64,000 nt of DNA from the NCBI GenBank assembly GCA_913055805.1, contig CAJXLF010000002.1, positions 124,001 through 188,000 on the forward strand, written 5' to 3'. This document shows, piece after piece, positions 1 to 64,000 of the stretch (position 1 is the stretch's first letter; each line of letters begins with the position of its first letter). This DNA comes from an uncultured Salinisphaerales bacterium (lineage in GTDB: Bacteria; Pseudomonadota; Gammaproteobacteria; Nevskiales; CAJXLF01). Made by a program: the position numbers and the translations under genes. Below the pieces are notes generated by a model. It was not told the origin of the DNA, did no database searches, and saw nothing but the letters and a program-made list of their open reading frames with translations.

Positions 1-2544
1 GGCTACCTGGCGATGCTGACTGACAATGCACGGGAATTACGCCAGATCACCAATTCCGCCCTAGAGGGTGGCGAATTGATTCAGGGCATCGAGATCAAGC
101 GCGCGGATGGCAATGTCGCCACGCGTGCCTTAGGCTCAGACAGCGGCCAGATCACCTGGGCCAGTCGCATCCTCGGACTGCCTGCCGGGCTGATCGCCGG
201 TTACAGTCTGGCGGCCGATATCAGCATGAGCATCCCGCCAGAGGGTGAAGGCACCGTTTTCAGTCACTTCGGCACACCGGTAGCCAGCCTTGGCACGGTC
301 ACACTCTACCTGTCGCAGAATTACCGCAAACAGGAAATCGCCGCCCTGCTCTCCCGCGGCGCACTGTCTTTCCTGCTGCTGGTCGCGCTGATACTCGCCA
401 TGGCCCTGTTCGCCAGCCACCTGGCGCTACGGCCCATGCGGCGCATCAGTCGCACGATTGACGAACTGGCCCAGGGCAAGACCCCGAGCGGCAATCTCAG
501 GGAAGATGCCGAAATGGGCAATGTCGCGCGTGGCCTGAGCGCCATTGGCAAGCAACTCAGCGACAGCAAGGAAGCTGTGGGACAGCTGCAGCACCTCAAC
601 AAGGAGCTGGCCCGCGCGCAGCGCATAGCAGAACGATCAGCCCGCAGCAGCAGTTCGTTACTCGCCGGCATGAGTCATGAACTGCGCACGCCACTAACCG
701 CCATACTCAGTCACGCCGACATGCTTGAAGCCACCGGCCTGACGGCCGAGCAGCAGGACATGCTGCAGACCATCCGCCGCTCAGGCAAGAACCTGCTCAA
801 CCTCATTAACGATGTGATCGACTGGAGCGGCATCGAAGCCGGCAAGATTCCCATCAACGAAGTCGGCTTCGACCTTTATGAATGTGTTGAAGATACCGTC
901 ACGCTGCTGGCCCCGCTGGCCTACGAGAAAGATCTCGAACTGACGCAGATTATTTACCGCGACGTGCCCACGCGCCTGCGCGGCGACCCGGTACGACTGC
1001 AGCAGATATTGACCAACCTGATCACCAACGGCATCAAGTTTACCGGCCAGGGCAGCGTTACCGTGCGTGTCATGCTGGAAAACGAGGAGGCCGACAAGAC
1101 TGCCCTGCGCTTCTCCGTCAGCGACACCGGCATGGGCATTGGCGTGGAGGAACAGCAAAAGCTGTTCAAGGAATTCAGCCAGATCACCACCGAGGAAATG
1201 CGCCAGCTCAATGCCCGTGGCAGTGGCCTGGGTCTGGCCATCAGCAAACGCCTGGTCGGACTCATGGGCGGCGATATCGAAGTCGACAGCGTACAGGGAC
1301 AGGGATCCAAATTCAGTTTTGTTTTGCCTTTCAACAAGAGCCGCCAGGGCGAAGCCGCGCCCATGCCCTGGATCGGGCTTTCCGGCCGACGCGTAAGGAT
1401 CATCGATAACAACAATATCGTGCGCACCGCGCTTGCCCATCATATGGAAACCTGGGGCATGACTATCGTCCAGCAAACGGGATTGTCGGCCATCCGGCAG
1501 AGCGGCATGCCAACCCCCGCCCACGACATCGTGATTCTTGGCCTGCTGAGCCATGACGTGGACAATCCCGAAGTGCACGACTTCCTGTCCAAGCACAAGC
1601 AGGCAGGGGTCCCCGTGCTCACTCTTGTGGCCTCAACACACGAAGATATACACCGGCGGCTGCGTGAAGACGGTGCTGCAGCCTGTCTGCCCAAAGTGAC
1701 CAACAGGCTCACGCTATACCGGGTTCTATGCCGACTGGCGGGCGTTTCGTCACATTCCGATGAACGCAAACTGCAGATCGAGGACCTGGAAGTCCTGGTT
1801 GCCGATGATGTCGAGGCCAATCGCCGCTATCTGAAAGCCCTGCTCGAACAGGTCGGGGCGCAACCCACCCTGGCCAGCGGCGGACAGGAAAGTGTAAAGC
1901 TGTGGCAGGAGCACGGCTTTCCACTGGTCCTGCTGGATGTACGCATGCCTGACCTCGACGGCGCAGCCGTTGCACGCCGCATACGCTCCCTGGAAGTCCC
2001 TGATCAGCACACGGTCATTATCGGCATTACCGCAGCGCTGGACGCTCATCTGCGCCGGCATCTGCTGGACTCGGGCATGGACGACTGCATGCTCAAGCCC
2101 ACCGACAAGCACGGCCTGCTCAGGGATCTGAAGCCCTGGATCATCCAGGGGCTAGGCAAGTCTGTTGAAGACTCTATCGGCACAGAGACTGAAATTCCGC
2201 CTGGCGACAGCGCGTCCTCTGCGCGCAAGGCCGTTCACAGTGTGCTTAATGACAACCCCGATCTTCTGCGCCTGCTGGCCGAGGCGCTACCGGGGCAGAT
2301 GAACGCGCTCGATCAGGCTTTTAACGACAATGACCTGGCTCGTGCACGGGATGAAATCCACCAGTTGCATGGCACGGCTGCATTCTATCAACTCGAAACC
2401 CTGAAAAATGCCGCGCAGAATCTTGAACAGGATATCCAGAAGGATGTGCGCCTGGAGATGGGCATGCTGTTCGCTGTACGCCAGGCGGTAGAAGCGGTAC
2501 AGAATGAACTGCAGACCGAGGTAAACAACGAAGCCGCGGGTTAG
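1..2544 (+). CDS. gacS/barA: Hybrid sensor histidine kinase, GacS/BarA type (5' end outside window)
   Basis: The frame is open from base 1, so the N-terminus is missing. Family role: membrane kinase that feeds phosphate through a His-Asp-His relay to a GacA/UvrY-type regulator. Visible order: extracytoplasmic part, membrane segment (about 350-425), HAMP, HisKA with phospho-acceptor His at 676-678 (SHELRTP), HATPase with GMGIG and GSGLGL glycine boxes, a degenerate receiver (about 1375-1740, DNNN in place of the acidic pair and no acceptor Asp), a true receiver with Asp at 1936-1938 (LLDVRMPDLDG), and a C-terminal Hpt with His at 2359-2361 (HQLHG). A degenerate plus a true receiver followed by Hpt matches BarA. 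It converges on acpS, and the two stop codons overlap in the bases TTAG. Confidence 0.9.
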   Translation, partial: GYLAMLTDNARELRQITNSALEGGELIQGIEIKRADGNVATRALGSDSGQITWASRILGLPAGLIAGYSLAADISMSIPPEGEGTVFSHFGTPVASLGTVTLYLSQNYRKQEIAALLSRGALSFLLLVALILAMALFASHLALRPMRRISRTIDELAQGKTPSGNLREDAEMGNVARGLSAIGKQLSDSKEAVGQLQHLNKELARAQRIAERSARSSSSLLAGMSHELRTPLTAILSHADMLEATGLTAEQQDMLQTIRRSGKNLLNLINDVIDWSGIEAGKIPINEVGFDLYECVEDTVTLLAPLAYEKDLELTQIIYRDVPTRLRGDPVRLQQILTNLITNGIKFTGQGSVTVRVMLENEEADKTALRFSVSDTGMGIGVEEQQKLFKEFSQITTEEMRQLNARGSGLGLAISKRLVGLMGGDIEVDSVQGQGSKFSFVLPFNKSRQGEAAPMPWIGLSGRRVRIIDNNNIVRTALAHHMETWGMTIVQQTGLSAIRQSGMPTPAHDIVILGLLSHDVDNPEVHDFLSKHKQAGVPVLTLVASTHEDIHRRLREDGAAACLPKVTNRLTLYRVLCRLAGVSSHSDERKLQIEDLEVLVADDVEANRRYLKALLEQVGAQPTLASGGQESVKLWQEHGFPLVLLDVRMPDLDGAAVARRIRSLEVPDQHTVIIGITAALDAHLRRHLLDSGMDDCMLKPTDKHGLLRDLKPWIIQGLGKSVEDSIGTETEIPPGDSASSARKAVHSVLNDNPDLLRLLAEALPGQMNALDQAFNDNDLARARDEIHQLHGTAAFYQLETLKNAAQNLEQDIQKDVRLEMGMLFAVRQAVEAVQNELQTEVNNEAAG

Positions 2545-2918
2545 GTTTTCTCCAGCACCACCACGGCCACAACCATATCAGCCTCATCTGACAGGCTGAC
2601 GAATCCCCGCCCTGCCCCCATTTGCCGCATGACGTTCAGGCCATGCTCACTGAAACAGAGTTCGGGTTTGCCACGACTGTCCTGTGTCCAGCCGATATCG
2701 CGGTAGCCAATACCGCGAAAACCCAGTCCCAGCGCCTTTACAGCGGCCTCTTTCACTGCAAATGACTTGGCCAGGAAGTTGGCCGCCCGCCGGCTTTGCT
2801 GATAACGCTGCATTTCCAGGGGATGAAGAATACGTTCCGGCAAGCGCTGCCCATGACGCTCAAGCGCCTTCTGCATCCGGGATACCCGCAGCAGATCAGT
2901 GCCTATACCCACAATCAC
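2541..2918 (-). CDS. acpS: Holo-[acyl-carrier-protein] synthase AcpS
   Basis: Transfers 4'-phosphopantetheine from CoA to apo-ACP, activating the carrier for fatty acid synthesis in the cytoplasm. The 125-residue length is normal. The Mg-binding Asp8 (GIGTD) and Glu57 (FAVKEAAVKALG) are both present. It is the last gene of the lepA-lepB-DUF4845-rnc-era-recO-pdxJ-acpS operon and starts 3 nt after the pdxJ stop, as in E. coli and Pseudomonas. Its stop overlaps the stop of the convergent kinase gene. Confidence 0.97.
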   Translation of the reverse strand: MIVGIGTDLLRVSRMQKALERHGQRLPERILHPLEMQRYQQSRRAANFLAKSFAVKEAAVKALGLGFRGIGYRDIGWTQDSRGKPELCFSEHGLNVMRQMGAGRGFVSLSDEADMVVAVVVLEKT

Positions 2919-2921
2919 GAA

Positions 2922-3659
2922 TCAGCCCCGTCTGGCCTGTTGCATGCAGTCGTCCATTCTTCGTACTGCCCGCTCCAGGCCCTGAAACACCGCGTCCGCC
3001 ACGATGCTGTGGCCAATATTCAGCTCGACGATTTCCGGAATGGCCGCGATGGCGCTCACATTCTGCAGATGCAACCCATGACCACCATGAACCTCCACCC
3101 CTGCCGCATGCGCCTGCAACGCCATTTCCCTTATCCGCGCCAACTCCGCTTCGCGGGAAGCCTGTGAGCCGGCATCGGCATAGGAACCAGTATGGATCTC
3201 AATGGCAGGCGCCCCCACCTCGAGCGCCGCCTTTAGCTGCTCCAGATCCGGATCAATAAACAGGGAAACACGCACCCCGGCCTGCGCCAGATGACTGCAG
3301 GCCTCGCGCAAACGCCCTACCTGGGCGGCCACGTCCAGACCGCCTTCTGTCGTCAGTTCCTGGCGCTTCTCGGGCACCAGGCAACAATGGGGCGGCTTCA
3401 GTCGTGTGGCGATATCGATCATCTCTTCGGTAACCGCCATCTCCAGATTCAGGGGCACGCTGATTTCACGCAGAAGAAGCACTACATCCGGGTCCTGAAT
3501 ATGCCTGCGATCCTCGCGCAGGTGCACAGTTATGCCGGCTGCCCCGCCGGCTATTGCCGCCCTGGCAGCGTCCAGAATATCGGGATAGTCCGTCCCTCTG
3601 GCCTGCCTGAGGGTGGCCACATGGTCGATGTTGACTCCAAGACGAATAGCGTTATCCAT
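2922..3659 (-). CDS. pdxJ: Pyridoxine 5'-phosphate synthase PdxJ
   Basis: Last step of the DXP-dependent vitamin B6 route: condenses 1-deoxyxylulose-5-phosphate with 3-amino-2-oxopropyl phosphate to give pyridoxine 5'-phosphate. The 245-residue protein begins with the typical [17 protein letters not shown]. Catalytic residues are seen as His46 ([10 protein letters not shown]) and Glu73 (NLEMA), with the late His in VHGGHGL. Length and all key motifs fit a functional enzyme. It lies 14 nt downstream of recO and 3 nt upstream of acpS, so it is very likely cotranscribed. Confidence 0.97.
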
Positions 3660-3673
3660 GTCCCTGTAATCTC

Positions 3674-4414
3674 TTATTCCGGATCTGCTGTTTCCTGACC
3701 TGGTCGACGCGTCATCTGGCGCATTCTGCGCATTGTCTGCAGGCTCTGCAGAGGCTTGTCTCCCAGCAGACCCGCGATTGTACGCCGTAGCAATTGACGC
3801 GCCTCGCGGCGCTGCGTGTCTGTCACCAGATTGCCAGCCGCCAGGGCCAGAAGTGTGTCACCCGCCAGGCTCTCGCGCGTAGCGGCTGCAACGGCTACCG
3901 GCCCATGTTCGGGGCGGTAAGCATAGCGCATGGTGGCCTCAATCACCGCACCGCCACCGGCCTCGTATTCAAGCTGCAGACCGTACCCCACCTCGCCGAG
4001 AAGATCTCGCTCAAAGTAGCGCAGACATACATCCAGCTGCGCAGCTGTTTCCAGCTGACTCAATAGCTGCTGGTAACGTATGAAAAGCTCAGGATGGGGA
4101 TCATGCCGGATGCACAAGCGCATCAGCAATTCATTGACGTAAAGCCCGGCGAACAGCGCCTCCCCCTGCAGATTGACTCCGCGCCCCGCTACCTCTGAGC
4201 TACGCAAAGTATGCAAATCACCACGGCCAGACCAGGCAAACAGGTAAGGCTGAAAAGCCTGCAGACTACTGCTGGCGCCCTTGCGCCCGGCACGGCGCAC
4301 ACCGCGTCCTACCAGCGCAACACGCCCCTGGTCCGGGGTGAAGATATCGATCAGGGCGCTGGTCTCCCTGTAGGGCCGCTGATGGAGCACATACCCTTCA
4401 TGCAACTCAGGCAT
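3674..4414 (-). CDS. recO: DNA repair protein RecO
   Basis: RecO works with RecR to load RecA on SSB-coated single-stranded DNA in the RecF pathway. The 246-residue protein has the N-terminal OB-fold signature ([21 protein letters not shown], split here as [14 protein letters not shown] then ALIDIFT) followed by an all-helical C-terminal half. I see no CxxC zinc-finger pairs, as in enterobacterial RecO. It sits between era and pdxJ, 17 nt after the era stop, the standard gammaproteobacterial position. Confidence 0.93.
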
Positions 4415-4431
4415 GCGAGCTGCCCCCGGGC

Positions 4432-5352
4432 TCAGGTATCTTCATACCCGAGTGAACGCAGGGCCCGTTCGTCATCCGCCCAGCCTTCCCGGACCTTGAC
4501 CCACAGCTGCAGGTGCACGCCCTGTCCGAAAGCACGCTGCATCTCCTGTCTGGCGGCAGTGCCGGCGACTTTCAGACCTTCACCCTTTTTACCGATCACC
4601 ATACCCTTGTGGCTGTCACGAGCTACCCAGATGACGGCCGATATATCGATGTGTCCGGACTCCGGATCTTCTTCGAGTTTCTCGATTTCCACGGTCAATG
4701 CGTAGGGCAACTCCTGCTGCAGACGCAGCATGAGCTTTTCCCGGATAATTTCGGCAGCCTGAAAACGCATGCCACGATCGCTGATCTGCTCGGCAGGGTA
4801 CATGTAGGGACTGACTGGCATGTAGGCAGACAGTTCCTGCAGCAAAGCATCAAGGTTGTCGGCTCGCTGCGCGCTGATCGGCACAATAAAGGCGAAATCA
4901 TTCCGCCCCTGCATCTCGTGAATGAAAGGCAACAAGGCCTGCTTGTCCTTGACCCGGTCTGTTTTATTAATGGCCAGTCCCACCGGCAAGCGGCTTTGTT
5001 TTATGCGCTTGAGCATGAGCTCATCGTCTTCCTGCCACTGGCCGGCTTCGACCAGCCACAGAATAACATCCACGTCCTGCAAGGCGCTGTCAGCCACACG
5101 GTTCATATGCCGGTTGAGGGCGCGCGACTGGCGCCCCAGCTTGCCGTGCAAGCCCGGAACATCCACAAAAATGAATTGCGTTCCGCCATCGGTCCGGATG
5201 CCGCAGATACGATGACGCGTGGTTTGTGGCTTGGGAGACACAATGCTGATCTTGGCGCCCACAAGCGCATTCACCAGCGTCGACTTGCCTACGTTAGGGC
5301 GGCCGACGACAGCGACAAAACCACTGCGGGTCTTTTCTTCAGACGGGTTCAT
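4432..5352 (-). CDS. era: GTPase Era
   Basis: Essential GTPase that binds the 3' end of 16S rRNA and acts in 30S subunit maturation. The 306-residue protein shows the P-loop GRPNVGKS (residues 17-24), G3 DVPG (64-67) and G4 NKTD (129-132). A C-terminal KH RNA-binding domain (about 205-290) carries the loop VIGKKGEGLK. It starts directly after the rnc stop codon, the usual rnc-era coupling of RNA processing and ribosome assembly. Confidence 0.97.
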   Translation of the reverse strand: MNPSEEKTRSGFVAVVGRPNVGKSTLVNALVGAKISIVSPKPQTTRHRICGIRTDGGTQFIFVDVPGLHGKLGRQSRALNRHMNRVADSALQDVDVILWLVEAGQWQEDDELMLKRIKQSRLPVGLAINKTDRVKDKQALLPFIHEMQGRNDFAFIVPISAQRADNLDALLQELSAYMPVSPYMYPAEQISDRGMRFQAAEIIREKLMLRLQQELPYALTVEIEKLEEDPESGHIDISAVIWVARDSHKGMVIGKKGEGLKVAGTAARQEMQRAFGQGVHLQLWVKVREGWADDERALRSLGYEDT

Positions 5353-6060
5353 TTAGTCGGAGTCTTCCAGCAGTTGTGTCAGCAATGCCAGGGCCGCCGC
5401 CTGTTCGGCCTTGCGCCGGCTGCTCCCGGCCCCTTCGGCACGCCCGGCTTCACCGGGAATCTGGCAAGCGATGAGGAAATGCTTTTTATGCGCCGGTCCG
5501 CTGGACTCGATCAGACTGTACTCTGGCAGCGGCCGGGCCTGTGCCTGCAGATGTTCCTGCAAGCGGGTTTTGGGGTCTTTCAGTGTCTCCGGATCAGGCA
5601 ACTGCCGCAGACGTTCAGCAAACAGTGTTTTGATCACCTCTTCCACGCGCTTGAAACCGGCGTCCAGATAAATGGCGCCCAGGACAGCCTCGAACGCGTC
5701 TGCCAACACGGATGCGCGCCGCTGACTGCCACTCTCGCCAGGTCCAAGCTTAAGGTATGCACTCAGGGAAAGTTCAGCGGCCAGTTCCGCCAACGTAGAC
5801 TCCCGCACCAGGCTGGCGCGCAGGCGCGACAGATCACCCTCGGCCGCCTCGGGACAGTGTCTGAACAATTCAGCGGCTATAACGCAGTTGAGCAGCCCGT
5901 CCCCGAGGAATTCAAGACGCTCATTATTCTGCCGCCCGGCGCTTCGATGCGTGAGTGCCTGTGTGAGCAAATCGCCATCGGCGAACTCATGCCCCAGCCT
6001 GCGCAAGAACCGGCTGCGGGACGGCTCAGGTGATTTGCGGGTGTTTTGTTTCAGACTCAA
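5353..6060 (-). CDS. rnc: Ribonuclease III
   Basis: Cleaves double-stranded RNA, processing the rRNA precursor and some mRNAs. The 235-residue protein has the RNase III signature NERLEFLGDGLLN. Metal-binding residues are Glu50, Asp54, Asp121 and Glu124, the last two in DAFEAVLGAIYLDAGF. A C-terminal double-stranded-RNA-binding domain (about 165-232, ending SSRRKAEQAAALALL) is complete. The start overlaps the upstream DUF4845 gene by an ATGA, and era follows immediately, so translation is probably coupled. Confidence 0.97.
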   Translation of the reverse strand: MSLKQNTRKSPEPSRSRFLRRLGHEFADGDLLTQALTHRSAGRQNNERLEFLGDGLLNCVIAAELFRHCPEAAEGDLSRLRASLVRESTLAELAAELSLSAYLKLGPGESGSQRRASVLADAFEAVLGAIYLDAGFKRVEEVIKTLFAERLRQLPDPETLKDPKTRLQEHLQAQARPLPEYSLIESSGPAHKKHFLIACQIPGEAGRAEGAGSSRRKAEQAAALALLTQLLEDSD

Positions 6061-6446
6061 CTATTGCCAAGATAGGTGACCTGCTCAAAGTGAAAGAGCA
6101 AGTCGATGTTATAGAAGAAAGGCACCTGACGGTCATATTTCAGATACAGAAAGCGGCGGCCATCCTTGGTACGCTTGACCTTGATATCCCTGGCCGTCAT
6201 GAAACTCACGTAACCCGCGTCAAAACGGCGTTGAATACGTTTCTGTATTTCGACCGGCGGCGCCTTGGAAATGCCAGGCTGGTTGGAGGCCCATTCCATG
6301 ACGCTGACCACTTCATAGTGCTTCATATAGACCGGGAAGCAGCGCATCCCCAGCAAGCTGAAAAAACCGATCAGGGCAATAATCGCCATCCAGCCATACA
6401 GACTGACGCCGCGTTGCCGATAGAATGTTCGCCTTCTGGTTTCCAT
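6057..6446 (-). CDS. DUF4845 single-pass membrane protein
   Basis: Small protein of 129 residues with a basic N-terminus (METRRRTFYRQRG), one membrane helix at about residues 17-35 (GWMAIIALIGFFSLLGM) and a C-terminal part that should lie outside the cytoplasm. Proteins of this family (DUF4845) recur between lepB and rnc in Pseudomonas-like gammaproteobacteria. Position is the main clue. No biochemical role is established to my knowledge, and none can be read from the sequence. It overlaps rnc by ATGA and starts 26 nt after the lepB stop. Confidence 0.85.
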   Translation of the reverse strand: METRRRTFYRQRGVSLYGWMAIIALIGFFSLLGMRCFPVYMKHYEVVSVMEWASNQPGISKAPPVEIQKRIQRRFDAGYVSFMTARDIKVKRTKDGRRFLYLKYDRQVPFFYNIDLLFHFEQVTYLGNS

Positions 6447-6472
6447 GACTTCTCGCTCCCTTTTCTCACACG

Positions 6473-7273
6473 CTATTCAATACCGGTTCCGATTCTCTGC
6501 CAGGCTGGAAGATTGCGGTTCGCATCCCAGGACATCCATACCAGGAATGCCCGGCCGACCAGATTCTGCTCCGGCACAAACCCCCAGCGGCGGCTGTCAT
6601 CACTGCCGTCACGGTTGTCCCCCATTACGAAATACCTGCCTTCCGGCACCACCAGACTCGCGTCCCTGGACGGACGGCGCGGTTGCAGCAACACTGCATG
6701 CTCGGCACCGGGCAGGTTTTCCAGATAATGCAGGGCGCCTCTCAATTCAGGCACCCGGGGTTCATCATACAAGCCCAGCGGCTCCATATTTACCCGTTCG
6801 CCGTTTACATAGAGATTCTTGTCCGCATACACAATCTCATCTCCGGGCAACCCCACCACCCGCTTGATGAAATCCTTGCTCGGATCCGGCGGAAAGCGGA
6901 ACACGATCACGTCGCCGCGTTCGGGCTCGTCCAGGGCAAATACCTTGGTATGAAAGACCGGCAGGCGAATGCCATAGCTGAATTTGTTGACCAGAATGAA
7001 ATCGCCCGCCAGCAATGTCGGCAACATGGAACCGGAAGGAATACGGAATGGTTCGACAACAAAAGAACGCAGAAACAGGACGGCCAGTACGACGGGGAAA
7101 AAGGAGCGTGCGAATTCAATGACACCGTTGGGCGGCGGCGCTTCACCCTCCTGCCCTTCCGCCAGGGCCGCGCGTCTGGCCGACAGCCAGAAACGGTCAA
7201 CCAGCCAGATCACACCGGTCAGCAGGGTGAAGACCAGTAAAGCGGCCTCAAAATCAAAATGCAGATCTTCCAT
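6473..7273 (-). CDS. lepB: Signal peptidase I
   Basis: Inner-membrane serine protease that removes signal peptides from exported proteins. The 266-residue protein has an N-terminal membrane helix (about 8-28) and a second just before the catalytic domain (about 55-72). The Ser-Lys dyad is Ser82 (PSGSMLPTL) and Lys137 (KDFIKRVVGLPGDEI). The box MGDNRDGSDDSRRWG is intact. It lies 21 nt downstream of lepA, the classic lepA-lepB order. Confidence 0.97.
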   Translation of the reverse strand: MEDLHFDFEAALLVFTLLTGVIWLVDRFWLSARRAALAEGQEGEAPPPNGVIEFARSFFPVVLAVLFLRSFVVEPFRIPSGSMLPTLLAGDFILVNKFSYGIRLPVFHTKVFALDEPERGDVIVFRFPPDPSKDFIKRVVGLPGDEIVYADKNLYVNGERVNMEPLGLYDEPRVPELRGALHYLENLPGAEHAVLLQPRRPSRDASLVVPEGRYFVMGDNRDGSDDSRRWGFVPEQNLVGRAFLVWMSWDANRNLPAWQRIGTGIE

Positions 7274-7294
7274 ACCGAGCCGACAGCCCTCGCC

Positions 7295-9094
7295 CTAGTC
7301 CTTACCGTCCACACTTAAAACCGCCAGGAATGCTTCCTGGGGCACTTCCACACTGCCCAGTTGCTTCATACGTTTCTTGCCTGCTTTCTGCTTCTCGAGC
7401 AGCTTGCGCTTTCGCGTCACATCACCGCCGTAACACTTGGCAGTTACGTTCTTGCGCAAGGCCTTTACCGTGCTGCGGGCAATAATCTTGTTACCGATAC
7501 TAGCCTGAATCGCCACATCAAACATCTGTCTTGGGATCAGATCCTTTAGCCGATCGACCAGATCCCGCCCACGATTGAAGGCATTATCCCGGTGAACAAT
7601 CAGCGCCAGGGCATCCACCTTCTCGCTGTTAATCATGACGTCCAGTTTGACCAGGTCCGCGGTTTCGAAACGGTCCAGTTCATAGTCAAACGATGCGTAA
7701 CCACGACTGACCGATTTCAGACGGTCAAAAAAGTCCAGCACCACTTCGGAAAGCGGCAGATCGAATTGCAGGGACACCTGGTTGCCGTGATAGGTCATGT
7801 TGCGCTGACTGCCGCGCTTTTCCATGCACAGCTGCATCACCGCCCCGACATACTCCTTCGGCAGCAGAAGGTTTGCACGTATGACCGGTTCCCGTATCTC
7901 TTCAATCAGATTCGGCTCGGGCAGTTCCGCCGGATTATCAATACTGCGGGTCTCGCCCGAGGTCATCAGCGCCTCATAGATCACCGTAGGTGCGGTGGTG
8001 ATCAGATTCATGCCGTATTCGCGTTCCAGGCGTTCCTGCACGATTTCCATGTGCAGCATGCCCAGAAAACCACAGCGGAAGCCAAAACCCAGTGCCGTAG
8101 AGGTTTCCGGTTCAAACTGCAGCGCCGCATCATTCAGACGCAGTTTTTTCAATGCCTCACGGAAATCTTCGTAATCATCCGAAGAAATCGGAAACATACC
8201 GGCAAAAACCCGCGGCTGTACCTGCTTGAAACCCGGCAAGGGCTTGTCGCAGGGTTCGCGTGCATCGGTCAGCGTATCGCCCACCGGCGCACCGTCGATT
8301 TCCTTGATACTGGCGATTACGAAACCGGTTTCTCCGGTCTCAAGGGCAGCCTTCTCCACGCGTTTCGGGGTAAAGGTGCCCACGGCATCCACCTCGTGCA
8401 CGCCGGCAGTAGACATGACCTTGATGCGCTGCCCCTTGTGTATGCTGCCGTGCACTACACGCACCAGCGAGACGACGCCCAGATAGGGATCAAACCAGGA
8501 GTCGATAATCAGGGCCTGCAGGCGGCCTGCCGGATTACCCTGGGGTGGCGGTATTTTCTCAACCAGCGCCTCCAGCACATCCGTAACGTTCAGTCCCGTT
8601 TTGGCACTGACCATGATTGCATCCTTGGCATCCAGGCCGATGACGTCCTCGATTTCATGCTTGACGCGTTCAGGGTCGGCCGCGGGCAGGTCGATCTTGT
8701 TGAGCACTGGCAGCACTTCCAGATCCTGCTCAATGGCGGTGTAACAATTAGCCACACTCTGGGCTTCCACCCCCTGGGAAGCATCGACCACCAGCAGAGC
8801 ACCTTCACAGGCGGCCAGTGAACGGGAAACCTCATAGGAAAAGTCGACATGGCCCGGAGTATCAATGAAATTCAGTTGATACTCCTCGCCGTCCTTGGCG
8901 GTATACCTGAGGCTGACGGCCTGCGCCTTGATGGTGATACCCCGCTCACGCTCGATATCCATTGAATCCAGCACCTGCGCGGCCATTTCCCGCTCGGTCA
9001 GGCCACCGCATATCTGGATAAAGCGGTCGGCAAGAGTCGACTTGCCATGATCTATATGCGCAATGATGGAAAAATTACGTATGCGCGACTGCAT
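7295..9094 (-). CDS. lepA: Elongation factor 4 (LepA)
   Basis: Ribosome-associated translational GTPase involved in back-translocation or 30S biogenesis. The 599-residue length is standard. The start [20 protein letters not shown] carries the P-loop at residues 13-20, followed by DTPGHVDF and NKIDLP. The C-terminal part contains the LepA-specific region ([11 protein letters not shown] near the end) in place of EF-G domain IV. It is the first gene of the eight-gene minus-strand operon and has its own upstream region of about 180 bases with a candidate -10 element. Confidence 0.98.
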
Positions 9095-9125
9095 GAAAAC
9101 CTACATAGTGAAGTGACAGGCCTGA

Positions 9126-9145
9126 CGCCGGCGCCGCAGCCGGCG
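9126..9145 (-). promoter_or_regulatory. GC-rich hairpin in the presumed lepA leader
   Basis: A 7-bp perfect inverted repeat (cgccggc at 9126-9132 and gccggcg at 9139-9145, 6-base loop) lies about 30 bases upstream of the lepA start. If transcription begins near 9167, this hairpin is in the mRNA leader. No T-run follows, so it is not an obvious terminator. Function is inferred only from position. Confidence 0.3.
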
Positions 9146-9173
9146 GGATGTTCAAGGGCCTGAAAAATGGCGC

Positions 9174-9179
9174 AGTATA
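9174..9179 (-). promoter_or_regulatory. Candidate -10 element (TATACT) for the lepA operon
   Basis: On the minus strand TATACT matches five of six bases of the sigma-70 -10 consensus and lies 80 bases upstream of the lepA start. The -35 region is poor (AGGTTT at 17-base spacing). The rest of 9095-9275 has no ORF of note, only the leader hairpin and a weak inverted repeat near 9236-9252 (ccccg...cgggg) after the small thiol gene. Confidence 0.4.
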
Positions 9180-9275
9180 CCGGTAATTCCGGGCAAAAAC
9201 CTCGCAGTCAGGCCATAGGCATAGGGCGCATGCCCCGAGATTCCCGGGGACACAGGCTGCAGGCAGCTACTCCGA

Positions 9276-9521
9276 TCAGTCCAGGCAGCCTATGCACTCA
9301 CTCAGCGCTTGCTCGTCCAGGTGATAGCGGCAGATTTCCCGCCCCGACGCATCCATCAGTACCGGTACGATCTCGCCATATTGACGACGCCAGTCCTCAC
9401 GACTGTCAACGTCCTCTATAACAACCTCACAGGAATGGTCCTGAAGCCGGGCCGCAAGTTCCTGCTGCATGACGTCACATAAATGACAGCCATGACGACT
9501 GAACAGTGTGAGCCTGAACAA
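9276..9521 (-). CDS. Glutaredoxin-like protein, DUF836 family
   Basis: An 81-residue thioredoxin-fold protein beginning LTLFSRHGCHLC, with the CxxC redox pair at Cys12 and Cys15 near the N-terminus. The length and the motif near residue 12 fit the DUF836 glutaredoxin-like family. It lies 11 nt downstream of mucD and upstream of the lepA promoter region, so it is probably the last gene of the rpoE operon. A thiol-redox role is inferred from the fold; the partner is unknown. Confidence 0.82.
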   Translation of the reverse strand: MFRLTLFSRHGCHLCDVMQQELAARLQDHSCEVVIEDVDSREDWRRQYGEIVPVLMDASGREICRYHLDEQALSECIGCLD

Positions 9522-9532
9522 AGACCGCCCGG

Positions 9533-10993
9533 TCAGTCCAGCGTAATCGCCAGAAAACGCGGCGCACCCTGGCGCTGAACCAGCACGGGCACACTGCCTT
9601 CTTCGGGCAGATCCCGAATAAGTTCACCCAACTGCTGCGCATTCTCGATGGCTTTACCGCCCCAGCGCAGAATGACGTCACCCGCCATAATACCTGCCAC
9701 CCTGGCAGGACCATTCTGTACAGCGGTCACCAGCACACCACCTTTTTCAACCTCAAGGCGCTGACGCTGCTCCTCGGTCAGATCGCTGAACTCCAGACCC
9801 AGCCCCTGCTTGTTCAGTGGCCCGGGAGTCTGCGGCGTGCCACTTACTTCCTCTTCTGAAAGTTCGCCAATCGCAACCTGCAATGTTTCGTGACCACTAT
9901 CGCGCAGCACCTTGACCTTGGCTTTCTCGCCGGGCTTGATGCGCCCTACCAGCGGTGGCAGGGATGAAGCACCAGTCACCGGCTCACCATTGAATTCCAG
10001 AATCACATCGCCGACTTCAAAGCCTGCCTTGCTGGCCGGACTGTCAGGCATGACCCTGACCACCAGCGCGCCTTCGGGTTTCTCCAGGCCAAAGGATTCA
10101 GCCAGGCCCCGGTCCAGTTCCTGGATAACCACGCCCAGCCAGCCGCGGGATACCGTACCGTTATTACGCAGCTGCTGAACCACATCCAGCGCCACATCCA
10201 TGGGAATGGCAAAGGACAGGCCCATATAGCCGCCCGTACGGCTGAATATCTGTGAATTCACGCCGACGACCTCGCCATTCAGATTGAACAGCGGTCCGCC
10301 CGAATTGCCGGGATTTATAGCCACGTCGGTCTGGATAAACGGCACATAACGCTCGGTATTCAGGTGTCGGCTCTTGGCGGAAACAATGCCCTGGGTTACC
10401 GAATGTTCGAAACCGAAAGGTGAGCCGATAGCCAGCACCCATTCCCCTACTTTCAGCGCACTGACATCGCCTATTTTCACCACCGGCAGGTTATCCGCTT
10501 CTATGTGCAGCAGCGCCAGATCACTGAGTTCGTCATGCCCCACCAGCTTCGCCGTGAGCTGCCGGCGGTCACTGAGGCGCACCACGATTTCCTCGGCATC
10601 CGCCACGACGTGATAGTTGGTGAGGATGTCGCCATCCTCGGAAATAATGAAGCCCGACCCAAGAGTCTCTTCGGGCACAAACGGTTCCTGAGACTGAAAG
10701 TCCGGCATCTCACCGGGGTTTTCAAAGAATCGACGTAACCAGTCACCGAAGTTATCGGGATTGGGCATCTGCATCTGTGGCGATTCATCGGCGCGCTTCT
10801 GTGTCGTGCTGATGTTCACAACGGCCGGGCTGGCCTGTTCAACCAGTTGCGTAAAATCAGGCAGCTGTACCATCTTGCTGCTGCCAGCATTGCTTTTTCC
10901 CTGAGCGCTGTCGCCACTCAGTGACCCGCTTTCACAGGCTGTGATGACAAATGCCAGCGTAATGACAGCAATCGAAAAAATCCTGAAATACAT
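9533..10993 (-). CDS. mucD: Periplasmic serine protease, MucD/DegP (HtrA) family, probable lipoprotein
   Basis: HtrA-type protease/chaperone that degrades misfolded envelope proteins and limits sigma-E activation. I chose the ATG at 10993 (486 residues) because AAGGA lies about 9 bases upstream; a longer frame to 11044 would overlap rseC. The N-terminus is a hydrophobic segment ending in VITAC, a credible lipobox with Cys20 followed by Glu. The catalytic triad is His128 (TNYHVV), Asp158 (LSDLALL) and Ser231 (NPGNSGGPLF). Two PDZ domains follow (about 285-375 and 400-480). The operon position after rseC is that of Pseudomonas mucD. Confidence 0.95.
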   Translation of the reverse strand: MYFRIFSIAVITLAFVITACESGSLSGDSAQGKSNAGSSKMVQLPDFTQLVEQASPAVVNISTTQKRADESPQMQMPNPDNFGDWLRRFFENPGEMPDFQSQEPFVPEETLGSGFIISEDGDILTNYHVVADAEEIVVRLSDRRQLTAKLVGHDELSDLALLHIEADNLPVVKIGDVSALKVGEWVLAIGSPFGFEHSVTQGIVSAKSRHLNTERYVPFIQTDVAINPGNSGGPLFNLNGEVVGVNSQIFSRTGGYMGLSFAIPMDVALDVVQQLRNNGTVSRGWLGVVIQELDRGLAESFGLEKPEGALVVRVMPDSPASKAGFEVGDVILEFNGEPVTGASSLPPLVGRIKPGEKAKVKVLRDSGHETLQVAIGELSEEEVSGTPQTPGPLNKQGLGLEFSDLTEEQRQRLEVEKGGVLVTAVQNGPARVAGIMAGDVILRWGGKAIENAQQLGELIRDLPEEGSVPVLVQRQGAPRFLAITLD

Positions 10994-11009
10994 ATTTGAA
11001 TCCTTGGTA

Positions 11010-11486
11010 CTAATGCTTGGGTACGTAGACCCGGCACCCCTCATTGACTACCGACGCCTTGCGCAGCACAGAGGGCCGGTAACGGGCGTCCTCACTGACC
11101 GTTTCACCGAAGTGACGCAGCAAAAAATAACCTGCCAGCAATCCACACAGACCTGCCCCCGCAACAATAATATCCGGCGCAGACAGCAGGAATTCTGCAG
11201 CCAGTGCAGCGGCAAACAGGCATACCAGCGGTACAAGATAAGCCATCAGGGAAGTCCTGAGCAGCGCCTGCTCGTCAAAACCGATAACGACTTCATCGCC
11301 CGGTGATAATCCGGCTATCTCGTTACTCACTTCCAGACGTGAATTGCCGCGCTTGACCAGACGACCCAGCACCCCGCCACCGCAGCCTTCTCCGGCCTCG
11401 CATTTGGCACAGCCAATACTGCGATCCGCCTCTACCCACACTGTGGCGGCCCCGACACTGAGGACCCTGGCACGCTCTTCCAGCAT
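11010..11486 (-). CDS. rseC: Sigma-E regulatory membrane protein RseC/MucC
   Basis: The 158-residue protein has an N-terminal cysteine cluster (Cys26, Cys29, Cys35 in IGCAKCEAGEGCGG) and two membrane helices at about 80-125, the RseC/MucC layout. RseC modulates sigma-E signalling and in some bacteria affects the SoxR-reducing complex. It lies 8 nt after rseB and 16 nt before mucD. The cysteine pattern and neighbours make the call secure, but its exact biochemical role is not established. Confidence 0.93.
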   Translation of the reverse strand: MLEERARVLSVGAATVWVEADRSIGCAKCEAGEGCGGGVLGRLVKRGNSRLEVSNEIAGLSPGDEVVIGFDEQALLRTSLMAYLVPLVCLFAAALAAEFLLSAPDIIVAGAGLCGLLAGYFLLRHFGETVSEDARYRPSVLRKASVVNEGCRVYVPKH

Positions 11487-11494
11487 GGACAGGC

Positions 11495-12493
11495 TTATTT
11501 CTGCCCGGCGGCCGTCACGGGTTCAGGCTGCAGGCGCTCGGCAATAAAACGTACCGTATCGGCCGGCACCTCACCCATGACAGCCACATGATAATTTTCG
11601 GATTGCTTGCTGTAGGCATGCATGGCGCCCAGTTGCGAGAGACCCTGCAACCTGGACGGCAGCTTGCCCAGCGGCTTGATAATGGCCGACACGGTCGCCA
11701 GCCCGTCACTGAACAGGAAGGTTTCCATCGTAGGGCCATTTTCTTCCTGTTCACGCACCTCATGGCTGACCAGTTCGTAACCGGGTGGCAATTCGGCGAA
11801 TTTCCAGTGTGAATAACCGGCCTGACTCGGCAGACTGTTGCCATCGTGCTGACGCACCCATGTATAGGTGGACAGATCTATCGCCGGTTGCAAGGCAGTA
11901 TCCTGAATATCCTCGGGGAAATTGACCTGGGTAAACATGACCTGTTCCAGCGTTTTACCGCCGGTATCCAGCAAGTCTATGCGTAACGGCAGTTGTGTCT
12001 GCTTGTCCACCCAAATGCGGTAACCATAACGGTAATCATCAGCGGGCAGGAGCGAAACAACCTGGCAATCACGGTCTACCAGGCGCTGATCCGGTTCCAT
12101 TTTCAGACTGTAATGCGGAGTCAGGTTTTCCGGTGACAATGCCGCCATGGTCGACAGCGGTCCACGTATGTCATGCCGGTCGACAAGAATTTTCCGGTCC
12201 TCGGGAAGAATACAGGTCACCACTTCGTTGTCCCGCAGGACTTCCCGGGGTTCACCTGTCAGCGCCTGCAGACGCTCCTGTTCGCGCCCGTTCCGGTAGC
12301 GATGCACGATACGCAGGCTGTGCATATCACCACCATGCGCATAGACCATGACACCCTGGTAATTCAGTGTGCGTACGGCCTCGGCGACACGATCCAGAAT
12401 ATCGGCGTCCTCCGCCTGTACGGAAGCGGCATAGAGCAGAAACCCGGCTGTAAGAGCAAAAGGGAAACGTATTGCCAAACGTGTCAGTCTCAT
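11495..12493 (-). CDS. rseB: Sigma-E regulator RseB/MucB
   Basis: Periplasmic protein that binds the anti-sigma factor RseA, protects it from DegS-type cleavage and senses lipoproteins and LPS. The 332-residue protein starts with a cleavable signal (FPFALTAGFLLYAASVQA then EDADILD). The N-terminal LolA-like domain is recognisable (TLNYQGVMVYAHGGDMHSLR). Its ATG overlaps the rseA stop (ATGA), implying coupled translation with its partner. Confidence 0.95.
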   Translation of the reverse strand: MRLTRLAIRFPFALTAGFLLYAASVQAEDADILDRVAEAVRTLNYQGVMVYAHGGDMHSLRIVHRYRNGREQERLQALTGEPREVLRDNEVVTCILPEDRKILVDRHDIRGPLSTMAALSPENLTPHYSLKMEPDQRLVDRDCQVVSLLPADDYRYGYRIWVDKQTQLPLRIDLLDTGGKTLEQVMFTQVNFPEDIQDTALQPAIDLSTYTWVRQHDGNSLPSQAGYSHWKFAELPPGYELVSHEVREQEENGPTMETFLFSDGLATVSAIIKPLGKLPSRLQGLSQLGAMHAYSKQSENYHVAVMGEVPADTVRFIAERLQPEPVTAAGQK

Positions 12494-13071
12494 TGCTCGG
12501 GGCTATAGGTAACGTAGGCGGCACCCGGCGACGCCATGCGCATGTAGGCACGCTGGCTGCTCAAACCATGGCCGCTGGCAATGGCTTCATGATCCAGCAG
12601 GTACTGCTGAAGTTCCCGCCTGGCCTCGGCGTTCGCGCGTGCGCGCTCCAGAGCCACCTGTCGTATCGCCTGGCTGTCCGTAGATTGTGCAACCTGAGAA
12701 GTGCTCGCGGCAGGTACTGAATCCGGGGTGTCAAAAACAGGAAGTAACATGGTTACGGCAGCAATGCTGGCCGCCACAGCCAGGCCCGTGGCCCACTGCT
12801 GGCGTGGAATACCCGGCAGGCGGAAGGGTAAGACACGGGCACGTCCCGTGCTGCTGTCACTGATTGACTCGTTGCGCAATGCAACCATCACCTGAGCGGA
12901 AATATCGACAGTCTCTCTGCCGGCCTGATCCTTGAGGACAGCACGAATCAGATTCTGCCTCGACCAGGCCTGGCGTGCAGAGATGTGCCTCGACAGGCGA
13001 TCAAGACAGTCGGACGCCGCTTCCTGATCGAGTTCGTCGTCCAACAGTGCTGAAAGTTTCTCATCCATCAT
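12490..13071 (-). CDS. rseA: Anti-sigma-E factor RseA/MucA
   Basis: Inner-membrane anti-sigma factor that holds RpoE until envelope stress triggers proteolysis. The 193-residue protein has the N-terminal sigma-binding domain (EKLSALLDDELDQEA...RYxx-type start), one membrane helix at about 102-120 (ATGLAVAASIAAVTMLLPVF) and a periplasmic C-terminal part. It follows rpoE by 32 nt and overlaps rseB. The C-terminus ends YSPEQ rather than in an aromatic or aliphatic motif of the type DegS senses on OMPs, which is expected because RseA is the substrate. Confidence 0.94.
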   Translation of the reverse strand: MMDEKLSALLDDELDQEAASDCLDRLSRHISARQAWSRQNLIRAVLKDQAGRETVDISAQVMVALRNESISDSSTGRARVLPFRLPGIPRQQWATGLAVAASIAAVTMLLPVFDTPDSVPAASTSQVAQSTDSQAIRQVALERARANAEARRELQQYLLDHEAIASGHGLSSQRAYMRMASPGAAYVTYSPEQ

Positions 13072-13103
13072 GGCCCGTTCCTCGCTCCGATCGCGCGATG
13101 TTT

Positions 13104-13679
13104 CTAGTCCTCTACCAGAGGCCGTATGACCTCATCGATGGCCGCCCTGGCCCGGAAAATACGCGAACGCACAGTTCCGATCGGACAATCCATCGCTTCT
13201 GCGATTTCCTCGTAGGATAACCCTTCGAGCTCTCGCAATGTAATGGCGGTTTTGAGTTCCGCCGGCAATGCCGAGATCGCTTGCGCCACTGCCCTTTTCA
13301 ATTCATCCGTCAATGCCGATGCTTCGGGCGTATCGACATCGCTCATTTGTTCCGTGTGGCCGAACAATTCCGCATCGGCCACATCAATGTCCTGGCTCGC
13401 CGGCCGGCGGCTGCGCGCCACCAGGTGGTTTTTCGCGGTGTTGATCGCTATGCGATACAACCAGGTGTAAAACGCGCTGTTACCGCGAAAACCCTTCAAC
13501 GCCCGGAACGCCTTGATAAAGGCTTCCTGGGCCACATCCTGGGCGTCGGCATCGCTCACATACCGACTCACCAGGTTGACGACCTTGTACTGGTACTTGC
13601 GCACGAGCACATCGAAGGCGGCCATATCTCCCTTCTGTGCACGTGCTACCAATATGTCGTCGGTTATTACATTGCCCAT
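13104..13679 (-). CDS. rpoE: ECF sigma factor RpoE/AlgU
   Basis: Extracytoplasmic-function sigma factor for the envelope stress response. The 191-residue protein shows region 2 (FDVLVRKYQYKVVNLVSRYV, DAQDVAQEAFIKAFRAL, FYTWLYRIAINTAKNHL) and region 4 (SALPAELKTAITLRELEGLS, YEEIAEAMDCPIGTVRSRIFRAR). It is the first gene of rpoE-rseA-rseB-rseC-mucD and is divergent from nadB, exactly as algU is in Pseudomonas. A sigma-E-type promoter lies about 67 bases upstream, which indicates autoregulation. Confidence 0.98.
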   Translation of the reverse strand: MGNVITDDILVARAQKGDMAAFDVLVRKYQYKVVNLVSRYVSDADAQDVAQEAFIKAFRALKGFRGNSAFYTWLYRIAINTAKNHLVARSRRPASQDIDVADAELFGHTEQMSDVDTPEASALTDELKRAVAQAISALPAELKTAITLRELEGLSYEEIAEAMDCPIGTVRSRIFRARAAIDEVIRPLVED

Positions 13680-13745
13680 TCGGGCCCATCCCCTAACACG
13701 GCCACTCTGCTATACCAGGCGCCCGTGCGGGGACGTCCGACAGCA

Positions 13746-13773
13746 TTAAGACCGAAAAGCTGGCGATTAGTTC
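13746..13773 (-). promoter_or_regulatory. Sigma-E-type autoregulatory promoter of rpoE
   Basis: Read on the minus strand, GAACTA (13773-13768) is followed after exactly 16 bases by TCTTAA (13751-13746). The RpoE/AlgU consensus is GAACTT-N16-TCTNA. The predicted start of transcription is near 13739, giving a leader of about 60 bases before the rpoE ATG. The rest of 13680-13868 is the rpoE/nadB divergent spacer, with no ORF of its own. Confidence 0.75.
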
Positions 13774-13868
13774 TCTGCCTGCGTGTTAAACTCGCGGCGC
13801 CCGTGCGGGAAGCATTTCAGGCACTGGGCGGAACCTCTTTACCCGGAATAGTTTAACAGCCGACCAAC

Positions 13869-15467
13869 GTGCCAACCACGCAAAAAACAGATGTCCTTAT
13901 CCTGGGCAGTGGCGCTGCGGGCCTGACACTGGCCTTGCGCCTTGCCGCCGCGGATATCTCCGTGACCGTCGTCTCCAAGGGCAAGCTCACGGATGGCAGC
14001 ACATTTTATGCGCAGGGCGGCATTTCCGCGGTCCTGGATGAAACCGATTCCATCGAATCCCACGTGGCCGACACCCTGGATGCGGGTGCGGGCCTGTGCC
14101 GCGAGGACGTCGTCCGTTATACGGTGGAGCGCGGTCCGGCCTGTATCGAGTGGCTGGTCAAGATGGGCGTCCCCTTTACCCGTACCGAAGATGACAGTGG
14201 TTTTCATCTGACGCGGGAAGGTGGTCACAGCCACCGGCGCGTGATTCACGCCGCGGATGCTACCGGACACGCCGTGCAAACCACGCTTGAAAGCCTTGCG
14301 CGCGCCCACCCGCTGGTGCATGTACTGGAATACCACATCGCGGTTGACCTGATCACCGCCGAAAAACTGGGCCAGACCCCGCAACGCTGTCATGGCGCTT
14401 ATGTACTGGATATTCGCCGCGGCGTGGTGACGGCGGTTTCCGCGCCTGCGGTTGTGGTTGCCACCGGTGGCGCGAATATGGCTTACCTGTATTCCAGCAA
14501 CCCCTTCGGCGCCAGTGGCGATGGCATTGCCATGGCCTGGCGTGCCGGCTGCCGTGTAGCCAACATGGAATTCATGCAATTCCATCCCACCTGCCTCTAT
14601 CATCCCCAGTCACGCTCGTTCCTGGTCAGCGAAGCCGTGCGCGGTGAAGGCGGCAAATTGTTATTGCCGGACGGCACCCCGTTCATGGCGCAATTCGACG
14701 ACCGCGCAGAACTGGCGCCGCGTGACATCGTGGCGCGCGCTATCGACCACGAAATGAAGCGCCTGGGCGTGGATCATGTGTTGCTGGATATCAGTCACAA
14801 GCCGGCGGAATTCATCGAAGAACACTTCCCCACCATCCTGCGTCAGTGCCTGGCACTGGGTTACGACATGCGCACTGAGCCCCTGCCGGTGGTGCCGGCC
14901 GCGCATTACACCTGTGGCGGCATCATGACCGACCTCAGCGGCCATACCGATATTCACGGGCTCTACGCCATTGGCGAAGCCGCCTGCACCGGGCTGCATG
15001 GAGCGAACCGCATGGCCAGCAACTCCCTGCTGGAATGCCTGGTGTTCGCTTCGGCGGCGGCCGAGGATATCGCCGCGAATATCGATTTCGGCAACCGGCC
15101 AACGCTCCCCGACTGGGATGAAAGCAAGGTCACGGACTCTGACGAGGAAGTGGTGGTCAGCCATAACTGGCAGGAAGTGCGCCGCTTCATGTGGGACTAT
15201 GTCGGCATTGTTCGCACCGACAAACGTCTGGCGCGCGCGCAGCATCGCATAGACATGCTGAAGGCCGAAATCGACGAATATTACGGCAACTTCCGCATCA
15301 GCTCGGATCTGCTGGAATTACGCAATCTGGTACAGATTGCCGAATTGATCGTGCAATCAGCGATGTCCAGAAAGGAAAGCCGCGGCCTGCATTACAACCT
15401 GGATTATCCGGGTACCCTGCCACACACGGCAGACACGGTTCTCAAGCCGCCCGGCCGCTCTACTTGA
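13869..15467 (+). CDS. nadB: L-aspartate oxidase NadB
   Basis: Flavoenzyme that oxidises L-aspartate to iminoaspartate in de novo NAD synthesis. The 532-residue protein starts at a GTG. The dinucleotide fold is at residues 13-18 (GSGAAG). FAD and active-site features include [24 protein letters not shown] and a late [17 protein letters not shown]. Final residues match NadB rather than SdhA/FrdA ([12 protein letters not shown]). It diverges from rpoE and overlaps the convergent ygfX end by 8 bases. No strong ribosome-binding site is seen, so the start is slightly uncertain. Confidence 0.96.
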
Positions 15468-15966
15468 GGCTTTCGTAGGCCTTGGTATAACTGTCCTGAC
15501 TCTTGTCAGCCGCGATCTTTCCCTGAGTTCGCAGGCGGCCGCGCAGGCGACGCAAGGTATCCGTGTCCATACTGTCCGGACACAAAACCACGCTGGGGCG
15601 CCCCTTGCTGCGCGTCAGGTCAAAATTCAGAATCACCAATCTGGGATGGACGTAGCTGGACGGGCGCAAGCGCGCCTCACGCATTACCCCTGACTGGTCT
15701 TCCAGGAACCATCCGCCATCCGCCTGCCAAACGATGCGGCGTATGGCCCTGCTGCCCTTGTGCAGCACATGTTTGCGGTAACTGCGGTAATAGGAAAACC
15801 CGATCAACAGAAGCAATACCGGCATGACTGCCCGGTGATGAACAAACAACAAGGTGGTTAATACAGCCAGGCCGTGCATTGCCAGCAACAGGCGCGCCAG
15901 CAACACCGAAGGCCGGGGCTTGAACTCAATCGTGGAAGTCATCTCATGATCACTCATCAACCGCAT
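15460..15966 (-). CDS. ygfX: YgfX/CptA-family membrane protein
   Basis: I chose the ATG at 15966 (168 residues) because AGGGG lies 4 bases upstream; an in-frame TTG at 15987 directly abuts the sdhE stop. Two hydrophobic helices (about 20-60) are followed by a soluble C-terminal domain with [20 protein letters not shown], which resembles the C-terminus of E. coli YgfX (DSMDEAEWRDLRRIL). In E. coli the pair sdhE-ygfX is also adjacent; YgfX has been described as a toxin (CptA) with SdhE as its partner, and its physiological role is disputed. Confidence 0.8.
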
Positions 15967-15987
15967 TACCCCTAAAAGTCCTGCCAA

Positions 15988-16245
15988 TCATGCCTGCCTC
16001 CTGGACGACTTCTGGTTTCGGAGGCGTTCAATGACATCGGCGCAATCCTGATCAGGGGCAGACTGCTTGCCCATCAAAATGGCATACAGGTCGGGATCTT
16101 CGAGATTCATCAGACGCAGGAAAGCCGCCTGACCGGAAGCATCCAGATCATCGTAGTTATCCGCCAGAAAACCCTCCAGCAGAACGTCGAGTTCCTTCAT
16201 CCCGCGCCGGCACAGCCAACGCAAGCGGGATCTTTCCACCGTCAC
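15988..16245 (-). CDS. sdhE: FAD assembly factor SdhE
   Basis: The 85-residue protein contains the diagnostic RGMKELD motif (residues 14-20) of SdhE/SDHAF2, which promotes covalent attachment of FAD to SdhA. Length and acidic helical composition are typical. It lies just downstream of sdhB in the same orientation, so the flavinylation factor is made with its target; in E. coli it lies away from sdh. Confidence 0.95.
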   Translation of the reverse strand: MTVERSRLRWLCRRGMKELDVLLEGFLADNYDDLDASGQAAFLRLMNLEDPDLYAILMGKQSAPDQDCADVIERLRNQKSSRRQA

Positions 16246-16281
16246 TCAGGAATACCGGTATTGTCAGTCGAACCAGGAAGA

Positions 16282-17061
16282 CTAGCCCTGGCGCTCAACC
16301 AGCAGCTTCTTGGTTTCGGCAATCGCCTTGCCCGGATTCAGGCCCTTCGGACAGGTATTGGTGCAGTTCATGATGGTATGGCAGCGATACAGCTTGAAGG
16401 GATCTTCCAGCTCGTCCAGACGTTCGCCGGTGGCTTCGTCACGCGAGTCCACGATCCAGCGATAGGCCTGCAACAGAATGGCCGGACCCAGATAGCGGTC
16501 GCCGTTCCACCAGTAACTGGGGCAGGAGGTCGAGCAGCAGGCGCAGAGAATGCATTCATAGAGACCGTCCAGCTTGGAGCGGTCTTCCTTGGTCTGCAGA
16601 CGTTCACGGCTCGGCGCCGGCGTGTCCGTCTTGATCCAGGGCTCGATGGAGGCGTACTGCGCATAGAAGTGCGTCAGGTCCGGCACCAGATCCTTGACCA
16701 CCGGCATATGCGGCAGCGGATAGACCTTGGCGTCGCCCTTGATCTCGTCACAACCCTTGGTACAGGCCAGCGTGTTGGTGCCGTCGATATTCATGGCACA
16801 GGAGCCGCAGATGCCCTCGCGGCAGGAACGGCGGAAGGTCAGCGTCGGATCAACCTCGTTCTTGATCTTGATCAGGGCGTCCAGCACCATCGGCCCGCAG
16901 TTGTCCATATCCACTTCGTAGGTATCAACACGCGGGTTTTCGCCGGAATCCGGGTCGTAACGATAGACCTGGAAAGTCTTGACGTTGCTCGCGCCCTCGG
17001 GGGCCTTGAAGGTCTTGCCCTTCTGGACGCGTGAATTTTTAGGTAAGCGGAATTCAGCCAT
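16282..17061 (-). CDS. sdhB: Succinate dehydrogenase iron-sulfur subunit
   Basis: Carries electrons from the SdhA flavin to ubiquinone. The 259-residue protein has the 2Fe-2S ligands Cys80, Cys85, Cys88 and Cys100 ([21 protein letters not shown], positions 80-100). The C-terminal half has the clusters [12 protein letters not shown] and [15 protein letters not shown] for the 4Fe-4S and 3Fe-4S centres. GGAG sits 9 bases before the ATG. The sdhA-sdhB gap is unusually long (108 bases) for this operon and holds an inverted-repeat structure. Confidence 0.97.
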
Positions 17062-17081
17062 TAATTAAATCTCCGTGAGAT

Positions 17082-17166
17082 GTGAGACGCGGAACGTGAG
17101 ATGGCGCTGAGTCACTTCGGCGAGGTAACTGTTCATTCGTCTCACGTCTTCCGTTTTCCGTCTCAC
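17082..17166. repeat. Imperfect inverted repeat between sdhA and sdhB
   Basis: The left part (17082-17101) contains gtgagacg and cgtgaga. The right part (17138-17166) contains tctcacg and cgtctcac in mirrored order, with ggaa/ttcc between them, so the two sides can pair as a long interrupted stem around a roughly 40-base centre. On the minus strand the unit gtgagacgg also recurs directly. This looks like a small repeat element or an intercistronic mRNA structure. Every other gap in the operon is under 70 bases. Confidence 0.6.
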
Positions 17167-17169
17167 TTC

Positions 17170-18960
17170 CTAATAGACGCGTGCCTTGGGCGCCACTACC
17201 TCAACCTCATCGGTCATGGTGTAGAGGTGCACCGGGCGGTAATCCAGTTTCACGTCCTTGGCACCGGTACGCCAGGCCATGGTGTGCTTCATCCAGTTCT
17301 CGTCATCGCGATCCGGGTAGTCCTCGCGGGCCTGGGCGCCGCGGCTTTCCTTGCGGTTCTCGGCGCCGACAATGGTAACCAGCGCCTGGCCCAGCAGATT
17401 GTCCAGTTCCAGCGTCTCCACCAGATCGGAGTTCCAGATCATCGACTTGTCGGCCACGGAGACGTCTTCGAAGCTGTCGATCACGCCATTGAGCTTCTCG
17501 ATACCTTCGGCCAGTACCTCGCCGGTGCGGAACACCGCGCAGTTGCCCTGCATGGTCTTCTGCATGGCCAGACGGATATCCGCGGTCGAGGTGCTGCCCT
17601 TGCTGTAACGCAGGCCGTCGAGGCGCGACAGAATCTTTTCTTCCGCCTCCTTCGGCACTTCGGCGACGTTGGCGCCGGGCTTGAGGGTCTCGGCGCAACG
17701 CAGTGCGGCAGCGCGGCCAAACACTACCAGGTCCAGCAGCGAGTTGGAGCCGAGGCGGTTGGCGCCATGCACCGATACACAGGCGTTCTCGCCGATTGCC
17801 ATCAGGCCGGGCACGATGGCATCCACGTCACCACCCTGCATGCTCAGCACTTCGCCGTGGAAATTGGTCGGCGTGCCGCCCATGTTGTAGTGCACGGTCG
17901 GCAGCACCGGAATCGGTTCCTTGGTGACATCCACGCCGGCGAAAATCTTGGCGGTTTCGGAAATGCCCGGCAGACGCTCGGCCAGTACTTCCGGCCCCAG
18001 ATGCTCCAGATGCAGGTGAATATGATCAGCCTCGGCACCGACGCCGCGGCCCTCACGAATCTCCACCGACATGGAACGCGACACCACGTCACGTGAAGCC
18101 AGGTCCTTGGCGTTCGGCGCGTAACGCTCCATGAAGCGCTCGCCGTTGGAATTGGTCAGGTAGCCACCTTCGCCGCGCGCACCCTCGGTAATCAGACAGC
18201 CGGAGCCGTAGATGCCAGTCGGATGGAACTGCACGAATTCCATGTCCTGGGCCGGCAGGCCGGCACGCAGCACCATGCCGGTACCGTCGCCGGTGCAGGT
18301 ATGCGCCGAGGTGCAGGAGAAGAACGCGCGGCCGTAGCCACCGCAGGCCAGAATGGTCTGCTGGGCACGGAAGCGGTGCAGCTTGCCGGTCGACAGGTCC
18401 CAGGCCATCACGCCCAGGCAGCGGCCGTCGGCACTCATGTAGAGGTCAACGGCGAAATATTCAATAAAGAATTCGGCCTTGTTCTTCAGCGCCTGCTGGT
18501 ACAGCGCATGCAGCATGGCGTGGCCGGTACGGTCGGCGGCGGCGCAGGTACGCTGGGCGGTGCCTTCACCGTAGTTGGTGGTCATGCCGCCGAAGGGGCG
18601 CTGGTAGATCTTGCCATCTTCGGTGCGCGAGAACGGCACGCCGTCGTGCTCCAGCTCGATAATGGCCGGAATCGCTTCGCGGCACATGTATTCGATGGCG
18701 TCCTGGTCACCCAGCCAGTCCGAGCCCTTGACGGTGTCGTACATATGCCAGCGCCAGTCATCCTGACCCATGTTGCCCAGCGCGGCGGAGACGCCGCCCT
18801 GCGCGGCCACGGTATGACTGCGGGTCGGAAAAACCTTGGTAACACAGGCAGTGGACAGTCCGGCTTCGGACAGGCCGCGCACGGCGCGCAGGCCGGCGCC
18901 ACCGGCGCCTACCACCACTACATCGTAAACGTGATCAACTATTTCATAAGACTGGGCCAT
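17170..18960 (-). CDS. sdhA: Succinate dehydrogenase flavoprotein subunit
   Basis: Oxidises succinate to fumarate at a covalently bound FAD. The 596-residue protein starts [20 protein letters not shown], with the dinucleotide fold GAGGAGLRA and the FAD-linking His49 in [10 protein letters not shown]. The active-site regions [19 protein letters not shown], and [19 protein letters not shown] are present. It follows sdhD by 4 bases. Confidence 0.98.
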
Positions 18961-18964
18961 GCGC

Positions 18965-19357
18965 TCAGCCTCCTATCGGGGCGCCAAAGGCGATTTTGAG
19001 AACGGAAAAGATGGCAGCGACGGCCAGTACCACATGGGCGAACTTCATCAGCACCATGGACACCAGTTTCACACCCTCGGCATGCACATAGTCTTCGATG
19101 ACCACCTGCACGCCCAGCTGCGAATGATGCAGCAGCGTCGCCAGGAACAGGATCAGGCCCACCGCATTCACCGGGCTGGCAATCCAGGCCAGCACTTCGG
19201 CGCGCCCGGCGCCCGCCAGGCAGGCAATGGAAAACACGAACCACAAAGTGAGTGGCACCAGGGCCACGGCGGTCAGGCGTTGCCACCACCAGTGCTGAAC
19301 ACCTTCCTTGGCCGATCCGAGTCCCCTGGCCCGGCCCAAAGGAGAACGTAAACTCAT
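18965..19357 (-). CDS. sdhD: Succinate dehydrogenase membrane anchor subunit D
   Basis: The 130-residue integral membrane protein has three helices (about 27-50, 58-80, 100-122). The conserved histidine-rich stretch [16 protein letters not shown] lies between helices two and three, as in SdhD subunits that bind haem b and quinone. It sits between sdhC and sdhA. An N-terminal [17 protein letters not shown] segment matches the cytoplasmic SdhD start seen in proteobacteria. Confidence 0.93.
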
Positions 19358-19421
19358 TGTTTCTCTCCAGTATTTCTACGCGCCGTCATCGTCATGCGCG
19401 GCGTCCGATAACCCCAAAGGT

Positions 19422-19808
19422 TCAGAGAATGGCCACTGCCCAGGCGGCTGCGGTCAGCAGCAGCGAGGCGATCACCATAATGTAACCACTGGTATAGACG
19501 TCCTTGATCTCCAGCCCCTTGCCGGCATCCCATACGAGATGACGGATACCGTTGCAAAGGTGATAGAACAGGGCGTAACTCCAGGCCAGCAAGGCCAGCT
19601 TGCCGAACCAGCTCCCCAGCACCCTGTCCATGCAATCGGCCGCATCACCACCTGTCGCCAATGCGATCAACCAGGCGGCCAGCAGCACACTGCCCAGCGA
19701 CAGAAAGATGCCGGTGGCACGATGCACAATGGAAAGGAATGAGGTGAGCTGCGGACGATAAACCTGAAGATGCGGCGAGAGTGGGCGGTTGTCCGATGTT
19801 GTGCTCAT
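19422..19808 (-). CDS. sdhC: Succinate dehydrogenase cytochrome b556 subunit C
   Basis: The 128-residue membrane subunit shows the SdhC signature RPLSPHLQVYRPQLTSFLSI followed by the SIVHRATG box (Ser/Arg of the quinone site). The haem ligand region is LFYHLCNGIRHLVWD. Three membrane helices are evident. It lies 26 bases downstream of the small DUF1674 gene and 64 bases upstream of sdhD. Confidence 0.95.
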   Translation of the reverse strand: MSTTSDNRPLSPHLQVYRPQLTSFLSIVHRATGIFLSLGSVLLAAWLIALATGGDAADCMDRVLGSWFGKLALLAWSYALFYHLCNGIRHLVWDAGKGLEIKDVYTSGYIMVIASLLLTAAAWAVAIL

Positions 19809-19834
19809 GTACTGAATCTCTCTCTATGGGGCCA

Positions 19835-20008
19835 TTAGAAATCTATGCAGCGGCCCTTTTTCTCCCAGTCGCCATAGCGCGTCGGTTCGGGCCCCTTGGG
19901 TCCGCCCAGTTCCACCGGTAGCCCGTCCTGCGGCCTGGCTTTCGGCGCAGCAGGATCGTAGGTCTTTACGACCTCTTCGAGTTTTTTGGGTGGTGTGACG
20001 TCACTCAT
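19835..20008 (-). CDS. DUF1674 protein, SDHAF4-type succinate dehydrogenase assembly factor
   Basis: A 57-residue protein from the ATG at 20008; a longer frame to 20077 has no support. It ends in the diagnostic SDHAF4/DUF1674 tail PTRYGDWEKKGRCIDF. Eukaryotic SDHAF4 binds flavinylated SDHA and protects it before assembly with SDHB. Position as the first gene before sdhC, with the tail motif intact, makes a matching role likely. The bacterial role is inferred from the family. Confidence 0.85.
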   Translation of the reverse strand: MSDVTPPKKLEEVVKTYDPAAPKARPQDGLPVELGGPKGPEPTRYGDWEKKGRCIDF

Positions 20009-20133
20009 AGCGGGCGGCATTATCGCAAAAAGATCAGGTTCGGGTAAGTGCTGCATTGCGTCAACTGACAATTCCACCCGTTCTGCCCTACTCTATGCTG
20101 CGCAAACCCCAACTTTTCGACACACGAACTTGT

Positions 20134-21033
20134 ATGACTAGCCTGTTGAATTGGCAAAACTTTCTGAATCTGGCAAAGCTGCCGGATGCGACTGCCTGCC
20201 TGCAGGCCGGCAACCCGCAACACGCGCTGGTACGCGTGACGGGCAAGGACGCCGAAAACTTCCTGCATGCGCAATTCAGCAACTCAGTGATGAATCTGCA
20301 AGCGGGCGAAGTGCGTTTCGCAGCCTGGTGCAATGCCAAAGGTCGCGTGTGGACACTGTTGCGTTACTGGAAAGACGGCGACGCCATCATCCTGCGCATG
20401 CCCGCCGACCAGCTGGAAACCACAGTCACGAGAATGCGCATGTTTGTCCTCCGCAGCGATGTGCAACTGCAGCCCGTGAAATGGCATGCCGTGCAGTATC
20501 TCGGCCCGGATGCAGAGACCCAGTCGGCTCGGGTTGCCGAAAACATTGGTAACGAATATTTCCGCATTCCGCTGCCAGGCGACTGGCCCATATATGAAAT
20601 CTGGAGTCCGGAACCCGTACCCGGCGATCTTCCTGAGCTGCCACTGAAACTGTTAGCCCTGCCACGCGTCCTTGCCGGGCTGCCGGAAGTCTTCGCTGCT
20701 CAGCGCGAAGAATGGATTCCGCAAATGCTTAATCTCGACAAGCTGGATGGCATCGATTTCAGGAAAGGTTGTTATCCGGGCCAGGAAATCGTGGCCAAAC
20801 TGCATTACAAGGGCGGACTCAAGCAGCGCCTGTTCAAGGTATGTACATTGAAGGCTGCGAATGCCCCGGACAGCGGTGCGGATATTGTTAACCTGACGGG
20901 CACGAAAATTGGCAAAATTCTCGAAAGTGTTGCTACCAGCGACGAATGCCGGGCCACTGCGATCCTGCGTATAGAGGACGCCCAGACCCAATTGAAAGTT
21001 GAAGGTCAGGATTTACTGCTTGTCGCGAAATGA
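20134..21033 (+). CDS. ygfZ: YgfZ, folate-binding Fe-S/tRNA-modification protein
   Basis: GcvT-like, folate-dependent protein needed for full activity of some iron-sulfur enzymes such as MiaB. From the ATG at 20134 the protein has 299 residues; upstream in-frame starts at 20095 (ATG) and 20056 (TTG) have no better ribosome-binding site. The family signature KGCYPGQE is at residues 211-218 with the conserved Cys213. It is divergent from the sdh operon. E. coli also has ygfZ divergent from sdhE-ygfX, so the association is conserved. Confidence 0.92.
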   Translation: MTSLLNWQNFLNLAKLPDATACLQAGNPQHALVRVTGKDAENFLHAQFSNSVMNLQAGEVRFAAWCNAKGRVWTLLRYWKDGDAIILRMPADQLETTVTRMRMFVLRSDVQLQPVKWHAVQYLGPDAETQSARVAENIGNEYFRIPLPGDWPIYEIWSPEPVPGDLPELPLKLLALPRVLAGLPEVFAAQREEWIPQMLNLDKLDGIDFRKGCYPGQEIVAKLHYKGGLKQRLFKVCTLKAANAPDSGADIVNLTGTKIGKILESVATSDECRATAILRIEDAQTQLKVEGQDLLLVAK

Positions 21034-21162
21034 TATAAGTACTTGTATGCCTGTGGGTTCTGAGCAATTTGACGGGGCGCAAACCACTTTCAACGCGCGA
21101 TACTTTTTGTCGTTAAAATATGCGGTCTGGAATATGCGTTGGCAGATATCTAAGGTAGGTGC

Positions 21163-22215
21163 ATGAAAATAATCGTTACGGGCGGAGCCGGTTTTATCGG
21201 TTCTGCCGTTATCCGTCACATCCTGAGTGATACCGATCACCAGGTATTGAACATCGACAAACTGACCTACGCGGGCGACCTGAGCACGCTGGAGAGCGTC
21301 TCCCGATCGCCGCACTACGAATTTCTGCAGGCAGACATCTGTGATGTCGCTGCCATGCAGCAAGCCTTCGCAGACTTCAAACCGGATGCCGTGATGCATC
21401 TTGCAGCCGAATCGCATGTGGATCGTTCTATTGACGGTCCCATGGTATTCCTGCAGACCAATATCATGGGCACCGCAACTCTGCTCGAGGTGGCCCGTGA
21501 ATACTGGCTGGAGTTGGAAGCCGGCCGAAAAGAAAACTTTCGCTTTCACCATATTTCCACCGATGAAGTTTTCGGCAGCCTGGGCGAAAGCGGTCTGTTC
21601 ACGGAGCAGACTCCGTACGATCCACGCTCCCCGTACTCGGCCAGCAAGGCCGGATCCGACCATCTGGCACGCGCCTGGATGAACACCTACGGTCTGCCCA
21701 CCGTGGTATCCAACTGCTCCAACAATTATGGGCCTTATCAGTTTCCGGAAAAGCTGATACCGCTGATGATTCTCAATGCGCTGGACGGGCAGCCGCTACC
21801 CGTCTATGGAGACGGGCAACAGGTCCGTGACTGGCTCTATGTGGAAGATCATGCGCGGGCGTTATACCGGATACTCACGGAAGCCAAACCCGGGGCGACC
21901 TACAATGTCGGCGGGCACAACGAAAAGACCAATCTTGAAGTCGTGCAGACGCTCTGCGCCCTGCTGGATGAAAGACGACCCCGGGCACAGGGCTCCTATG
22001 CAGAACTGATCACTTATGTGGATGATCGGCCCGGCCATGACCGACGTTACGCGATCGACGCCGGCAAAATCGCCCGCGATCTGGGCTGGAAGCCACAGGA
22101 AACCTTCGATACAGGCCTGGCGCGCACGGTAGACTGGTATCTCGAACACCAGGATTGGTGCAGCGGCATACAGCAGGGCAAGTATCAGAGACAACGGCTG
22201 GGGCTCAAGGGATAA
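21163..22215 (+). CDS. rmlB: dTDP-glucose 4,6-dehydratase
   Basis: Second enzyme of dTDP-L-rhamnose synthesis. The 350-residue extended short-chain dehydrogenase has the NAD-binding motif TGGAGFIGS at residues 6-14, STDEVFG in the active site and the catalytic Tyr158-xxx-Lys162 (YSASK). AAGGTAGG lies a few bases before the ATG. The 129-base upstream region holds AT-rich candidate promoter sequence (TTGTCG, 17 bases, GAATAT), which I do not treat as certain. It is the first gene of rmlBACD. Confidence 0.97.
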
Positions 22216-22218
22216 GAT

Positions 22219-23103
22219 ATGAAAGGCATTATTCTGGCTGGCGGCAGTGGCACCCGCCTCTACCCGCTCACCCTGGGCGTTTCCAAGCAATTGCTGCCGG
22301 TTTACGACAAACCCATGATTTTCTATCCGCTCAGCACACTGATGCTGGCGGGCATTCGTGACATCCTCATCATTTCCACGCCGCTGGATACACCAAGATT
22401 CGAGGCGGTTCTAGGCGATGGCAGCCAATGGGGCATCAACCTGAGTTATGCCGTACAACCTTCACCCGACGGACTGGCGCAGGCCTTTCTGATAGGTGAA
22501 GACTTTATCGGTGACGATGCCTGCTCACTGATTCTTGGCGACAACCTGTTTTACGGTTATCAGTTGGCCAGGCAACTCGAGGATGGCGCTGAACTCAGCC
22601 AGGGAGCACATATCTTCGCTTACCGCGTCAGCGACCCGGAACGTTACGGCGTGGTCGATTTCGATGCCAACGGCAAAGTGACACAGATTATCGAAAAACC
22701 TGCCAAGCCACCTTCGCATTATGCGGTTACGGGCCTTTATTTCTATGACAATGACGTTGTCCGCATTGCCAAGGACATCAAGCCATCTGCCCGCGGCGAA
22801 CTGGAAATAACCGACCTGAATCAGCGCTACCTGGAAGCCGGCAGGTTATCCGTGACTCTGCTGGGCCGAGGCTCTGCCTGGCTGGACACCGGTACGCATG
22901 AATCGCTGCTGGAGGCGGGCACCTTCATCGAGACCCTTGAAAGACGCCAGGGCCTGAAGATCGGTTGCCCGGAAGAAATCGCCTGGCAGAAAAAGTGGAT
23001 CAGTGACGAAGATGTGTTGCGCATCGCCGAATCCCTGCAAAAGAACCAATATGGTCAATATCTCTTCAACCTGCTCAAAATCCGCAAGGAGATCATGGTA
23101 TGA
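22219..23103 (+). CDS. rmlA: Glucose-1-phosphate thymidylyltransferase
   Basis: First enzyme of the pathway: Glc-1-P plus dTTP gives dTDP-glucose and pyrophosphate. The 294-residue protein begins [18 protein letters not shown], the nucleotide-binding loop, followed by [13 protein letters not shown]. The catalytic-site segment LGDNLFYG and the allosteric-type C-terminal part are intact. It starts 3 bases after rmlB and overlaps rmlC by ATGA. Confidence 0.97.
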
Positions 23104-23660
23104 GGGTGAGCGAAACCCGCCTGCCTGGCGTTTTGCTGTTCGAACCGAAAAAGTTTGGCGACGCACGCGGTTATTTCATGGAAACCTGGCGGCAAGAAGC
23201 CTATCGCGATGCCGGCATCGAAGATGCCTTTGTCCAGGACAACATGTCATTTTCCCAACAGGGTGTTCTACGGGGCTTGCACTTCCAGCTTCCCCATGCC
23301 CAGGGAAAACTGGTCTACTGCCCCATCGGTGAGGTTTATGACGTCGCGGTAGATATTCGCCACGGCTCACCGACTTTCGGTCAATGGTACGGAACTACCC
23401 TTTCCGCCGAAAACGGCCAGCAGATGTATGTACCACCCGGCTTCGCCCATGGTTTCTGTGTCACCAGCACGCAGGCATTGTTCTGCTACAAGTGCACACA
23501 GTATTACGACCCCGCAGGCGATGCAGGTATACGCTGGAATGATCCGGATATCGGCGTTGAATGGCCTCTGCAGGAGGTACAGGTCTCGGCAAAAGACCAG
23601 AGCACGCCCTGCCTCAAGGATCTGTCCGCGGAGCAACTACCGGCCTTCACAGGCAACTAG
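23100..23660 (+). CDS. rmlC: dTDP-4-dehydrorhamnose 3,5-epimerase
   Basis: Double epimerisation of the 4-keto sugar at C3 and C5. The 186-residue cupin has the catalytic His61 in VLRGLHFQ and the conserved [20 protein letters not shown] segment, split as [16 protein letters not shown] and VDIR. The later PPGFAHGF loop is present. Translation is coupled to rmlA by the ATGA overlap. Confidence 0.97.
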
Positions 23661-23662
23661 GC

Positions 23663-24565
23663 ATGCCTGATCCAACCCCCGTGCTTATACTGGGCGCTGC
23701 AGGCCAACTTGGCCATGAATTAATGGCACATCTCCGGGCAGACCTGCCGGTTGTTGCCGGCACACGCCACACCTCGCCTGCCTTCGATCTTGCTGCACCC
23801 AATAGCCTGCACGATGCCATCCACAGCGTCGCACCAAAACTGATTATTAACTGTGCCGCCTATACGGCCGTGGACAAGGCCGAGTCGGAACCGGAACTTG
23901 CGGAAACCGTCAACGCAATTTCTCCGGGTGTCATTGCCGAGTATTGCGCCCAAGCACGGATTCCGCTGATTCACTACTCCACCGATTACGTCTTCGACGG
24001 CAGCGCCCATCACCCTTACACCGAAGAAGACAGAACCGCGCCCCTGGGTGTCTACGGCCGGACCAAGTTACTGGGCGAACAGGCCATAGCGGCCAGTGGC
24101 TGTCAGCATTACATTTTCCGCACCAGCTGGGTTTATGCCGCCCATGGACAGAATTTCCTCAACACCATGCTGCGTCTGGCAACAGAACGCGATGCATTGA
24201 GTATAGTGGAGGACCAGAAAGGCTCACCCACTTGGACCGGCTTTCTTGTGCGGGAAACCACGCGCTTGCTCAAGCAGCTTCAAGAACCCTCGCATAATCC
24301 TCCAGCGTCCGGCGTTTATCACCTGACCTGCAGCGGCGAAACCACCTGGTACGATTTCGCTGCCAACATTTTCGAGATCGCACTACAGCGTGGAATCATT
24401 GAGCGGGCGCCGAAATTAACCGCTATCACAAGTGACCAGTACCCTACACCGGCAAATCGGCCTCACTATTCTGTGCTGGATAACAGCAAGGTCCGCCAGC
24501 AACTGCAGCTGCAAAGCATGCACTGGAAAGAAGCTCTGGAAAACTGCCTTAGACACAAAGCCTGA
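23663..24565 (+). CDS. rmlD: dTDP-4-dehydrorhamnose reductase
   Basis: Last step: NAD(P)H reduction to dTDP-L-rhamnose. I place the start at the ATG at 23663, 2 bases after the rmlC stop; a longer frame to 23561 would lie inside rmlC. The 300-residue protein begins with the cofactor loop LGAAGQLGHEL. STDYVFDG and the catalytic YGRTKLLGE are present. The completed order rmlBACD implies rhamnose in the O-antigen or exopolysaccharide. Confidence 0.96.
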   Translation: MPDPTPVLILGAAGQLGHELMAHLRADLPVVAGTRHTSPAFDLAAPNSLHDAIHSVAPKLIINCAAYTAVDKAESEPELAETVNAISPGVIAEYCAQARIPLIHYSTDYVFDGSAHHPYTEEDRTAPLGVYGRTKLLGEQAIAASGCQHYIFRTSWVYAAHGQNFLNTMLRLATERDALSIVEDQKGSPTWTGFLVRETTRLLKQLQEPSHNPPASGVYHLTCSGETTWYDFAANIFEIALQRGIIERAPKLTAITSDQYPTPANRPHYSVLDNSKVRQQLQLQSMHWKEALENCLRHKA

Positions 24566-24610
24566 CGGCTTTCGTTAAGATACGCCTGCAACCTTACCAC
24601 CTGGCACCCC

Positions 24611-25336
24611 ATGTCGAGAGCACGCAAACGCAAAAAACCGGCAAGAAGAAAAAGCCTGATCGGACGCCTGATACTGATCCTGCTACTGGCCGGCGTGATC
24701 TTTCAGCTCTGGTTTGCGGGCAACGTATTTATCTACCGCTATACACAGCCGACACAGACTTCCTTCATGAAGGCGCGCTACGAGCAGCAGGTTGCCGAGA
24801 GACCGAACTTTGAAATCTGGCATGAATGGGTGGATTACGGCTCCATTTCCATCAATCTCAAGCGCGCCGTGGTGGCTGCCGAGGACACCAAGTTCGTCAA
24901 CCACAATGGCTTTGACTGGGAAGGTATCAAGTTCGCTCTGGAAAAGAACATGGACAAGGGCAAGCTGGTCGCCGGCGGCTCCACCATCAGCCAGCAGCTG
25001 GCCAAGAACCTGTTCCTCTCCAATGACCGGACCCTGTTGCGAAAAGGCCAGGAAACCGTCATCACGGTTATGCTCGAAAGCCTGCTCACCAAGCGCCGCA
25101 TCCTGGAGTTGTATCTGAATTACGCGGAATGGGGAGATGGGCTATTCGGCGCCCAGGCGGCGTCCTGGCATTACTTCGACAAGCCGGCCTCGGCACTCTC
25201 CGAGTGGGAAGCGGCCCGCCTGGCCTCGATGCTGCCGCGGCCCGTGCACTACGACAAGAATGGCGTCAACGGCACCCTGCGCTCCAAAACCGGCGTCATC
25301 CAGCAGAGAATGCGCCAGGTATGGGTGCCCTCGTAA
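24611..25336 (+). CDS. mtgA: Monofunctional peptidoglycan glycosyltransferase MtgA
   Basis: Polymerises lipid II into glycan strands. The 241-residue protein has a basic N-terminus (RKRKKPARRKS), one membrane helix (about 17-38) and a GT51 domain. The catalytic Glu lies in VVAAEDTKF, with the motifs GGSTISQQLAKNLFLS and RRILELYLNYAEWG. No transpeptidase domain follows. The gene stands alone after rmlD; the next gene, msrA, converges on it across about 100 bases that contain only a weak imperfect hairpin. Confidence 0.95.
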   Translation: MSRARKRKKPARRKSLIGRLILILLLAGVIFQLWFAGNVFIYRYTQPTQTSFMKARYEQQVAERPNFEIWHEWVDYGSISINLKRAVVAAEDTKFVNHNGFDWEGIKFALEKNMDKGKLVAGGSTISQQLAKNLFLSNDRTLLRKGQETVITVMLESLLTKRRILELYLNYAEWGDGLFGAQAASWHYFDKPASALSEWEAARLASMLPRPVHYDKNGVNGTLRSKTGVIQQRMRQVWVPS

Positions 25337-25439
25337 AACCCCGTTATTTCGACTGTAGCTGCGACAAAATCGCAATGGAGAAATCTTAACCCTTGCGGTT
25401 CCTCCGACCACTCATGGAGTTCGCTCCGCAGGAAAAACC

Positions 25440-26108
25440 TTACTGCTGTTTTAAGCTTTCCGGGAAATATGCCTGCAGCTTTTCCACCTTGGGCGTTGAT
25501 ATCGCCGCGATATAAGGCTGCCCTGGATTCAGTGCGGCATAGTTCTGATGATAGTCTTCGGCCGCATAGAACGCCTCAAGCGGTTCCAGGGTTGTCACAA
25601 CGGGCTGGCTGAACACGGCGGCCGCATCCAATTGCCGGATATAGGCTTCAGCCATCTGTTTCTGCCGATCATTGCTGTAGAACACGGCTGACCGGTACTG
25701 GCGCCCGCGGTCATTGCCCTGGCGATTGAGCTGGGTGGGATCGTGCGCCACGGAAAAGAAAATCCTCAATAGTTCGCCGTAGCCCGTCTTGCCGGCGTCG
25801 TATTCGATGCGGATCACCTCGGCATGATCGGTCATACCGCTACAGACACTGCGGTAATCCGCGGTGCCGGCCGTTCCGCCGGCATAACCGGAAACCACGG
25901 ATTCGACGCCCTCGAGCTGGCGAAAAACCGCCTCTACGCACCAGAAACAGCCCCCCGCCAGAACGGCAGTTTGACGCCCCTCTTCTTCCAGGTGAAGTTC
26001 TGGTTGCGGAAATTCGCTGGGCTTCACATTCAGGCCCGAAGGCAATTCACAGGATGTGTTCATAACCATTTCCTCCAGACGGCGGCGCAGACCCGTCCAC
26101 AGACTCAT
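25440..26108 (-). CDS. msrA: Peptide methionine-S-sulfoxide reductase MsrA
   Basis: Reduces methionine-S-sulfoxide in proteins. The 222-residue protein has the active-site GGCFWC with catalytic Cys54, followed by VEAVFRQLEGV and the downstream family segment DPTQLNRQGNDRGRQYRSA. An internal ATG at codon 14 is possible, but the ATG at 26108 overlaps the upstream stop by ATGA, which favours it. It follows a large glutathione-transferase-like gene and is probably cotranscribed in an oxidative-stress group. Confidence 0.95.
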   Translation of the reverse strand: MSLWTGLRRRLEEMVMNTSCELPSGLNVKPSEFPQPELHLEEEGRQTAVLAGGCFWCVEAVFRQLEGVESVVSGYAGGTAGTADYRSVCSGMTDHAEVIRIEYDAGKTGYGELLRIFFSVAHDPTQLNRQGNDRGRQYRSAVFYSNDRQKQMAEAYIRQLDAAAVFSQPVVTTLEPLEAFYAAEDYHQNYAALNPGQPYIAAISTPKVEKLQAYFPESLKQQ

Positions 26109-27211
26109 ACTGCCGCAGCCACCAGACGATTATTACGCCGCTCGACACGCCGGGGAACAACCGTAGCCATGGCTTCACGGCCATACACCTGATCCAGCAG
26201 TGCATCCACCGCTTCCTTACGCGCGCCTTCCAGCCTCTGGTAATAATCCAGTGGCCGTTGCAGCATCCATTGTGAATACGGGAACAGCAGACGCTTGCCG
26301 GTGACTCCGCCGATATTGAACTCGTGCTCACCAATGGCGCGCGAGATGTGCAGCTTGTCCGGATGCTGCTCCAGCCATTGTGGCAGACGCTGAACCGTAT
26401 CCAGCAGAATCGGAAAGTGCTCGGCAAACATATGCCGCAGGATCGGATACAGCGTGGTCGGGACCTCATCAATGGGCAGAAAGGCGCCTTCCGGCTGGCG
26501 AGCACTGTTGATGCGGCGAATCCAGTCGACCACCTGCGGCGCATTCTCTTGCATGAGTCGTTTGGGATAAGGATCCAGCCAGAGATGGGCGTATAAGGGG
26601 CCGGCCAGGGCGAAGTCTCCCATGCAGGGCCTGGAACCCAGCAGGTAGGGATGTTTTGCCAGATGCGCGTTGAAATAGGCCAGGAACTCTCCATACCAGG
26701 CTTCAATCGCCGGGCCGGTTTCGGCATTTATGCCCAGTGGCCCGAGGAATCCCTGGAAGGGTTTACTCATCTTGCGTCCGATGGCGCGGCGGACAGGCGC
26801 GGGCAGCCAGTTGCCCCCCACGCGGCCGAACTCGCCCATCATCCATTTCTCGTGCTGCTTCAGGTAACTCCAGCGGTAGTGCATGGCCGGCAGCAGAAAC
26901 CATTCGTCGGCATACAGCTCGAACAGAAGCGCCACCAGATGCTGGCGCGGCGTGGCGGGATAGATCGGGCGCTCCGAAAAGCGCGCTTCAAGAAAATCGA
27001 TGATTTCGGTCGTGTCCTGCACCACGATATCGTCCGGCGTCTGCAGCACCGGAATAAAGCGCACGCCGGTACGCGGAATGATGAAACGCTGATATACCCA
27101 CAGTGTCGACAGCACCTCCTTGTAGGGGATGCCCTTGTAACGCAGATAAGGACGCACTTTCCCTGAATAGTAGGAGTGCTCCATTGCGTAGAACCTGTAC
27201 TTCCTGGTCAT
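26105..27211 (-). CDS. Glutathione S-transferase-like protein with extended C-terminus
   Basis: The ATG at 27211 is preceded by GGACAGG at 4 bases, so I prefer it to the ATG at 27226; the protein has 368 residues. The N-terminal thioredoxin-fold domain (about 5-80) contains SYYSGKVRPYLRYKGIPY and the cis-Pro region RFIPVLQT, then VVQDTTEIIDFLE. A helical domain follows, but the protein is about 140 residues longer than a standard transferase. The extension (about 270-368) has no recognised motif. Substrate unknown. Confidence 0.75.
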   Translation of the reverse strand: MTRKYRFYAMEHSYYSGKVRPYLRYKGIPYKEVLSTLWVYQRFIIPRTGVRFIPVLQTPDDIVVQDTTEIIDFLEARFSERPIYPATPRQHLVALLFELYADEWFLLPAMHYRWSYLKQHEKWMMGEFGRVGGNWLPAPVRRAIGRKMSKPFQGFLGPLGINAETGPAIEAWYGEFLAYFNAHLAKHPYLLGSRPCMGDFALAGPLYAHLWLDPYPKRLMQENAPQVVDWIRRINSARQPEGAFLPIDEVPTTLYPILRHMFAEHFPILLDTVQRLPQWLEQHPDKLHISRAIGEHEFNIGGVTGKRLLFPYSQWMLQRPLDYYQRLEGARKEAVDALLDQVYGREAMATVVPRRVERRNNRLVAAAV

Positions 27212-27273
27212 GACCTGTCCGGGCATTGAATAGTGCAGGCCGGCGAAACCGGCCCGAAGTCAGCGTTGCGTCC

Positions 27274-27963
27274 CTACTTGGTCACCATGGTGCGGGCGCC
27301 TTTCACGAATTCATCGGCGGCGTCTTCCGCCCCCTCTTCTTCCAGATTAGGCAATTTGAAGGGAACCTCGACACCTTTCTGGCAGGCCGGTCGTTCGCGC
27401 ATGGTGTCCATCCAGCGACGCAGATTATCCAGTCCCTCGATGCTTACACCGGACCACTTGTAGGTGCGTACCCAGCACCAGTTGGCGATATCTGCAATGG
27501 AATAATCGCCGGCCAGCCACTGCGTCTGCGCCAGGCGCGCATCAAGCACTTCGAACAGGCGCCGGCATTCATTCTGGTAGCGCTCTATTGCCGGGGGAAT
27601 CTTTTCCGGGAAGTAGCGGTAGAAGACGTTGGCCTGCCCCATCATCGGGCCGATGCCGCCCATCTGGAACATCAGCCACTGCATGACCAGCGACCGGCCC
27701 TTGGGATCGGTCGGCATCAACCGTCCGGTTTTTTCCGCCAGATACACCAGGATGGCGCCAGACTCGAAAACCGCGAAATCACCGTTGTCACGGTCCACAA
27801 TCGTGGGAATACGGCCATTCGGATTCAGCGCCAGGTAATCCGGTTTTTTCTGCTCCTGCGCCATGAGGTTCACAACATGAACCTCGTAAGGCAGTTCCAG
27901 TTCTTCCAGTGCTACAGAAGCCTTCCAGCCATTCGGCGTGGAAAAGGTATAAAGGTCAATCAT
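27274..27963 (-). CDS. Glutathione S-transferase, YfcG/YghU (Nu) type
   Basis: The 229-residue protein begins [20 protein letters not shown], with the TPNGxK segment typical of the bacterial Nu-class enzymes (YfcG, YghU), which act as disulfide reductases using glutathione. The cis-Pro motif GRIPTIVD and the [14 protein letters not shown] helix are intact. It starts 3 bases after the short-chain dehydrogenase stop, so the two are probably coupled. Confidence 0.88.
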
Positions 27964-27966
27964 GCA

Positions 27967-28770
27967 TCACCTGCTAAACATACGATCCATTATTCCCGGC
28001 GCAAACCGCTTGCCCAGATAAGCTGCGCGGGCATCCCGTCCTATGGTCACAAAGGCCTCATTCTGCCGTATGGCCTTTGCCGTACGCCTGGCCACATCCT
28101 CGGCAGTGAGCTTGTTACGCTTCATGTCACTGGCCACCTTGTCCCGGACCTTGCCGGTATCCAGTTTTCCGACCAGCTTGAGGTTGTTGAGAATCGGGGT
28201 CTGCACATAACCGGGACAGATCGTCGTGACGCCGATCCCCTGCCCGGATAATTCATAACGCATGGAGGCGGACATCCCCACCACGGCGTGCTTGGTGGCG
28301 CAGTAGGTACTCATGCCCGGCTGACCGATCAGACCGGCGGCCGACGCCATATTCACGATATGCCCGCCGCGTCCGCGCTGCAGCATCGCCGGCAGGAAAT
28401 AACGGCAGCCATGCACCACGCCCATGATGTTGATACCAATCAGGCGCTGCCATTCTTCAGGCTCGACTTCGTGGATCAGGCCCGACATGACCACGCCCGC
28501 ATTATTGACCAGTACATCCGGCACGCCGATCTCATTGATCACCGTATTGGCCATGGTTTGCATGGCCGCCGCATCGGCAACATCGGCCTGCTGCACATGC
28601 GCAGTCGCGCCGATGTCTTCACAGAGCTTGCGGCTCTCTTCCAGGCGCTGCAGATTTGTGCCCACCAGTACCGCGGTAGCACCATGGCTGGCCAGTTCCA
28701 CGGCGATAGCCCGTCCGATGCCACTGCTGGCGCCGGTAACCACCACAATCCTGTCATTGAAGTCTTTCAT
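27967..28770 (-). CDS. Short-chain dehydrogenase/reductase
   Basis: The 267-residue protein has the cofactor motif TGASSGIG (residues 14-21), the VNNAG box and the catalytic triad Ser in NMASAAG and Tyr-xxx-Lys in YCATK. The Arg-rich position after the first strand is not conclusive, so NAD or NADP use is open. The C-terminus (GKRFAPGIMDRMFSR) resembles acyl/steroid-type dehydrogenases, but the substrate cannot be assigned. It lies between a small membrane protein and a glutathione transferase, all in one direction. Confidence 0.85.
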   Translation of the reverse strand: MKDFNDRIVVVTGASSGIGRAIAVELASHGATAVLVGTNLQRLEESRKLCEDIGATAHVQQADVADAAAMQTMANTVINEIGVPDVLVNNAGVVMSGLIHEVEPEEWQRLIGINIMGVVHGCRYFLPAMLQRGRGGHIVNMASAAGLIGQPGMSTYCATKHAVVGMSASMRYELSGQGIGVTTICPGYVQTPILNNLKLVGKLDTGKVRDKVASDMKRNKLTAEDVARRTAKAIRQNEAFVTIGRDARAAYLGKRFAPGIMDRMFSR

Positions 28771-28773
28771 GGT

Positions 28774-29043
28774 TCAGACCTTGTAGAGGCCTTTCTTCGC
28801 CGGCAGCCACCAGGTGAAACCGAAAAGCACTGTGCCCATTACCAAACGACCGAGTGAGGGCTGCTTTTCTTTCAGTATCTTCATGGCCAGAGGTATTTCC
28901 AGCACATGCGCCACCAGAATCAGTGCAGCCAGAATCACGGCCCAATGATCAAGGCGGCCATCGATCACCAGCACGCCGGCGATCATGTAAAACGCCAGCA
29001 GTGCGGCATTGTTTACCATCCAGAACTGTTTCGTCTCGGTCAT
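28774..29043 (-). CDS. Small three-helix membrane protein, possibly DUF1145-like
   Basis: An 89-residue protein with three hydrophobic segments (about 10-27, 32-53, 68-82). The end, FGFTWWLPAKKGLYKV, is reminiscent of the YhhL/DUF1145 family, whose members are also about 90 residues, but similarity is too limited by eye for a firm call. It starts the operon with the dehydrogenase (3-base gap) and the transferase. Function unknown. Confidence 0.6.
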   Translation of the reverse strand: MTETKQFWMVNNAALLAFYMIAGVLVIDGRLDHWAVILAALILVAHVLEIPLAMKILKEKQPSLGRLVMGTVLFGFTWWLPAKKGLYKV

Positions 29044-29099
29044 CTCATGGTCTCCCTGGTTTCGAAATTGATGGATTGCAGTATGCCAGCCCGCAGGCT

Positions 29100-31418
29100 T
29101 TATTGCGTGGTCTCGTACCAGACGGGCGAAGCCCAGGCACGCTCTTCAATGGTATGAAAATGCTTCTGACCACTGAAACTGCCGGGTTCGCCACTGATTA
29201 CGCAGCAACCCTCGTAGCCGCGCAGCCCGCTGTCCTGTGGAAACATACCATTGGACGCATCCAGAAGACTGCAATCGACATCGTTTTCCACATTGCACAC
29301 CCATGCACTCCATCGACAGGAAGGCACTTCACGCACCCGCGCATACCAGTAGGCATCGCGATCGCTCTGGAAATCCTCATCCACCCACACTGCACAGAAC
29401 GATGAGGGGTGCTGCCCTACCTCCACACTGCAGTCCTGCATGGAAGGGCGGCTGACCGTTTGCGAAGTCGTTACGACACCGTTGTGCACGCGCACCTTGC
29501 CTTCACCGTTGGCATCCACATAGCCCTTGATGATATCCACGCTCTGCAGGGGGTAGCCTTCCGGGTCCTGCTGGGCCCAGACGGCAAAATGCGGTTTGGC
29601 GCCTTCCACTGCCGGCGGCAGATCACCACCCATGCGCGCTCCGGCCACCTGCCCGGTGGCTATCAGATCCTCACCCGTAGCCAGTCGGTCACAGATGTTC
29701 TGCGGCAGGGGGTCCCAGGATGCAATGCTGCGGATACGCAGGCGCGGACCAGAGGTACCGAAGCTCTCGCCGCGATGAATGGCCTGCCAGATTTCGTCGC
29801 GGTTATTCTGCGGCGCCCAGACACCGGCCAGTCCACCCGGATTCAGGGTGCGGGCAAAGTCCTGGAATTTTCGATCTGTGCAGTTCGCGGGATCGGCAGG
29901 ATCACCCCCGCCACCGCAATTCCAGAAGCCCAATTGCTCTGCCGGATCATCATCCAGTACCCCTCCATGCCCCAGGAAGGGGTATTCACCGGCGTCACCG
30001 GAGTCACCGCCATGCGTATCCAGCGCCGCGGTGATATTGATCTTGTAGGGGTTCACACCCAGTGTCTGGCGAATCTTCAGACCTTCAGCCATGGCGTTAC
30101 GGTAGTAATCCAGTGGATGCGTGCAGTTACCGGTGCCGTCAGCCGAATCAGCTCCGTGCGAAGCACCATCCGGCCCGGTCTCCTCACAGACTTCCACCTG
30201 GTTACTCGGTGGCGTGCCATGCGAACAGAAGTTGGGGTCGGTCAACGGATCGCCTGTACAGAAGGCCTCGCAACTGGCTGGCTGGCCGGGCGCGCCGGTG
30301 CAAACGGATTTATTGATTTCAAAACCACAGGCCGGGTCGTAGCCCTCATCATTGGCCAGATAATCCCCTTCAAGTCCGGCCGCACATTCGGACTGCCCCT
30401 TGTGCTGAGTCATCTCAAACGAGCGATCAATGCGCTGCCGCAGGGCCGCGTCATCCGCAGTCATGGGAAAGTAGACATTGGTGAAGGGCAGCTTGCGCCC
30501 GAGCGGTACGCCTTCGAGGTCTCCAAGCACCGTGTTGCCGGCTGCTTCTCCGGCCGCCAGATACATGCGCCCGTCTGAGAGATTCGCGTTGTGCGGAATA
30601 GTCAGCACCCGGCAGCCGCTTCCCTCCGGGCATTGCAGGTTCAGCTGGTCGAACAGATCCCAATCGTCGTTACCGTTCTCCGGCAGGAGCGGTGTTGTCG
30701 GATTGACTGAACTGATGACATTCAGTGGCGCGCTTTCCGTAGGCCCATTGAAGATCACATTACGGTGGAACATCTGCGAGCTTTCCTGCGAAGTGTATTC
30801 ATAGCCATGCAACGTCGTGTAGCTGCAGGGTTCATACTCCTCATCGTTCATCTGTTTGGTCAGCGACCAGGCCGCAATCGTGCTGGGCAGGGATGACGCC
30901 ACGCTTTGCAGTACCTGGGTCTGGAACGGCGTCTCGCCGGCCGCAATCTGAACCACATCATCGCGTATACCCTGACCGATCAGCTGATCGCAGAGCGCCT
31001 GGGTCTGTTCGCTGTTATCGCAGAACAGGAAGAAACCACCCAGGAATTCCGCGTGATCGGTCACCGCATTGAAATCCAGCGGGCGATCGATGGTGATTTC
31101 GCGACCGACATTGAAAACGTCGTCACTGCCCAGTGCCGGCTGCGGCAGCGGCGCTGCGCCCTTGGCAAAACGGTGGGCGGCGCGCGGATCCGTCAGCGCA
31201 TTGAAGAAGTAGGCATCCAGTGAATAACTGGTATGGGTGTGCAGATCCCCGAAATAAACATTCTTGTAGCCCGGCTGATAATCGCTGCAATGCCCCGCAA
31301 CCGGTTCAGGTTCCGGAGAAGCGGCCTGGCCGCCGGCGACCGGCTCATCGTTCGAGCCGCCACAGGCCACCAACACCAATAGACCAAACATCACGACCAG
31401 ACGACCGGGCAAGAACAT
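29100..31418 (-). CDS. DUF3604 PHP-like lipoprotein (cassette 1)
   Basis: I place the start at the ATG at 31418: it overlaps the HupE-like stop as TGATG and has GGGGTG upstream; 31430 is an alternative. The 772-residue protein has a lipobox LVAC with Cys19. The metal-type motifs GDLHTHTSYSLDA and AVTDHAEFLGG resemble PHP phosphoesterase motifs and define DUF3604. Many cysteine pairs suggest disulfides outside the cytoplasm. It is the last gene of an operon with a prolyl isomerase and a HupE-like protein. Its paralogue is at 37400-39679. Substrate unknown. Confidence 0.8.
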   Translation of the reverse strand: MFLPGRLVVMFGLLVLVACGGSNDEPVAGGQAASPEPEPVAGHCSDYQPGYKNVYFGDLHTHTSYSLDAYFFNALTDPRAAHRFAKGAAPLPQPALGSDDVFNVGREITIDRPLDFNAVTDHAEFLGGFFLFCDNSEQTQALCDQLIGQGIRDDVVQIAAGETPFQTQVLQSVASSLPSTIAAWSLTKQMNDEEYEPCSYTTLHGYEYTSQESSQMFHRNVIFNGPTESAPLNVISSVNPTTPLLPENGNDDWDLFDQLNLQCPEGSGCRVLTIPHNANLSDGRMYLAAGEAAGNTVLGDLEGVPLGRKLPFTNVYFPMTADDAALRQRIDRSFEMTQHKGQSECAAGLEGDYLANDEGYDPACGFEINKSVCTGAPGQPASCEAFCTGDPLTDPNFCSHGTPPSNQVEVCEETGPDGASHGADSADGTGNCTHPLDYYRNAMAEGLKIRQTLGVNPYKINITAALDTHGGDSGDAGEYPFLGHGGVLDDDPAEQLGFWNCGGGGDPADPANCTDRKFQDFARTLNPGGLAGVWAPQNNRDEIWQAIHRGESFGTSGPRLRIRSIASWDPLPQNICDRLATGEDLIATGQVAGARMGGDLPPAVEGAKPHFAVWAQQDPEGYPLQSVDIIKGYVDANGEGKVRVHNGVVTTSQTVSRPSMQDCSVEVGQHPSSFCAVWVDEDFQSDRDAYWYARVREVPSCRWSAWVCNVENDVDCSLLDASNGMFPQDSGLRGYEGCCVISGEPGSFSGQKHFHTIEERAWASPVWYETTQ

Positions 31419-32461
31419 CAGACACCCCATCCGGTCAGCACCGGCTGTAAACGATCAATAAACCAGTACGCCGATATCACTCCCAACAGCGTGACCATGC
31501 CCACAGGCATTCGGGCTGACAGCTGTGCAACGCCGGGGAAGTTCACACGCAGCATGCGCGGCAGCTGCATCATCAGCAATACGGCTGTCACGAACAGCAG
31601 TTGCCCGGCCTCGACACCCAGGTTGAACAACAGTAATGCCCAGCCCCGGGCCTGCTCCGGCAGGCCTATGTCGCTCAGTGCCCCCGCAAATCCGAACCCG
31701 TGCAGCAAACCGAACAGCAAGGCCACCACCGCGGGGAATCGCAAGCTGAGACCCGGCGTTGCCTCTGGCGTCATACGGTGCCTGGCCAGTTCAACGGCCA
31801 GCAGCAGAATACTCAGGGCGATACAGGCCTCCACCACGGCCGCCGATAATTGCAACCCGGCCAGCATGGACAGCGCCAGCGTCAGGCTATGCGCAAGAGT
31901 AAAGGCGGTCACTACCGTCAACAACGAACGCCAGCCGCCTTGCCGTGCCCGGATCACCAGGAGCAGACAGAGCACAAACAGTAGATGATCAATGCCCGAC
32001 AGGATATGCAGGATCCCCATGGGGAAATAACCGGCCAGGCCGAGGCTCGTCGGGTTTTCCTGCATCTGTCCAAACTGCAGCCACGGCTGGCGGAGGTCCA
32101 GTAATGCAACCTGCTGTTGCCCTGTCGCATAACGTACTGTTATTACCGCATCCGGCATGGCGGGACCCAGTCCCGTAAGTTGCAGGCGCCGGCCCGACAG
32201 CCCCCCTTCACAATGCATCTGCCAGTATCGCAACATCTGCTCGCCGAGATATTCGGTTCGTGCAGTGCCGAGAGATTCACAGACAGGCAACAGGGTAACG
32301 ATGGCATTGCGCGCCTGATCACCCTGACCCAGACCGGTTTTCAATACCGCCTGAATCCGTCCGTCGGGATATTCTTCCAGATTGAGCGCCAGCGCTTTCA
32401 ACTGGTGCGCCGCCGCGGCAGCCGGCAGCAACAGGCCCAGCAGCAGCAACAAACTGCGCAT
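31418..32461 (-). CDS. HupE/UreJ-like membrane protein (cassette 1)
   Basis: The 347-residue protein has a signal peptide ending near AAAAAH, a periplasmic domain (about 20-150) and six or more membrane helices. The membrane half contains GILHILSGIDHLLFV, LLHGFGFAGALSDIG and LFNLGVEAGQ, motifs shared with the HupE/UreJ family, whose founding members are linked to nickel uptake. A metal or ion role is therefore possible but unproven. Start and stop both overlap neighbours by TGATG, so translation of the three cassette genes is coupled. Confidence 0.8.
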   Translation of the reverse strand: MRSLLLLLGLLLPAAAAAHQLKALALNLEEYPDGRIQAVLKTGLGQGDQARNAIVTLLPVCESLGTARTEYLGEQMLRYWQMHCEGGLSGRRLQLTGLGPAMPDAVITVRYATGQQQVALLDLRQPWLQFGQMQENPTSLGLAGYFPMGILHILSGIDHLLFVLCLLLVIRARQGGWRSLLTVVTAFTLAHSLTLALSMLAGLQLSAAVVEACIALSILLLAVELARHRMTPEATPGLSLRFPAVVALLFGLLHGFGFAGALSDIGLPEQARGWALLLFNLGVEAGQLLFVTAVLLMMQLPRMLRVNFPGVAQLSARMPVGMVTLLGVISAYWFIDRLQPVLTGWGV

Positions 32462-33324
32462 CAGCCTGCCTCCTGCCCTGAGCGGCTTTCAAATTCGATG
32501 CTGAAGCGTTGCCGCAGGCGCTGCATGGCCGTGGCATTGGCCTGCTCACGCTGATGGCTGCGCCAGTCACTGGCGACCCGCTCACGCACCTCGGCCAGGC
32601 GCGCGGCCTGACCTGCTTCTCGCCCGGTCACCCGAACAAGATGCAGACCCAGCCCCGAGCGTATGGGTCCACTCCAGACCGCTTGCGGGAGATCACGCAA
32701 ATCTTCGGCAAAGCCGGCTCCGAATTCACGGCGCAAGGTTTCAGAGTCGGCCGCAAGAATTACCTGGCCCGCCGGGAATACATCGCCCAGACCCGAAAAG
32801 GCCTCCGGATCCTGCGCCAGCTGATCCTGTGCTTGTGCAAGCTGGTCCACGACTTGCGAAGGACTGGCGCCGCGGCTGAAGAAAACCTGCTCAAAGCTTA
32901 TGTGTTGCGCATGACTGTAACGTTCGGCATGGGTCTCCAGCCAGGCCTGTAACTGAGCTTCGCTTGGCTCGGGGACGGGCATCGCATCCGTGAGCAGAAA
33001 ACGCATTTTCTGCACCATCTGCCTCTGCACAATGCTGTCTTTCTGGTCCAGCCCCAACGCCAGCGCTTCGCGATAAAGCATCTGCTCGTCCAGCCAGCGC
33101 TGCAGACGTGCATCCAGTTCATTGTCATTCGGCATGCGCCCCTGCTCCGCCTGAAACGCGGCGCGCAGCACGTCGAGCTGCTGCGTGGTGACATGAATAC
33201 GGTAATGGTCGGTGGGCGGTACGGGTTCACGCAAGCTGCTGTCGAGCAGAAAAATCAGTCCGCCAAGCAGCAGGAATTGCAATAAAGGTTCGCGCAACCA
33301 GCGCTTTAACCACGCCCGTCTCAT
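32461..33324 (-). CDS. Parvulin-type peptidyl-prolyl isomerase, membrane-anchored (cassette 1)
   Basis: From the ATG at 33324 (ATGA overlap with the upstream gene) the protein has 287 residues. One N-terminal membrane helix (LLQFLLLGGLIFLLDSS) is followed by a SurA/PpiD-like helical part and a rotamase domain (about 150-245) with HISFEQVFFS, FSGLGDVFPAG and GPIRSGLGLHLVRVT. It probably acts outside the cytoplasm on a product of the same operon, most likely the DUF3604 lipoprotein. The paralogue at 40860-41723 has the same neighbours. Confidence 0.82.
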   Translation of the reverse strand: MRRAWLKRWLREPLLQFLLLGGLIFLLDSSLREPVPPTDHYRIHVTTQQLDVLRAAFQAEQGRMPNDNELDARLQRWLDEQMLYREALALGLDQKDSIVQRQMVQKMRFLLTDAMPVPEPSEAQLQAWLETHAERYSHAQHISFEQVFFSRGASPSQVVDQLAQAQDQLAQDPEAFSGLGDVFPAGQVILAADSETLRREFGAGFAEDLRDLPQAVWSGPIRSGLGLHLVRVTGREAGQAARLAEVRERVASDWRSHQREQANATAMQRLRQRFSIEFESRSGQEAG

Positions 33325-34193
33325 CGGCTGTACTCGGCCGCCGGTGATGTACACCAGACCAGTGTGCGCTGCAGACCTGCGTCCCGATGTTCCAGGGCGG
33401 CCTGATAACGCGGATTGGAAATCATATGCGTAAATTGCTGCCGCCCGGGATACTCAATGACCGCTATCTCGTCCCAGTGATTACCCTCTGTCTGGCCATC
33501 ATTACCGACCAGGGTAAAACGATAACGACCCAGAGTGACGATACGCCCGCCCAGGCGCAGAAAGCAGTCCATGGCCACGCGGCCATAGCCATCTTCATAG
33601 GCCCGTCGTCCGCTGCGGTTGCGCTCGCCTTCAACGTATTGCGCACGCTCATGGAACTTCAGCAGATTGAACATATGGATCGGCTGCTGCGGCCCTTCCT
33701 CCTGGAAAAAGGCCAGTTGCTGCGGCGTGGGATTAATCCCGCCCTGCAACAACTCTGCGGGCAGATGATCGCCCGACCTGGGCGCAGGCAGCCAGGGCAG
33801 AACGCGATTCAGCCAGCGGATTATCCTGGCCATGCGTGGCGGCGGTGGTGTGGCAACGACGATCTCCAGATCACTTGCGACACGACACAGGCGCTCGAAC
33901 AGTTCGGATGCCAGGTGGGCCTCCACCTCGGCAGGGCCGGAGAATTCAAGCAGCCAGATTTCCGACCATCGTTTGTCTGCCTCTCCAATGGCCAGTGCTT
34001 CAACCGTCGCTACGCTGAGGCAATGTGGCGGCTGGCGCCGCAGGATTGCCCTCGCCTCGGTTATGGTCTGTTGGCTGTCGGCCGAATTCAGCCATCGCCA
34101 GTGATACTGCAACAGCAAGGGGCGCCCTGCCGGCAAAGCCAGCAGGGCTTTCATTTGCTGATTGCTGGGTAGTAAGTGCGTCTCCTGCCCCAT
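33321..34193 (-). CDS. Tandem DUF1330-like (dimeric alpha/beta barrel) protein
   Basis: The 290-residue protein has a C-terminal half (about 165-280) with MFNLLKFHERAQY, GGRIVTLGRYRF, WDEIAVIEYPGRQQF and MISNPRYQAALEHRDAGLQRT, which fits DUF1330-type ferredoxin-like barrels. The N-terminal half has a weaker related pattern (WSEIWLLEFSGPAEVEAHL), so I read it as two tandem domains. Function unknown; related proteins occur near catabolic genes. First gene of the cassette 1 operon and divergent from a TetR gene. Confidence 0.6.
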   Translation of the reverse strand: MGQETHLLPSNQQMKALLALPAGRPLLLQYHWRWLNSADSQQTITEARAILRRQPPHCLSVATVEALAIGEADKRWSEIWLLEFSGPAEVEAHLASELFERLCRVASDLEIVVATPPPPRMARIIRWLNRVLPWLPAPRSGDHLPAELLQGGINPTPQQLAFFQEEGPQQPIHMFNLLKFHERAQYVEGERNRSGRRAYEDGYGRVAMDCFLRLGGRIVTLGRYRFTLVGNDGQTEGNHWDEIAVIEYPGRQQFTHMISNPRYQAALEHRDAGLQRTLVWCTSPAAEYSR

Positions 34194-34220
34194 ACCCTCA
34201 TTCCCGTTACTTTCATTCGC

Positions 34221-34248
34221 AATCTAGCAAATATTTACATATTGTCAA
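34221..34248 (-). promoter_or_regulatory. Sigma-70 promoter for the cassette 1 operon
   Basis: On the minus strand a perfect TTGACA (34248-34243) is followed after 16 bases by TAGATT (34226-34221). It lies 28 bases upstream of the DUF1330-like start. It overlaps a possible plus-strand promoter for the TetR gene, so one bound regulator could control both directions. Confidence 0.6.
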
Positions 34249-34262
34249 CTTTTGGTCATGAT
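34234..34262 (+). promoter_or_regulatory. Candidate promoter for the TetR gene
   Basis: TTTACA (34234-34239), 17 bases, CATGAT (34257-34262). Each hexamer is an incomplete match, so this is tentative. The predicted start lies about 20 bases before the TetR ATG. The stretch AATATTTACA here recurs as ATATTTACA in the other divergent spacer at 36014-36022. Confidence 0.35.
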
Positions 34263-34289
34263 AGGCTTCACGCACGCACAGGAAGGCCC

Positions 34290-34934
34290 ATGCCATACAG
34301 TAAAACCAAAACCGGCAAACGTCCCTACATGGCGCGTGAAAAACGCCGCCAGATGCTGCTGGACACTGCCGCCGGGATCGTGGAACAGGACGGCTGGGAC
34401 AAGCTCAGCATGAGCGCGTTGGCGCAGGCCAGTCACGGCAGCCGTCAGCTGATCTATCAGCACTTTGAGTCTCTTGAAGACCTTATGGTGGCGACGGGCA
34501 CGCACATCTTCGAGCAGGTTTACCTGCGTACCCGCGATACCATTGAGCACCGGCAGCAGGACATCATCACTGTGCTGGGTCAGGCACAGAGCATCACGCT
34601 GGATCTGCCGCCCGGCCGCGCGCGCGCGCTGTGGCAGGTGATTGCCTCGGCCTTCCCTGCCGACCATGAACTCACGCGTTTTGGTCGCCGCATGCGGCAT
34701 CTGATCACCAAGCTATGGCAACCAACCGTGGCCGAAGCTTTTCTCCTGGACGATGAACAGGCGGCCACTGTCACCTGGATGCTGATCATGGCGTTCTGGG
34801 GCGGCTACCGGCTGGTGGAAGATGGCGAACTGACCAAGGCACAGGCGATTGAACGCCTGAACTGGATCGTCCGCACGCTGGAAGCTGGCGTCAACCGGAC
34901 GGACAGCCGCGCTAAAGCAGCTCGCGCACACTGA
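34290..34934 (+). CDS. TetR-family transcriptional regulator
   Basis: The ATG at 34290 has GGAAGG 4 bases upstream and gives 214 residues; an upstream frame from 34176 runs through the promoter region and is rejected. The N-terminal helix-turn-helix (about 20-65) reads RQMLLDTAAGIVEQDGWDKL then SMSALAQASHGSRQLIYQHF. The C-terminal ligand domain is not recognisable to a subfamily. It is divergent from the cassette 1 operon and likely controls it. Its 3' end overlaps the convergent hydrolase gene by 23 bases. Confidence 0.9.
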   Translation: MPYSKTKTGKRPYMAREKRRQMLLDTAAGIVEQDGWDKLSMSALAQASHGSRQLIYQHFESLEDLMVATGTHIFEQVYLRTRDTIEHRQQDIITVLGQAQSITLDLPPGRARALWQVIASAFPADHELTRFGRRMRHLITKLWQPTVAEAFLLDDEQAATVTWMLIMAFWGGYRLVEDGELTKAQAIERLNWIVRTLEAGVNRTDSRAKAARAH

Positions 34935-35985
34935 TTTCATCACTGCCTTCCGGCAGGCTGATCAAGGTCCCGTCGCGCCCCAGGGTGTACTTCCCTGAAT
35001 AGGCATCACTTACGCCTCGCACAAACAACCATTCCAGCGGCTTGACCGGCAGTGGCGGTATCAGGTGATAAAACAGCAAGTGCCTGACCCCTGCCTGCTC
35101 GGCAATTTCCGCCGCCTGCACCGGCGTGGTGTGATAACTGAGTATGTCTTCTGTGATCCTGTGAATATTCGGCATACCCACGTTAGCGGCTGCACGGCCC
35201 AGGATTTCGACAATTTCCGGCGCAAGCGCCTCATGCGCCAGCAGATCGACGTCCTCTGAAAACAGCTGCAGATTTTCCGAGGCACTGGTATCCCCGCTGA
35301 TCACCAGACTGCGCCCCTTGTAGTCAAACCGGTAACCCACCGCTTCTTGCACCGGCTCATGTGGTACGGCGAAGGCAGTGACAGTAAGACCGTGGTGATT
35401 CAGCACTTCAACCGCTTCTGCCTCGCCCGGCCGCGTGAAGGGCTTTGCCAACCCGCCTGCACCGCTGCGCGGAACCACCGCTTCACCATGATGTGCGATG
35501 CGGTGCTCAACATCCTGCCGGTAGGCCAGGTTGTAGCCCTGCACCACTTGCTCGACCCCGGAAGGACCATATACGGGTAATGGCTCGGTACGGGCGCCCC
35601 CCGCCCAGCGCACCGTCATCAATTCACCCAGGCCGTCAAAATGGTCGGAATGAAAATGGGTCAGAAACAGGCCTTCGATACGGCCCGGCGGTATGCCCAT
35701 GAGTCCGAAATTGCGGGCCGCTCCGGAGCCAATATCCACCACATAGAGGTCGTTGCCCGCCAGCACCATTATGCAGGGACCGGCACGTTCGGGATCCGCC
35801 AGGGGCGCACCTGACCCGCAAAGCAGAAGGTGCAAGCCATCGGGCAGCGTATTCAACACCTGCCCGGACAGGTTACGTTCAACCTGCTTCTGCACCACAG
35901 TCATCAACAAGCGGTCACCCAACAGAAACACTGCAACGGCCACCAGCAACAGACAGGCGCCTGCTGAAATCACTATTCGCTTCAC
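34912..35985 (-). CDS. Metallo-beta-lactamase-fold hydrolase, membrane-anchored
   Basis: I chose the GTG at 35985 (357 residues) because GGGGGAG lies 6 bases upstream and the hydrophobic anchor (ISAGACLLLVAVAVFLLG) then starts the protein. The MBL core has FLTHFHSDHFDGLGEL, VISGDTS, and a late His in LLFYHLIPP, an RNase Z/arylsulfatase-like arrangement. The active site probably faces the periplasm. Substrate unknown. Convergent with the TetR gene (23-base overlap) and divergent from the isomerase-like fusion. Confidence 0.8.
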   Translation of the reverse strand: MKRIVISAGACLLLVAVAVFLLGDRLLMTVVQKQVERNLSGQVLNTLPDGLHLLLCGSGAPLADPERAGPCIMVLAGNDLYVVDIGSGAARNFGLMGIPPGRIEGLFLTHFHSDHFDGLGELMTVRWAGGARTEPLPVYGPSGVEQVVQGYNLAYRQDVEHRIAHHGEAVVPRSGAGGLAKPFTRPGEAEAVEVLNHHGLTVTAFAVPHEPVQEAVGYRFDYKGRSLVISGDTSASENLQLFSEDVDLLAHEALAPEIVEILGRAAANVGMPNIHRITEDILSYHTTPVQAAEIAEQAGVRHLLFYHLIPPLPVKPLEWLFVRGVSDAYSGKYTLGRDGTLISLPEGSDEISVRELL

Positions 35986-36013
35986 TGCACTCCCCCAGGC
36001 AAACAACTGCCAG

Positions 36014-36051
36014 ATATTTACAGTGTGTATACTTTCGTATATCTGTGTCAA
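36014..36051. promoter_or_regulatory. Divergent promoter region with an inverted repeat (possible operator)
   Basis: The centre is TATAC-tttc-GTATA (36028-36041), 5-bp arms. TATACT (36028-36033) could serve as a plus-strand -10, and TTGACA on the minus strand (36051-36046) as a -35 for the hydrolase gene. ATATTTACA (36014-36022) is shared with the promoter region of the TetR gene. Binding by that TetR protein is a guess from these features. Confidence 0.35.
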
Positions 36052-36087
36052 GATAGCCATGGGAGAAACCCGGGGAGAGAAAAGAAC

Positions 36088-37395
36088 ATGAGGCAAGCAC
36101 CCAAGCCCAGTCGTAAATCGGCAGTTGCGCTACGCATTGCCCATTCACGCGGCCCTATCAACAAACTGCGCGCACGGCGGCTGGGGATGGACATCCTGCT
36201 GCACCGCCCGCCCGTACTGGAGTTGTACTACGAGTCAGGTGACCCGCACTCACATCTCTGCCTGCAAAGCCTGAGCCGCTGGAAGTCACGCCTTGGGGTA
36301 GAAGTGCAGGCATACATCGTGCCGCCGCCCCGCGCCGAAGCCTATCCGGAGTCTGAAAAACAACGATCATTTGCCCTGGCTGACGCCCGGTACGTCGCCC
36401 CCGCCTGGGGACTGCAGTTCCCGGAAAACGCACAAACAGCCAATGCCGATGATGCCTGCCTGGCCGCGCGTCTCCTGCTGGCCTGCAAGGACATCAACTG
36501 TCTGCTGGAAAAAGAACCGGCCGTTGCCGGCGCTCTATTCAGCCGTGACAGCAAGGCCCTGGAACGCATGCTGTCGGAAAGCGAAGCACTGGATGAACGC
36601 AGTGCGAATTTGCGGCTGGCGGCTAACGAAAACCGCAGAAACCATCTCGGTCATTACCTGCCCGGTATGTGGCAATTTAATGGGGAGTGGTTCTGGGCAC
36701 TGGATCGCCTGCATCAGCTGGAATCGAGATTGCGTGACTTCAACGCCCTGCAGGGCGAACTACCCCTGGCTGTGGCCAATGCCACAAAGGCACGCTTGCC
36801 AGCGATACCTGGCGACAAGCCGGTGCTGGAATTCTTTTTCAGCTTCCGCAGTCCCTACTCCTATCTCGCGGCGATGCAGGTGCGGGACAAACATGCCAAA
36901 TGGCCTGCAGAACTGCGTATACGACCCGTGTTACCCATGGCCATGCGCGGGCTGCCTGTACCTCTTGAGAAGCGTCTGTATATCGTCCGTGACGTCAAGC
37001 GCGAAGCGGATAGCCTGGGCATTCCATTCGGTCGCATCGCTGACCCTATCGGCGCCGGCGCGGAGCGCTGCCTGAGCCTGTTCCCGCTCGCCCAGGGTGT
37101 GGAGCAGCAATTGGCCTATCTGACTGCCGCTGCAACTGCCATATGGTCACAGGGTGTGGACGTGGCCACCGATAAGGGCCTCGCCTATGTCTGCGACCAG
37201 GCAGGACTGGACTGGGCGGCCGCCCGACAACGTCTGCAGGGCGCTCCCGACCTCGGCTACGCCGAGGAAAATCGCCGGGCGATGTTCGAGGCCGGCTTAT
37301 GGGGCGTGCCAAGTTTCAGACTTGGCAAGTTCGCCACCTGGGGCCGCGACCGCCTGTGGATGGTCGAGGAGGTGCTGCGCCGGGGCTCTGACTAA
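36088..37395 (+). CDS. Tandem DsbA-like/2-hydroxychromene-2-carboxylate isomerase-like fusion
   Basis: The ATG at 36088 has GGGGAGAG upstream; 435 residues. Two thioredoxin-fold domains of the DsbA/HCCA-isomerase (GST-kappa) family occur in tandem. Each begins with a related strand: PPVLELYYESGDPHSHLCLQ (about residue 45) and KPVLEFFFSFRSPYSYLAAM (about 245). The second has the full family pattern, including the late segment GVPSFRLGKFATWGRDRLWM. The first domain is more diverged (DPHSH in place of SPYSY). Single-domain relatives isomerise polyaromatic intermediates with glutathione. Substrate here is unknown. Confidence 0.75.
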   Translation: MRQAPKPSRKSAVALRIAHSRGPINKLRARRLGMDILLHRPPVLELYYESGDPHSHLCLQSLSRWKSRLGVEVQAYIVPPPRAEAYPESEKQRSFALADARYVAPAWGLQFPENAQTANADDACLAARLLLACKDINCLLEKEPAVAGALFSRDSKALERMLSESEALDERSANLRLAANENRRNHLGHYLPGMWQFNGEWFWALDRLHQLESRLRDFNALQGELPLAVANATKARLPAIPGDKPVLEFFFSFRSPYSYLAAMQVRDKHAKWPAELRIRPVLPMAMRGLPVPLEKRLYIVRDVKREADSLGIPFGRIADPIGAGAERCLSLFPLAQGVEQQLAYLTAAATAIWSQGVDVATDKGLAYVCDQAGLDWAAARQRLQGAPDLGYAEENRRAMFEAGLWGVPSFRLGKFATWGRDRLWMVEEVLRRGSD

Positions 37396-37399
37396 CCCA

Positions 37400-39679
37400 C
37401 TAGCCGCCGTAATCCACGAAAATCGGCGAAGACCAGGCGCGTTCGGCCGCCGGCGCCAGGCAGTCATCCTCCAGGTCCGTACGCTCATCGCCGTAACAGA
37501 TGTCGACTTTCGTGCAGTTGCCCTGCTCGTCATACTCGCAGCGTAGCTGGTCGGCATTGATGGTCGGGCTGGGTGCCTGGATGGCGCGCACGTAATACAG
37601 CGTGTCGCGCGCTTCGTCGCCAAAGTTCTCGTCCTCGAATTCCACGACACAACCCGCTGAATCACCGTCGCAGGGCAGTACCTTCCAGGGATCCTCTATC
37701 AGATCACCGATATCCTCGCCGGGTTCAGCCTGAGGCTGGATACGCACCACTTCCACGCGCTCGATCACCTTGCGCGTATCCGAGGGATTATAGCATTCAC
37801 CGCCACACATGTAGTCCAGACGTTCTTCGCCGAGCGCATCAATACTGTGCGGTGGACAACCCGGCTTCTGCTCAAAAGCACCTACCGCCCTCACCCGGAA
37901 TTTCGGCGCCTTTTTCATGACAACCTCGGAACCCATAGGCAGCTCTGATTCACTGCCGTTGAGCAGATCGAACCACAACAGCATGCGGTCACCCGAGGTG
38001 CCGTAGACCTCCTTGCGCTGCATGGCATCCCACACGGCCTCACGCTGCCTGCCGGCACTATGCACGGCAACCAGACCGCCGGTATAGAAGTAGGAACCCA
38101 GACGCTCGGACTCTGCATACTGGAACAGATTGTAGTGCGTGTTTTTGCGATCAAAGGGTATGGATTCGGCACCCTCTTCCTTATTGGAGGCCTTGCGTTT
38201 GGCCTTGTCGCTGAAGTTCTGCCGGGTGGACTCATCCGCCGGCCCGAAGGTCTCGGTATTCTTGTGCCGGCCGGTCTCCTTGTAACCGGTGCCCGGCTGG
38301 GACGCATGGTTGTCGCTGGAGGCGATAAAGCCGAACCTGAAACGCTGCGGCTTTTCGTTGCCGTCCTCATCCGTGACCGGCTCGTCGAAATTGGACAGCG
38401 CCATGATGTACTGCACCGAGTTGCCCGGGCGGTAATTCAACGCCGGCAGGTAACAGTCAGTGCACTGGCCACAGTTGAGCCAGTCCTCGGGTTGGGTATC
38501 GGGAATGACCAGGTGCCCGGCGACACTGGCATCCAGGTAATCCAGCTCGGCCTTGTCGACACGGGTCTGGCATTCATTCGAGGCCGGGTCGTCACAACGC
38601 TCACGGATAATTTCGCCCGCCCGATGACAACACGGCAGATAGCCATCGCTTGGCTCCGGGCATTGCATGTTACCGTCGACGTCGTATTCAACAGCACGCC
38701 AGTCCCGGTACTCTTCGGAATTGCCGTGCCCCGACATCACCTCGATGAGCTTCTGATACTGCGTATTGTTGTGCTGCTCCGTGAGCTGCTTGTCCCATTT
38801 CACCCCGGGTGGTGTGTAATAGCCCCAGCTCGTGCCGTGTGGGATGGCCAGCACCTCGCCACCCCACTGATCCAGCTTGGTCCACAGTGCCTCGGGCGTC
38901 TCGGCCGATTCCACGCAATCCGCCGGCAGATCCTTCACATGCACACCGTCCGGACACAGGGTAGTTTCGCGCAGTTCCGCCTGCTTGGCGAACTGGTCCT
39001 TGAGGCGCTTGCGGTTGTCGAAGTCCGACACATAGGGCGCCAGCGCCTGCTCGACCGGACTCAGCACCTGGCGTCGCATGTGCTTGAGCGGCAGGCCACC
39101 GGAAGTAACGGGCCGCACCGGCACCTTGTCCTCTTCGGTTTCCAGCAGCACTACATTGCGATGCCCGTAATGGTTTTCCGGCGTCTGGCCCACCTGGGTC
39201 CATTCCCAACCCAGGAAGGTCACCAGGTCCGGATCGGCCGGGTCGGTGACGGCATTACACTGGCGCACCATGTCCTTGATCATGCCCCAGTGCCGCGGCG
39301 TCATGGCCTCGGCATGGTCGGTGAGGCTCCAGAAATCCAGGTCCGAGCAGTAACGGGCATAGTCACAGGCATCGGCCGGGGGATGCACGCCCTCGCCGTT
39401 CATGATCGGCAGGCTCCACAGGAAGGCATCCATTGAGAAAGTGCTGTGCACATGCAGGTCTCCGAACAGAATCTGCTTCTCGGGAGGTTCCGTTGCCAGG
39501 ATGGCGGCGGCGGCCTGCTGGCGGGTCTGGCGTTTGTTCACCCAGGCCTTGGGCAGTGCTTCGCCCTGGATTTCGCCGTCCTGCTCTACTTCGCCCTTCA
39601 CATCGAAAAGGGCGAAACCCGCAACCACGAGGACCAGCGCCAGGGCCAGTACCAGCAGCAATTTCAGGATGATCCTCAT
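37400..39679 (-). CDS. DUF3604 PHP-like protein, membrane-anchored (cassette 2)
   Basis: The ATG at 39679 is preceded by GGGAGGAG; 759 residues. An N-terminal hydrophobic helix (IILKLLLVLALALVLVVAG) replaces the lipobox of the paralogue. The family motifs GDLHVHSTFSMDAFLW and WSLTDHAEAMTPRHW are conserved, and Cys pairs are frequent (CDYARYC, CGQCTDC). It is the last gene of the second isomerase/HupE/DUF3604 set and ends 4 bases from the convergent fusion gene. The enzymatic role is unknown; PHP-like motifs suggest a metal-dependent hydrolase. Confidence 0.8.
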   Translation of the reverse strand: MRIILKLLLVLALALVLVVAGFALFDVKGEVEQDGEIQGEALPKAWVNKRQTRQQAAAAILATEPPEKQILFGDLHVHSTFSMDAFLWSLPIMNGEGVHPPADACDYARYCSDLDFWSLTDHAEAMTPRHWGMIKDMVRQCNAVTDPADPDLVTFLGWEWTQVGQTPENHYGHRNVVLLETEEDKVPVRPVTSGGLPLKHMRRQVLSPVEQALAPYVSDFDNRKRLKDQFAKQAELRETTLCPDGVHVKDLPADCVESAETPEALWTKLDQWGGEVLAIPHGTSWGYYTPPGVKWDKQLTEQHNNTQYQKLIEVMSGHGNSEEYRDWRAVEYDVDGNMQCPEPSDGYLPCCHRAGEIIRERCDDPASNECQTRVDKAELDYLDASVAGHLVIPDTQPEDWLNCGQCTDCYLPALNYRPGNSVQYIMALSNFDEPVTDEDGNEKPQRFRFGFIASSDNHASQPGTGYKETGRHKNTETFGPADESTRQNFSDKAKRKASNKEEGAESIPFDRKNTHYNLFQYAESERLGSYFYTGGLVAVHSAGRQREAVWDAMQRKEVYGTSGDRMLLWFDLLNGSESELPMGSEVVMKKAPKFRVRAVGAFEQKPGCPPHSIDALGEERLDYMCGGECYNPSDTRKVIERVEVVRIQPQAEPGEDIGDLIEDPWKVLPCDGDSAGCVVEFEDENFGDEARDTLYYVRAIQAPSPTINADQLRCEYDEQGNCTKVDICYGDERTDLEDDCLAPAAERAWSSPIFVDYGG

Positions 39680-39693
39680 ATCTCCTCCCGCCC

Positions 39694-40863
39694 TCAGGCC
39701 AATGCTCTTGTTATAAACCAGAATGTACCTAAACCGGCGATGGCTGTCGTGCCCAGCTGCTCGACCGGCAGTCGACGGCTCAACCCCCGCAACAGCGGCC
39801 ACAACACCACCACGACCACGAGCTGGCCGCATTCAACGCCGAGATTGAAGCCGAACAATGCCGTCAGCAGCCGCTCTTCGGGCAAGGCCATTTCAGCCAG
39901 AATGCCGGCAAAGCCGAAGCCGTGAAACAGGCCGAACGCAAAGACGATCAGCAGACGCCAGCGCACTGCGTGCGCGCTGATGGTTAACAGACGGAAATAG
40001 GCAGCAACAAACACGGCCACGCCCAGCAACGCCAACGCCGGCAGGCCGGGCGCGCCCAGCCCGGCCAGCGCCAGCAGAATGACACAGGCCAGCGCCGGCA
40101 ACAGCAGCGGCTTGCCGCTGCGCTCCCAGGTGTTTTCCAGTGCCACCAGCAGAATCGACAAACCGATAAGCGCTTCCACCGCCGAGGATACGGGTTGCAC
40201 CTGACCCAGGGCCGCCAATGCCAGGGTGATGCTGTGGGCAAGGGTGAAACCGGTCACCAGCCAGGCCAGCTGTGTGAGACTGCCGGCCAGCAGCAACAGG
40301 CCGAACACGAACGCCAGGTGATCCCAGCCGGAAAGAATATGCTCGATGCCCAGCCACCAGTAGCTGCCCAGTGATTGCGGCGCTTGCGGTAATGCCTCAG
40401 CACCCGCGAACGCCCAGTGATTATCGGTTTCCGTCAACACCTTTTCCGCTACGCCGCCCTGGCCGTCGCGTACTGTGACGAAATGCATATGCGCAGACAC
40501 AGCATCCAGCAGCAGCTGGCTGCGGATCATTAGCCGGTCCTGCTGCGGACAGCTGGGCTGGCCACTCACGCGTACCCAGCCATCAGTATTCAGATGCACT
40601 TCCCGCAGCTGCAGGTCACAGGCCTGGCCGTCTGCTGTCAACACCAACCGCTCACGCACCAGCTGCCGCACACGCGCCTGATAATCATCGCTATAGGCCG
40701 GATGCAGCTGCAGGCGGGTCAGGTCATATTGGTTGATGCGTACCGTCAGTAGCCAGGGCTCGTTGTCCAGCTCCCACAGTGAATAGGAATAGCTGCGAGT
40801 ATGGGCCTGCGCCGCACCCGCCCACAGTGTGAGCAGTAGCAGCGCCAGCCAGACAGGCTTCAC
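39694..40863 (-). CDS. HupE/UreJ-like membrane protein (cassette 2)
   Basis: The 389-residue paralogue of the protein at 31418-32461. A signal peptide (LALLLLTLWAGAAQAH) is followed by a periplasmic domain (about 20-170) and a multi-helix membrane half. Conserved motifs are GIEHILSGWDHLAFVFG, LFHGFGFAGILAEMA and GFNLGVECGQ. The His and Asp residues in H-ILSG-DH are the same in both copies, which suggests a functional, perhaps metal-binding, site. It overlaps the upstream isomerase gene by ATGA. Confidence 0.8.
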   Translation of the reverse strand: MKPVWLALLLLTLWAGAAQAHTRSYSYSLWELDNEPWLLTVRINQYDLTRLQLHPAYSDDYQARVRQLVRERLVLTADGQACDLQLREVHLNTDGWVRVSGQPSCPQQDRLMIRSQLLLDAVSAHMHFVTVRDGQGGVAEKVLTETDNHWAFAGAEALPQAPQSLGSYWWLGIEHILSGWDHLAFVFGLLLLAGSLTQLAWLVTGFTLAHSITLALAALGQVQPVSSAVEALIGLSILLVALENTWERSGKPLLLPALACVILLALAGLGAPGLPALALLGVAVFVAAYFRLLTISAHAVRWRLLIVFAFGLFHGFGFAGILAEMALPEERLLTALFGFNLGVECGQLVVVVVLWPLLRGLSRRLPVEQLGTTAIAGLGTFWFITRALA

Positions 40864-41723
40864 TGCAGCGCCTCACGAATCTCGATGGACTCAGTACGGC
40901 GCAGTTCATCCAGGGACTTGCGCAGCATGTCCTCCGAGGCCCGGCGGCGCATTTCCGCCAGCACCAGCTCGCGGACCTCCTCGAAACTCACCTCAGGCGC
41001 GGCGTTGCGTTCATGCAAATAAAGCAGTTGCCAGGCCTTGCCTACCAGCAGGGGTTCGGAAACTTCACCCGGCGCTAAAGCCACGGCGCGGTCCGCCATG
41101 CCGGGACCGAGATAATCCACCAGCTTGCTGTACGGCAACGGCGTATTGGGCAGGTTGAGCGCCCCGCCTTCATGAAACGTCGCCTGCACCGCAGCAAAGG
41201 CCTCACCGTCCGCCAGTCGCCGGCGGGCCGTGTCCGCCCGGGCCTGTGCCTGTTCGAGGCTGCGGGTATCCGTCGCGGGTATGCGAATCAGCCCCACGCG
41301 GCTGCGTGCCGAACCGCTGAACAACACCCGATTGTCGTTATAAAACCGGCGCGCCTCATCCTCGCTGATTTCGCGGGCCTCCGCGGCCAGGCTCTTGGCC
41401 TGCAACACCGCCTGAACCAGGGTGGATTTCACCCGCGGGTCGCTGCGCATCAGCCCCTGGCGTACGCCATACTGGATCAGCAGCTCCTCATCAATGAGGC
41501 GCTCCAGAATATGCCGGCGGTCCTCTTCGGTCAGCGGATTGCGCTTGTCGGCATCCACCGCGCCCAGGGCCCGCTCATAGGCGGCGACGGTGATATAGCG
41601 GTCATTCACACGGGCGACCGTGCCCTCCGGCAACCCGGGCTGCTGCTCGAGAATGCTGTAAAGGGCCGCGCCCAGGCCCACAAGAATGCCCGTTAAAACA
41701 AATAGTATTTCTTTATTTATCAT
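40860..41723 (-). CDS. Parvulin-type peptidyl-prolyl isomerase, membrane-anchored (cassette 2)
   Basis: The 287-residue protein has an N-terminal helix (ILFVLTGILVGLGAALYSIL), a SurA-like helical part with RVNDRYITVAAYERALG, and a rotamase-like domain (about 145-245: VGLIRIPATDTRS, YLGPGMADRAVALAPGEVSE, WQLLYLHERNAAPEVSFEEV in part). No ribosome-binding site is visible; the start codon lies in the loop of a 9-bp AT-rich inverted repeat. It parallels the isomerase of cassette 1, though the two differ considerably. Confidence 0.75.
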   Translation of the reverse strand: MINKEILFVLTGILVGLGAALYSILEQQPGLPEGTVARVNDRYITVAAYERALGAVDADKRNPLTEEDRRHILERLIDEELLIQYGVRQGLMRSDPRVKSTLVQAVLQAKSLAAEAREISEDEARRFYNDNRVLFSGSARSRVGLIRIPATDTRSLEQAQARADTARRRLADGEAFAAVQATFHEGGALNLPNTPLPYSKLVDYLGPGMADRAVALAPGEVSEPLLVGKAWQLLYLHERNAAPEVSFEEVRELVLAEMRRRASEDMLRKSLDELRRTESIEIREALQ

Positions 41724-41740
41724 AAAGATATTAAATAAAG
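41711..41740 (-). promoter_or_regulatory. AT-rich 9-bp inverted repeat around the cassette 2 isomerase start
   Basis: CTTTATTTA (41711-41719) and TAAATAAAG (41732-41740) are perfectly complementary, with a 12-base loop that contains the ATG (41721-41723). In mRNA the start codon would sit in a hairpin loop and no Shine-Dalgarno sequence precedes it. The surrounding 60 bases are far more AT-rich than the rest of the region. Confidence 0.5.
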
Positions 41741-41753
41741 TTAATGTTTTTAA

Positions 41754-43220
41754 TCACGGCGCGGGCAACAGTCCCAGATAAAGACCCTCCTGCCCGCTAT
41801 CCAGTGTTTCCTGCAGACAGGCGGCAAAAATGACGGCCGGCTCGCTACCCGCCGCCTCGAAGGTCTCGCGACTGCAGTAGGCGCCAACCGGCAGATATTC
41901 ACCCATCACCTCCACCGGGTCCGTGCCCTTGGGTACATTCTGGATCGCCTGGGCAAAATGCGCCGAAGGCAGCATATGCCGGTAGATCAGCAGGCCATCC
42001 GGGAACGGCCCCCAGGGCAGCCAGTTGATATGGTTCTCCGCCACAGCATTCAGCGGCCGGTCGGCCGTATCCGAGACCACCACGGTGAAATAGCCTTGGC
42101 CATCCAGTTCGGCCTGGTAGTCCGCCGTACAGGCGACATAGCGCTGGGTCACGAATTCGTTCTGACACACCGACCAGTAACGCAGGTCTTCCATGCCGCC
42201 GGCCAGGCGCGGATCGCCGGGATAGCTGGGCGCCTTGCCGCGCAGCAGGAAGATATTGCCGTCGTTACGGGAAAAGCCGGTTGAGGTATAGGCATTGTGG
42301 ATGTTGGACAGAAAGCCGCCGCCATCACCCAACGGCACGTTCTGTTCCACTTCGGGCGGCAAAGGCACCGGCAACGCATTGCTGAGGATCGCCACCGCGG
42401 TCGGCCCGAGTCCATAGAACACCCGAGTGCTAGGTGGATAGGCCGCTGTGGGAAAACGGATGACGCCGAATTCTTCAGGGAAATCGATGGTCAGCAGCAA
42501 GTCATTGAGGCCGGGATCCGGCAGGTTGCCACCCAGTGACGGCAGCAGCGGTACGTCGCAGTCGGCGAACGGCAGCAGTTCGGTTTTTCCATCAGCCGTT
42601 TCCAGCGTGAGCAGCGGCAGACCTGCGCCACCGTCAAAACCCAGTCCCTCTGCCGGCACATAGCTGCGGTAAATAATGGCGGTAAGCAGCGGATTGGGCA
42701 CCGCCTGCCCGTTGATCTGCGTCTGCCCCGCATAAATGGTATTCGGCGCGGGCTCATCCGGTCTGGCGGCAAATTCCACATAGGCCGTGTATGCACCGCC
42801 CGGCGCTGCCGCTGTATCCGCAAAGGGATTGGCGCTGCCGGCATCCGGCTGCAATTCAATATCGGCGATGGCGTCCACTGGCCGCAGCAGCGGATCGTAA
42901 ACGTTGTAGGAGAAATAGCGCAGGTCGGGGTATCGACCGTTGATACGCAAGCGCGTTTGCGGCAGCTGCGGAATCAGGGCCACCCAGTACTGCGCCGATT
43001 CGTCCGGAAACGCCACATTGGTGGTGTTGATATCGGAAACGAACTGCCAGCCGCAGCCGAGACCGGCCGGCACTGTGGCGCGATCGCTGCTGCCCGCCTC
43101 AGGCGCGGGCGCCTGGACAGCACTGCCCTGTCCGCGCTGCGAGAAATCATCCGCATTGTCGCCCCCGCAGGCGGCGAGCCCGGCGAGAACCAGCATTATC
43201 CCCTTACGCCACATGCTCAT
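41754..43220 (-). CDS. Lipoprotein of unknown function
   Basis: The ATG at 43220 overlaps the upstream stop by ATGA and gives 488 residues. A lipobox LAAC puts the modified Cys at position 18. The mature protein starts with a Gly/Asp-rich linker, then a domain with WQFVSDINTTNVAFPDESAQ, RINGRYPDLRYFSYNVYD and PADTIADIEL-like text (seen as VDAIADIELQPDAGS). I do not recognise the family. Its place between an alkylsulfatase-like gene and the isomerase suggests an envelope role in the same pathway. Confidence 0.65.
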   Translation of the reverse strand: MSMWRKGIMLVLAGLAACGGDNADDFSQRGQGSAVQAPAPEAGSSDRATVPAGLGCGWQFVSDINTTNVAFPDESAQYWVALIPQLPQTRLRINGRYPDLRYFSYNVYDPLLRPVDAIADIELQPDAGSANPFADTAAAPGGAYTAYVEFAARPDEPAPNTIYAGQTQINGQAVPNPLLTAIIYRSYVPAEGLGFDGGAGLPLLTLETADGKTELLPFADCDVPLLPSLGGNLPDPGLNDLLLTIDFPEEFGVIRFPTAAYPPSTRVFYGLGPTAVAILSNALPVPLPPEVEQNVPLGDGGGFLSNIHNAYTSTGFSRNDGNIFLLRGKAPSYPGDPRLAGGMEDLRYWSVCQNEFVTQRYVACTADYQAELDGQGYFTVVVSDTADRPLNAVAENHINWLPWGPFPDGLLIYRHMLPSAHFAQAIQNVPKGTDPVEVMGEYLPVGAYCSRETFEAAGSEPAVIFAACLQETLDSGQEGLYLGLLPAP

Positions 43221-45028
43221 TCTCCAAGGCCCAGGGTGGCCAGCGGCGCCGGCTCGGGCGTCTCGCGCACCGGCTTGAACAGCAGCATGAATTTGGCAAA
43301 GGCGATACGGCCGCCCTGCTCGAACTCCATCTGCGTCATGGCCGAGGCCGGATTGATAATGCGCCCCAGCATCTTCTTCCACACCAGCGCCTCGACCTTG
43401 AGGTGCATATCCAGATCGTCGAGCAGCATAGGCACCACTTCGGCCACGCCACGCCGCACCCAGATGGTCCAGTTTTCGCCGGTGTCGGTGAAACTGATGC
43501 CCACGCGGGTATTCATATCCAACGCATCCTCGGCGCGCAGGTTGGTGGCCAGCGCGTTCATCACCGCGTCCAGCGGCAGGCTGCGGATCATGTCGTCCGA
43601 TCCCGAGGCGATGGGCCGGAAACGCAGGCCCTCACGCAGTTCCAGGGCGCTCATCAGATAGTAGTGGCGAGCATTGGGATTGCTGGCCGCTTCGCCCAGA
43701 CGGGTCAGGGCCGTAATGCGCGCCTCCCTGGCTTCCCCGTCTTCAGGCGCCAGGCGCAAGGCCCAGTCGGATAGCTGCAGTGCCCACTGGTATTCACTCG
43801 CATCCACGGCGTCTGTCATCTGCTGCTTGAGTTTGCCCAGACCACCGGCCAGGTCGGCCATCTTTTCCGCCTCTTCGCGAGGCGGCAACGGATTAAGCGT
43901 GGCGGGATTACCGTCAAACCAGCCCAGATTACCGGTGAATACCGAACGCGCCGACCAGGCAACTGTGCCGTAGAACTCCTGCAGGTAGGGCTCGCTGGCG
44001 AGATGTGGCGGCAACTTCACCTTTTCGATGATTTCATCCGGTGTCAGACCCGCATTCATCCAACGCACGGTCTGGTCGTATACAAAACGGATGGCGTCGC
44101 GATAATTGGTCAGTACGCGCTGAATTTCATCCGCGCCATGCAGCGGCCGGGTGTGGCTGGGCGCAATATGCTCAACCGGCAACATCCGCATCTTGTCCAG
44201 GCTGGCCGCCCAGTCCTTCAGGGAGCGGTAAGGCGTGCCGCGGATGGTATAGAGATTCGGAAAGGTCTTGTAGAGGTTATCGCCCACTGCCAGCACCTGG
44301 CGCTCCGGTAGCCAGATAAACAGCTGGTCGTTGGTTTCACCCGGCGCATGCACCAGCTTCAGCTTGACGCCGGCCACGGTAGTTTCCAGTTCCCTGTCCA
44401 CGGTTTGCGTGGGTTTGATGAAACCGAAACCGGAGTTTTCGTTGATGGACAGACGCGGCCCGATGCCGTCATTCACCAGGCCGGCTTCATCCAGATGGGT
44501 GCCGAACATGCGGAAGGAACGCGCGGTGATGATCGGCCGGTACTCGGACACGATGCGGTTCACGTAATACTCGGTGGTTTCATGCGCGAAGACTTCCACC
44601 GGCGTATCGTCCTGCGCCAGTATGTCCACGAAGGCTTGCGCGCCGAAAACATGATCGGTGTGGTTGTGGGTATAGATGATCGCCTTGAGCGGCTTGTCCG
44701 ACAGCTTGCGGAACTCGGCGGCCACCACACGCCCCTCTTCCAGCGTCTCCAGGGTGTCGATCACGATCAGGCCATCGTCGCCCTCGATCAGGATGGAGTT
44801 GGCCAGGCCGTAGCCGATGGCGATCCACACGCCTTCGGTGATCTGCTCAATGCCCTTCTCGAATTCCTGCGTATGCGCGTGCAGGTCCTCGGGCGTCGTG
44901 ATCTGTTCGAAACCGGTATCCGCCTGCTGGCCACACCCGGTCAGCGCCCACAGCACGCCGATGGCGCACAGGCTCGGGTATAGTTTGCCCAATACCTTGA
45001 AAATCCTTCTGAACAAGCCCCTGAACAT
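43217..45028 (-). CDS. Alkyl/aryl-sulfatase family metallo-hydrolase, lipoprotein
   Basis: The ATG at 45028 has GGGAGGAG upstream; 603 residues. Lipobox LTGC with Cys32. The MBL core has THNHTDH at residues 120-126 (the SdsA1 family has THSHADH-type sequence), HAPGETNDQ and PSHTRPLHG. The central part FYGTVAWSARSVFTGNLGWF with DGNP matches the alkylsulfatase dimerisation domain, and the C-terminus is SCP2-like. Family members hydrolyse primary or secondary alkyl sulfates. The outer-membrane lipoprotein location is unusual. First gene of the five-gene cassette 2 operon. Confidence 0.82.
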   Translation of the reverse strand: MFRGLFRRIFKVLGKLYPSLCAIGVLWALTGCGQQADTGFEQITTPEDLHAHTQEFEKGIEQITEGVWIAIGYGLANSILIEGDDGLIVIDTLETLEEGRVVAAEFRKLSDKPLKAIIYTHNHTDHVFGAQAFVDILAQDDTPVEVFAHETTEYYVNRIVSEYRPIITARSFRMFGTHLDEAGLVNDGIGPRLSINENSGFGFIKPTQTVDRELETTVAGVKLKLVHAPGETNDQLFIWLPERQVLAVGDNLYKTFPNLYTIRGTPYRSLKDWAASLDKMRMLPVEHIAPSHTRPLHGADEIQRVLTNYRDAIRFVYDQTVRWMNAGLTPDEIIEKVKLPPHLASEPYLQEFYGTVAWSARSVFTGNLGWFDGNPATLNPLPPREEAEKMADLAGGLGKLKQQMTDAVDASEYQWALQLSDWALRLAPEDGEAREARITALTRLGEAASNPNARHYYLMSALELREGLRFRPIASGSDDMIRSLPLDAVMNALATNLRAEDALDMNTRVGISFTDTGENWTIWVRRGVAEVVPMLLDDLDMHLKVEALVWKKMLGRIINPASAMTQMEFEQGGRIAFAKFMLLFKPVRETPEPAPLATLGLGE

Positions 45029-45111
45029 GGAATACTCCTCCCGCATCTGTATAGCTTTAATTTATCGATACCCAGCATGTCAGTCTGGTCTTTAAACGCC
45101 AAGTTTTGGTC

Positions 45112-46122
45112 ATGACGCACCTCCAGGAGCCCACCACGCTGAGTACCTGGGCGGCCGCCATTGCCCGCACTCTGGAGGGTCGCGGCCTGGATGCTGCCGA
45201 AGCCTTTGCCCGGGCGGGACTGGACATGGCCCAGGCGCGCGATCCCAACGCACGCTATCCGGTCAGCGGCATGACGCGACTGTGGCAGGCGGCGGTAGAA
45301 CTGAGTGGCGACCCGGCCATTGGTCTGCAGGTAGCCGAACAGGTCCAACCCGCCAGCCTGCATGCCCTGGGATTATCCGTGCTGGCCAGCGAAACGCTGA
45401 ACGACGCCCTGCTGCGCATTTCCCGTTATTCGCGCATTGTTTCCAATGCAGCAGATGTGCATGTGGAACGCCGGGGCACGGCCGTACAGGTGCATATCCG
45501 CATTCCCGACCATGGCGTGCCGCTGGCCTACGAGGCCTTCGATGCCTTCATCGGCAACATGGTGAAAATGGGCCGCATGCTCAGCCAGCGGGATATCAAT
45601 CCACGCAAAGTGGAACTCATGCGGCCCGCGCCTGACGATCCGCGGCCCTACGAAGCGTTTTTCCGCGCCCCCCTGGCATTCGGCGCGGCCGGTTATTGCA
45701 TCCATTTCGACGCCGCCTATCTCGACGAGCCGCTGCCTTCTGCCAATCCGGCGCTGGCCCAGCTCAATGACCAGGTCATCGTCGAATACCTGGCGCGCTT
45801 CGATCGAAGTCGCATTGCGGTGCAGGTACGCAATCTCATCATCCAGCGGCTGCCCTCTGGCGAACCTTCACAGGAAGAAATCGCCCGCGCGTTGAACATG
45901 AGCACCCGCAGCCTGCAGCGGCGGCTGACTGAAGAAGACAGCAGTTACAAGGCACTGCTCGACGATACGCGTCGCGAACTGGCCTGCCAGTACCTGAAAC
46001 GCCCCGATGTCAGTATCGGCGAGGTCACCTACCTGCTGGGTTTTTCTGATCAGAGCAATTTCAGCCGCGCCTTCAAACGCTGGGTCGGCCAGGCGCCGGG
46101 GGAATACAGGGCCAGTGCCTGA
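45112..46122 (+). CDS. AraC-family transcriptional regulator
   Basis: The 336-residue protein has an N-terminal Arabinose_bd-type domain (HALGLSVLASETLNDALLRI, RYSRIV) and a C-terminal double helix-turn-helix (LNMSTRSLQRRLTEEDSSYK and IGEVTYLLGFSDQSNFSRAF). The ATG at 45112 is preferred to an in-frame TTG at 45106; neither has a clear ribosome-binding site. It is divergent from the alkylsulfatase operon and is the probable activator of it. The ligand is unknown. Confidence 0.9.
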   Translation: MTHLQEPTTLSTWAAAIARTLEGRGLDAAEAFARAGLDMAQARDPNARYPVSGMTRLWQAAVELSGDPAIGLQVAEQVQPASLHALGLSVLASETLNDALLRISRYSRIVSNAADVHVERRGTAVQVHIRIPDHGVPLAYEAFDAFIGNMVKMGRMLSQRDINPRKVELMRPAPDDPRPYEAFFRAPLAFGAAGYCIHFDAAYLDEPLPSANPALAQLNDQVIVEYLARFDRSRIAVQVRNLIIQRLPSGEPSQEEIARALNMSTRSLQRRLTEEDSSYKALLDDTRRELACQYLKRPDVSIGEVTYLLGFSDQSNFSRAFKRWVGQAPGEYRASA

Positions 46123-46124
46123 GC

Positions 46125-46202
46125 GTCATTCCGGAAAATGCACAGCATTTATCCGGAATCCACTTGCTGCAAAATGTGGATTCCCGCTTTTGCGGGAATG
46201 AC
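46125..46202. repeat. REP-like inverted doublet, possible bidirectional terminator
   Basis: The element begins GTCATTCC and ends GGAATGAC. It holds two palindromic units in opposite orientation: ATTCCGG...CCGGAAT (46128-46159) ending GGAATCCAC, and GTGGATTCCCGC-tttt-GCGGGAAT (46176-46199). The unit GTCATTCCCGC/GCGGGAATCCAC is a common dispersed repeat in proteobacterial genomes. It sits between the 3' ends of two convergent genes, where such doublets are usual, and could end transcription from both sides. Confidence 0.75.
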
Positions 46203-46209
46203 CGGCACT

Positions 46210-46575
46210 TCAAAAACCCAGCTTTTTCCGCCCCATCAGCCACAGCACAGTGTTACGCCCGGTACGCAGTACCGGATAACTAAGGCGAGACAGCCACTGA
46301 TAGCGAAACAGCCAATGGTTGAATTTGTTGAACCAGCCCTGGCGCGTACTGAGCAGAGCCAGCCGATGCAGGCACTCATCGCCGTGGTAATAATGGCCGT
46401 TCATGATCAGCACCATGCCCTGATCAATGACATAGCCTCGGCCGCGGACATCTTCCACTTCCGGCCCGCCATCACGGGCATCGACAAGACGCATCTCTCC
46501 GACCGCCTCACGAACTCGCATGAGGCGCACATAACGGCTGCAAAAGGGACAGTCCCCGTCGTAGATCAGAATCAA
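46210..46575 (-). CDS. DUF393 (DCC family) thiol-disulfide protein
   Basis: The family motif is DGDCPFC, which gives the DCC family its name. I choose the TTG at 46575 (121 residues) as start because the motif then lies at residues 6-12, as in relatives, and AGGGTG precedes it by about 6 bases; no ATG or GTG fits. The fold is thioredoxin-like with a CxxC, so redox activity is inferred. It starts 13 bases after the stop of the large lipoprotein gene and converges on the AraC gene. Confidence 0.75.
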   Translation of the reverse strand: MILIYDGDCPFCSRYVRLMRVREAVGEMRLVDARDGGPEVEDVRGRGYVIDQGMVLIMNGHYYHGDECLHRLALLSTRQGWFNKFNHWLFRYQWLSRLSYPVLRTGRNTVLWLMGRKKLGF

Positions 46576-46588
46576 TGAGCACCCTGTG

Positions 46589-49549
46589 CTAGCGTGCCGG
46601 CCTGCACTTGCCGTGCTCACCGGCGTCGTGGATGGCCTGAATTTCGGATAATGACAATGCGCGATCGAATATCTCGACTTCGTCAATCTGTCCGGAGAAC
46701 ATGTAGCAGGGAGCAAATCCTTCAAAACATGCAGTGGGATTCGCGTTTGAGGTATTACCACCTATGTAAACCGGCTGACTTCCGGGGCTGGAACCATAAT
46801 AGAGCGGCCCGGCGCTGGCCTCATCATTCAAGGGCGGCTGCACATCCATGAGCTCGCCGTTCACATAAATTCTGAAGCGATTGCCGTCGAAAGTACCGGC
46901 CACGTGGTACCAGGGCGAGGATTCTCCAGCCTGAATGTTAAATTCCGTGTCAGCATTGGCAGTACTGGCGAACACTGATTGCCCGAATTCATCGAAGCCA
47001 CCGAACACGAAATCATCTTCATGGCCGGTGCCCAGGTAATAACTTTCAGGATTACTTTCGGACGCGCCCTGCAACTTGGTAACGATGGTTTGCGTGGAGT
47101 TTTCCCAGTTGTTCTCGAATGTATCCAGCCGCACCCAGGCATCAATAGTAATATGTGCTGGCCTGAGATCGGGATGGTCGGAAATCTCGGCGACTGCCGC
47201 GTAACCATCGAAAAGCATGGACTCATGCACCATGCCGTTTACGATCCCGGAAGTCGCATCATTCAGCATCGCCGCGTCGTGACTACCTTCGATATCCTGT
47301 GCGAACACACCGTCACCGCCTACCGTATGTTCGCTATCGCCGGTATGCCAGGACTGCATATCCTCAGGCGGTTGCACGCAGGATTCCGGCTCGAACACCA
47401 CGATATTCACCGTGCCTGTATCGCTCAACGGTTCTGCATCCGAAACGGTATAGGTGAAACTGTCGTTGCCGACGTATGACTCGTCCGGTATATATTCGAA
47501 CCGGCCGTCTGTATCCATGAACAATGAACCATGTGAAGGGCCGCTATTCACGGCGATGCCGAGCGATTCGCGATCATCATCAATATCAATGTCGTTATCC
47601 CGCACACTGCTGTTGCCATTGCTGAGCAGATCCGGGGGGCACTCGGTGCATTCACTGGGCAAGGTACTGAAGAAACCGTCCGTCTCTACCTGGAAGCTGT
47701 CATCCACAGCCATCGGCGCGTCATTCACCGGCTCAACATCAAGCGTGAACGTGGTTTCAGCCTGTAGCCCGTTGCCGTCCATCACCCGAACTGTGATATT
47801 CGTGCTGCCGGATGCATCGGCTACCGGCGTGGCCTTGATGGTTCGGTTCTCATCTGCCCCGGCCAATTCAATACCGGCATCAGGCAGCAAAGACGTATTA
47901 CTGCTGCTGGCTGAAACCGACAATGAAGCGGGACTGTGATCCACATCATCCACGTTGAATACCACCGGCCCGTATTCATCATCCTCGTCGATGACGGCGT
48001 CGTCGATAATCGAGATCACCGGGGCATCGTTTGAGGCACCGACGGTAATGCTCACGATCGCCGTATTCGACAGCGCGCCATCATCATCCCGTACCCGGTA
48101 GCGAATCTCATCACTGCCGTTGTAGTCATCATGCGGTTCGTAAACAATGCGGAAAGCGCTGTTAATGCCGTGATCGCCATGGCTGGGGGCTTTGGTAATC
48201 ACCAGCGTCGAGGGATCAATGCTGCCATCGATGTCGTCATCGTTGGCCAGCACATTGATGCTTACCGGGTTGCTGTCCTCCTGGACAGCACGGGCGTCGT
48301 TACGGGCGACAGGCGGATCATTCACGTCCGCGATATTAATGCCCACCCTTGCGGTATTGGTACGTGCGCCGAGATTGTCCTTCAGGCGGTAACGAAAACT
48401 GTCATTGCCGAAATAATTCGCGTCCGGTGTATAACGGATATAACCACCCGCAACGTTAATACTCACCTTGCCATGTGACGGCTGTTCGATAATTTCCAGA
48501 CTGCCGGCCACCAGGCTGCCGTCAAAGTCCTCATCATTGTCCACAATGTGGATGTTCACGGCCACGTCTTCGTCCGTATCGGCCGAGTCATTACGCGCAA
48601 TCGGCAGCTCATTGACGCACAACTCGGCATTAATCGTTTTCAGAGCAACGTTTTTGTATTTGTCGTAATTGTTATTGCGAAAGCGCTCGATTTCATGATC
48701 AAGTTTATTAGCGGGTAAAGGCTGGCCATTGGCAAACAGCGGCGCACCGAAATGCGCGCCGTCCAGCAGACAGTCTTCCCAGTCCTGGAGAACTGCCAAC
48801 AGCACTTCGAAGTCTGCAGCGGCCAGTCCCACCTGGAGCGCAGCAGTATTCACCGCATGGGCCAGGCCGCCCAGCATCAGGGCGTAACGCAGCTGCTCGC
48901 TTGATGCCCCGGGAGGTGGGCTGATCGGGTTGGGTGGAATCACCCCCGCCGGGTCGAAACCGAGGGCCAATATGGCCTGCTGCCGGTTCTCCGAAACGCT
49001 GTGGTTAAAGCTCAGGCCGTTGGCGGCATCGCGCCACGATTTACGCACCAGGCTATCTGCCACCGGTGTAATCGCTGCCTGGTTCTGACCCGCGGGAAGA
49101 AAGCCAAACAATTCCACGGAAGTCGACCAGACTATAAAGCGCAGACTGGCCGGATCAGACTCATCGTAGAAACCACCGCCGCTGGCCGCGACCAACACAT
49201 TGGGTGTTCCGGCAGGCAGGCTAATGTTGAAATTGCCACTGTTATCAGTCGTGGTGGTCGCCAGCGTAGCGCCGTCCGGCTGGCCGTCGGTTGTGAATTC
49301 ATAGAAATTGATAGTGGCGCCCTGCAAGGGGCCCTTTACTGCCGCACCCCTGACCTGGCGCGAACCGCTGCTGACCGGCGCCTCGCCGGAACCGCCGTTG
49401 TCGGCATCGCCATCACTGCCCGAACCGCCTCCACAGGCACTCAGCAATACGGCGCACAGAAACACCCCCGCCAAGGGAATGGCTCTGCTGATCACTGTAA
49501 TACGACCGACTTCAGACAGAATCCTGTTACTCCTGCCAGGCGCCGTCAC
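46589..49549 (-). CDS. Large lipoprotein with cadherin-like (tandem-95) repeats and LamG-like domain
   Basis: 986 residues from a GTG at 49549 (a second GTG at 49495 is possible). Lipobox LLSAC with Cys39 is followed by a Gly/Asp-rich linker and a carboxypeptidase-regulatory-like domain (GPLQGATINFYEF). Then come at least four Ca-binding-type repeats with NDxPxARND, DEDxxVxIxIxDND and YTPDANYFGNDSFRY text. The C-terminus (about 760-980) is a concanavalin/LamG-like domain (IDAWVRL, WYHVAGTFDGNRFRIYVNG). This is the layout of a surface adhesin or sugar-binding protein. No ribosome-binding site is obvious. Confidence 0.8.
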   Translation of the reverse strand: MTAPGRSNRILSEVGRITVISRAIPLAGVFLCAVLLSACGGGSGSDGDADNGGSGEAPVSSGSRQVRGAAVKGPLQGATINFYEFTTDGQPDGATLATTTTDNSGNFNISLPAGTPNVLVAASGGGFYDESDPASLRFIVWSTSVELFGFLPAGQNQAAITPVADSLVRKSWRDAANGLSFNHSVSENRQQAILALGFDPAGVIPPNPISPPPGASSEQLRYALMLGGLAHAVNTAALQVGLAAADFEVLLAVLQDWEDCLLDGAHFGAPLFANGQPLPANKLDHEIERFRNNNYDKYKNVALKTINAELCVNELPIARNDSADTDEDVAVNIHIVDNDEDFDGSLVAGSLEIIEQPSHGKVSINVAGGYIRYTPDANYFGNDSFRYRLKDNLGARTNTARVGINIADVNDPPVARNDARAVQEDSNPVSINVLANDDDIDGSIDPSTLVITKAPSHGDHGINSAFRIVYEPHDDYNGSDEIRYRVRDDDGALSNTAIVSITVGASNDAPVISIIDDAVIDEDDEYGPVVFNVDDVDHSPASLSVSASSSNTSLLPDAGIELAGADENRTIKATPVADASGSTNITVRVMDGNGLQAETTFTLDVEPVNDAPMAVDDSFQVETDGFFSTLPSECTECPPDLLSNGNSSVRDNDIDIDDDRESLGIAVNSGPSHGSLFMDTDGRFEYIPDESYVGNDSFTYTVSDAEPLSDTGTVNIVVFEPESCVQPPEDMQSWHTGDSEHTVGGDGVFAQDIEGSHDAAMLNDATSGIVNGMVHESMLFDGYAAVAEISDHPDLRPAHITIDAWVRLDTFENNWENSTQTIVTKLQGASESNPESYYLGTGHEDDFVFGGFDEFGQSVFASTANADTEFNIQAGESSPWYHVAGTFDGNRFRIYVNGELMDVQPPLNDEASAGPLYYGSSPGSQPVYIGGNTSNANPTACFEGFAPCYMFSGQIDEVEIFDRALSLSEIQAIHDAGEHGKCRPAR

Positions 49550-49613
49550 GATTCATTCGTCCGGTCGCCCTGTTCCACTCGAGCACTTCCCTGGCCCGCG
49601 TAATTATCCGTGA

Positions 49614-51212
49614 TTACGGAGAAGCAACCTCCTGAGGATCGCCAAAAGCGGCCGTGCCGGAAACCGACTGGCCACCCTGCTCCATGTTGTACCCCATGCC
49701 CGCACCGGGTGGCGGTCCCGAACCATTTCCACCCGTGAAGAAACCGCTGTAACCACCATTGCCGCTGCAACCCTGACTGCACTGGCCGCCAGTGACCTGC
49801 ACACTGTCAAACTGCCCGGCAAATGTGCCTTTCTCACCGAAGCGCCCGTCGGCATCATGCGCCGACCAGCGTTGATTATTGATGCCGACATCAATCTGGG
49901 TAGCCACGGTCTGGTTGGTAAAGTCCGCCTGCATATGGCTGGAGCCATCCATGAAGCCCACATTGCCGAAGTTGTCCGTCGGGTCGGTGTTGCCCACCAG
50001 GCGGTAGTCAGCCACGCCGGAAATCGGCAGCACCGTTGGCTCCAGCGATTCCCGGCTGACAATCCAGTGCAGGCTTTGCTGACTCAGATCGATATTTTCT
50101 GTGCCGCCACCATGTGTGGCGGTCGCCTCGCCGCCGGCCCAGCGGCCCCAGCGCAGCCCCGAGTCCGGGTCAAAGCCTGTATTCACCAGTGAACTCGTAC
50201 CCTGCTCATACAGCGCCAGTACCGGACCACTGCTGTCTGGATAAAGACCGGGAAAAGCGGTCAGGTTGCCATTTTCCAGCTGCAGGACCTCGATGGGACT
50301 GAAACCAACGCCATTGAAACTATCGGTAATTGCCAGAGGTCCGGCTGCAAAAGCGTGATAACGAAAGCGAGGCAGGAAGCCCTCATTCAACAGTACAATT
50401 TCACCGAAGGAATTAAAGCCCAGCATTGGGATTTCAGGATCGATGGGTGGATCCGGATCGGGCTGCTGTGCCGGTGTAAATGAGGGACTGCGACGCGCCT
50501 CATGCGTGCCGCCACCACTTTCCAGCCCGCCTTCCGCCGCACCCGTCCAGATGCCGCTTGAGGGTATCTCACCCTGTGAAAACAGTTCCGGTGGCGCAAG
50601 CAATTTAACCCCCGGATCTTCGGTAGATTCCAGGTAGTAATATTCGCCTTCATACACATCGGTGAAGACGGCGTTGTTTCTGACCCAGATCGTACCGTAG
50701 TGCACACCGATATAGAGTCCGAAACCCGATGTTGCCAGCTGCTCGAGCAGCAGCTTGTAGTCGGTGCCGCGAATACCAATCGTGGCGACCGGAGTTTTTA
50801 CCTGATACTCGCTCTCATCCCTGCCCCCACCCTTGTTGGTCAGGGTACGAAAGCCCCCTTTGAGCAGGTTATATACCCGTTGGGTCTGAATGCCGCCTGC
50901 TGAGGTTGCCGACTGCGACTCGTCAGGAGTCTGGAACACCTCGATCAGCAGTCTGGAATTCGGCCGTATGGCAATCCTGTCTCCATCCGCCATCAGCAAC
51001 TGAACCCGGCCATCCTCACCGGTGACGATTTCATCACCCTCATCGAGTTCATCCCCGCGGTCCAGTGGCTCCCCGCTCGCCAGGTGAACGTCGCCATAGA
51101 CGAAAATCACCTTGCCCGCGGCAGCCCAGGCTGCCTGAGGTAAAGCAATAGACGCCAACAGCGCCAGCACTGTCAGGCAAAACTGCAAACCACCCTGCCG
51201 TCTTTCCATCAT
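49614..51212 (-). CDS. FecR-domain protein with TbpB-like C-terminal barrel
   Basis: 532 residues with a signal peptide (LALLASIALPQAAWAAAG). The FecR domain (about 35-150) is clear: GDVHLASGEPLDRGDELDEG, GRVQLLMADGDRIAIRPNSR, VKTPVATIGIRGTDYKLL. The C-terminal part (about 395-525) has ADFTNQTVATQIDVGINN, GTFAGQFDSV, GFFTG and VSGTAAFG, a pattern like the beta-barrel lobes of TbpB and other Slam-exported proteins. There is no lipobox. The start overlaps the upstream TPR/barrel gene by ATGA. Surface location and ligand are inferences. Confidence 0.75.
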   Translation of the reverse strand: MMERRQGGLQFCLTVLALLASIALPQAAWAAAGKVIFVYGDVHLASGEPLDRGDELDEGDEIVTGEDGRVQLLMADGDRIAIRPNSRLLIEVFQTPDESQSATSAGGIQTQRVYNLLKGGFRTLTNKGGGRDESEYQVKTPVATIGIRGTDYKLLLEQLATSGFGLYIGVHYGTIWVRNNAVFTDVYEGEYYYLESTEDPGVKLLAPPELFSQGEIPSSGIWTGAAEGGLESGGGTHEARRSPSFTPAQQPDPDPPIDPEIPMLGFNSFGEIVLLNEGFLPRFRYHAFAAGPLAITDSFNGVGFSPIEVLQLENGNLTAFPGLYPDSSGPVLALYEQGTSSLVNTGFDPDSGLRWGRWAGGEATATHGGGTENIDLSQQSLHWIVSRESLEPTVLPISGVADYRLVGNTDPTDNFGNVGFMDGSSHMQADFTNQTVATQIDVGINNQRWSAHDADGRFGEKGTFAGQFDSVQVTGGQCSQGCSGNGGYSGFFTGGNGSGPPPGAGMGYNMEQGGQSVSGTAAFGDPQEVASP

Positions 51213-52600
51213 CCGGACACCCAGCGTAAGGTCAGCCCCACTTCTATACGATCATAGTCAAATAATCGGATAGTTGAACTGTTTTTATAAAAAGACGCAT
51301 GCGGTTGCAGGCTCCAGCGCGGATCTACAAATGGCCGCCAATCCAGCCCGACCACCGCATGGTAGAGGTCATCGTCACGGCTATCGGTAAAGAATCGCCC
51401 GTCATAACCCGAGAACACTACCCCACCGTGGGCCAGAAACCAGAGCTGGGAATGCACCTTGCGGGAACCATAAACCCGCAGGCCATACCGGTTGCGTCCA
51501 TAGGGGGAACCGCTCTCACGGGCATCGTCATTACCCAGAATCAATACTGCGCCTATACGGCGATAGAGATGACGTCCCTCCGACCATTCGAAACCGGCCG
51601 CCAGCAGCTGCTGATCCACATCCTGCACATCAATGACCTGGCGATATTCCACCCTGCCGAGCCGCCCCTCGCCCACGAAATACCACTCTGGTATGCGCAA
51701 GCGGCGGCGCAAATTCACTTCCAGGCCATAATCCGCGTTATTGAAATCCCCGTCCCAGGCATAGCCACTGTCCAGTTCTGTGCGTGCGGCCGTCAACACA
51801 CTGCGCACACGCAGCAAACCGTCGTCATACAACAGACCCGCGGCTCCCTGAATGCGGTCCATATCGACGAATTCCGCGGACGGATTGCGCCGGTGCCGGG
51901 CATCACCCTCCACAATAGCCTGGAAACGGTCGTTCAGCGGATAGTGGAAACCGTATCCGTAGTTCAGCTCGAAATAGCCCGATTCCTGGGCAACATTTCG
52001 CTCATCAAGACGGAAATTGAGAAAAGTGTCGGCATCGGTGGAGCCATTGGCGTTCGTGTCATACCCGAAACCGGCCTGAATGTAGTAGTCAAAACCGGGA
52101 CGGTAACGCGCCGATTCGCGGTTGATCGAAGACAGGTAGTTCAGAATCGCCGTATAGGCCAGAGGCGGTGGCTCATCTTTCTGCAGGGCCCTGAATTCAC
52201 GGCGCGCGCCTTCATAATCGCCCAGTTCGTAGTAAGCACGGGCCAGTTCCATACGGGCGGCGGAGAAATCCGGCGCCCGGATCAACACCCTCTGCAGGGA
52301 CAGTACCGCCACACTCGGGTGATCGCTATCCAGCGCCGCCACGCCAAGTAAATAGTTGTACTCGATATTATCGGCCGCAACCGCCTCATAAGGCAGCAGA
52401 TATTCGTATGCCTGCTGATGCAGCCCCTTGGAAATCAGTATCTGGGCCCGCGGCAACACTTCGGGCGGCATATCAGTTCGCTGCTCCGCATGCGCCTGTG
52501 AGGACATCGCACAAACAAGGAACAGACAGAGAATGACGAAAACAAGCCGCTCCTGAACCCTATCGCTCAGACTGGCGGATACCCCCGGATGATTGGACAT
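51209..52600 (-). CDS. TPR and outer-membrane beta-barrel protein, Slam-like layout
   Basis: The ATG at 52600 has GGGGAGG upstream; 463 residues. Signal peptide ends near SSQAHA. TPR-like helices (about 45-150) include YNYLLGVAALDSDHPSVAVL and ARMELARAYYELGDYEGARR. From about 165 to the end, alternating strands begin with YYIQAGFGYDTNANGSTDAD and finish GLTLRWVSG, consistent with a 12- to 14-strand barrel. Slam proteins, which move lipoproteins to the cell surface, have this order and length. Linkage to a gene with a TbpB-like barrel supports the idea. Not proven. Confidence 0.7.
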   Translation of the reverse strand: MSNHPGVSASLSDRVQERLVFVILCLFLVCAMSSQAHAEQRTDMPPEVLPRAQILISKGLHQQAYEYLLPYEAVAADNIEYNYLLGVAALDSDHPSVAVLSLQRVLIRAPDFSAARMELARAYYELGDYEGARREFRALQKDEPPPLAYTAILNYLSSINRESARYRPGFDYYIQAGFGYDTNANGSTDADTFLNFRLDERNVAQESGYFELNYGYGFHYPLNDRFQAIVEGDARHRRNPSAEFVDMDRIQGAAGLLYDDGLLRVRSVLTAARTELDSGYAWDGDFNNADYGLEVNLRRRLRIPEWYFVGEGRLGRVEYRQVIDVQDVDQQLLAAGFEWSEGRHLYRRIGAVLILGNDDARESGSPYGRNRYGLRVYGSRKVHSQLWFLAHGGVVFSGYDGRFFTDSRDDDLYHAVVGLDWRPFVDPRWSLQPHASFYKNSSTIRLFDYDRIEVGLTLRWVSG

Positions 52601-52698
52601 AGCCTCCCCAGCTGTGGCCAAAGCTCCGAGTATAGAGAACTGCCGCAGCTACGCAACACTGCCGGGGACAAGTTCGTCAGGACGAAAACCAGTGATCG

Positions 52699-54018
52699 TC
52701 AGGCCGAAGGCCTGCTCATGCTCTCCTGGCAACGCGCAGCATAGGTGCGATAGAGGTTGGTACGGGGATTCGCGGCATAAAGCGCCCTGAACGCGGCATG
52801 CGCTGATGCCCAATCCTGCTTGCGGTATAGAGACATGGCCCGCAGATACTCACGAGTTTCAATATCGCGGTATTCAGCGTCACTGAGCTGGTTATTGACG
52901 GCTTCTGTCGGGACGATGTCATCTTCTCCAGACTGTGCCTGAGACCGGTTTTTCGGTTGCAGCTTGATCTCGCTGGTGAGGACTTCCTTTGCGCCGGAAA
53001 AAAGCCCTGTCAGATCGACATCGCTGTAGAGAATTTCCCTGGTGCTAGAAAGCAGATCAGACATGGTCTTACGCCTGGGTGTAGCCGATGCGGCTTCAGG
53101 CGGGCTATTCGGGTTGACTTCATCGTCATAAAGACTCAGGGGTTTCACCTTTCTCGCGGGTTTCTGCTCAATCTTCCCGCTTGATGCACCGGACGGCGCG
53201 GGACGGGACTTGGATTCCAGTTTGATCTCACTGGTCAAAAGCACACCGAGATCACTGAACACCCGGGATAGTGCTTTCGCATCGCTGACCGTCCGCTGTT
53301 TTTGCAGGGCCGGCTTGCGTGCAGGCTGCATTTGTCTGGGTTGGGCAGCCGCCTGGGGCCGGGTCGGGGCGGCTGCCGTTGTCTTCACGGGTTTCTCGGC
53401 CCGCTTCCGTTTAGCAACATCGCTCTTGTTCGCGGCGGCCACAGACGGGGTTTCCGCCTTTGCAGGTACCTGTTTTGCAGCAGCCTCCGCCATCTTGCGT
53501 CGGGAGAAGGATTTCCCGCTGGATTGCAGCAGCTGGATATTTTTGTCGACGCCTTCAGGCATCTCAAGATATTCAGGCTCAGCCGAAGCCGTGGATACCG
53601 GCGCATCTTCCACCTTCGCCTGTCTGCCCGGCCGAATCGCCCTGAGCGCCTCGGCACCCGAAGGTAACAGGCTGCAAAGCAAAGGATAGTCGACTTTAAG
53701 CACCCGGGTGCGCACCTTGGCCACCGCTACGGCACCCGCCGGCACATCATGGGTAAATGGTTTCTGCGCTGCGGGGGTATCATGCAGGAGAACTTCGTTG
53801 CTTCGATTCTCGATGTCCATCACCTGAACCGAACCCTCAAGCACATAGAACAGGTCTTTCAGGTCCTCGCCCAGACGAAATACGTAATCCTCATCGGTGT
53901 ATTCCAGGATGCTGATACCGTGGGCGAGCGCTTCCAGAGCCTTGCTGTCCAGAAGGTTCAAAGGATAAAACTGCCTGAGCGATTCGCCGTCCATCAGTCC
54001 CTTGATTGTCGACTGCAT
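52699..54018 (-). CDS. Protein with degenerate cyclic-nucleotide-binding domain and cyclase-type tail
   Basis: I use the ATG at 54018 (439 residues); 54057 is possible. The N-terminus (about 1-125) is CNB-like: YTDEDYVFRLGEDLKDLFYV, LEGSVQVMDIENRSNEV, KPFTHDVPAGA. The phosphate-binding GE...PRxA box is absent. A long low-complexity linker carries EPEYLEMPE and two copies of LTSEIKL (with ESKSR and QPKNR after them). The C-terminal 50 residues (SLYRKQDWASAHAAFRALYA, NLYRTYAARCQE) match the tail of the adjacent cyclase. The domain is related to the N-terminus of the protein at 56456-57997. Confidence 0.75.
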   Translation of the reverse strand: MQSTIKGLMDGESLRQFYPLNLLDSKALEALAHGISILEYTDEDYVFRLGEDLKDLFYVLEGSVQVMDIENRSNEVLLHDTPAAQKPFTHDVPAGAVAVAKVRTRVLKVDYPLLCSLLPSGAEALRAIRPGRQAKVEDAPVSTASAEPEYLEMPEGVDKNIQLLQSSGKSFSRRKMAEAAAKQVPAKAETPSVAAANKSDVAKRKRAEKPVKTTAAAPTRPQAAAQPRQMQPARKPALQKQRTVSDAKALSRVFSDLGVLLTSEIKLESKSRPAPSGASSGKIEQKPARKVKPLSLYDDEVNPNSPPEAASATPRRKTMSDLLSSTREILYSDVDLTGLFSGAKEVLTSEIKLQPKNRSQAQSGEDDIVPTEAVNNQLSDAEYRDIETREYLRAMSLYRKQDWASAHAAFRALYAANPRTNLYRTYAARCQESMSRPSA

Positions 54019-54089
54019 CGTGCGTGATCTCACTATGTTTTTTTGCTCCAAGCCCATTATGCATAGACGTGCAACAGAAACAATCCTCG

Positions 54090-56360
54090 TTACTTAGTCT
54101 TCAGGCTATAAACTCCGTCCCAATTTTCAGGCGGCGGCTGTAAGCGATATTCCTGGCAACGCGTCAGATAGAGGCGATAGAGCCATTGTAAGGGCCTGGT
54201 TTCGGCAAGAACTTCAAAGACTTGCTCCGCTGCTGACCAGTCGCGCTGCCGATAAAGCAAGAGTGCCTGCCGGTAACGCTCGAGTTCAGCCGCAAACTCA
54301 GCGGTGAGCTTTTCAACCGGCCCAAGGGGCTCATAAATGGTGATGGGCTTTTTCTTGCCCTTGACGCGGACCCGGTCCAATTCGCGAAATTCGTGTCCCT
54401 GCGCCTGACGCATGGTTTCCTCACCCGCGACTATATTCACACCGTATACCTTGCACAGACCTTCAAGACGCGAGCCGAGATTCACCGCATCGCCCATGAC
54501 CGTGTAGGCCGTGCGATATTCCGACCCCATATTGCCGACGCTGACCACGCCAGTGTTAATACCTATACCAATCTTCAGTACGGGCCAGCCCTTCTTTGCA
54601 AAATCCTCATTCAGAAGCTCAACCACTTTCACTATCGACAACGCCGCCTCTAGCGCATGCTGTGCATGCAGGCTGTCCGTCAGCGGCGCCCCCCAGAAGG
54701 CCATCACCGCATCGCCTATGTACTTGTCGACATTGCCCTTATGTTGATGGATCACTTCGGTCACGGGTGTGAGGAAGGCGTTCATCAGCCGTGTCAGTTC
54801 ATTCGGCGCCAGTCCCTCGGAAATACGCGTGAAATCCCTTATATCCGAAAACATCACCGTCAGTTCCCTGGCCTCACCTTCCAGACTGACTTCAGCTTCG
54901 CTCTGTTCGAATTGCTCCACGAGTTCACGTGGCACATATTTACCGAAGGTGCGGGAAAGGTAGCGCTTCTTGCGCCTTTCCAGCATCACGCTGTAGGCGA
55001 TGAGGCAGGATGAAAGCAGGAAGGTATAGAGCACAGGGTTGGCAATGGGCAATACCATCAGCCCACCAAACGAGATCACGAAGTTGATGGCCGTGCCTGC
55101 GACCGTGAGAAAAAGAATCAGCAACACGGCGGCGAAAAGCGATAACCGCGGCAGCAACAGAGCCAGGATGAAAGCGGTCATCAACAGCACACTGATTTCA
55201 AAGTAAATCACCCAGTCCGGCTCATACCAGAAGCGGTTTTCGAGGATGCCATTGATCATGTTGGCGTGGATTTCCACACCGGGATAGACATTGCCCATGG
55301 GCGTGGAGCGCAGATCGAACAACGCTGGCGCGGTCGTACCCACCAGCACGATTGCATCGAAAAGCTTTTCTATGTCGGCCTGCCCGCTCAGCACGTCCGC
55401 GGCAGGCACATATGGAAAACTGCCTGCCGGCCCCTTATAAGGCACCAATGCCGCCAGATTGTCGTCCACGGGAATCCGGTGGTTTCCGAATACGATATGG
55501 TCCACATCGGCACGACCATTTGAGTCGGACGTACCCAGTTCAGGCGGCCCGGTAGCTTCGACCATTCTCACCATGGCCAGCGACAGCGTTTCGTACAGGG
55601 CGTCGTCGTAGTATTGCAACAGCGGCAGGCGGCGGAATATGCCATCGGCATCCACCAGAGGGTTATCGAAATATCCCGCGGTTGCGGCGCTGGATTGAAG
55701 CTCGGCCAGGTTGCCCAGGTAACCGATAGGCTCATAGGGGTGGGCCACCAGAGGTTGTTGCTTGATGATGGGCAACCCCTGCGGCAATTGCCCGGTCTGG
55801 CTTGCTGAGCCACGTGCAAGGCTGGAAAAGAAAATGTAACCCAGTACTGCCGGCCGGTTGCGCAGGGCCTCTGCCAATACCTGATCCGGCTGCAGCTCCA
55901 TACTCATTAATAAAAGGCTCTGCCCCAGCCTTTCACCGACCTCTGGCTCCGCGGCCAGACGTTGCAGGATATCGTCCAGGATGCGGGCGCCCCTGTCGGG
56001 CTCGGAAAAGACCATGTCGAAGCCGACAGCCCGCACTCCGTAGCTGTCAAAAAGATTTTCGACCAGCTGCGCTATCTTGGCGCGGCTCCACGGCCACTGC
56101 CCTTCCCGCGCAATGCTGTTGTCGTCGATATCGACAATAACGATGCGGGGTCCTTCGTGCTTGTCGAACATGCCGCGCAGGTAGGCGTCATAACGAATGC
56201 GCGCGTCGTAGAGTGAATCTTCCACCTTTACCAGCAGGTTCGAGCGGGCAATATGCGCGGCGTGCAGGATGAAAGGCACCGCCGTCACCATCGCGATGAT
56301 CAATGGCAAGAGAACGCTTGAATGAAATTTTCTGGATATCCGGCGGGTTTTTCTGGCCAT
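54090..56360 (-). CDS. CHASE2-domain class III nucleotide cyclase
   Basis: 756 residues; GGGGGAG precedes the ATG. An N-terminal membrane helix, an extracytoplasmic CHASE2 domain (about 45-350; LVKVEDSLYDARIRYDAYLR near its start), three membrane helices (about 370-455) and a cyclase domain (about 490-690). Metal Asp residues lie in VMFSDIRDFT. VDKYIGD and VMGDAVNLGSR supply the Lys/Asp pair typical of adenine specificity and the Asn/Arg transition-state pair, so cAMP is the expected product. The tail (ALLLYRQRDWSAAEQVFEVL, WLYRLYLTRCQE) is a short helical module. The CHASE2 ligand is unknown. Confidence 0.9.
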   Translation of the reverse strand: MARKTRRISRKFHSSVLLPLIIAMVTAVPFILHAAHIARSNLLVKVEDSLYDARIRYDAYLRGMFDKHEGPRIVIVDIDDNSIAREGQWPWSRAKIAQLVENLFDSYGVRAVGFDMVFSEPDRGARILDDILQRLAAEPEVGERLGQSLLLMSMELQPDQVLAEALRNRPAVLGYIFFSSLARGSASQTGQLPQGLPIIKQQPLVAHPYEPIGYLGNLAELQSSAATAGYFDNPLVDADGIFRRLPLLQYYDDALYETLSLAMVRMVEATGPPELGTSDSNGRADVDHIVFGNHRIPVDDNLAALVPYKGPAGSFPYVPAADVLSGQADIEKLFDAIVLVGTTAPALFDLRSTPMGNVYPGVEIHANMINGILENRFWYEPDWVIYFEISVLLMTAFILALLLPRLSLFAAVLLILFLTVAGTAINFVISFGGLMVLPIANPVLYTFLLSSCLIAYSVMLERRKKRYLSRTFGKYVPRELVEQFEQSEAEVSLEGEARELTVMFSDIRDFTRISEGLAPNELTRLMNAFLTPVTEVIHQHKGNVDKYIGDAVMAFWGAPLTDSLHAQHALEAALSIVKVVELLNEDFAKKGWPVLKIGIGINTGVVSVGNMGSEYRTAYTVMGDAVNLGSRLEGLCKVYGVNIVAGEETMRQAQGHEFRELDRVRVKGKKKPITIYEPLGPVEKLTAEFAAELERYRQALLLYRQRDWSAAEQVFEVLAETRPLQWLYRLYLTRCQEYRLQPPPENWDGVYSLKTK

Positions 56361-56455
56361 TTCTCCCCCACGGATTCACTGTATTGATGAATTTATTAGC
56401 ACGCAAGCATCTTGCCGAGTTAACCTAAAGCCGCCATACGGAAAGCAATCCGAGA

Positions 56456-57986
<1,531 letters not shown>

Positions 57987-57997
<11 letters not shown>

Positions 57998-59432
57998 CGG
58001 CTTTCCAGTGACCGCGGCTGAATAGCCAGAGCGTGAACACGCCCACGGATGTTTCCGAGATAAACACCCCCCAGAAGACTCCGCTCTGCTCCAGCGCAAG
58101 AGGAACCGCCAGGTACCAGGACAAGGGAATCTGGATCAGCCAGAAGAACACCAGATTGATCTTGGTCGGCGTTACCGTGTCACCCGCGCCATTGAAGGCC
58201 TGCACCGCCACCATCCACCAGCCATAGACAAAGTAGGAATAGGAAAGAATTCGCAGCCATTCCCCGCCAATGGCTATGACCGCCGGATCATCGGAAAAGA
58301 TACCGATCAAGGATTCGTTGAACAGGAAAAACGCGATCGACACACAAATCATGAACGCCATGTTGTACCAGCCGATGGTCCACACCGAAGCTTCGGCGCG
58401 ACCGGGCTGACCCGCCCCCAGGTTCTGACCCACCAGTGTGGCCGCGGCGTTGGACATGCCCCAGGCGGGCATCAGGGTAAACATCATCATCCTGATCGTG
58501 ATAGTGGCGCCGGCCACCGCCTCACTACCTATGGACGCCAGGATTCGCATAAGGAAAATCCACGCCGTCATGGCCACCACCATCTGCCCGATCCCCCCCA
58601 GGGAGGTACGGACGATGTTGAACATGACCGCGCCACTCACTCGCAGTTGGGAATAAGCCACACGAATATGCTTGCCGCCCCTGAACAGCACCCACAGCTG
58701 CATCAGCACACCCGCCCCCCGACCGATATTGGTGGCGATGGCTGCTCCCTCGATGCCCATGGCAGGTATGGGCCCGAAACCGAAAATCAGCAAGGGATCC
58801 AGCACCAGGTTGAGGATGTTGGCGAACCACAGCACGCGCATGGCAATGGCCGCGTCACCCGCCCCGCGGTAAACCGCATTGATCACGAACAGCAGCATGA
58901 TGACGGCATTACCGCCCAGCATCCACTGTGTATAGCGGTAGCCGTATTGCAGACTCCAGGCATCAGCGCCCATAAAGGCGAGCAACTCCCTGGCAAAGAA
59001 AATTCCGGCAATACTGACCGGCAGGGACGCCAGCAGACCGATCAGGATCGACTGCACCGCGGCCACTCCGGCCGCCTCTCCGTTGCGCTCGCCGATACGC
59101 CGGGCAACCACTGCCGTCACTGCCATGGAAAGCCCCATGGCCACGGAATACAACAGGAAAAGATAGGTTTCGGTCAGCCCCACAGTTGCGATCGCTGAAG
59201 AACCCAGCTTGCCCACAAAATAGATATCGGCAATGGCAAAGGTGGACTCCATGAGCAGTTCAAGCATCATGGGAATGGCCAGCAGGAACACTGCCTTGCG
59301 TAACGGAATACGCGTGTAATCGGCTTCCGTCCCCTGAACGGCGTTCTTCAATTCGCGCCAGAGCGAGCCCTCCTGCCCACTCTGCCCGGGCGTGGCCGCA
59401 GCCGTTGTCATGGATTCCTGATCCGCACTCAT
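57987..59432 (-). CDS. MATE-family multidrug/cation efflux transporter
   Basis: 481 residues with about twelve membrane helices in two homologous halves. The first half starts [20 protein letters not shown] and has the family segment [15 protein letters not shown]; the second has the related [20 protein letters not shown]. Members export drugs or organic cations in exchange for Na+ or H+. The substrate cannot be told. Its 3' end overlaps the convergent CNB-rhodanese gene by 11 bases. It stands alone on its strand. Confidence 0.92.
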
Positions 59433-59503
59433 TTAACTTCCCTGGATAAGATTCACTTCCTGTGAACTGGTCGTTTCAGCGGCCTGATAATCGACTTCGT
59501 GGC

Positions 59504-61300
59504 CTATTCAAGATAATCGGCCTCGTCAAAGCCCTGCAGTATTTTCAGTGTGCCCATGAGATTGTGCTGCACATTGTCGCAACGTATCTCGTTGTTATAA
59601 ACCGTGGTGCGTATACCGCCACGGACCCGTTGCCGCAGCGCATCAGGCACATAGAACATGTCGACCTCATCGACAAACTGCAACTGCATCACGCTGCGCA
59701 AGCCCCTGCGTATTGCCTGCCGGTATCGCTCACTGCGCTTTTCATCCCCGGTGGCGCGGGCCAGTTCGAAGGCATCGATCAACCCCTCCAGGTAAACCCC
59801 GGTGGAAGAAGCGTGTGGCGGCCCGTAAGGCCGGTCGGGATTATAGAAGCGGCCCCGGGTATCCCGATATTCCGACTCGCTGTCCGGCAACTGCATTTCA
59901 TCCAGCAACCAGTCATTCATTTGATAGATGAAGGCCTGCAAATCAGCATTTTCCGTGATTTTCCAGACTTTGTAATAAGCCTGGGTATGCCAGGGAATGA
60001 AGGCCGGGTTTCGATTGGACGGTTTGAGATGCCAGTCCCGGTAATAACGGAAGGACGCCATAATGCGTTCCTGCATAGCCTTGTCACGGCTTTCCTCGAA
60101 CAGCGTGGCCCAGTAGAGCAGCGCCTCACCTGGATAGAAGTTCTGCACATCGTTGCGCCCGGCCGGCTTGTAGAACGTCTGGAAGGCGCCATTCGGCTGC
60201 CAGAGATATTCAATCGTGCGCTGCATGGCCTGTTCATACGCCTGCCAGCGTTGCCGTTGCGGATGCTCTGCAAGCGCCAGGGCGGCAAGCGCAACGGCGC
60301 CCAGTTTGACCTTGCCCTGCCACTCAATCAGTCCATAGTTCTCCTCTTGACGATAGAACTGCGAGAGGTTGTAGTCTATATTGTCGGCGGCACGCGCCAT
60401 CAAGGCCTCGTCCTGCCAGAATCTGGCAGCACGAATCATGGCAATGGTTGCCATCCACTGGCGGATCATATTGTTGGCCGTAGACTCCCGCCTGGCACTG
60501 GGCCAGTACTTGTAGGTCATGCGGCCGTCTTCATGCAGATTTGACGACATCCAGTCGGTTGCCAGACGCGCCAGGGTCCGGGTCGAGCTGGCATCAACCG
60601 ACTGCGGTTCGACAAATTGATTGCCTCGCTCCATTCTCACCGCGTAGCTTGCCTGTCTGTCCTGGCCGGCGAGCATGACCAGCCACTGGTCCGCTTCGAA
60701 ACGGCGATAACGTATATCCTGCAGTGAAGCCTTGTTTTTCACCCGGTACTGGCTGCGAACAATGCCGACCTCCCTGAGAAAATCCCGATTCGTACTCAGC
60801 ATGTAAGTCGGTGAAAAACGCTCTACGCCTTTTTCATGACTGAACTCCAGTCCTCGAATGCCGCGATAGATATTCGAGGACCAGCCCTTGTTGCGCATGG
60901 ATACCTCGCGGAAGTCATGTGCGAAGACCAATTCCATACTGTCCACCACACGCACGGAACGCCGGTCCGGCAGAGCCGCCTTCACGCTGTCTAGCACCTG
61001 CGTGATGGCGCTCAATGCGCTTTCTCCCTCTGCCCAGCCATGGGCAAGACGGCGGCCATTACGGCGGGCCGCTGCGTAGACAACCACCGGACCCGCCGCG
61101 AACTTCTCCTGCACCCCGGCAGGCAACGGCGATGACTCCTGCCACAACGACTGCACCAGTTCTGCAAGTACAGCAGCCTGTCCTGGTTCCAGAGGTGAAA
61201 CAGCTTCAGCCGCAGGGCGCTTTCCCGGCGCCAGCCACCACAGCAGGATGGCCAGTCCGGTCAGCAATGCCAGGCTCGATATCCAAAGCTTCTTTGACAT
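59504..61300 (-). CDS. Exported or anchored protein with helical (alpha/alpha) barrel, unknown function
   Basis: 598 residues from the ATG at 61300 (a TTG at 61306 is in frame). An N-terminal anchor (LWISSLALLTGLAILLWWLA) is followed by an alpha/beta part (about 60-200) and a helix-rich region (about 260-595) with NNMIRQWMATIAMIRAARFW, GLIEWQGKVKLGAVALAALA, FYPGEALLYWATLFEESRDK and RCDNVQHNLMG. The repeated helical-hairpin pattern resembles six-hairpin glycosidase folds, but no family is recognised. It lies downstream of the DUF1249 gene, separated by a hairpin. Confidence 0.55.
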   Translation of the reverse strand: MSKKLWISSLALLTGLAILLWWLAPGKRPAAEAVSPLEPGQAAVLAELVQSLWQESSPLPAGVQEKFAAGPVVVYAAARRNGRRLAHGWAEGESALSAITQVLDSVKAALPDRRSVRVVDSMELVFAHDFREVSMRNKGWSSNIYRGIRGLEFSHEKGVERFSPTYMLSTNRDFLREVGIVRSQYRVKNKASLQDIRYRRFEADQWLVMLAGQDRQASYAVRMERGNQFVEPQSVDASSTRTLARLATDWMSSNLHEDGRMTYKYWPSARRESTANNMIRQWMATIAMIRAARFWQDEALMARAADNIDYNLSQFYRQEENYGLIEWQGKVKLGAVALAALALAEHPQRQRWQAYEQAMQRTIEYLWQPNGAFQTFYKPAGRNDVQNFYPGEALLYWATLFEESRDKAMQERIMASFRYYRDWHLKPSNRNPAFIPWHTQAYYKVWKITENADLQAFIYQMNDWLLDEMQLPDSESEYRDTRGRFYNPDRPYGPPHASSTGVYLEGLIDAFELARATGDEKRSERYRQAIRRGLRSVMQLQFVDEVDMFYVPDALRQRVRGGIRTTVYNNEIRCDNVQHNLMGTLKILQGFDEADYLE

Positions 61301-61309
61301 ATTCAAGAA

Positions 61310-61327
61310 GGCCCGCTTTCGCGGGCC
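61310..61327 (-). terminator. Intercistronic hairpin between the DUF1249 gene and the helical-barrel gene
   Basis: A perfect 7-bp GC stem (ggcccgc 61310-61316, gcgggcc 61321-61327) with a tttc loop lies 9 bases upstream of the helical-barrel start. On the minus strand it is followed by TTCTTG, only a partial T-run, so it may attenuate rather than stop transcription or protect the upstream message. Confidence 0.45.
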
Positions 61328-61354
61328 CTGTGTATTTCAGTATAAAAACAGCTA

Positions 61355-61834
61355 TCAACGCTTCTGTGCATATCTTGGACGGTGCGAAGTCGCAAAGCCA
61401 TGACCATGCGTAAGCAGATAGTCCAGCCATTTGTTGAGAAAAAGATTCCTGCCCCAGCGGACGTCAACGGCCGATGCGGATTCGAAATCGAAATCGCCGA
61501 AATTCAGACTGCGCGGGTGCATACCGCAAGCCAGGACTTCGGCCAGCTGGGCATCATGGAAAAGGCGCACTTCCATATCCGGATCACTGACCCGCCCATC
61601 CGCTTCTTCAAAAAAATAGGTCAGATGCACGGTAGTCGTGTACTTGGTGCGCTCCACGACTCTCATATGCAGATCACGATCGGCAGAACTGCGGGAAACC
61701 GCCTCATCAAACGGTAAAGGCCATTCAGGCAGCAGTCTCAGCAAACGGCGATAATTCTGCTCATACAGCCCCATCAACCCCGAAAGATTCGGAGAAGAAG
61801 CCGGACGAAATACCTTGCGCGTCAGTACAGTCAT
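61355..61834 (-). CDS. DUF1249 protein (YqiB-like)
   Basis: I place the start at the ATG at 61834 (159 residues): TCAGGA lies 2 to 3 bases upstream, and the family alignment starts here. Key similarities to E. coli YqiB are LMGLYEQNYRRLLRLLP, VVERTKYTTTVHLTYFFEE, MEVRLFHDAQLAEVLACG and FLNKWLDYLLTHGHG. YqiB is of unknown function and in E. coli sits beside cpdA, the cAMP phosphodiesterase gene. Longer starts up to 62026 would enter the phosphoglucomutase gene. 61835-61967 is then the divergent promoter spacer. Confidence 0.82.
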   Translation of the reverse strand: MTVLTRKVFRPASSPNLSGLMGLYEQNYRRLLRLLPEWPLPFDEAVSRSSADRDLHMRVVERTKYTTTVHLTYFFEEADGRVSDPDMEVRLFHDAQLAEVLACGMHPRSLNFGDFDFESASAVDVRWGRNLFLNKWLDYLLTHGHGFATSHRPRYAQKR

Positions 61835-61967
61835 GTCCTGACTATACCGTATTCCCCATGTATGAAAAATTTCACGCGCGGGCCAATGAAAACTGATACG
61901 GGCAACATATCCGTCAAGAGAATCTGGCAGACTACTGGCTGAACAGATCATCCGATTAAGCAACTCC

Positions 61968-63584
61968 ATGTTTGTAAAGATCAGCCCCTTCAATGACCAG
62001 CGCCCTGGAACCGCCGGCCTGCGCAAGAAAGTCAGTGTCTTTCAGCAGCCGCATTACCTGGAAAGTTTTGCCGAGGCGATTTTTCGTTGTTGCCCGCAAC
62101 TGGACGGCGGCACTGTCGTCATCGGCGGTGACGGCCGTTACCACAACCGCCCGGCCATCCAGACGCTGGTGCGCATGGCGTCGGCGCATGGCGTGAAGAA
62201 AGTCGTGATCGGGCAACAGGGTCATCTATCGACACCGGCAGCCTCGCATTTGATACGCGAAACCGGCGCAGCCGGCGGTTTCCTGCTCACCGCCAGCCAT
62301 AATCCCGCCGGTCCGGACGGCGACTTCGGCATCAAATTCAATACGGAAACCGGTGGGCAGGCTTCGGAGCAACTCACCGAGGATATTTATCGTTGCACGC
62401 AAAGCCTGGATGGTTACCACGTCGCCGAGCCCTTCGACGTCGACCTCGACACGCCGGGCGCTTCGGAACATGAGGGCATGCAGATCGAGATCGTCGATCC
62501 GGTGCACAGCTATGCCGCGCTCATGCAGCAACTTTTTGACTTCGATGCCATCCGTAACCTGCTGGCCTCCGGATTTTCATTGTGCTTTGACGCCATGCAT
62601 GCCGTCACCGGTCCCTACGCCAGATGCATCCTGGGCGAACTGCTGGGCGCAACTGAAACCTCGCTGCTGAACTGCCAGCCGCAGGAGGATTTCGGAGGTG
62701 GTCACCCCGATCCCAACCTGGTCTATGCCCGGCAACTGGTCGACATCATGATGGGACAGGATGCGCCGGATTTCGGCGCCGCCTCGGACGGCGACGGTGA
62801 CCGCAACATGATTCTGGGCAAGCGCATATTCGTCTCGCCAGGTGACAGTCTGGCCGTACTGGCGGCCAATGCGCATCGCTTCCCGGGCTATGCCGGCGGG
62901 CTGCCGGGCGTGGCCCGTTCCATGCCTACTTCACGTGCCGTGGACGCCGTGGCGGAAGCCCTGGACATCCCCTGCTACGAGACACCGACCGGCTGGCGTT
63001 TCTTCTGCAACCTGCTGGAAGACGGCCGCATCGGTCTCTGCGGCGAAGAAAGTTTCGGCACCTCCTCGCATCACGCGCGTGAAAAGGACGGCCTGTGGGC
63101 CGCGCTGGCCTGGCTCAACCTGCTGGCGCTGGAAGGCAAATCCGTGGCCGGCGTCATGCAGGCGCACTGGCAGCGTTTCGGCCGGCATTATTATCAGCGC
63201 CAGGATTTCGAGAACCTGGACATGGCGCAAGCGGATCAGCTGATTACGGGCCTGCGGGACCGGCTGCCGTCACTGCAGGGCCAGACCCTGAACGGCCTGT
63301 ACATTTCTCAGGCCGACGAATTCGCCTATCACGACCCGGTCGACGGCTCGGTCAGCAAGCATCAGGGACTGCGCATTGTCATGGGCGAGGCGGCGCGTAT
63401 TGTCGTACGGCTGTCCGGCACCGGTACCGCCGGCGCCACATTGCGCCTGTACCTGGAACGCTACGAGCGCCAGGCAATCGATATGCAGCCCGAGGCTGCA
63501 CTCAGTGATCTGGCGGCCGCTGCACTGGAACTGCTCGACCTGCCGGCCCTCACCGGCCGCAACGCCCCCGACCTGGTGACCTGA
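61968..63584 (+). CDS. pgm: Phosphoglucomutase (alpha-D-glucose)
   Basis: Interconverts glucose-1-phosphate and glucose-6-phosphate. 538 residues beginning with the family start ISPFNDQRPGTAGLRKKV. The phosphoserine is Ser110 in LTASHNP. The Mg loop ASDGDGDRN is near residue 275, the sugar-binding GEESFGTSS near 360, and the phosphate-binding RLSGTGTAGATLRLYLE near the C-terminus. All catalytic parts are intact. It supplies Glc-1-P for RmlA and other sugar nucleotides. No strong ribosome-binding site precedes the ATG. Confidence 0.96.
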   Translation: MFVKISPFNDQRPGTAGLRKKVSVFQQPHYLESFAEAIFRCCPQLDGGTVVIGGDGRYHNRPAIQTLVRMASAHGVKKVVIGQQGHLSTPAASHLIRETGAAGGFLLTASHNPAGPDGDFGIKFNTETGGQASEQLTEDIYRCTQSLDGYHVAEPFDVDLDTPGASEHEGMQIEIVDPVHSYAALMQQLFDFDAIRNLLASGFSLCFDAMHAVTGPYARCILGELLGATETSLLNCQPQEDFGGGHPDPNLVYARQLVDIMMGQDAPDFGAASDGDGDRNMILGKRIFVSPGDSLAVLAANAHRFPGYAGGLPGVARSMPTSRAVDAVAEALDIPCYETPTGWRFFCNLLEDGRIGLCGEESFGTSSHHAREKDGLWAALAWLNLLALEGKSVAGVMQAHWQRFGRHYYQRQDFENLDMAQADQLITGLRDRLPSLQGQTLNGLYISQADEFAYHDPVDGSVSKHQGLRIVMGEAARIVVRLSGTGTAGATLRLYLERYERQAIDMQPEAALSDLAAAALELLDLPALTGRNAPDLVT

Positions 63585-63590
63585 TCGCCG

Positions 63591-64000
63591 TCAGTCCTTG
63601 TACACCGCCGGCTGCCTGGTCATGGACGCCTGTACCGCGGCCATCTGATTCGGCTGGCCAATAATCGATTTCTGCAGCGATTCTTCCAGCGCCAGACCGT
63701 CTGCGGGCGACGCCAGCCAGGCCTCGTTGAAGAGCTTCTTGGCACCGCGCGTGGCGTCCGGCGATTTGGCGGCAATGGTTGCGGCCAGTTCCAGCGCCAC
63801 GCTCCGGCTGTCCTGCTCAATACGCGTCACCAGGCCCAGTCGCAAGGCCTCCTCCGCCTCCACGATACGGCCGGTGTAAGTCAGTTCCTTGGCCACATCA
63901 AGGCGCGTCAGGCGCGTAATAGTCTGCGTAATGGCCATATCCGGAATCAGGCCATACTTGATTTCCATCACCGACATTTTCGTATCCGGCGCGGCAATAC
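63591..64000 (-). CDS. Enoyl-CoA hydratase/isomerase family protein (C-terminal part)
   Basis: The frame is open to the window end, so only the last 136 residues are seen, reading IAAPDTKMSVMEIKYGLIPD from the edge. This is the crotonase region that follows the second oxyanion-hole strand. The following helix KELTYTGRIVEAEEALRLGL with VTRI is typical of crotonases. Members act on acyl-CoA in beta-oxidation or related pathways; the active-site Glu region is outside or at the edge. It is convergent with pgm with a 6-base gap. Confidence 0.88.
   Translation of the reverse strand, partial: IAAPDTKMSVMEIKYGLIPDMAITQTITRLTRLDVAKELTYTGRIVEAEEALRLGLVTRIEQDSRSVALELAATIAAKSPDATRGAKKLFNEAWLASPADGLALEESLQKSIIGQPNQMAAVQASMTRQPAVYKD

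Follow-up and report, generated by a model that had tools for sequence, protein, structure and literature searches.

The list of open reading frames in the window, the whole 64,000-nucleotide stretch of DNA from an uncultured Salinisphaerales bacterium analysed here, contains two minus-strand sets of three genes encoding a parvulin isomerase (PPI), a HupE/UreJ-like membrane protein (HUP) and a DUF3604 protein. All six genes fall within positions 29100-41723, and about 4.0 kb separates the two sets. The first consists of PPI copy 1 (32461-33354; Pfam PF13145 Rotamase_2, E = 6e−13), HUP copy 1 (31418-32461; PF13795 HupE_UreJ_2, E = 6e−44) and DUF3604 copy 1 (29100-31418; PF12228, E = 7e−114). 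The second consists of PPI copy 2 (40860-41723; PF13145 Rotamase_2, E = 4e−13, and SurA_N_3, E = 2e−6), HUP copy 2 (39694-40863; PF13795 HupE_UreJ_2, E = 1e−41) and DUF3604 copy 2 (37400-39679; PF12228, E = 1e−27). The two sets are present in the same order as the initial annotation had described them, and Pfam supports all six genes. NCBIfam gave no name for any DUF3604 or HUP protein in the window.

The coupled starts that had been proposed for both sets are also found. PPI and HUP overlap by 1 nt in copy 1 and by 4 nt in copy 2. DUF3604 copy 1 likely starts at ATG 31418, in a TGATG overlap with the HUP stop at 31420-31416 (an alternative ATG lies at 31430), and DUF3604 copy 2 likely starts at ATG 39679, 14 nt past the HUP stop and preceded by a Shine-Dalgarno-like ggaggaga. 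PPI copy 1 starts at GTG 33354, with an alternative ATG at about 33324. The motifs noticed earlier are kept in both copies, namely HILSGIDH and LLHGFGFAG in HUP copy 1, HILSGWDH and LFHGFGFAG in HUP copy 2, GDLHTH and GDLHVH in DUF3604 copies 1 and 2, respectively, and TDHAE in both DUF3604 proteins.

The initial annotation called this a duplicated cassette. Two sets do lie side by side, but the word is misleading as the copies are distant and belong to different lineages: identity between them is 36% (local) for HUP, 25% (local) for PPI and about 21% for DUF3604. DUF3604 copy 1 shares up to 65% identity with one set of loci (L083, L101, L085) and DUF3604 copy 2 up to 67% with another (L107, L108, L103). 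A recent tandem duplication is ruled out by the 21-36% identity and by each copy being orthologous to a separate cassette type in Nevskiales-like genomes. We refer to the copy 1 cassette as type B and to the copy 2 cassette as type C; the two occur together within one stretch of DNA in several further genomes (L092, L093, L095, L097, L099). A third, more distant cassette, which we call type A, is found on another contig (C4) of the window's genome, with its genes arranged as DUF3604-PPI-HUP (L069:1834-17161).

Predicted features of the three proteins

We know of no reaction assigned to the DUF3604 family. From its sequence and model, copy 1 is predicted to carry a lipoprotein-like signal (MFLPGRLVVMFGLLVLVAC), a PHP-fold metallohydrolase domain and a C-terminal beta-sandwich, while copy 2 appears to be a divergent PHP-type protein with an N-terminal membrane segment and no lipobox. 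The AlphaFold2 model of copy 1 (pLDDT 85.5, pTM 0.89) was assigned to the PHP fold by running VIA-align over candidates from Foldseek; Foldseek by itself returned nothing below E = 0.001 for this model. The best matches were the PHP structures 3e38 (Z = 15.2 over 234 residues) and 2anu (Z = 14.1), and ten PHP proteins in all scored between Z = 8.3 and 15.2 (3e38, 2anu, 7rty, 7k30, 5zb8, 3o0f, 3e0f, 2yb1, 9etk, 7ug9). They were followed by the PHP domains of DNA polymerases (Z = 6.3-7.3), with the next non-PHP entries at about 3.9. A PDB sequence search with DUF3604, by single sequence and by profile, gave no match.

Ten residues (H64, H66, D72, H126, E211, H222, H280, E339, D471 and H473, counted from the 31430 start) are invariant in alignments of 30 cassette-type and 49 wider sequences, both of which include both window copies. 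Most of these are presumably the PHP metal ligands, given what is generally known of PHP enzymes. The PHP-like metal motifs recognized in the initial annotation are thus borne out, with HxH, H, E, H, H and DxH invariant in both alignments and a predicted PHP fold around them. PHP metallohydrolases such as 3e38, 2anu and 2yb1 share this fold and ligand pattern, but DUF3604 differs from the solved PHP metallohydrolases in being exported, in its length of about 600-780 residues and in its large inserts. On this combined evidence we predict that DUF3604 proteins are exported, adopt the PHP fold and have the full set of metal-ligand motifs.

The CehA/McbA carbamate hydrolases (NF038032) are, like DUF3604, a PHP-like family. 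The DUF3604 protein of cassette 3 weakly matches NF038032 at the HxH...TDH region (E = 0.005; 16.4 bits against a cut-off of 80), and a search of NF038032 with the two window copies gave no match. Profile alignment of DUF3604 with a CehA-like protein at another locus (L208) was not significant and was limited to the HxH motif, and we do not claim common descent for the two.

HUP copy 1 is predicted to have a signal peptide, a mature protein starting with His1 (PAAAAA|HQLK), a beta-sandwich at about residues 19-133 and then the HupE_UreJ_2 membrane domain. HUP copy 2 likewise has a signal peptide, a mature His1 (GAAQA|HTRS), a metal-binding-type N-domain and a HupE_UreJ_2 domain with a long insert. 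An AxA|H pattern at the predicted cleavage site, cleavage being assigned by pattern only, is found in both window HUPs and in nearly all HUPs scanned. Seven residues (H152, D158, H159, H191, E211, H254 and E284) are invariant in the HUP alignment. PDB sequence searches with HUP, single and profile, gave no match, and the N-domain of the copy 1 model (pLDDT 86.8) matched ZrgA (8f1b, Z = 11.4), PA4063 (7bgo, Z = 11.3) and Ang-1 (9gce, Z = 8.3). ZrgA and PA4063 bind Zn and Ang-1 binds Cu and Ni, with a Kd of 74 nM for Cu and 220 nM for Ni (PMC12537917).

The anglerase HupE/UreJ-2 protein Ang-1 (PMC12537917; PDB 9GCE) has the same make-up as HUP, with a His1 and an Ig-like metal-binding domain joined to HupE_UreJ_2, although the HUP N-domain is structurally nearer to ZrgA and PA4063 than to Ang-1. 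The gene neighbours described for anglerases are DUF4198, IndA-like and PfkB proteins, and the isomerase and DUF3604 are absent from the main text of that paper (PMC12537917). In common with the canonical HupE nickel permease, HUP opens its membrane domain with an HX5DH motif and has a family-level Pfam match; it differs from that permease in its additional metal-binding N-domain. No hydrogenase or urease genes were noticed around the cassettes. Structure prediction and motifs together support HUP as a metal-handling membrane protein.

PPI copy 1 resembles a membrane-anchored SurA/PpiC-type parvulin and PPI copy 2 a SurA/PpiD-type parvulin, the latter with HP0175 and SurA as solved relatives. 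Rotamase_2 is recognized in both, and conservation in the PPI alignment is low. The C-terminal parvulin His found in most other cassette PPIs is missing from type C, including PPI copy 2.

Linkage across genomes

Among 85 genomes of the order, HUP lies within 7 kb of DUF3604 at 62 of 71 DUF3604 places, the reverse count being DUF3604 within 7 kb at 56 of 144 HUP places. The DUF3604 loci of the order that we examined carry PPI in 40 of 41 cases, HUP in 36 of 41 and the full trio in 36 of 41. At least four gene orders occur (DUF-PPI-HUP, PPI-HUP-DUF, a divergent DUF/PPI-HUP, and PPI-DUF without HUP), and since the linkage is kept despite this rearrangement it points to functional coupling and not to one inherited arrangement. 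In a sample of 299 Pseudomonadota genomes, HUP lies within 4 kb of DUF3604 in 16 of the 18 genomes that confidently bear DUF3604 (the window's genome left out) and at 20 of 27 places, and the two families co-occur with a Fisher p of 1e−11. The trio recurs in other phyla too. Given its recurrence in the order and in these phyla, the arrangement is far beyond chance. No gene fusions between the DUF3604, HUP and PPI families were found. One DUF3604 match beside a HUP gene (G246:C12:456051-456335) is confined to a short frame interrupted by TGA and is likely a decayed copy.

The concern raised in the initial annotation, that DUF3604 genes might mostly be found without the other two families, does not apply in the order or among the Pseudomonadota genomes, but it does apply to cross-phylum loci: of the 53 (out of 80 named, from many phyla) flanked by 4 kb or more on each side, PPI is present at 21 and both partners at 18. 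At many DUF3604 loci both partners are absent from the vicinity, and some solitary DUF3604 genes have no PPI. This is largely because some genomes hold many DUF3604 genes and one to five HUPs; 27 of 28 genomes chosen for holding unlinked DUF3604 have HUP somewhere. DUF3604 reaches a dozen or more genes per genome in OM60-type and deltaproteobacterial lineages. Counting listed full-length places, as raw HMM matches are stretches, there are at least 19 in Candidatus Litorirhabdus (G387) and at least 12 in HTCC2148 (G395), the latter with one HUP, and other genomes (reached from L125 and L156) likewise combine large DUF3604 expansions with few HUPs. At several loci one PPI-HUP pair accompanies multiple DUF3604 genes, with three at L153, five at L185, six at L188 and three detected at L213, so a single pair probably suffices for several DUF3604 enzymes.

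Where a HUP locus includes an exported PHP enzyme, PPI is always there too (68 of 68), whereas HUP loci lacking such an enzyme never have it (0 of 38). Both sets are samples in which related genomes recur, so a p value for this contrast, which presumes independent loci, overstates its strength. Further, at two loci (L200:2504-6852 and L208:6147-12738) the PPI-HUP pair adjoins not DUF3604 but an exported CehA/McbA-like PHP protein, recognized with a weak score. Together with the tracking of PPI, these loci are the best clue to the pair serving exported PHP enzymes. HUP itself is not specific to such enzymes, since there is a second conserved HUP partnership, in which paralogues without PPI have genes for an exported DUF4331 protein and a TPR protein as neighbours (L195, L196, L197, L199, L203-L207 and L246).

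These same counts bear on how the three proteins are coupled. One alternative is that DUF3604 has its real partner in PPI, a dedicated foldase, and that HUP is in the operon to serve routine metal uptake or homeostasis and takes no part in metallating the enzyme. DUF3604 loci with HUP but without PPI number 0 and those with PPI but without HUP number 9 (some of them near contig ends), as this alternative would have it. Two near-complete Nevskiales-like genomes (G058 and G020) retain PPI-DUF3604 with HupE_UreJ_2 genes absent from the entire genome, and two others (G206 and G385) have DUF3604 and no HUP. These four genomes contradict a strict dependence of DUF3604 on HUP. However, in almost all trios HUP immediately follows PPI, and PPI is missing from all 38 HUP loci that lack a PHP enzyme. 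Distances between partners co-vary (Mantel r = 0.74-0.85, n = 63), most strongly for PPI and HUP (r = 0.85), values that still include shared species history. With this tie between PPI and HUP, we consider the foldase-only alternative unlikely, while giving it real weight.

Neighbouring genes and possible substrates

Between the two cassettes lie genes for a metallo-beta-lactamase (MBL)-fold protein with an N-terminal membrane segment (34912-36096, minus strand; PF12706, E = 4e−15) and for a two-domain DsbA/HCCA-isomerase-like protein (36025-37395, plus strand; PF01323, E = 1e−22). Relatives of the former, at 42-56% identity, are found at 17 of 120 DUF3604 loci, near type B and C cassettes, and it is possibly a fourth component; the latter recurs at 14 of 120. 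Just upstream of cassette 2, a lipoprotein-like gene without a Pfam match (41754-43382) has relatives at 9 other DUF3604 loci, and an alkyl-sulfatase-like MBL protein (43217-45046) that adjoins this cassette has relatives at 8 others. The window also encodes a 986-residue protein with cadherin/Ig-like repeats and a Laminin_G_3 domain (46589-49549). Overall, the neighbours of B and C cassettes include the MBL protein, the DsbA-like protein, glutathione transferases, an SDR and the alkyl-sulfatase-like protein.

Type A cassettes have a different setting. Genes resembling hsaD, E, F and G adjoin 14 of 14 type A loci, and the only two KshA_C matches in the window's own genome are both near cassette 3, with DUF1329 and P450 genes farther out. 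From these hsaDEFG-like and KshA-like genes, cassette 3 appears to be surrounded by a steroid catabolic cluster. DUF3604 is found in the Hydrocarboniphaga and OM60 groups, for which a comparative study predicted steroid degradation (PMC4810484); we found nothing relevant in the literature on a Sinimarinibacterium steroid cluster. As cassettes B and C in the window lie outside a steroid-type cluster, a steroid substrate for copies 1 and 2 is a guess.

This setting raises a second alternative, in which the trio is a catabolic neighbourhood and HUP moves an organic substrate or product of DUF3604, so that the linkage would reflect a shared substrate and not maturation. The 14 type A loci and the KshA-like genes beside cassette 3 agree with it, as do the Rieske, FMO, GST and MFS genes at the Litorirhabdus locus. 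We nevertheless consider it quite improbable, as HUPs of all types keep the metal-type residues (His1, HX5DH, H191, E211 and H254) and the PPI-HUP pair is constant while the catabolic neighbours vary. A third alternative is a scavenging system, in which HUP imports a metal and DUF3604 releases it, or some other nutrient, from a complex outside the cell. Metal capture and assimilation have been proposed for the anglerase HupE proteins described in 2025 (PMC12537917), which would suit such a role. Yet the large DUF3604 expansions and the catabolic neighbours better match a catabolic repertoire, and metal-uptake regulators or receptors are not prominent among recurrent neighbours, making scavenging a very remote prospect.

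A possible folding and metal-handling pair

Rather, we hypothesize that PPI and HUP form a folding and metal-handling pair for the exported PHP hydrolase DUF3604 at the cell envelope, a reading for and against which we place about equal weight. DUF3604 would be exported as a PHP-fold metallohydrolase and served by the membrane-resident PPI and HUP. The membrane-anchored parvulin/SurA-type PPI most likely aids folding of the large exported DUF3604 chain. HUP would be an anglerase-type protein combining a His-first periplasmic metal-binding domain with a HupE/UreJ-2 permease-like domain, and its most likely task is the capture or transport of the transition metal on which DUF3604 depends; that it delivers the metal, which metal this is and in which direction it moves are our inferences. 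DUF3604 itself probably cleaves ester- or amide-like bonds at the cell envelope, and its substrates may be hydrophobic compounds, for instance steroid-like ones. The export signals, the PHP fold with its ligand set, the domain make-up of HUP and the conserved linkage, on which this reading builds, are seen in sequence or structure prediction.

The initial annotation had likewise suggested that the isomerase folds the exported DUF3604 protein and that the HupE-like protein supplies metal or passage for it. What stands of this is the predicted exported PHP fold with ligand motifs, a HUP that looks metal-handling by structure and motifs, and a PPI that tracks the exported enzyme; the absence of HUP from G058 and G020 speaks against HUP being needed. 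Nickel is at most a candidate for the metal, as Ang-1 prefers Cu over Ni and ZrgA and PA4063 bind Zn. The loss of the usual parvulin His from PPI copy 2, as judged by alignment, would also count against a folding pair. The HupE proteins known so far bring nickel into the cytoplasm, so loading of a periplasmic enzyme would not be straightforward and would need either capture outside or export.

We found no description of the PPI-HUP-DUF3604 trio in the open-licence papers searched. In its broadest form, our proposal is that PPI-HUP constitutes a dedicated extracytoplasmic folding-and-metallation pathway, in which marine and soil bacteria may use one pair for a whole set of DUF3604 hydrolases, as many as tens of them, that take the first step in degrading hydrophobic organic matter, steroid-like compounds included. 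This extension is tentative, and we hold it to be rather doubtful. How exported metalloenzymes acquire their metal outside the cytoplasm is poorly understood, and a conserved pair of chaperone and metal protein devoted to a single enzyme fold would make a model amenable to study. Such a model would give a lead to the function of DUF3604 and a link to steroid-type catabolism.
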